The notes beneath the pieces were generated by a model that was not told the origin of the DNA, did no database searches, and saw nothing but the letters and a program-made list of their open reading frames with translations. 18,254 bases of DNA from Bacteroidales bacterium (GTDB lineage Bacteria > Bacteroidota > Bacteroidia > Bacteroidales > JAAUTT01), in the NCBI GenBank assembly GCA_012031335.1, contig JAAUTT010000011.1:1-18254 (forward strand). The letters run 5' to 3'. Positions 1 through 18,254 of the stretch are shown here, piece after piece (position 1 is the first letter of the stretch; each line of letters starts with the position of its first letter). The position numbers and the translations under genes were made by a program.

Positions 1-1
1 A

Positions 2-1264
2 CAGGTTTTTGCTTCGGTAATTTCGGGCGATTTTAATATAGCAGCCCACCCCGACGAAACTTATATGAAAAAAAGCCTCTTCAGTTATACCAGTGATAGC
101 TCCGATTTGATTAAAAACGCCATTCAGCAGGGAAAAGAATTTGTGTACGAAGCGGTATCAAAAAAAAGGCGAAAATATCCTGAGAGTATTTTATCCGATT
201 TATGTGACCGGCAAAAATAATAAAGAAGTAAAACCATGGTCGGTAATGGTGGAAATTCCGCTCAAAGAAGTTTATGCCCAAACAAGAACCATTGTTTTGC
301 TCAATATAATTGCCGCTTTGCTTGGGTTAACCTTACTAAGTATAATAATTCTTTATATCTCCAGGAAAATTACAAAACCTATTATCCGAAGTGCACAGCT
401 TGCAAAGGAAATTGCATCAGGAAATCTGGATGTTGAAACAGATTTAGTTTCGAGCAACGACGAAATAGGTGAGTTAACCGAATCTCTATCCTTAATGACC
501 TCAAAATTAAAGCAGGTTGTAAATGAAATCTTCGATGGTGCCAACGCCATAACTTCGGCAAGTACACAGCTTAGCAGTGCCTCCCAGCAACTATCAGAAG
601 GGGCTAACGACCAGGCTTCTTCAGTCGAAGAAGTTTCGTCGTCAATGGAAGAGATGACTTCCAACATCTTGCAAAACACTGAAAATTCAGCAGGAAACCG
701 AAAAAATATCAAAAAAGTGCACTGGAGAGTATGAAAAATGTTGCATCGCGTGCCGAAAAAGCGGGAACAATGAACAAATCGGTATCGGAAAAAATAAGGA
801 TAATAAACGATATTGCATTTCAAACCAATTTGCTGGCATTGAATGCAGCCGTTGAAGCAGCAAGAGCCGGTGAACATGGGAGAGGTTTTGCAGTGGTGGC
901 TTCGGAAGTCCGGAAACTTGCCGAAAGGAGTAAATTTGCTGCCGACGAAATTGTAAACCTGGCTTCGGAGAGTTATAACCTGAACGAAAGCGCCGGGAAA
1001 CAAATGAATGAAACCCTCCCGATGATTGAAAAAACATCGCGGCTTGTACTTGAAATTACAGCTGCCAGCATGGAGCAAAATGCCGGATCGGATCAGATAA
1101 ACAATGCCATTCAGCAGCTTAATAAGGTTACCCAGCAGAATGCAGCTGCAGCAGAGCAACTGGCGACAAGTGCGGAAGAAATGGCCAGTCAGGCCGAACA
1201 GCTTAAGGAACTGATAAGCTATTTCAATACCGGAACATCGCACAATAAAAGTCAATATAAATAA
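2..1264 (+). CDS. Methyl-accepting chemotaxis protein, 5'-partial, frameshifted
   Basis: Membrane chemoreceptor that signals to a CheA/CheW complex; its start lies outside the window. Reading across frame changes gives the end of an extracytoplasmic Cache-like sensor (motif [10 protein letters not shown]), one membrane helix (about 285-360), a HAMP segment (ITKPI ... GNLDVE) and a long coiled-coil signalling domain. The hairpin tip is unmistakable: [20 protein letters not shown] followed by [12 protein letters not shown]. The frame moves from frame 2 to frame 3 at the A7 run near 161-167 (one extra base) and from frame 3 to frame 2 between about 690 and 720. At the second site the simplest fix is one missing A near 713. 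However, frame 1 between 693 and 715 reads QQETEKIS, close to the usual NSQQTEKI of Bacteroidota receptors, so two nearby errors are possible. The ligand is unknown. The family call is very secure; whether the gene is truly broken is not. Confidence 0.93.
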
Positions 1265-1318
1265 TCAATTATATCCTATACCTTCTTATATCCGAATTCA
1301 TCATACAAACGAAGTCAT

Positions 1319-2446
1319 ATGAGCCTACTTCCTAAAATATTATATATAGACGATGAGCCGGAAAACCTTATTGGTTTTAAAGTTTCGTTTGCCCGGGAAT
1401 TTCTGATTTTTACAGCTGAAAATACTCAGGAAGCCTATCAGATTATGAAATCGCAGGATATTGTTGTGGCCATTGTCGATTTTAAAATGCCCGGGGAAGA
1501 TGGTATATCGTTTATTGAACGGGTTAAAGACGAATTTTCGGAAGTAGTATTTATGGTAATATCAGGATATGCTGATATTGAAGCGGTAATAAAGGCAATT
1601 AACATGAATTGCCTGAGAAATTTTGTTCAAAAACCCTGGAATTATAATGAAATGAGGATTGTGTTAAAGAATGCTGTTGAATCGGGTCAGATTAAAAAAG
1701 AAAATAAAAAATTACTGGAGCTACTCCTGGAAAATAACAGACAGCTGCAGGAGTCAATGGAACGCGAAAGGAACCTGAGCGAATTGAAAAGTGTTTTTTA
1801 AGAAATATATCACACGAAGTAAGAACCCCGTTAAATGCTATCATTGGATTTGCCAATATCGCCAGAGAGGCATCGGGGGAACCCCATGTGGTAAATCATC
1901 TCGACATTTGCATACAAAACAGTTACCTGCTTTTAAGGGTCATGGACAGCATTATACTTGCATCGGTCATATCGACCGACCAGGTTAGTATTTATACCGA
2001 GGTTTTTCGCCGGCATCCATTATGCAGGAAATAATGGAAGCTCATGCCATGAAACCTTCAGTTGATTTTATTAATAACATCGATAGTGATTTAACCATTG
2101 TGAACGATAAGGATAAAATAAAACCGTACTGGACCTGTTAATTGATAATGCTTTAAAATTCACTGATAAAGGTTATATAAAAGTGGCAGCTTTCGGGCAC
2201 GGCGACGAAGAAATAATTTTCCGAATAACCGATACCGGCATTGGAATCCTCCCCGATAAAAAGGATATCATTTATAAACCATTCCGGCAATGCGATGAGT
2301 CGACAGGCCGGAAATATAACGGAAATGGGCTGGGTCTGTTTATTGCTAAATCCCTTGTTGAAATACTAAAAGGGAAAATGTGGTATGAATCGGAACCCGG
2401 GAAAGGCACCACATTCAGTTTTACAGTGAAACGGAATTTCTGTTAA
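1319..2446 (+). CDS. Receiver-histidine kinase hybrid (REC-HisKA-HATPase), frameshifted
   Basis: Cytoplasmic two-component protein that receives a phosphoryl group on an N-terminal receiver domain and carries its own kinase core; corrected length is about 376 aa. The receiver (1-120) has the acidic pair D11/D12, phospho-acceptor D54 (AIVDFKMPG), S82 and K105 (QKPW). A charged coiled coil (about 121-158) leads to the H-box ISHEVRTPLNAIIGF with H166. The ATPase domain shows the N box (LLIDNALKFT), G1 (DTGIGI) and G2 (NGLGLF). No membrane segment is visible, so it must take its signal from a partner. Three single-base losses break it: T run at 1794-1799, T run at 2006-2010 and A run near 2117-2120. 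Together they restore the original frame. It follows the chemoreceptor by 54 bases, so the two may be co-transcribed. The target is unknown. Confidence 0.92.
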
Positions 2447-2603
2447 TAGGAGTTGAGCAACATGCAAACACGTTTGACATTTATATCTTACATTTTGCCA
2501 TTAAACACCTTTGTTGGCTGAATGAAACTTCAAAATTACTATAAATATTTAAACTTCACTGGAAATTATAAAGCGATCGGCAAATATATTTAACCCTTCT
2601 CAC

Positions 2604-3474
2604 TTATTTCTTTGCATGCTGTTTCTGATAGGCTGAAGGACTGATTTTATACAATCGTTTAAACTGCCTGTTGAAGTTCGATAAATTGTGAAACCCACTC
2701 ATATAGCATACCTCAGAAATGTTATATTGTTCGTGACTCAGCAGTTTGCATGCATAACCTATTCGCACCTCATTCAGGAAATTCACAAAAGTCTTTCGGG
2801 TTCGCTGCTTAAAAAAGGTACAGAATGTATTGGGCGACATATGAGCCTTATCGGCAACCTGCTGAAGGGTTAAGTCGGACGTGAAATTTTTCATAATAAA
2901 ATCGCACACTTCCGTGATTTGCTCCGACCCCGAGGCCTTAAAATTCTGAATAAAACCCGGACTTGCCAGTTTTGTCTTTTGTTTTGTCTCGGCCAATATG
3001 TTGAGAATAGTCAGTAATTCGATAATTCTCTCGGCTCCACCCATCGCAAACATATCATGCATTTTGCGGGCAACAAGTTTTCCGGTTTTCCCCAGAATTG
3101 AAAAGCCCATCACCGATTCTTCCAGAAACCTGTTTATCCTTTCCATTTCCGGGAGGTTAAAAAAAGCTGTTTCCTAGAAAATCGCTGGTAAAATGAATCA
3201 CAATGGCTTCGGCAGTAAGATTTGAGTTCTCCTCGTAATAAATTTTACTGTTATGGTAAACATGTGGAAGATTTGGACCCAGAAATGCCAGATCTCCATC
3301 GGTAAAGGTGCTGATGTTGTCTCCTATTATTTTATCACCTGAGCTTTTAACTACCAGTACAAGTTCATATTCGGGGTGATAATGCCATGGGGTTGGGTAG
3401 TGCGGGTAAACATCCTTCTGCAAAACAAATGAGGATTTGGCGTCCTTGTTTAACCGTTCAATGATCAGTTTCAT
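2604..3474 (-). CDS. AraC-family transcriptional regulator, frameshifted
   Basis: DNA-binding activator or repressor of about 289 aa when corrected. The N-terminal part (1-105) is a cupin-type sensing domain with histidines at PWHYHPEYEL and PHVYH, the pattern of sugar-sensing AraC proteins. The C-terminal 100 residues are a double helix-turn-helix: LTLQQVADKAHMSPNTFCTFFK, split here as LTLQQVADKAHMS and PNTFCTFFK, then ISEVCYMSGFHNLSNFNRQF and the usual tail YKISPSAYQ. The two halves are in different frames because the T7 run complementary to about 3160-3166 has one base too many; removing it gives GNSFFNLPEMERI, as expected for the linker. It is divergent from the DUF1080/oxidoreductase operon, so control of that operon is a reasonable inference. 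The inducer is unknown. Confidence 0.92.
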
Positions 3475-3529
3475 GTGCTCATAATTTGATTTTTAAGGTC
3501 ACATGAACCCCGAAGGGCTCAGCGAAGCT

Positions 3530-3581
3530 AAACATCCATATAAATCATTGCCTTATGTGAGGATTTTTCACATGGATGTTT
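3530..3581. promoter_or_regulatory. 52-nt imperfect hairpin in the divergent control region
   Basis: The 10-base arms at 3530-3539 (AAACATCCAT) and 3572-3581 (ATGGATGTTT) are exact reverse complements. A second helix, AAATC at 3542-3546 with GATTT at 3562-3566, lies inside. An alternative pairing is ATGTGA (3555-3560) with TCACAT (3568-3573). It sits in the 241-base gap between the AraC start and the first DUF1080 gene. It could be an operator, a leader hairpin or a dispersed palindromic element. I could not find a convincing Bacteroidota TAnnTTTG promoter box in the gap. Confidence 0.45.
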
Positions 3582-3715
3582 CATTGTAATACAATTTTCT
3601 GTAAATAACACGAAAAATATTTGAAAAACTCAATAAAATAGTATCAGGTTATATCGCTTTTATCACCGAATTTTGATCGTAATAAATTGCAAACGAAAAC
3701 TAATTATCTGAAACT

Positions 3716-4393
3716 ATGAAAAGGAATCCCTATTGTTTTTTTCTGCTGCTTTTAGGTTTCATCCAAACCGGAGTTACCTGGAGTCAAAACAGCAATAAGT
3801 CTGAATGGCGGCCTTTGTTTGGTAATAATTTAAGTGAAGCCGAATACGACAGAAATTGCTGGAAAATGGAGGGTGATGTTCTCACCGCTTCCGAAGACAA
3901 AGTAATATGGGCAAAAGGTATCTACGAAAATTTTGTACTGAACCTGGAATTTAAAACCGAAAACGGCACCAATAGCGGGGTAATCGTTTATTGCACCGAC
4001 CGTGAAAACTGGATACCCTATTCGGTTGAAATTCAGATTGCCGACGATTACAGCGATAAATGGGGAAAGGAAAGAAAAGATTATCAATGTGGGGCTATAT
4101 TCGGCCATTTACCAGCTGTTGAGCAAAAAGTGGTTAATAAACCCGGCGAGTGGAATAAACTGCAGATTACATGCAAAGGCCAGAACATTGACGTGGAACT
4201 GAACGGCAAACTGGTAACCCAAATGGATATGAGAAAGTGGACTTCCGGTAAAACAAACCCCGATGGTTCATCCATTCCCGAATGGTTACCCAATCCGCTT
4301 GCCCAATTACCCACCAAAGGAGCAGTTGGCCTCCAGGGAAAACATGCCGATGCCTCGGTGTGGTTCCGCAATATAATGGTAAGAGCGTTATAA
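3716..4393 (+). CDS. Secreted DUF1080 (3-keto-disaccharide hydrolase-like) protein
   Basis: A 225-aa single-domain protein with a Sec signal peptide (hydrophobic FFLLLLGFIQTG, likely cleaved near residue 24 after WSQ). The rest is the concanavalin-like DUF1080 fold (PF06439): WRPLFGNNLSE at the start, then NFVLNLEFKT, NSGVIVYC, the acidic EIQIADDY region, GEWNKLQITC, LNGKLV and the terminal VGLQGKHADASVWFRNI. In this family, members cleave 3-keto-glycosides made by a partner dehydrogenase; other members have no proven activity. The ATG at 3716 is chosen because it places the signal peptide correctly. It is the first gene of a probable three-gene operon with a second DUF1080 gene 31 bases downstream and a Gfo/Idh/MocA oxidoreductase after that, which fits the keto-glycoside role. 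Substrate unknown. Confidence 0.88.
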   Translation: MKRNPYCFFLLLLGFIQTGVTWSQNSNKSEWRPLFGNNLSEAEYDRNCWKMEGDVLTASEDKVIWAKGIYENFVLNLEFKTENGTNSGVIVYCTDRENWIPYSVEIQIADDYSDKWGKERKDYQCGAIFGHLPAVEQKVVNKPGEWNKLQITCKGQNIDVELNGKLVTQMDMRKWTSGKTNPDGSSIPEWLPNPLAQLPTKGAVGLQGKHADASVWFRNIMVRAL

Positions 4394-4424
4394 AATATAT
4401 CATCCAAAATTAAAACATACGAAT

Positions 4425-5189
4425 ATGAAAAAACAAAACAGCATCCTTGTTAATTGTCTTTGCCCTGATGTTAATTGCATCGTGCAAAACATCCCAAACA
4501 AAAGACCCTATGAAACTTTATAGCGAAATTGACCGCTCGGCCAATCCTAATATCCTTACCGATTCGGAAAAGGAAAAAGGATGGCAACTGCTTTTCGACG
4601 GAACAAATATTTCAGGATGGCATGGGTTTAACATGAAAGGCGTGCCCGAATACTGGGTTGTGGAAGATCAGGCCATTACCATGTTAACCGAAGGCGGCCA
4701 GGAAAGTCAGGATATCATTACCGATAAGGTGTACCGTAATTTTGTTTTCAGTGCAGAATTCAAACTTACCAAAGCTGCCAACAGCGGTATCATTTTTCAG
4801 GTGGCCGAAGACCCCAAATATAAGTTTCCTTACGAAACAGGTCCCGAATTTCAGGTGATCGACCACGAAAACTGGACCGATAAACTGGAGGACTGGCAAA
4901 TATGCGGAGCCAATTATGCCATGTATCCGCCCAAGGTTAAACCATATAAGGCGCTTGGCGAATGGAACCAGGTAATGCTCGTGGTGAACGAAAATCATGT
5001 GACTCAGATTTTAAACGGCGAAGTGGTGGTGACTTACGAAAAATATTCCGACGAATGGAAAAACTCCGTGCGAGCGGTAAATGGGCCGACTTCCCCGACT
5101 ATGGAAAATACGACGAAGGACACATTTCGCTTCAAAACCATGGAACCAAAGTATTCTACAGAAATTTAAAAATCAAGGAACTTAATTAA
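4425..5189 (+). CDS. DUF1080 lipoprotein, second paralogue, frameshifted
   Basis: Corrected length is about 254 aa. The start ATG at 4425 is out of frame with the body by one extra base in the A-rich stretch 4427-4440; removing it gives a lysine-rich start, a hydrophobic segment and the lipobox LIASC, so this copy is lipid-anchored. The body is DUF1080: WQLLFDGTNISGWHG, a W-V-V-E-D segment, NFVFSAEFKL, NSGIIFQV, GPEFQVIDHENW, GEWNQVMLVV and LNGEVVV. A lost G near 5080-5084 moves the frame again; afterwards it reads GKWADFPDYGK, then GHISLQNHG and KVFYRNLKIKELN, the standard family ending, with the stop at 5187-5189. The paralogue upstream is soluble and secreted, so the two may act at different sites or on different linkages. 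The oxidoreductase follows 23 bases later. Confidence 0.87.
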
Positions 5190-5212
5190 ATAACCGGTTT
5201 AATCTGAAGATA

Positions 5213-6694
5213 ATGAATAATTCACGACGCGATTTTTTAAGAAAAGCTACTGTAGCAACTGCCGGCTTTACAATCATCCCGAGTTTTACCGTGAGCGGAC
5301 TGGGTCATAAGGCTCCCAGCGATAAACTGAACATTGTTGGTATTGGTGTTGGTGGTAAAGGTCATCCGAACCTGGTGGGCATGAATTCCGAGAATATCAT
5401 CGGCCTTTGCGATGTTGACTGGAAATATGCTCAGAATTGTTTCAACGAATTTCCCAAAGCTAAAAGATACTACGACTGGCGCAAGATGTTTGATGAGCTA
5501 GGCAAATCGATTGATGGCGTAATGGTTGCCACAGCCGATCACACCCACGCTGCCGTTGCCGCTAATGCGCTGGCTATGGGCAAACATGTTTATTGTCAGA
5601 AACCTCTTACCCACTCGGTTTACGAATCGCGTTTACTTACAAAACTGGCTGCAAAGCACAAAGTGGCCACCCAAATGGGAAATCAGGGAAATTCAGGTGA
5701 TGGCGTACGCCAGGTTTGCGAATGGATATGGAATGGCGAAATAGGCGAAGTTAAAGAAGTGCATTCCTGGACTAACCGTCCTATCTGGCCCCAAGGTCTT
5801 CAGCGTCCGGCTAACTCCATGACTCCGCCGGATACAATGAATTGGGACTTGTTTATTGGTCCGGCGCCCATGCGTCCATTTCATGAAATCTATACACCCT
5901 GGAACTGGCGTGGATGGTGGGATTTTGGTACAGGAGCCTTTGGCGATATGGCCTGTCATATTCTCGATCCGGTTTACCAGGCATTAAAGTTAGGTTATCC
6001 ACAATCGGTAAGCGGAACTTCAACGCTTTTGAATACCGAAAGTGCTCCACAGGCCGAAAAAGTGAAATTTACATTCCCATCACGGGCAAAAGTGAACAGC
6101 GTAAATATGCCGGAAGTTGATGTGCATTGGTACGATGGAGGTCTGTTGCCCGACAGGAATGAGCTGTTGAATGGTATCGATCTGATGGCTGATAATATGG
6201 GCGGTTGTTTGTTCATTGGTTCAAAAGACACCCTGATTTGTGGCACCGGAGGATTCAACCCCCGTTTGCTTTCGGGTCGTGTTCCGAATGTTAAACCATA
6301 CCTGCGGAGAATTCCAGGTGCAATTGGTTATGTGGACGGACCGCATGAACAGGATTGGATCCGTGCCTGTAAGGAATCGCCCGAAAACAGGGTTGAAGGA
6401 ACTTCACACTTTGGTTATTCGGGACCGTTTAACGAAATGGTTTTACTGGGAGTGCTGGCAATACGCCTGCAAGGTTTAGGCAAGGTTCTGAAATGGGATG
6501 CCGAAAACATGAAATTCACCAATATTTCAGCCGGAGAAAAATTGAAGGTGGTAACTGTGGATGAGTTTAAGGTAGTCGACGGTCACCCTCATTTCAATAC
6601 CCAGCATGCCACCTTTGATGCGCTCGAAGCTGCAACAGGTTACATCAAGCATACCTACCGAGACGGATGGAATTTACCAGCAATGCCTGCCTGA
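5213..6694 (+). CDS. Tat-exported Gfo/Idh/MocA family oxidoreductase
   Basis: NAD(P)-dependent sugar dehydrogenase of 493 aa, intact. The N-terminus is a twin-arginine signal (SRRDFLRK plus a hydrophobic stretch to about residue 30), so it is probably folded with its cofactor and exported. The Rossmann motif is VGIGVGGKG (42-50) and the strand end is CDVD (66-69). The family motif normally written EKP is CQKPLTHS here, with K130. The catalytic region is GAFGDMACHILDP, with D245 and H249. The length exceeds the usual 330-400 aa because of extra C-terminal segments, as in other Tat-type members. In characterised cases such proteins oxidise a sugar hydroxyl, often C3, or act through a tightly bound NAD in glycoside cleavage. 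Its position behind two DUF1080 genes supports generation of a 3-keto-glycoside for them to cleave. The substrate cannot be read from sequence. Confidence 0.93.
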   Translation: MNNSRRDFLRKATVATAGFTIIPSFTVSGLGHKAPSDKLNIVGIGVGGKGHPNLVGMNSENIIGLCDVDWKYAQNCFNEFPKAKRYYDWRKMFDELGKSIDGVMVATADHTHAAVAANALAMGKHVYCQKPLTHSVYESRLLTKLAAKHKVATQMGNQGNSGDGVRQVCEWIWNGEIGEVKEVHSWTNRPIWPQGLQRPANSMTPPDTMNWDLFIGPAPMRPFHEIYTPWNWRGWWDFGTGAFGDMACHILDPVYQALKLGYPQSVSGTSTLLNTESAPQAEKVKFTFPSRAKVNSVNMPEVDVHWYDGGLLPDRNELLNGIDLMADNMGGCLFIGSKDTLICGTGGFNPRLLSGRVPNVKPYLRRIPGAIGYVDGPHEQDWIRACKESPENRVEGTSHFGYSGPFNEMVLLGVLAIRLQGLGKVLKWDAENMKFTNISAGEKLKVVTVDEFKVVDGHPHFNTQHATFDALEAATGYIKHTYRDGWNLPAMPA

Positions 6695-6768
6695 CAAGAT
6701 ATTCACAAATACGACCCCGGCTGGGCATAGTTGTCATCCTAAGGAATGTTATGTATTGATAATCAATA

Positions 6769-6790
6769 ACCCAGGCCTTTTGGCCTGGGT
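6769..6790 (+). terminator. Strong hairpin downstream of the oxidoreductase gene
   Basis: A perfect 9-bp stem, ACCCAGGCC (6769-6777) and GGCCTGGGT (6782-6790), with a TTTT loop. It lies 75 bases after the oxidoreductase stop and 203 before the next gene. There is no clean U-run after the stem on either strand, so a Rho-independent terminator is plausible but not textbook; it may instead protect the transcript 3' end. Nothing else was recognised in the 298-base gap 6695-6992. Confidence 0.5.
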
Positions 6791-6992
6791 GAAGATACAA
6801 GATTAGTTTTGAGGCGCACGATTTAAATATTAAAAGTCAAAACCGCTCATTGCGCCGCATCTATAATCTCAAAAATTCCGACGATGATAACATTACAGCT
6901 CTTTTTTCTTTCAATTCGCGTCGGAAGTCCCTAAGTGTTTTTCAAGCTCAGTGTTTTAATTACCTGCTATTAAAGCAATCAAATTAATTTTT

Positions 6993-8251
6993 ATGACTTC
7001 AAAAGAACGTTTTGATTTAACGATCAATCACAGGCAACCCGATCAGGTAGTGGTCGATTTTGGCTCGACTTCGGTAACGGGAATTCATGCTAAAACAGTT
7101 GAAAATCTCCGTAAACATTTTGGATTGACCAATAAACCGGTGCGGATTACCGATCCATACCAGATGCTTGGCGAAGTGGATCAGGAACTTATTGATATAA
7201 TAGGCGTTGATGTGATTGCTGCCAAAGGACGTAAAAACTCATTCGGCTTTTATAACCATGAGCCTTTGAAGGAATACCTTACACCCTGGGGTCAAACCGT
7301 ACTGGTTCCCGAAGCTTTTCGAACTATTAACGACGAAAACGGCGATGTGCTAATTTATCCCGAAGGTGACGTTTCGGCTTCACCCTCGGCCCGCATGCCT
7401 AAAAGCAGCTTCTTTTTCGATGCCATTATCCGGCAGCAACCTTTTAAGGAAGAGGAACTGGATCCAAAAGATAACCTCGAGGAATATGGTTTGGTATCGG
7501 ATGACGATCTTGCTTACTGGAGCGAAGCCACTCAAAAAGCACGTGCCACAGGAAAGGCAGTAGTAGCCGGTTTGGGAGGCACTGCCCTTGGCGATATTGC
7601 GCATATTCCGGGGATGAAGCTGAAGAAGCCCAAAGGGATCCGCGATATTACAGAGTGGTACATGAGCATCATCATGCGGCCGGATTTTGTGAAAACCATA
7701 TTTGACAGACAATCGGAAATTGCTGTGGAGAATCTCAAGCGCCTCCATCAGGTAATTGGGAATAATGTTGATGCGGTATTTATCTGCGGAACAGATTTCG
7801 GGACTCAGGAATCCACTTTTTGCGCTCCGGAGCAGTTCGATGATATATGGTTGCCTTACTACCAGAGAATAAATAACTGGATTCATACAAATACAAGCTG
7901 GAAGACATTCAAGCACTCATGTGGAGCCGTAGAATCGTTTCTGCCAAAATTTATTGAGGCTGGCTTCGATATTATCAATCCGGTTCAGGTGAATGCAAAA
8001 GGAATGGATCCGGTGCATCTGAAAAAGACATACGGAAAGGACCTTGTATTTTGGGGTGGTGGTATCGATACGCAAAAACATTGCCATATGCTTCTCCCGA
8101 AAAAATACGTGAAGAGGTGCTTCGCTTGTGCGACATATTTTCCAAAGACGGTGGTTTCGTATTCAATACAGTTCATAATGTACAGGCCAATGTGCCGGTA
8201 GAAAATGTTATGGCGATGCTGAATGCCTTAAAGGAATTTAACGGAAAATAG
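6993..8251 (+). CDS. Uroporphyrinogen decarboxylase/MtaA-like family protein, frameshifted
   Basis: Corrected length is 419 aa; the fold is the UroD-type TIM barrel (PF01208). Evidence is the N-terminal TSKERFDLTINHRQPDQ pattern, GVDVI, the segment GTDFGTQ (266-272), the HSCG motif (H308, C310) near the C-terminal end of the barrel, GFDIINPVQ and FWGGGIDTQ. In methyltransferase members (MtaA/MtbA) a His-X-Cys plus a later Cys bind zinc. Here H308-X-C310 is present, but the later position falls in FNTVHNVQ, suggesting H395 in place of Cys. One A is missing in the run at 8069-8073; after repair the frame continues TLPYASPEK to the stop at 8251. This is not a heme-biosynthesis enzyme: it is one of the divergent UroD relatives often found beside sugar oxidoreductases. 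The actual reaction is unknown, and no corrinoid protein is nearby. Confidence 0.85.
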
Positions 8252-8280
8252 CAGTCATTACCTGATCTATTCATAAACAT

Positions 8281-8460
8281 GGAGCACCTCAACCTATACT
8301 TAGGCGAAGCCGGTCTCACCGAAGGTAATCACTCTCCTAAAAGAGAGGGACTTTGAAGAGCAGCGAATCAAGAGTTTTGCGTTCTTTCTCCCCTCGCCTT
8401 CAGGAGAACTTAGCGCCAGCGCTCTCACGACCGAAGGGAGTAGCGGTTGGGGGTGAGGTC
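8281..8460. repeat. Intergenic repeat-like region with short palindromes
   Basis: In the 264-base gap between the UroD-like and SDR genes, short inverted repeats cluster: CTCTC/GAGAG (8332-8336 and 8343-8347), AGCGC-CA-GCGCT (8412-8423), and a CTCCCCTCGCCTTCAGGAGA / TTGGGGGTGAGGTC pair of segments (8389-8408 and 8447-8460). This last pattern resembles a non-coding repeat I have seen scattered between genes in many Bacteroidota, here apparently split by other sequence. No coding potential was found. The identification as a dispersed repeat is from memory of similar sequences, not from a comparison. Confidence 0.4.
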
Positions 8461-8515
8461 TTAAAAAATTCATGAATTATGCAGATTAATAACTAATTTT
8501 AATCTCTTCGCACCC

Positions 8516-9307
8516 ATGTCTGAAAAAATGCTCTCGGGCAAAAATCTGGTTGTCATCGGTGGTACAACTGGTCTTGGACTTTCGGCCAGTAAAGCCTTTG
8601 TGGAAAATGGGGCCAATGTTGTTGTCGCCGGCAGAAATGAGGATAGTGTTTCGGAAGCCAAAAAGCTTCTGGGAAGCAGGTCCGAGGGTATTGCAGGAGA
8701 CGCCGTGCTGCCCGAAACCGCCATGCGGGCCATCGAAGTTTGTGTTGAAACATTCGGAAGCTTCCATGGTCTCTATCATGTAGCGGGTGGCAGCGGACGA
8801 AAAATGGGCGATGGTCCTCTGCATGAGCTTACCCTGGAAGGATGGAATAAAACACTTGAGTTGAACCTTACTTCTCTCATGTTATCCAACCAGGCAGCGG
8901 TTCAATATTTTTTAAAGCATCATCAGGAAGGTTATATTCTTAATATGGGTTCGGTACTCGGATATTCACCCTCTCCCCAATATTTCAGTACCCATGCCTA
9001 TGCAGCATCCAAATCAGCCATCATCGGGTTTTCAAAATCGATTGCCGCCTATTATGCCAAAAATAATATCCGTGTAAACGTAATTGCTCCTGCCCTGGTG
9101 GAAACTCCCATGGCAAAAAGAGCTGCAGAAGATGATCATATTCTCGCTTTCATCAAAACCAAGCAACCCCTGGATGGTGGACGAATCGGATATCCTTCGG
9201 ATCTGGACGGACTCGCTGTATATTTTATGAGCGATATGGCCAGGTTTACAACCGGTCAGGTTATCGCTGTAGATGGAGGGTGGACGGTTTCCGAAGGTCA
9301 GCTTTAA
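8516..9307 (+). CDS. Short-chain dehydrogenase/reductase (SDR)
   Basis: Classical SDR of 263 aa, intact and cytoplasmic, interconverting an alcohol and a ketone with NAD(P). The cofactor motif is GGTTGLG (15-21), the N of the NxxS region is N117, and the catalytic set is S146 (NMGSVLGYS), Y162 and K166 (YAASK). The end of the fold shows GQVIAVDGGW, the usual family signature. The sequence AGGSGRK replaces the usual NNAG after the fourth strand. It stands alone between two repeat-bearing gaps, but it is on the same strand as the catabolic genes and probably serves the same pathway, for example reducing or oxidising a keto-sugar or a sugar acid. The ATG at 8516 is the only plausible start close to the first beta strand. 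Confidence 0.94.
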   Translation: MSEKMLSGKNLVVIGGTTGLGLSASKAFVENGANVVVAGRNEDSVSEAKKLLGSRSEGIAGDAVLPETAMRAIEVCVETFGSFHGLYHVAGGSGRKMGDGPLHELTLEGWNKTLELNLTSLMLSNQAAVQYFLKHHQEGYILNMGSVLGYSPSPQYFSTHAYAASKSAIIGFSKSIAAYYAKNNIRVNVIAPALVETPMAKRAAEDDHILAFIKTKQPLDGGRIGYPSDLDGLAVYFMSDMARFTTGQVIAVDGGWTVSEGQL

Positions 9308-9309
9308 AA

Positions 9310-9446
9310 GTCGACGGTCGACGGTCCACAGCCAATTCAAATTTTAAAGATAGCGATCGGCTGTTGGCCGTCGTCTGAGGACTGAGGACTGTTGACCATT
9401 TGCATTGGTTGTTAACCGTCGTCTGTCGTCTGAGGACCGTGGACAA
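9310..9446. repeat. Cluster of short direct repeats (GTCGACGG / TGAGGAC / GTCGTCTG units)
   Basis: Between SDR and ROK genes. GTCGACGG occurs twice in tandem at 9310-9325. TGAGGAC occurs in tandem at 9376-9389 and again at 9431. GTCGTCTGAGGAC is exact at 9370-9382 and 9425-9437. A longer 19-base unit ending CCGTCGTCTG repeats at 9359-9377 and 9407-9425 with three differences. The units vary too much in length and spacing for a CRISPR array. Such GTC-rich minisatellite-like stretches occur between genes in Bacteroidota; function is unknown. It leaves only about 40 bases for the ROK operon leader. Confidence 0.7.
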
Positions 9447-9487
9447 GAATATTCATTTAAATCAGTAATTCATTAAAAATAACACAT

Positions 9488-10380
9488 ATGTCAAACATTT
9501 CGATAGGTATTGATTTGGGTGGTACCCGCATTAAAGCTGTAGCCGTGGATGAGTCGGGCAACATTCTGCACCAGCATTACCAGGCGACCAATGATGGCGA
9601 TGATGCGGTCTGGAAAAGCGCCGTTGCCACTGCAGTGATGGAAACCCAGCATAAAATTGACAAAACCGGCGTTTTCGTGGGTATATCTGCTCCGGGCCTG
9701 CCCAACGCAACCAATTCGGCCATTGCCTTTATGCCCGGCAGACTGCAGGGACTTGAGAATTTTATATGGACCAGATTTTTAAAACCACCACTTTTGTATT
9801 GAACGATGCCATTTCGGCCATGATGGCCGAAGCAAGGTTTGGTGCCGCCAAAAATAAAAAAAATGTGGTGATGCTTACCCTGGGAACCGGTGTTGGCGGA
9901 GCAATTCTGATTGAAGGTAAACCTTATCAGGGAGCGTTTAACAAAGCCGGGCATATCGGCCACATGGTTATCGACAGCGATGGGGAGGCCGATGTAATTG
10001 GAATGCCCGGGAGTCTGGAAGATGCAATCGGAAATTGCAGTATTCAAAAAAGGACTATGGGGAAATTCACCTCCACCCATCAACTGCTGGAAGCCTTCAG
10101 AAACGGCGATGCCTTTGCGTCCGAAGTGTGGCTTACTTCTGTAAAAAAGCTGGCCATTGGCATGGCTACCTTAACCAATATTCTGTCGCCCGAAATGATC
10201 ATTCTCGGTGGCGGTATTACCGAAGCGGGTAAAGATCTGTTTGATCCTTTGGAACAATACATGAGTCAATATGAGTGGCGCACCGGTGGTAATAAAACTG
10301 AAATTGTAAAAGCTCAGTATGGCGATTTATCGGGTGCTGTAGGAGCAGCATGTTTTGCAAGAGAAGCGGGTAAAAATTAA
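9488..10380 (+). CDS. ROK-family sugar kinase-like protein, frameshifted, altered zinc motif
   Basis: Corrected length is 297 aa, with the actin-like ATPase fold of ROK kinases. The phosphate-1 motif is GIDLGGTRIKA (D9, G11, T13), the catalytic aspartate is D107 in VLNDA, the phosphate-2 motif is TLGTGVGGAI, and the late GGGI lies near the adenosine site. The sugar/zinc region is unusual: the normal GExGH is G155-H-I-G-H159, so the glutamate that contacts the sugar is His. The CxCGxxGCxE motif keeps its glycines and glutamate (G172, G175, E178) but has D169, I171 and S176 in place of all three cysteines. A missing G near 9767-9770 breaks the frame (IWDQIFK after repair). It starts a tight operon with a SIS isomerase 9 bases downstream, so phosphorylation of an intermediate followed by isomerisation is likely. 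Substrate unknown. Confidence 0.88.
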
Positions 10381-10389
10381 AAGAGCGAA

Positions 10390-11181
10390 ATGAACATTAC
10401 AGAAGCTTATATTCAAAAGTCGGCTGAGATACTTGAAACAGTTAGGTCGCAGCAGAATCAGATAAGAGAGGCAGCGAGGCTGTTTGCAGAAACAATACTT
10501 GCCGGTCGCATGGTGCATATTTTCGGAAGCGGGCATAGTCGCATCCTGGTAGAGGAAATGTGGCCCAGGTATGGTTCCTTTCCTGGTTTTAACCCCATTG
10601 TTGAACTTTCGCTTACATTTCATAATCTGGTGGTTGGGGCCAATGGTCAACGTCAGGCTATGTTCCTTGAAAATGTGAGCGGACTGGCTGAAAGGATCCT
10701 GCGCAATTTCGACCTGAAAGAAATAGATACGGCACTTCTTATTTCTTCGAGCGGTTGCAATGTTGTCCCCATCGAAATAGCCGAAGGGTTTCAGCGGCGC
10801 AATATCAAAGTAGTCTCGATTATTTCCAGGCTGCATTCCGAAATGTCGGTAAGCAAACGCAGCGACGGTAAAAAGCTAAGCGACTTTTCCGATCTGGTGC
10901 TCGATACGGGAGCTCCCGTTGGCGATGCCATGGTGTATGTTCCTGGTCTGGATACACCTGTTGCCCCCGGATCAACGTTGGGAGGAACCTTACTTGTCAA
11001 TTGCATAAAAGCCGAACTGGCTGCATTGCTGACTGCCGCAGGTCAGCCTCCCAAAGTTTTAAGCGGGGCAGTTGTCGTAGGCGAGGAAAGGGCTGTATCT
11101 CTATTCGAAAGCGCTTACGATGAGCATGCGCACCGACTGGCAAAACTGTTCGAAAATGTTGGTAATTCCAATAATAAGTAA
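10390..11181 (+). CDS. SIS-domain sugar isomerase-like protein
   Basis: Intact 263-aa cytoplasmic protein of the SIS_2/UPF0309 type. The nucleotide-free sugar-phosphate binding loop is FGSGHSR (45-51), followed by EEMWPRYG, the family's EElfyRaGG position. The second phosphate loop is ISSSGCN (118-124), then NIKVVSI. Members of SIS families bind phosphorylated sugars and act as isomerases, deaminases, etherases or regulators. It has no DNA-binding domain, so an enzyme is more likely than a regulator. It sits between the ROK kinase (9 bases) and the FAD oxidoreductase (3 bases), so co-translation is expected, and the kinase product is its likely substrate. Confidence 0.88.
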   Translation: MNITEAYIQKSAEILETVRSQQNQIREAARLFAETILAGRMVHIFGSGHSRILVEEMWPRYGSFPGFNPIVELSLTFHNLVVGANGQRQAMFLENVSGLAERILRNFDLKEIDTALLISSSGCNVVPIEIAEGFQRRNIKVVSIISRLHSEMSVSKRSDGKKLSDFSDLVLDTGAPVGDAMVYVPGLDTPVAPGSTLGGTLLVNCIKAELAALLTAAGQPPKVLSGAVVVGEERAVSLFESAYDEHAHRLAKLFENVGNSNNK

Positions 11182-11184
11182 GCT

Positions 11185-12570
11185 ATGTCTGATTACTTCA
11201 ATGTTCATAAAATTCCGCTGCTGGCCGAAACTGATATCCTGGTTGTGGGAGCCGGTTCGGCTGGTTGCGTGGCTGCTCTTGCTGCTGCGGAGCAAAAAAA
11301 ATATTCCGTAATGCTTGTGGAGCGTTATGGTTTCCCTGGCGGAACGTCAACACAGATGCTCGATACCTTCTACGGATTTTTTACTCCCGGACTGAGTCCC
11401 AGGAAAATTGTGGGGGGATTACCTGATCGTGTCGTGAACGAACTGGATAAGACCGGCGATATTTTTCTTCGGCCCAATACCTATGGAGCAGGCACCGGGG
11501 TGAATTACAATCCGGAACGGCTGAAGTATATTTGGGATATCATGATTACCCGCGCCGGAATTCAGTACCTATTGCACACCTCGCTGGTAGATGTTTTTAA
11601 TGAGGAACACGAGCGGATAACCTGCATCTTCTGGCATAAATCGGGCTTTTATAAGGTAAGGGCCCGCAGGGTGATCGATGCAAGCGGCGATGCCGATTTC
11701 TGTGCACTGTCGGGCTGCCGGTTTGAAGTGGCCGGAGAAAATGAACCGGCACAAAGTATGACAACAACTTTCAGGATGTGTAATGTCGATCTTGAAAAGT
11801 TTGAAAAAGCAGGTGGCAACAAAATGATGAAGGAACGCATGGCAAATGCCTTCGACTCCCGAACATATCTGCTTCCCCGCAAGGAAGGGTCCGCGCATGA
11901 GATGTGCCAGCCGGGTTGCATTTCAGCAGTGGCTGTAAAGGTTGCCGATTTGAGCGCCCTCAGAATCGAGGAACTTACAAAAGCAGAAGTTGAAGGGAGA
12001 AAACAGGCGTTTATTTACGAAGATTTTTTCCGGGACCAGGTTCCGGGCTATGAAGATTCAAAAATCATCGGGCTGTCGCACCAGATAGGGGTGCGCGAAA
12101 CACGCCGGGTGTATGGCGAGCACAGGCTTACCAAGGAGGAATGCCTCGCCGGAGAAATTCCTTCATCGTCAGTTTTGCTTTGTGGTGCACCCATTGAAGA
12201 TCACCGGAAGGGTAAAAACGGACAGGACGAAACGTACTGGGAGTATATTCCGGGAGCAGGCATCTATGGCGTGCCTTACGGGGCACTGGTTCCGGAAGGT
12301 AGCAATAATACCTGGGTGGTAGGACGTTGTTTTTCGGCTACACACGATGCGCATGCTTCCTGTCGTTCCATGGCGCAGACCATGAGCATGGGACAGGCTG
12401 CCGGTCTTGCTGCGGTTCAATCACTACAAAGAGATTTTGATGCCCGAAATGTAGACGTTTCCTTACTGAGAAACGAGCTGACTGCCATTGGGCAGATACT
12501 TGAAGTTCCCGGTTTAATTGCAGACACCAGTCGCACGGGATGGAAAAACAACCTTACTCCGAAACTTTAA
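11185..12570 (+). CDS. FAD-dependent oxidoreductase (FAD_oxidored family)
   Basis: Intact 461-aa flavoprotein. The dinucleotide-binding motif is VVGAGSAG (20-27), with E47 at the end of the second strand (LVERYGFPGGTST) for the ribose of FAD. The second FAD region is VIDASGDADFCALSG. The C-terminal part has the family hallmarks ETRRVYGEHRLT, then VPYGALVP, VVGRCFSATHDAHASC and MGQAAGLAA. No signal peptide. PF12831 proteins are common in carbohydrate-utilisation loci, but few have known substrates; oxidation of an alcohol, amine or CH-CH bond of a sugar derivative is possible. It is 3 bases after the SIS gene and 10 before the phosphotriesterase-family gene. Confidence 0.92.
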   Translation: MSDYFNVHKIPLLAETDILVVGAGSAGCVAALAAAEQKKYSVMLVERYGFPGGTSTQMLDTFYGFFTPGLSPRKIVGGLPDRVVNELDKTGDIFLRPNTYGAGTGVNYNPERLKYIWDIMITRAGIQYLLHTSLVDVFNEEHERITCIFWHKSGFYKVRARRVIDASGDADFCALSGCRFEVAGENEPAQSMTTTFRMCNVDLEKFEKAGGNKMMKERMANAFDSRTYLLPRKEGSAHEMCQPGCISAVAVKVADLSALRIEELTKAEVEGRKQAFIYEDFFRDQVPGYEDSKIIGLSHQIGVRETRRVYGEHRLTKEECLAGEIPSSSVLLCGAPIEDHRKGKNGQDETYWEYIPGAGIYGVPYGALVPEGSNNTWVVGRCFSATHDAHASCRSMAQTMSMGQAAGLAAVQSLQRDFDARNVDVSLLRNELTAIGQILEVPGLIADTSRTGWKNNLTPKL

Positions 12571-12580
12571 AAAATACAAT

Positions 12581-13533
12581 ATGCCCTTTGTAAGAACCGT
12601 ATTGGAAGATATACCATCCGAAGCGATGGGCTTAACATACTCCCACGAACACATTGTGATAGAAGAAGGCTTCACTACAACTGGCCATCCTGAATTTATC
12701 CTCAACGACACGGACAAAATCAGCAGCGAGCTGTCGGAGCTATACCAGGCCGGCGGAAGAACCATGGTCGACACCATGCCTGCCGCTTGTGGTAGAAGTA
12801 TTCTCAACCTTGTTGAAGTCTCCCAAAGGTCAAAAATAAAATATCATTAGCACCTACAGGCTTGCATCTCGAAATATACTATCCGCCCAACCATTGGCGG
12901 TACCATCTGTCGGTTGATGCGTTAACGAAATTATTCATTGAAGACATCACCCTTGGAATTGATGCACTCGATTATAACAGTCCGGTTATTCAACGGACTA
13001 CGAACAAAGCCGGTATGATAAAACTGGCAACTGGTGATGATATGATTACCGGTCATCAGCAAAAGGTTTTCGAAGCAGCAGTGAATGCCCATCGCGAAAC
13101 CGGAGCACCCATACTTACCCATACCAATGGAGGTAAACTGGCAATGGAACAGGTTGAGTTATTGGCAAAATATGGTGCGGATCTTAATCATGTTGTTCTG
13201 TCGCATATCGACAAGCACAAGGACCTGGCTTTTCACAACCACCTGATGCAAACCGGTGTATATGTTGAATATGACAGCCATTTCCGCTGGAAAACATCAG
13301 ATGAAAACTGGACATATACCCTCCTCGAAAAAATGTTACCTGACTTTAGCGATCGCATTGTTATCGGCATGGATATGGCAAAACACACCTATTGGAAATC
13401 TTATGGAGGTAAGCCGGGTTTAATTTACTTAGTTACTGATTTTAAAAAAGAATTGGTTAAGCGAGGATTGGACGGTTATTACAATGAGTTGTTTTTTTTG
13501 AATCCTCAGAGGCTTTATGCATTTATGGAATAA
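12581..13533 (+). CDS. Phosphotriesterase-family metal hydrolase, frameshifted
   Basis: Amidohydrolase-type TIM barrel of about 317 aa when corrected. Every metal ligand of the family is visible: H22 and H24 (YSHEHI), the carboxylated lysine K148 (AGMIKLA), H181 (ILTHTNGG), H209 (VLSHIDK) and D265 (GMDMAKH). One A is missing near 12836-12840; after repair the strand reads KIKISLAPTGLHLE. The start at 12581 follows an A-rich leader and gives the usual N-terminus just before HEH. Family members hydrolyse lactones, phosphotriesters or phosphorylated-sugar lactones. In a locus with several dehydrogenases, opening of a sugar lactone is the best guess. A gap of 175 bases to the next gene holds nothing recognised. 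Confidence 0.9.
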
Positions 13534-13708
13534 ATGCTTTAATCAAAACAATTATTTCTCTACATTCGGTATATTTTACAACTCTATAAACCATGCTTAT
13601 TCCTGGAATGTATCCCGCCTGTTTTCAGGGAGAAAAGCTATTTGGATGAACAACCTTAAATTGCGACCTTCAAAAAAGAGTTTTAAATTTACATTAAACA
13701 AAAATGCT

Positions 13709-14893
13709 ATGACTAATCGAAGAAATTTTTTGCGTTCGATGGCTGCGGCAAGCAGTTTAGCCCTTATTCCATCTGCGTTGGCTGGCAGCGTGGTTTCGAT
13801 AAGCGATCAGGACTCCACGCTGTTGAAACTGCATTCCCATGTACCACAGCCTGTAATTATAAAATCCATTGAACTCCTGTATTTCGACAATGAATATATC
13901 CTCAGGCTTACTTCCAACGAAGGAATAACAGGTTGTACCCTTTGCAATCAAAGAATGCCGGAACTTGTCTCATTGCTTCAGAAAGCTGTAATACCGCACT
14001 TTCTAGGTAAGGATGCCCGGGATATTGAAAGTCTGCTTGAATATGTATATGTTGTAAATTCAAATTATAAATACACAGGATTACCCTTCTGGAATTGCGT
14101 AGGCCACCTGGAAATTGCCATTTTCGACCTTTTGGGTAAAGTAATTCAAAAGCCAGTACATTATTTTTTAGGAAAGCCGGTATGTGACAATATTGAAGTT
14201 TATATTTCGAGTACTACCCGCGAAACAACACCACAGCAGGAATCAGCCAACTTTGCAAAGCGACTTGCCGAAACTGGTGCAAAAGCTGTTAAGTTTAAAG
14301 TTGGCGGGCGAATGAGCAAAAATGCCGATGCGATGCCCGGCCGCAGCGATACCATTGTCCCTTTGATGCGCAAGACGCTGGGAGAATCCATTACCTTTTA
14401 TGTGGATGCAAATGGTTCGTACGACACAGCGAATGGGCTGCGTATGGCTCAATATCTCGAGGAACAGAAGGTCGCTATTTTTGAAGAACCTGTTCCATTT
14501 GACGAATACGAGAATACCCTGTTAATTACACAAGCTGTTAAAACTTTAAAGATTGCCGGAGGTGAGCAGGATACCAGCCTTTACCGGTTCGGATGGCTTG
14601 CTGCCAACAGGGCCCTGGATGTTTTGCAGCCCGACTTGTACTACAACGGAGGTTTTATCCGATGTTTAAAGGTTGCCCAAATGGCCGCAAATGCAGGAAT
14701 TAAATTTTCACCACACAGTCCCAAGACCAACCCCCTCGCCGCCCCTATGCTTCATTTGATGACAGTGGTACAAAATACCGGAGGATACCAGGAATGGCAT
14801 ATCAATCATCCCAATCATAAGAACTGGTATGCTCCACATTACGAAATCCGGGACGGCAAAATACCTGTACCTGATCAACCTGGCTGGGACTAA
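13709..14893 (+). CDS. Tat-exported enolase-superfamily (mandelate racemase-like) enzyme
   Basis: Intact 394-aa protein. The start at 13709 is chosen because it begins a twin-arginine signal (NRRNFLRS, hydrophobic to SALAG, about residue 26); an in-frame ATG at 13517 would bury that signal behind 64 low-quality residues. A capping domain follows to about residue 150, then the barrel with K195-F-K197, metal ligands D233 (YVDANGS), E259/E260 (FEEP) and E286 (GGEQD), D304 (LDVLQPD), H336 (SPHSP) and E362 (QEW). This is the catalytic set of mandelate-racemase subgroup members, which abstract a proton alpha to a carboxylate, giving racemisation or sugar-acid dehydration. Export of such an enzyme is unusual. 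It follows the phosphotriesterase-family gene, whose product could be the sugar acid. Confidence 0.9.
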   Translation: MTNRRNFLRSMAAASSLALIPSALAGSVVSISDQDSTLLKLHSHVPQPVIIKSIELLYFDNEYILRLTSNEGITGCTLCNQRMPELVSLLQKAVIPHFLGKDARDIESLLEYVYVVNSNYKYTGLPFWNCVGHLEIAIFDLLGKVIQKPVHYFLGKPVCDNIEVYISSTTRETTPQQESANFAKRLAETGAKAVKFKVGGRMSKNADAMPGRSDTIVPLMRKTLGESITFYVDANGSYDTANGLRMAQYLEEQKVAIFEEPVPFDEYENTLLITQAVKTLKIAGGEQDTSLYRFGWLAANRALDVLQPDLYYNGGFIRCLKVAQMAANAGIKFSPHSPKTNPLAAPMLHLMTVVQNTGGYQEWHINHPNHKNWYAPHYEIRDGKIPVPDQPGWD

Positions 14894-15014
14894 CTTTCGA
14901 TAATTCAATATGGGAGAAGGCAGACCAGGTTAAATGTTAACAAATGTACAGCCATTTCTAAAAAACATAATTCTTCAGATATTGCTATTAAGAGTAGTTT
15001 ATCCGGCAAAAATA

Positions 15015-15107
15015 AAAGAGGCTGCCGCCCGATCTTTGGGTTGTTAGGTATGGAACTGTCATAGTCCTTTCCTAAACAGCCAATCGGTTAATTACGACAG
15101 CCTCTTT
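15015..15107 (-). terminator. 93-nt nested imperfect palindrome between convergent genes
   Basis: The outer arms AAAGAGGCTG (15015-15024) and CAGCCTCTTT (15098-15107) are exact reverse complements. Inside are CCGAT/ATCGG (15029-15033 and 15083-15087), GGTTG/CAGCC (15039-15043 and 15077-15081, one G-T), TTAGG/CCTAA (15044-15048 and 15071-15075), and a short tip. On the minus strand the stem is followed by TTTTATTTTTG, so it can end the TIM-barrel transcript, whose stop lies 18 bases away. The enolase-type gene converges on it from the other side. The length and nesting are unlike a simple terminator; a palindromic mobile-type repeat is an alternative. GGTTGTTAGGT (15039-15049) recurs at 15140-15150 inside the TIM-barrel gene's 3' end. 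Confidence 0.6.
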
Positions 15108-15124
15108 AAAAAAATCCTGAAACC

Positions 15125-16034
15125 CTATACCAAAATTTTGGTTGTTAGGTTATTAATACTTGTTTCCAATGCTTCAAAGGGCTTTCCGTTACCTTGGTTA
15201 TCATCTTCAACAAACATATATTTCATACCTGCCAGTTCTTTGGAGGCCAAAATAGTTTTAAAATCAATCACACCAGCACCAACAGAGCAAACATCGTCCT
15301 TATTTACATCGAAGAAAGGATCCTGTTTGGTACTCATATCTTTCATGTGGAACAGCTGGAAGCGGCCCGGATATTTTTTAAACATTTCAACAGGATTCTG
15401 CCCGGCTTTACTTACCCAGAAAAGGTCGATTTCCATGGTGATAAGGTCCGGATCCATTTCGCGCATAAAAATATCATAATAAGGAACTACACCATTTATA
15501 TTCATAAATTCGAAGTTATGATTATGATATCCAAACTGGATGCCTGCACTTTTCATTATTTTCCAACCTCATTCCAGTCGCCCACCATTTTTTTGTACGA
15601 GTTGATATTCCGGTCTTCCTCGTTAACCCACGGCTGAACACAGTATTTAACACCAAGAGCGGCATGGTCGTCGGCCATTTTCTTAGCATTGTCAATGGTG
15701 ATACCTGCGGCTTCCACCTGGGTATGACTGCTAATAATATTCATCCCAAGATCAGATACAATTTTCTTAAACTCTTTTGGAGCATATTTATAAAACTTCC
15801 CATTTGAATAATCAGCAAGTTCAATGTTCTTATAGCCCAGATCGGAAATTTTTTAAGTGTGCCGAGTGCGTCGGCTGTCATAGCATCCCGAATGGTGTAT
15901 AACTGCAAACCAACACCAAATTTTTTCCTGGAGCTTGCATCTGGTTTCAGCGTAAAAGAACCAAGTGCAGTTAAACCTATAGCTCCTGCTGCCGAAATTT
16001 TCAAGAAATTTCTTCTACTTTGCGTATTCATCAT
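15125..16034 (-). CDS. Tat-exported sugar isomerase/epimerase-like TIM barrel, frameshifted
   Basis: Xylose-isomerase-like TIM-barrel protein (PF01261), about 303 aa when corrected. The N-terminus is a twin-arginine signal (SRRNFLKISAAG, hydrophobic to about residue 27). Barrel landmarks in order are GVGLQLYTIRD, NIELADYS, SSHTQVEAAG, CVQPWVNE, FGYHNHNFEF, TMEIDLFW, FHMKDM and MFVEDDNQG, the last four supplying the metal-binding His/Asp/Glu set. Two single-base losses break it on the minus strand: an A run near 15850-15856 (KKISDLGYK after repair) and an A run near 15560-15563 (VGKIMKSAG). It has its own promoter region in the long gap upstream and converges on the plus-strand catabolic genes. 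Family members isomerise, epimerise or dehydrate free or keto-sugars; with its export it could act on the product of the DUF1080/oxidoreductase step. Confidence 0.9.
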
Positions 16035-16607
16035 AAGTTATTTTTTGAGTTAGTGTAAACATAAATATTTTACAAAAACTAAAATAATACAAACCTTTTG
16101 TTTTAAAAATAATACCTGGGAGCAAGATAATATTTTGCATTCAAAATGTAACCGAAATAAGCATTTCTAATTTGTATTTTATTTCCATAAACCGGAATAC
16201 AAAATTTAATGGTAAATCGTCAATGAGCAATTGCTTGCGGACTAACCTTAAAATGCTATTCAAAATACGGTGAACATTGCTTTTAAAATTATTGAATAAG
16301 CATTATAAATGAAATCATTTTTCCCTTTCTCATCCCGTAAATCCATTTCACCACCTGTCGCTAATATTGTCGTAATCAATAAAATTCATTTTGCAAACCT
16401 TGACAGAATAAAGGTCCTTCAACCATTTAATTCCTGACATAAGGATTTATAAAATTATTACTTTTGAGCACAGAAATTATTTCTAATTCAATGAAAACCT
16501 GAACTACTTTTTAATCTCATTCATTTAAAACTTATTTTATAAATTTAAGTGCCAATTTTAACTATAGCTAACTATTCAAGACCATTAATAATTAAAATAA
16601 GCAAACC
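16035..16607. other. 573-base AT-rich divergent gap with possible decayed minus-strand ORFs
   Basis: No recognised gene, RNA or terminator. It must hold the promoters of the TIM-barrel gene (leftward) and of the membrane-protein gene (rightward), but I found no convincing TAnnTTTG box. On the minus strand a 30-codon ORF (16348-16440, ending NFIDYDNISDRW) is followed one base later, in another frame, by a 28-codon ORF (16260-16346, starting MDLRDEKGKND), then by a further open stretch without an ATG to about 16150. They may be a gene remnant broken by frameshifts or chance in AT-rich DNA. I do not recognise the peptide. Confidence 0.3.
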
Positions 16608-17160
16608 ATGGAATCTCAAAAAGAAAGAGAATCGCAACTAATTACTTTTCAGTTAATATGCTTTTATAACTGCCACTATATTTGGTTTTGCTGCCGATTT
16701 ATTTAATGAGCACAGCCGGCATATTATATATAAATTTGCTGATGCAATGCTGATTACAGGAACCATACTGCTGGCGATGAAGTTTGCCAGAGATGGTTGG
16801 GATATTCCAGCGGCAGGTTTTACATTACTATCTATCGCCTGGGGTGTGTTTTTTCTTGCAAAAGACTTTCATGAACAAGAAGTTGGCGAAGATATTTTTT
16901 CCTCAGCATTTTACTTTTTGTTGCCGTCAATGGTATTGGTTACATTTTACAAACCCTTTCCATTACTAATAAAGATAATTAGTCTTGTAATAATAACTCC
17001 GTCATTTATTGCTCTTATTGCTGTTAAAAGCGGTATATCAGAAGAAAGTTACAGCATATGGAGAAAAATTAACTACCAGTCAATACACGTTGCAAGCCTT
17101 TTCTGGGGATTTTCCTTTTTAAACAATTCAAAAAAGAAACCTCTAAAACCAATCAAATAA
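16608..17160 (+). CDS. Small multi-pass membrane protein of unknown function, frameshifted
   Basis: I do not recognise this gene. Starting at ATG 16608, one extra base near 16659 must be removed to join the start (MESQKERESQLITF) to the body (AFITATIFGFAADLF); corrected length is about 183 aa. Hydrophobic segments suggest five or six membrane helices: around TATIFGFAADLF, AMLITGTILLAM, FTLLSIAWGVFFLA, FYFLLPSMVLVTFY, IISLVIITPSFIALIAV and a shorter IHVASLFWGFSFL. The C-terminus is short and lysine-rich, so probably cytoplasmic. It is isolated from the catabolic genes by 573 bases and converges on the MBL gene. No motif allows a function to be proposed. Confidence 0.72.
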
Positions 17161-17241
17161 AATACCCATTATAAACCAAAACGTAAAAATAACAGTTTAC
17201 GCAATTTGCAAATCAGTTTATAGGACTTCGGGTTAATATAC

Positions 17242-17270
17242 TAAGGATAAGGAATTTATAATTATCCTTA
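17242..17270. terminator. AT-rich hairpin at the convergent gene ends
   Basis: TAAGGATAA (17242-17250) and TTATCCTTA (17262-17270) form an exact 9-bp stem around an 11-base loop. The right arm overlaps the stop codon of the minus-strand MBL gene, and the structure lies 81 bases after the plus-strand membrane-protein gene. It could stop transcription from both sides, but neither strand has a clean U-run behind it. Confidence 0.35.
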
Positions 17271-18170
17271 TTCCCACTTCCCGTAATAAATGCAATAAAT
17301 AATCATATTATCGGGAAAGAACCGTGTGCCGGTTTGCAGATCGGCCAAAGGTTCCATGGCAACAATTTGTTCGTATGTTTTGCCTTTATCTTTCAGCCTT
17401 ACAACTTTTTCGACTACTTTTAGCAAATTATTCCGGTATTCGACCAGGCCAACCAGATTTGTAACCGAACCTTGCCCAGGTATTATAACAGTTTGAAAGT
17501 CGCACAACTTGATAATCTGGTCGAGGGCCTGTATCACACCCCGAAATGAACCTTCGTAGGGAGAAAAGCCCGAACGAAATACGAAAAGATCGCCTGTGCA
17601 GATAACATTAGAGTTTCGGAAGTAAATTACTATATCGCCCATCGTATGTGCTTCAGGAGTATGATAAAGTGTAACTGTCTCCCCATTGAACTGAATTTCC
17701 ATTGAATCGGTAAAACACATATCAGGTAACTGGTCGGAAGGACGAGGTGCAACAGGTGGTATATTAAAAACTTCTGGTGCCTCCCAAACCGACATCATTT
17801 CATTCCGGGCATTCAAATGAGCAATGGTAACAGTTCTTCCTTCTCTTTTGTAATATTTGCCGGCTCCGATCTGATCGAAATGAGAGTGCGAATAAACAAT
17901 ATAACGGACTGGTAAGTTAAAAGCCGTTAGCAGTGTTGTGTCTGTGCGAATTGAGTCGGCTTCGGGAGCCGGATCAATTACCATCAAACCATCCTCCCCT
18001 GTAAAAAAGGTAACCAAGCTGCCATTTACCATATGAACAAAGAAACCCGGAGCAACTTTCCGAACTAAATGAGGATCTATTTGCAACTCCTGCGAAAACA
18101 AAGCGTTTCCTGAGAAAGAATACATCAGGAAAAAGCAACCGTAAAGCACGGGTCGAATGCAGCTCTTCAT
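17268..18170 (-). CDS. Exported metallo-beta-lactamase-fold protein with altered metal site
   Basis: Intact 300-aa protein with a Sec signal peptide (hydrophobic to about residue 26, cleavage near LFSQ). The fold is the MBL hydrolase fold: GEDGLMVIDPAPEAD, the metal loop YSHSHFDQIGAG, the TPEAHTMGDIVIYF strand, CTGDLFV, and the IPGQGS loop. Ligands H95, H97, D99, H175 and D194 are present. The fourth residue of HxHxDH is Q100, and the PGHG histidine is Q233, so two of the second-metal ligands are glutamine. This suggests one-metal binding, another metal, or loss of hydrolase activity. An extended C-terminal helix region with ERMV-like charged residues (about 245-275) follows. The 84 bases upstream to the window end hold a small hairpin (GTGGA/TCCAC, 18195-18206) and nothing else recognised. 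Substrate unknown. Confidence 0.9.
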   Translation of the reverse strand: MKSCIRPVLYGCFFLMYSFSGNALFSQELQIDPHLVRKVAPGFFVHMVNGSLVTFFTGEDGLMVIDPAPEADSIRTDTTLLTAFNLPVRYIVYSHSHFDQIGAGKYYKREGRTVTIAHLNARNEMMSVWEAPEVFNIPPVAPRPSDQLPDMCFTDSMEIQFNGETVTLYHTPEAHTMGDIVIYFRNSNVICTGDLFVFRSGFSPYEGSFRGVIQALDQIIKLCDFQTVIIPGQGSVTNLVGLVEYRNNLLKVVEKVVRLKDKGKTYEQIVAMEPLADLQTGTRFFPDNMIIYCIYYGKWE

Positions 18171-18254
18171 AAATTGGTATAGTTATGTAGTCAGGTGGAT
18201 CTCCACTTTTTAATATGCAAACGCAAGTTAGAAATCCTTGGGTAATATACATCA

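Follow-up and report, generated by a model that had tools for sequence, protein, structure and literature searches.

The combination of a Gfo/Idh-type dehydrogenase with DUF1080 proteins is an already known module for the cleavage of 3-keto-glycosides, and a broad-specificity 3-keto pathway was reportedly described in a 2024 Nature paper. The corresponding Bacteroides locus, of the BT2157/BT2158 type, presumably includes an AraC-type regulator. The corrinoid methyl-transfer enzymes MtaA and CmuA, to which the UroD relative discussed below can be compared, coordinate zinc through the ligands H-x-C...C, and phospho-lactonases have likewise been treated in published work. Sugars bearing methyl ethers occur commonly in the polysaccharides of plants and algae. 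The sugar demethylation met in the literature searched is that of 6-O-methyl-galactose by an oxygen-dependent P450, according to the available part of the source (PMC10033563). No paper dealing with corrinoid-dependent sugar demethylation, or with the present UroD family in association with DUF1080, was found among the matches listed, as judged by title and the start of the abstract.

The DNA analyzed here (referred to as the window) is an 18,254-nucleotide stretch from a Bacteroidales bacterium. Genes for two DUF1080 proteins, a Gfo/Idh dehydrogenase, a UroD-like protein, a short-chain dehydrogenase/reductase (SDR), a ROK-family kinase, a SIS-domain protein, an FAD-dependent oxidoreductase, a phosphotriesterase-family hydrolase (PTE) and an enolase-superfamily enzyme follow one another on its plus strand. 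The same order, preceded by an AraC-type regulator, was observed in a sister contig (L001), and the SDR-ROK-SIS-FAD-PTE segment recurred in genomes retrieved with the FAD oxidoreductase alone, so the cluster is more than a chance arrangement. The regulator (2604..3474, minus strand; cupin-like part 3157-3474, HTH 2604-3146) gave 79.6 bits with HTH_18, and slightly less than the cut-off with the cupin and AraC_binding profiles. Its frame is broken in the window, and a single intact ORF of 305 aa, with 98-99% identity, is present in L001. The UroD relative, the ROK kinase and the PTE likewise have interrupted frames in the window but uninterrupted ones in L001; as the differences are single-base indels, assembly errors are likelier than pseudogenes. 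A scan for promoters and terminators yielded counts close to those for shuffled sequence, and a repeat search returned only short pairs.

The first three genes define the 3-keto-glycoside module. DUF1080a (3716..4393; 117.3 bits) and DUF1080b (4447..5169; 130.5 bits) both pass the Pfam cut-off of 26.8 bits for the 3-keto-disaccharide hydrolase family (PF06439). DUF1080a has a Sec-type start and is 95% identical to its L001 counterpart; DUF1080b, with a single-base difference at position 5059, has a lipoprotein-type start, with the box LIASC read from the sequence, and 8tda and 8rr2 as structural relatives. The Gfo/Idh protein (5213..6694; PDB relatives 8tdf and 8tdh) has a twin-arginine start, read as SRRDFLRK, and scored 870.3 bits over residues 4-492 with NF058561 (BT_2158_fam), for which the equivalog cut-off is 750. 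It is therefore predicted, by membership of the BT_2158 family of glycoside 3-dehydrogenases, to oxidize glycosides at C3. These family assignments, all above the cut-offs, bear out the original prediction of a 3-keto-type glycoside locus, as do the Tat, Sec-type and lipoprotein-type starts of the oxidizing enzyme and the two DUF1080 proteins. The locus had been presented as uncharacterized, a description that does not apply to its DUF1080/Gfo pair, which has a family name.

The genes for the SDR (8516..9307; PF13561, 167.7 bits), the ROK kinase (9488..10380; PF00480, with a single-base difference at 9781 and an intact 297-aa form in L001), the SIS protein (10390..11181; NF002805, 252.2 bits, passing the subfamily cut-off of 135; PDB relatives 3cvj and 9eol), the FAD-dependent oxidoreductase (11185..12570; PF12831, 305.3 bits) and the PTE (about 12581..13533; PF02126, 316 aa when intact in L001) constitute a rare syntenic block, which often adjoins a BT_2158-type dehydrogenase. 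The FAD oxidoreductase was detected in 8 of the 140 genomes of the family of G002, with G002 serving as the positive control, and in none of the 247 genomes searched from the order to which G006 belongs (E 1e-80, a search without a positive control). Its sequence matches in the PDB were confined to FAD-motif stretches, and its structure model had a pLDDT of 34.4, too low for fold comparison. Three loci (L179, L180 and L181) contain the five genes without the UroD relative, and the block is thus independent of a methyl step. The original prediction had also envisaged that the families of the region would co-occur in other genomes. Co-occurrence was found for DUF1080/Gfo and for the five-gene block, so neither part is called into question on this ground, but the enolase was seen at this position only in the window and in L001.

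The UroD relative (6993..8251, plus strand, end approximate; PF01208), the last family listed in the original prediction, is the most informative link of the locus. Its window frame, interrupted by a single-base difference at 8074, gave 24.0 bits with PF01208 as against a cut-off of 23.9, and the orthologue in L001 is intact, with 419 aa. The predicted fold resembles that of UroD and MtaA, so that both the Pfam score and the fold place the protein in the URO-D superfamily. Its sequence profile retrieved no PDB relative at E 0.01, and the structural likeness consequently derives from the fold comparison; MtoB and CdmB were not among the best 50 fold matches listed, which excludes nothing. Identification as HemE was rejected, since TIGR01464 was not one of the models that the intact protein from L001 matched at E 1e-5. 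The best NCBIfam models were methylcobamide:CoM methyltransferases, yet the intact protein scored far below the cut-offs for the MtaA/CmuA models (TIGR01463, 36.5 vs. 235.4 bits; NF040654, 38.6 vs. 400 bits; NF004889, 46.3 vs. 244 bits). The residues of the H-x-C motif were retained in 64 and 63 of 64 aligned UroD relatives, and all 64 had a histidine at the third ligand position, where four of the five distinct MtaA-type proteins of the compared loci have a cysteine (at +80/+82). These counts were taken from the alignment; a narrow motif pattern misses 13 of the 64 sequences at H-x-C and 12 at the third ligand. The family is large, with at least 8000 candidates at E 1e-20. We consider the UroD relative to be a probable corrinoid-dependent methyltransferase.

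Corrinoid methyl-transfer genes lay beside the UroD gene in 7 of 70 neighborhoods, in same-strand runs from seven genomes and at least two orders; in two of the seven, DUF1080 and an orthologous Gfo/Idh gene belonged to the same run. No such gene was found in the window or in 21 kb of L001, and the sister genome encodes a stand-alone corrinoid protein elsewhere. In a set of 247 genomes from one order, this protein was present in 11 of the 13 genomes with the UroD relative vs. 15 of the 234 without it (uncorrected for kinship). It was also present in 16 of 16 and in 14 of 19 genomes. Among genomes with the UroD relative, some of which may be incomplete, a full match was missing from 5 of the 19 outside Bacteroidota and from 2 of the 13 in Bacteroidales. 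Genes for the acceptor-side methyltransferase (MT2) and for activation proteins were present at some of the UroD loci read. By elimination, the UroD relative takes the putative donor-side (MT1) position in L025 and L195 only. Genomes with the UroD relative contain 2 to 20 PF01208 matches, so a different one may be the donor enzyme.

The occurrence in one cluster of an oxidize-then-cut module and a UroD relative resembling B12-dependent methyl-transfer proteins suggests that bacteria like this uncultured member of the Bacteroidota may demethylate sugars anaerobically. Our preferred interpretation, plausible but held at somewhat less than even confidence, is that the operon catabolizes glycosides carrying O-methylated sugars (or another methyl ether) and that the UroD relative moves the methyl group to a corrinoid protein. 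It draws on observed families, synteny, co-occurrence, fold and motif; from these we infer the activity, the substrate, the direction of methyl transfer and the order of the sugar conversions. The exported Gfo/Idh would oxidize the glycoside at C3, giving a 3-keto form that the DUF1080 proteins would cut outside the cytoplasm. The cytoplasmic UroD relative, with its H-x-C...H metal site, would then transfer the methyl group from the released substrate to the stand-alone corrinoid protein, and an MtaA-type protein or a homocysteine S-methyltransferase would, on the acceptor side, pass it to C1 metabolism. The freed sugar would be converted by the SDR, ROK kinase, SIS protein, FAD oxidoreductase and PTE through phosphorylated and perhaps also lactone intermediates. 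Several observations speak against this interpretation: most UroD neighborhoods, the window included, are devoid of corrinoid genes, MtaB adjoins the UroD gene in L021 and L022, some genomes with the UroD relative have no full corrinoid protein match, a different PF01208 protein may be the donor enzyme, the sequence profile has no PDB relative, and the five-gene block also exists without the UroD relative. More guardedly, we suggest that the proteins with the UroD fold and the H-x-C...H site may form an undescribed family of anaerobic corrinoid-dependent sugar O-demethylases that operate alongside 3-keto-glycoside cleavage and have a ROK kinase of their own.

The corrinoid association could also be explained by an acceptor-side role in methanol or methyl-glycoside use, in which the 3-keto enzymes set methanol free from the methyl glycosides, the corrinoid protein is methylated by MtaB and the UroD relative, as an MtaA-like MT2, hands the methyl group on. 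MtaB, a donor-side enzyme, adjoins the UroD gene in L021 and L022, together with a corrinoid protein and an activation protein, and the best NCBIfam models are of this type. MtaB is present in 14 of 28 genomes with the UroD relative, but the other 14, including G001, lack it, which rules out dependence on MtaB; separate MtaA-type proteins are encoded in L026, L139, L192 and L195, and in G001 beside the corrinoid protein. Together with the low MtaA scores and the third-ligand histidine, these findings make an MT2 role rather unlikely. A donor-side role with another substrate, the methoxy-aromatic aglycones of plant phenolic glycosides, would be in line with the available parts of two sources, which give methoxy-aromatics as substrates of UroD-superfamily O-demethylases such as MtvB, OdmB and VdmB (PMC13222342) and connect a LacABC/DUF1080 system with growth on the phenolic glucoside salicin (PMC9007349). 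We regard it as improbable: the ROK kinase is a steady partner of the UroD relative (22 of 24 close loci), genes for sugar transporters, GH97, GH120 and sulfatases adjoin it, and no aromatic-degradation gene was recognized in the subset of neighbors scanned.

The UroD relative might instead catalyze no methyl transfer at all, acting as a metal-dependent isomerase, lyase or decarboxylase on the 3-keto sugar, with the corrinoid genes reflecting lineage or lifestyle. Its altered metal ligand and the absence of corrinoid genes from 63 of the 70 neighborhoods, many of them incomplete, are compatible with this possibility, and the UroD fold alone is no proof of function. The same-strand runs and the skewed genomic distribution of the corrinoid protein argue against it, and we consider it unlikely. 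The original prediction itself, in which three Tat enzymes (Gfo/Idh, enolase and a TIM barrel) form a single extracytoplasmic pathway acting before uptake, appears very improbable. The three twin-arginine starts could be read and export-type starts were likewise seen in the two DUF1080 proteins, but the six enzymes from the UroD relative to the PTE start without a signal and the kinase needs ATP, which does not support a conversion wholly outside the cytoplasm. As a description of the region, the prediction stood for the most part, and its interpretation is supported in part. The list of families was confirmed for all ten plus-strand genes, from the DUF1080 pair to the enolase. The xylose-isomerase-like TIM barrel was recognized as well (16034..15125, minus strand; three broken frames, start SRRNFLKI), with a piece that scored 24.2 bits against a Pfam cut-off of 31.1. 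Lying on the opposite strand and missing from the 3.5 kb beyond the enolase in L001, the TIM barrel was ruled out as a member of the unit. It matched only L021 and L022 (30-32%), and other PF01261 TIM barrels lie beside Gfo/Idh or UroD genes in L013, L015, L017, L022, L180 and L181. The enolase-superfamily (MR_MLE) gene (about 13709..14893, plus strand; PF13378, 149.1 bits; Tat start NRRNFLRS) reached no NCBIfam equivalog cut-off and, given its restricted occurrence at this position, its membership of the operon is doubtful.

If such a demethylase family exists, Bacteroidota and other phyla could remove methyl ethers from plant or algal sugars without oxygen and direct the methyl groups into C1 metabolism. 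A corrinoid route coupled to 3-keto-glycoside cleavage would explain the use of methylated sugars by anaerobes and provide an additional methyl source for C1 metabolism in sediments and guts. Draconibacterium aestuarii (L013), an isolate with a name, offers a gene set on which this can be tested.

The UroD relative differs from MtaA (MT2), from the O-demethylases MtvB, OdmB, VdmB and MtoB and from CdmB (MT1) in the replacement of the third cysteine by histidine. It is also longer than the corrinoid methyltransferases of the superfamily (419 vs. about 340 aa) and tied to sugar genes, the MT1 types being compared by description. The type 1 mlp clusters, as described in the available part of PMC10418091, appear similar to L026 and L150, in that a corrinoid protein and an activation protein accompany several UroD-type proteins. 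They are linked there to methyl-sulfur and selenium compounds, with no 3-keto or ROK genes named in that part, and the window-type protein differs in its third ligand from the Mlp proteins, again compared by description. Phospho-furanose lactonases supply the nearest curated model for the PTE (NF045706), but the score of 174.7 bits lies below the equivalog cut-off of 630. Among the NagS/UPF0309 proteins is a relative of the SIS protein with a solved structure; the dehydration of GlcNAc-6P that NagS catalyzes is reportedly restricted to Streptomycetaceae, according to the available part of PMC12680351. The Bacteroides BT2157/BT2158-type pathway differs from the window, in which no BT_2159-type second dehydrogenase was seen and to which the UroD relative and the SDR-ROK-SIS-FAD-PTE block, unnamed in the accessible part of the literature on this pathway, are added. 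The two are alike in the BT_2158-family dehydrogenase, in the PF06439 proteins and, presumably, in the AraC-type regulator, which lies upstream in the window.

The Gfo/Idh protein of the locus scored above the curated threshold for the BT_2158 family of glycoside 3-dehydrogenases, with PDB entries 8tdf and 8tdh as close relatives, and both DUF1080a and DUF1080b passed the PF06439 cut-off. DUF1080 proteins act on 3-ketotrehalose and have been proposed to act on 3'-ketolactose (PMC9007349). This part of the locus is an already known module. BT_2158-family proteins were recorded in 123 of the 140 genomes of the family of genome G002 (E≤1e-180), and UroD, the UroD-superfamily protein at 6993..8251, in 61 (E≤1e-100). 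Of the 25 listed dehydrogenase copies with 74% identity or more to the one in the related locus L006 (two of the 25 being partial), 16 had UroD within 5 kb; none of the first 60 copies of lower identity (59–66%) among the matches listed for this family did. The copies with at least 74% identity constitute a separate lineage. No UroD was found over 10–18 kb at five of the nine unlinked copies (L179, L180, L186, L187 and L189); L188 and L190 are contigs of less than 5 kb, and two further copies lay outside the reading.

When the species-genome collection was scanned once with the UroD protein, 50 loci were obtained, many ending at contig ends, and co-occurrence was counted up to 8 kb from UroD. 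In the 24 loci nearest the window (L001–L024), ROK was present in 22 and Gfo/Idh in 14 (one merely 22% identical), SDR and SIS in five each, FADox and PTE in four each, and the corrinoid protein in two. Among the 26 more distant loci, ROK was recorded in two (24–30% identity) and Gfo/Idh in one (26%). A UroD-independent test with the FAD oxidoreductase (FADox, 11185..12570) identified this protein in eight of the 140 genomes of G002's family, including the query's own, and all eight neighbourhoods were read. The order SDR-ROK-SIS-FADox was found in seven (L183 stops within FADox), with PTE directly after FADox in seven (L182 ends before that point). A BT_2158-type Gfo/Idh (56–81% identity) adjoined this five-gene block in five (L006, L179, L180, L181 and L183), and UroD was present in four (L006, L182 in part, L184 and L185). 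L179 and L180 have Gfo/Idh followed by the block, with no UroD; the block and the dehydrogenase are therefore associated, with UroD an optional partner of both. The sugar locus of the original prediction is real, and its core combination recurs. The enolase occupied its position only in the window and L001, and the TIM barrel was seen in the window alone. In L165 and L188, an MFS sugar transporter (74–87% identical to that of L004) adjoins DUF1080, Gfo/Idh or UroD, and is likely to be an uptake partner absent from the window.

The five-gene block is rather likely to process what the 3-keto enzymes produce. The nine ROK proteins examined had in common a GxPGSLED motif region that lacks the Cys cluster usual in many ROK kinases. 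SDR and FADox would catalyse oxidation or reduction, ROK phosphorylation, SIS phosphosugar conversion and PTE lactone hydrolysis; SCO4393, a relative of the SIS protein, is described as a GlcNAc-6P dehydratase (PMC12680351).

The nearest relative found for the window was JAIFLU010000093.1 (L001), from a Bacteroidetes MAG, with identical gene order and orientation (AraC, DUF1080a, DUF1080b, Gfo/Idh, UroD, SDR, ROK, SIS, FADox, PTE, enolase). Its frames are intact, with 90–99% protein identity to the window, except for one short DUF1080b piece (86%). In the window, the frames of UroD, ROK, PTE and the regulator are broken, and single-base differences from L001 lie within these four genes and DUF1080b. 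Error-prone assembly is the simplest cause of the frame breaks, because the relatives of the split genes are intact wherever L001 covers them. At least six window genes are divided between frames (141–2446, 2604–3474, 6993–8251, 9488–10380, 12581–13533 and 15125–16034); the apparently split frames at 141–2446 (+ strand), upstream of the locus, resemble a chemotaxis receptor and a response regulator/histidine kinase. The SDR-ROK gap (9308–9487) measures 180 nt, versus 26 nt in L001, and contains a 41-nt direct repeat pair (9356–9396 and 9404–9444, 78% alike); the excess is a small insertion or repeat element. A metallo-beta-lactamase-fold protein with an export-type start (17268–18170, − strand) has no visible tie to the locus.

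Corrinoid methyl-transfer genes were found near UroD in seven of the 70 neighbourhoods read (50 from the species-genome scan, 15 from another set and five new), and none was seen in the other 63. Two Tannerella MAGs have DUF1080b, Gfo/Idh, UroD and ROK next to MtaB, a B12-binding protein and a methionine-synthase-activation-type protein (assigned by Pfam in L021 and by similarity in L022, where DUF1080b is cut short at the contig end). In a Cytophagales MAG (L025) and a Cyclobacteriaceae MAG (L026), UroD is accompanied by a B12-binding protein, a homocysteine S-methyltransferase and an activation protein, with three further UroD-type proteins and a CobW-like protein in L026. A PhyH-type dioxygenase (L025:12452–13291) adjoins UroD and the corrinoid protein, which is odd for an anaerobic pathway. 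L159 has the run UroD26c-CobW-activation-UroD-Gfo-ROK. Two loci chosen by Gfo-UroD linkage, rather than by corrinoid genes, displayed the runs DUF1080b-Gfo-UroD-GH120-like-unknown-corrinoid protein-MtaA-type-UroD26c (L192, single strand) and DUF1080b-Gfo-UroD-Gfo-MtaA-type-homocysteine methyltransferase-activation protein (L195).

With the stand-alone corrinoid protein of L021 as the query, a match was obtained in all 16 Bacteroidota UroD+ genomes searched (best E≤4.3e-82) and in 14 of the 19 searched in other phyla (E≤2.5e-42), the full protein not being found in G263, G264, G268, G271 and G275; these counts cover all but 15 of the 50 genomes of the UroD scan. Two order-level surveys were centred on genomes picked for carrying UroD. 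In the order of G006 (247 genomes; UroD in 13, corrinoid protein in 26), the corrinoid protein was present in 11 of 13 UroD+ genomes, versus 15 of 234 UroD− genomes (odds ratio 80, p 1.3e-10, kinship ignored), and was not found in UroD+ genomes G152 and G244. In the order of G013 (291 genomes), both occurred in a single genome, the same one. Where the corrinoid gene is remote from UroD, its neighbour is either MtaB or UroD26c, the latter together with genes for a homocysteine methyltransferase and a CobW-like protein; several of these sites also have RACo or activation genes. In the sister genome, G001, the corrinoid gene adjoins an MtaA-type protein, and MtaB had no match. Nine Bacteroidota loci (L058, L060–L062, L069, L143, L145, L148 and L151) have the corrinoid protein and MtaB in an AraC-regulated cluster, with a RACo-type activator in L143, L145 and L148. 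These clusters represent methanol-type methyl transfer, for which Bacteroidota are, to our knowledge, not a known phylum.

UroD is probably a corrinoid-dependent methyltransferase, on either the donor or the acceptor side. By elimination, it looks like a donor-side enzyme, because L025 and L195 have an acceptor-side homocysteine methyltransferase (with an MtaA-type protein too in L195) and no MtaB in the stretches read, and because MtaB was absent from 14 of 28 UroD+ genomes (a set distinct from those of L192 and L195). Its neighbours suggest a sugar as the putative substrate; they include ROK at the loci nearest the window, sugar transporters of the MFS type (PF00083; L004, L027 and relatives elsewhere, 10 of 65 loci altogether), ABC ATPases (L030, L034, L046 and L048), and genes for GH97 (L012), GH120-type (L192), apiosidase-like (L019) and sulfatase (L014) proteins. 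Against a sugar substrate, L021 and L022 have MtaB as the donor enzyme, and the 28 UroD+ genomes contain 2 to 20 PF01208 matches each. This multiplicity reflects a wider UroD-superfamily expansion in Bacteroidota; many of the matches are divergent UroD-type proteins of 340–430 aa. A donor-side role on a sugar methyl ether is a tentative prediction, with the balance slightly against it.

Donor-side action on methoxy-aromatics and chloromethane is established for enzymes of the UroD superfamily, of which some have zinc and others do not (PMC13222342). What is new here is the tie between the locus and a distinct UroD family travelling with corrinoid methyl transfer.
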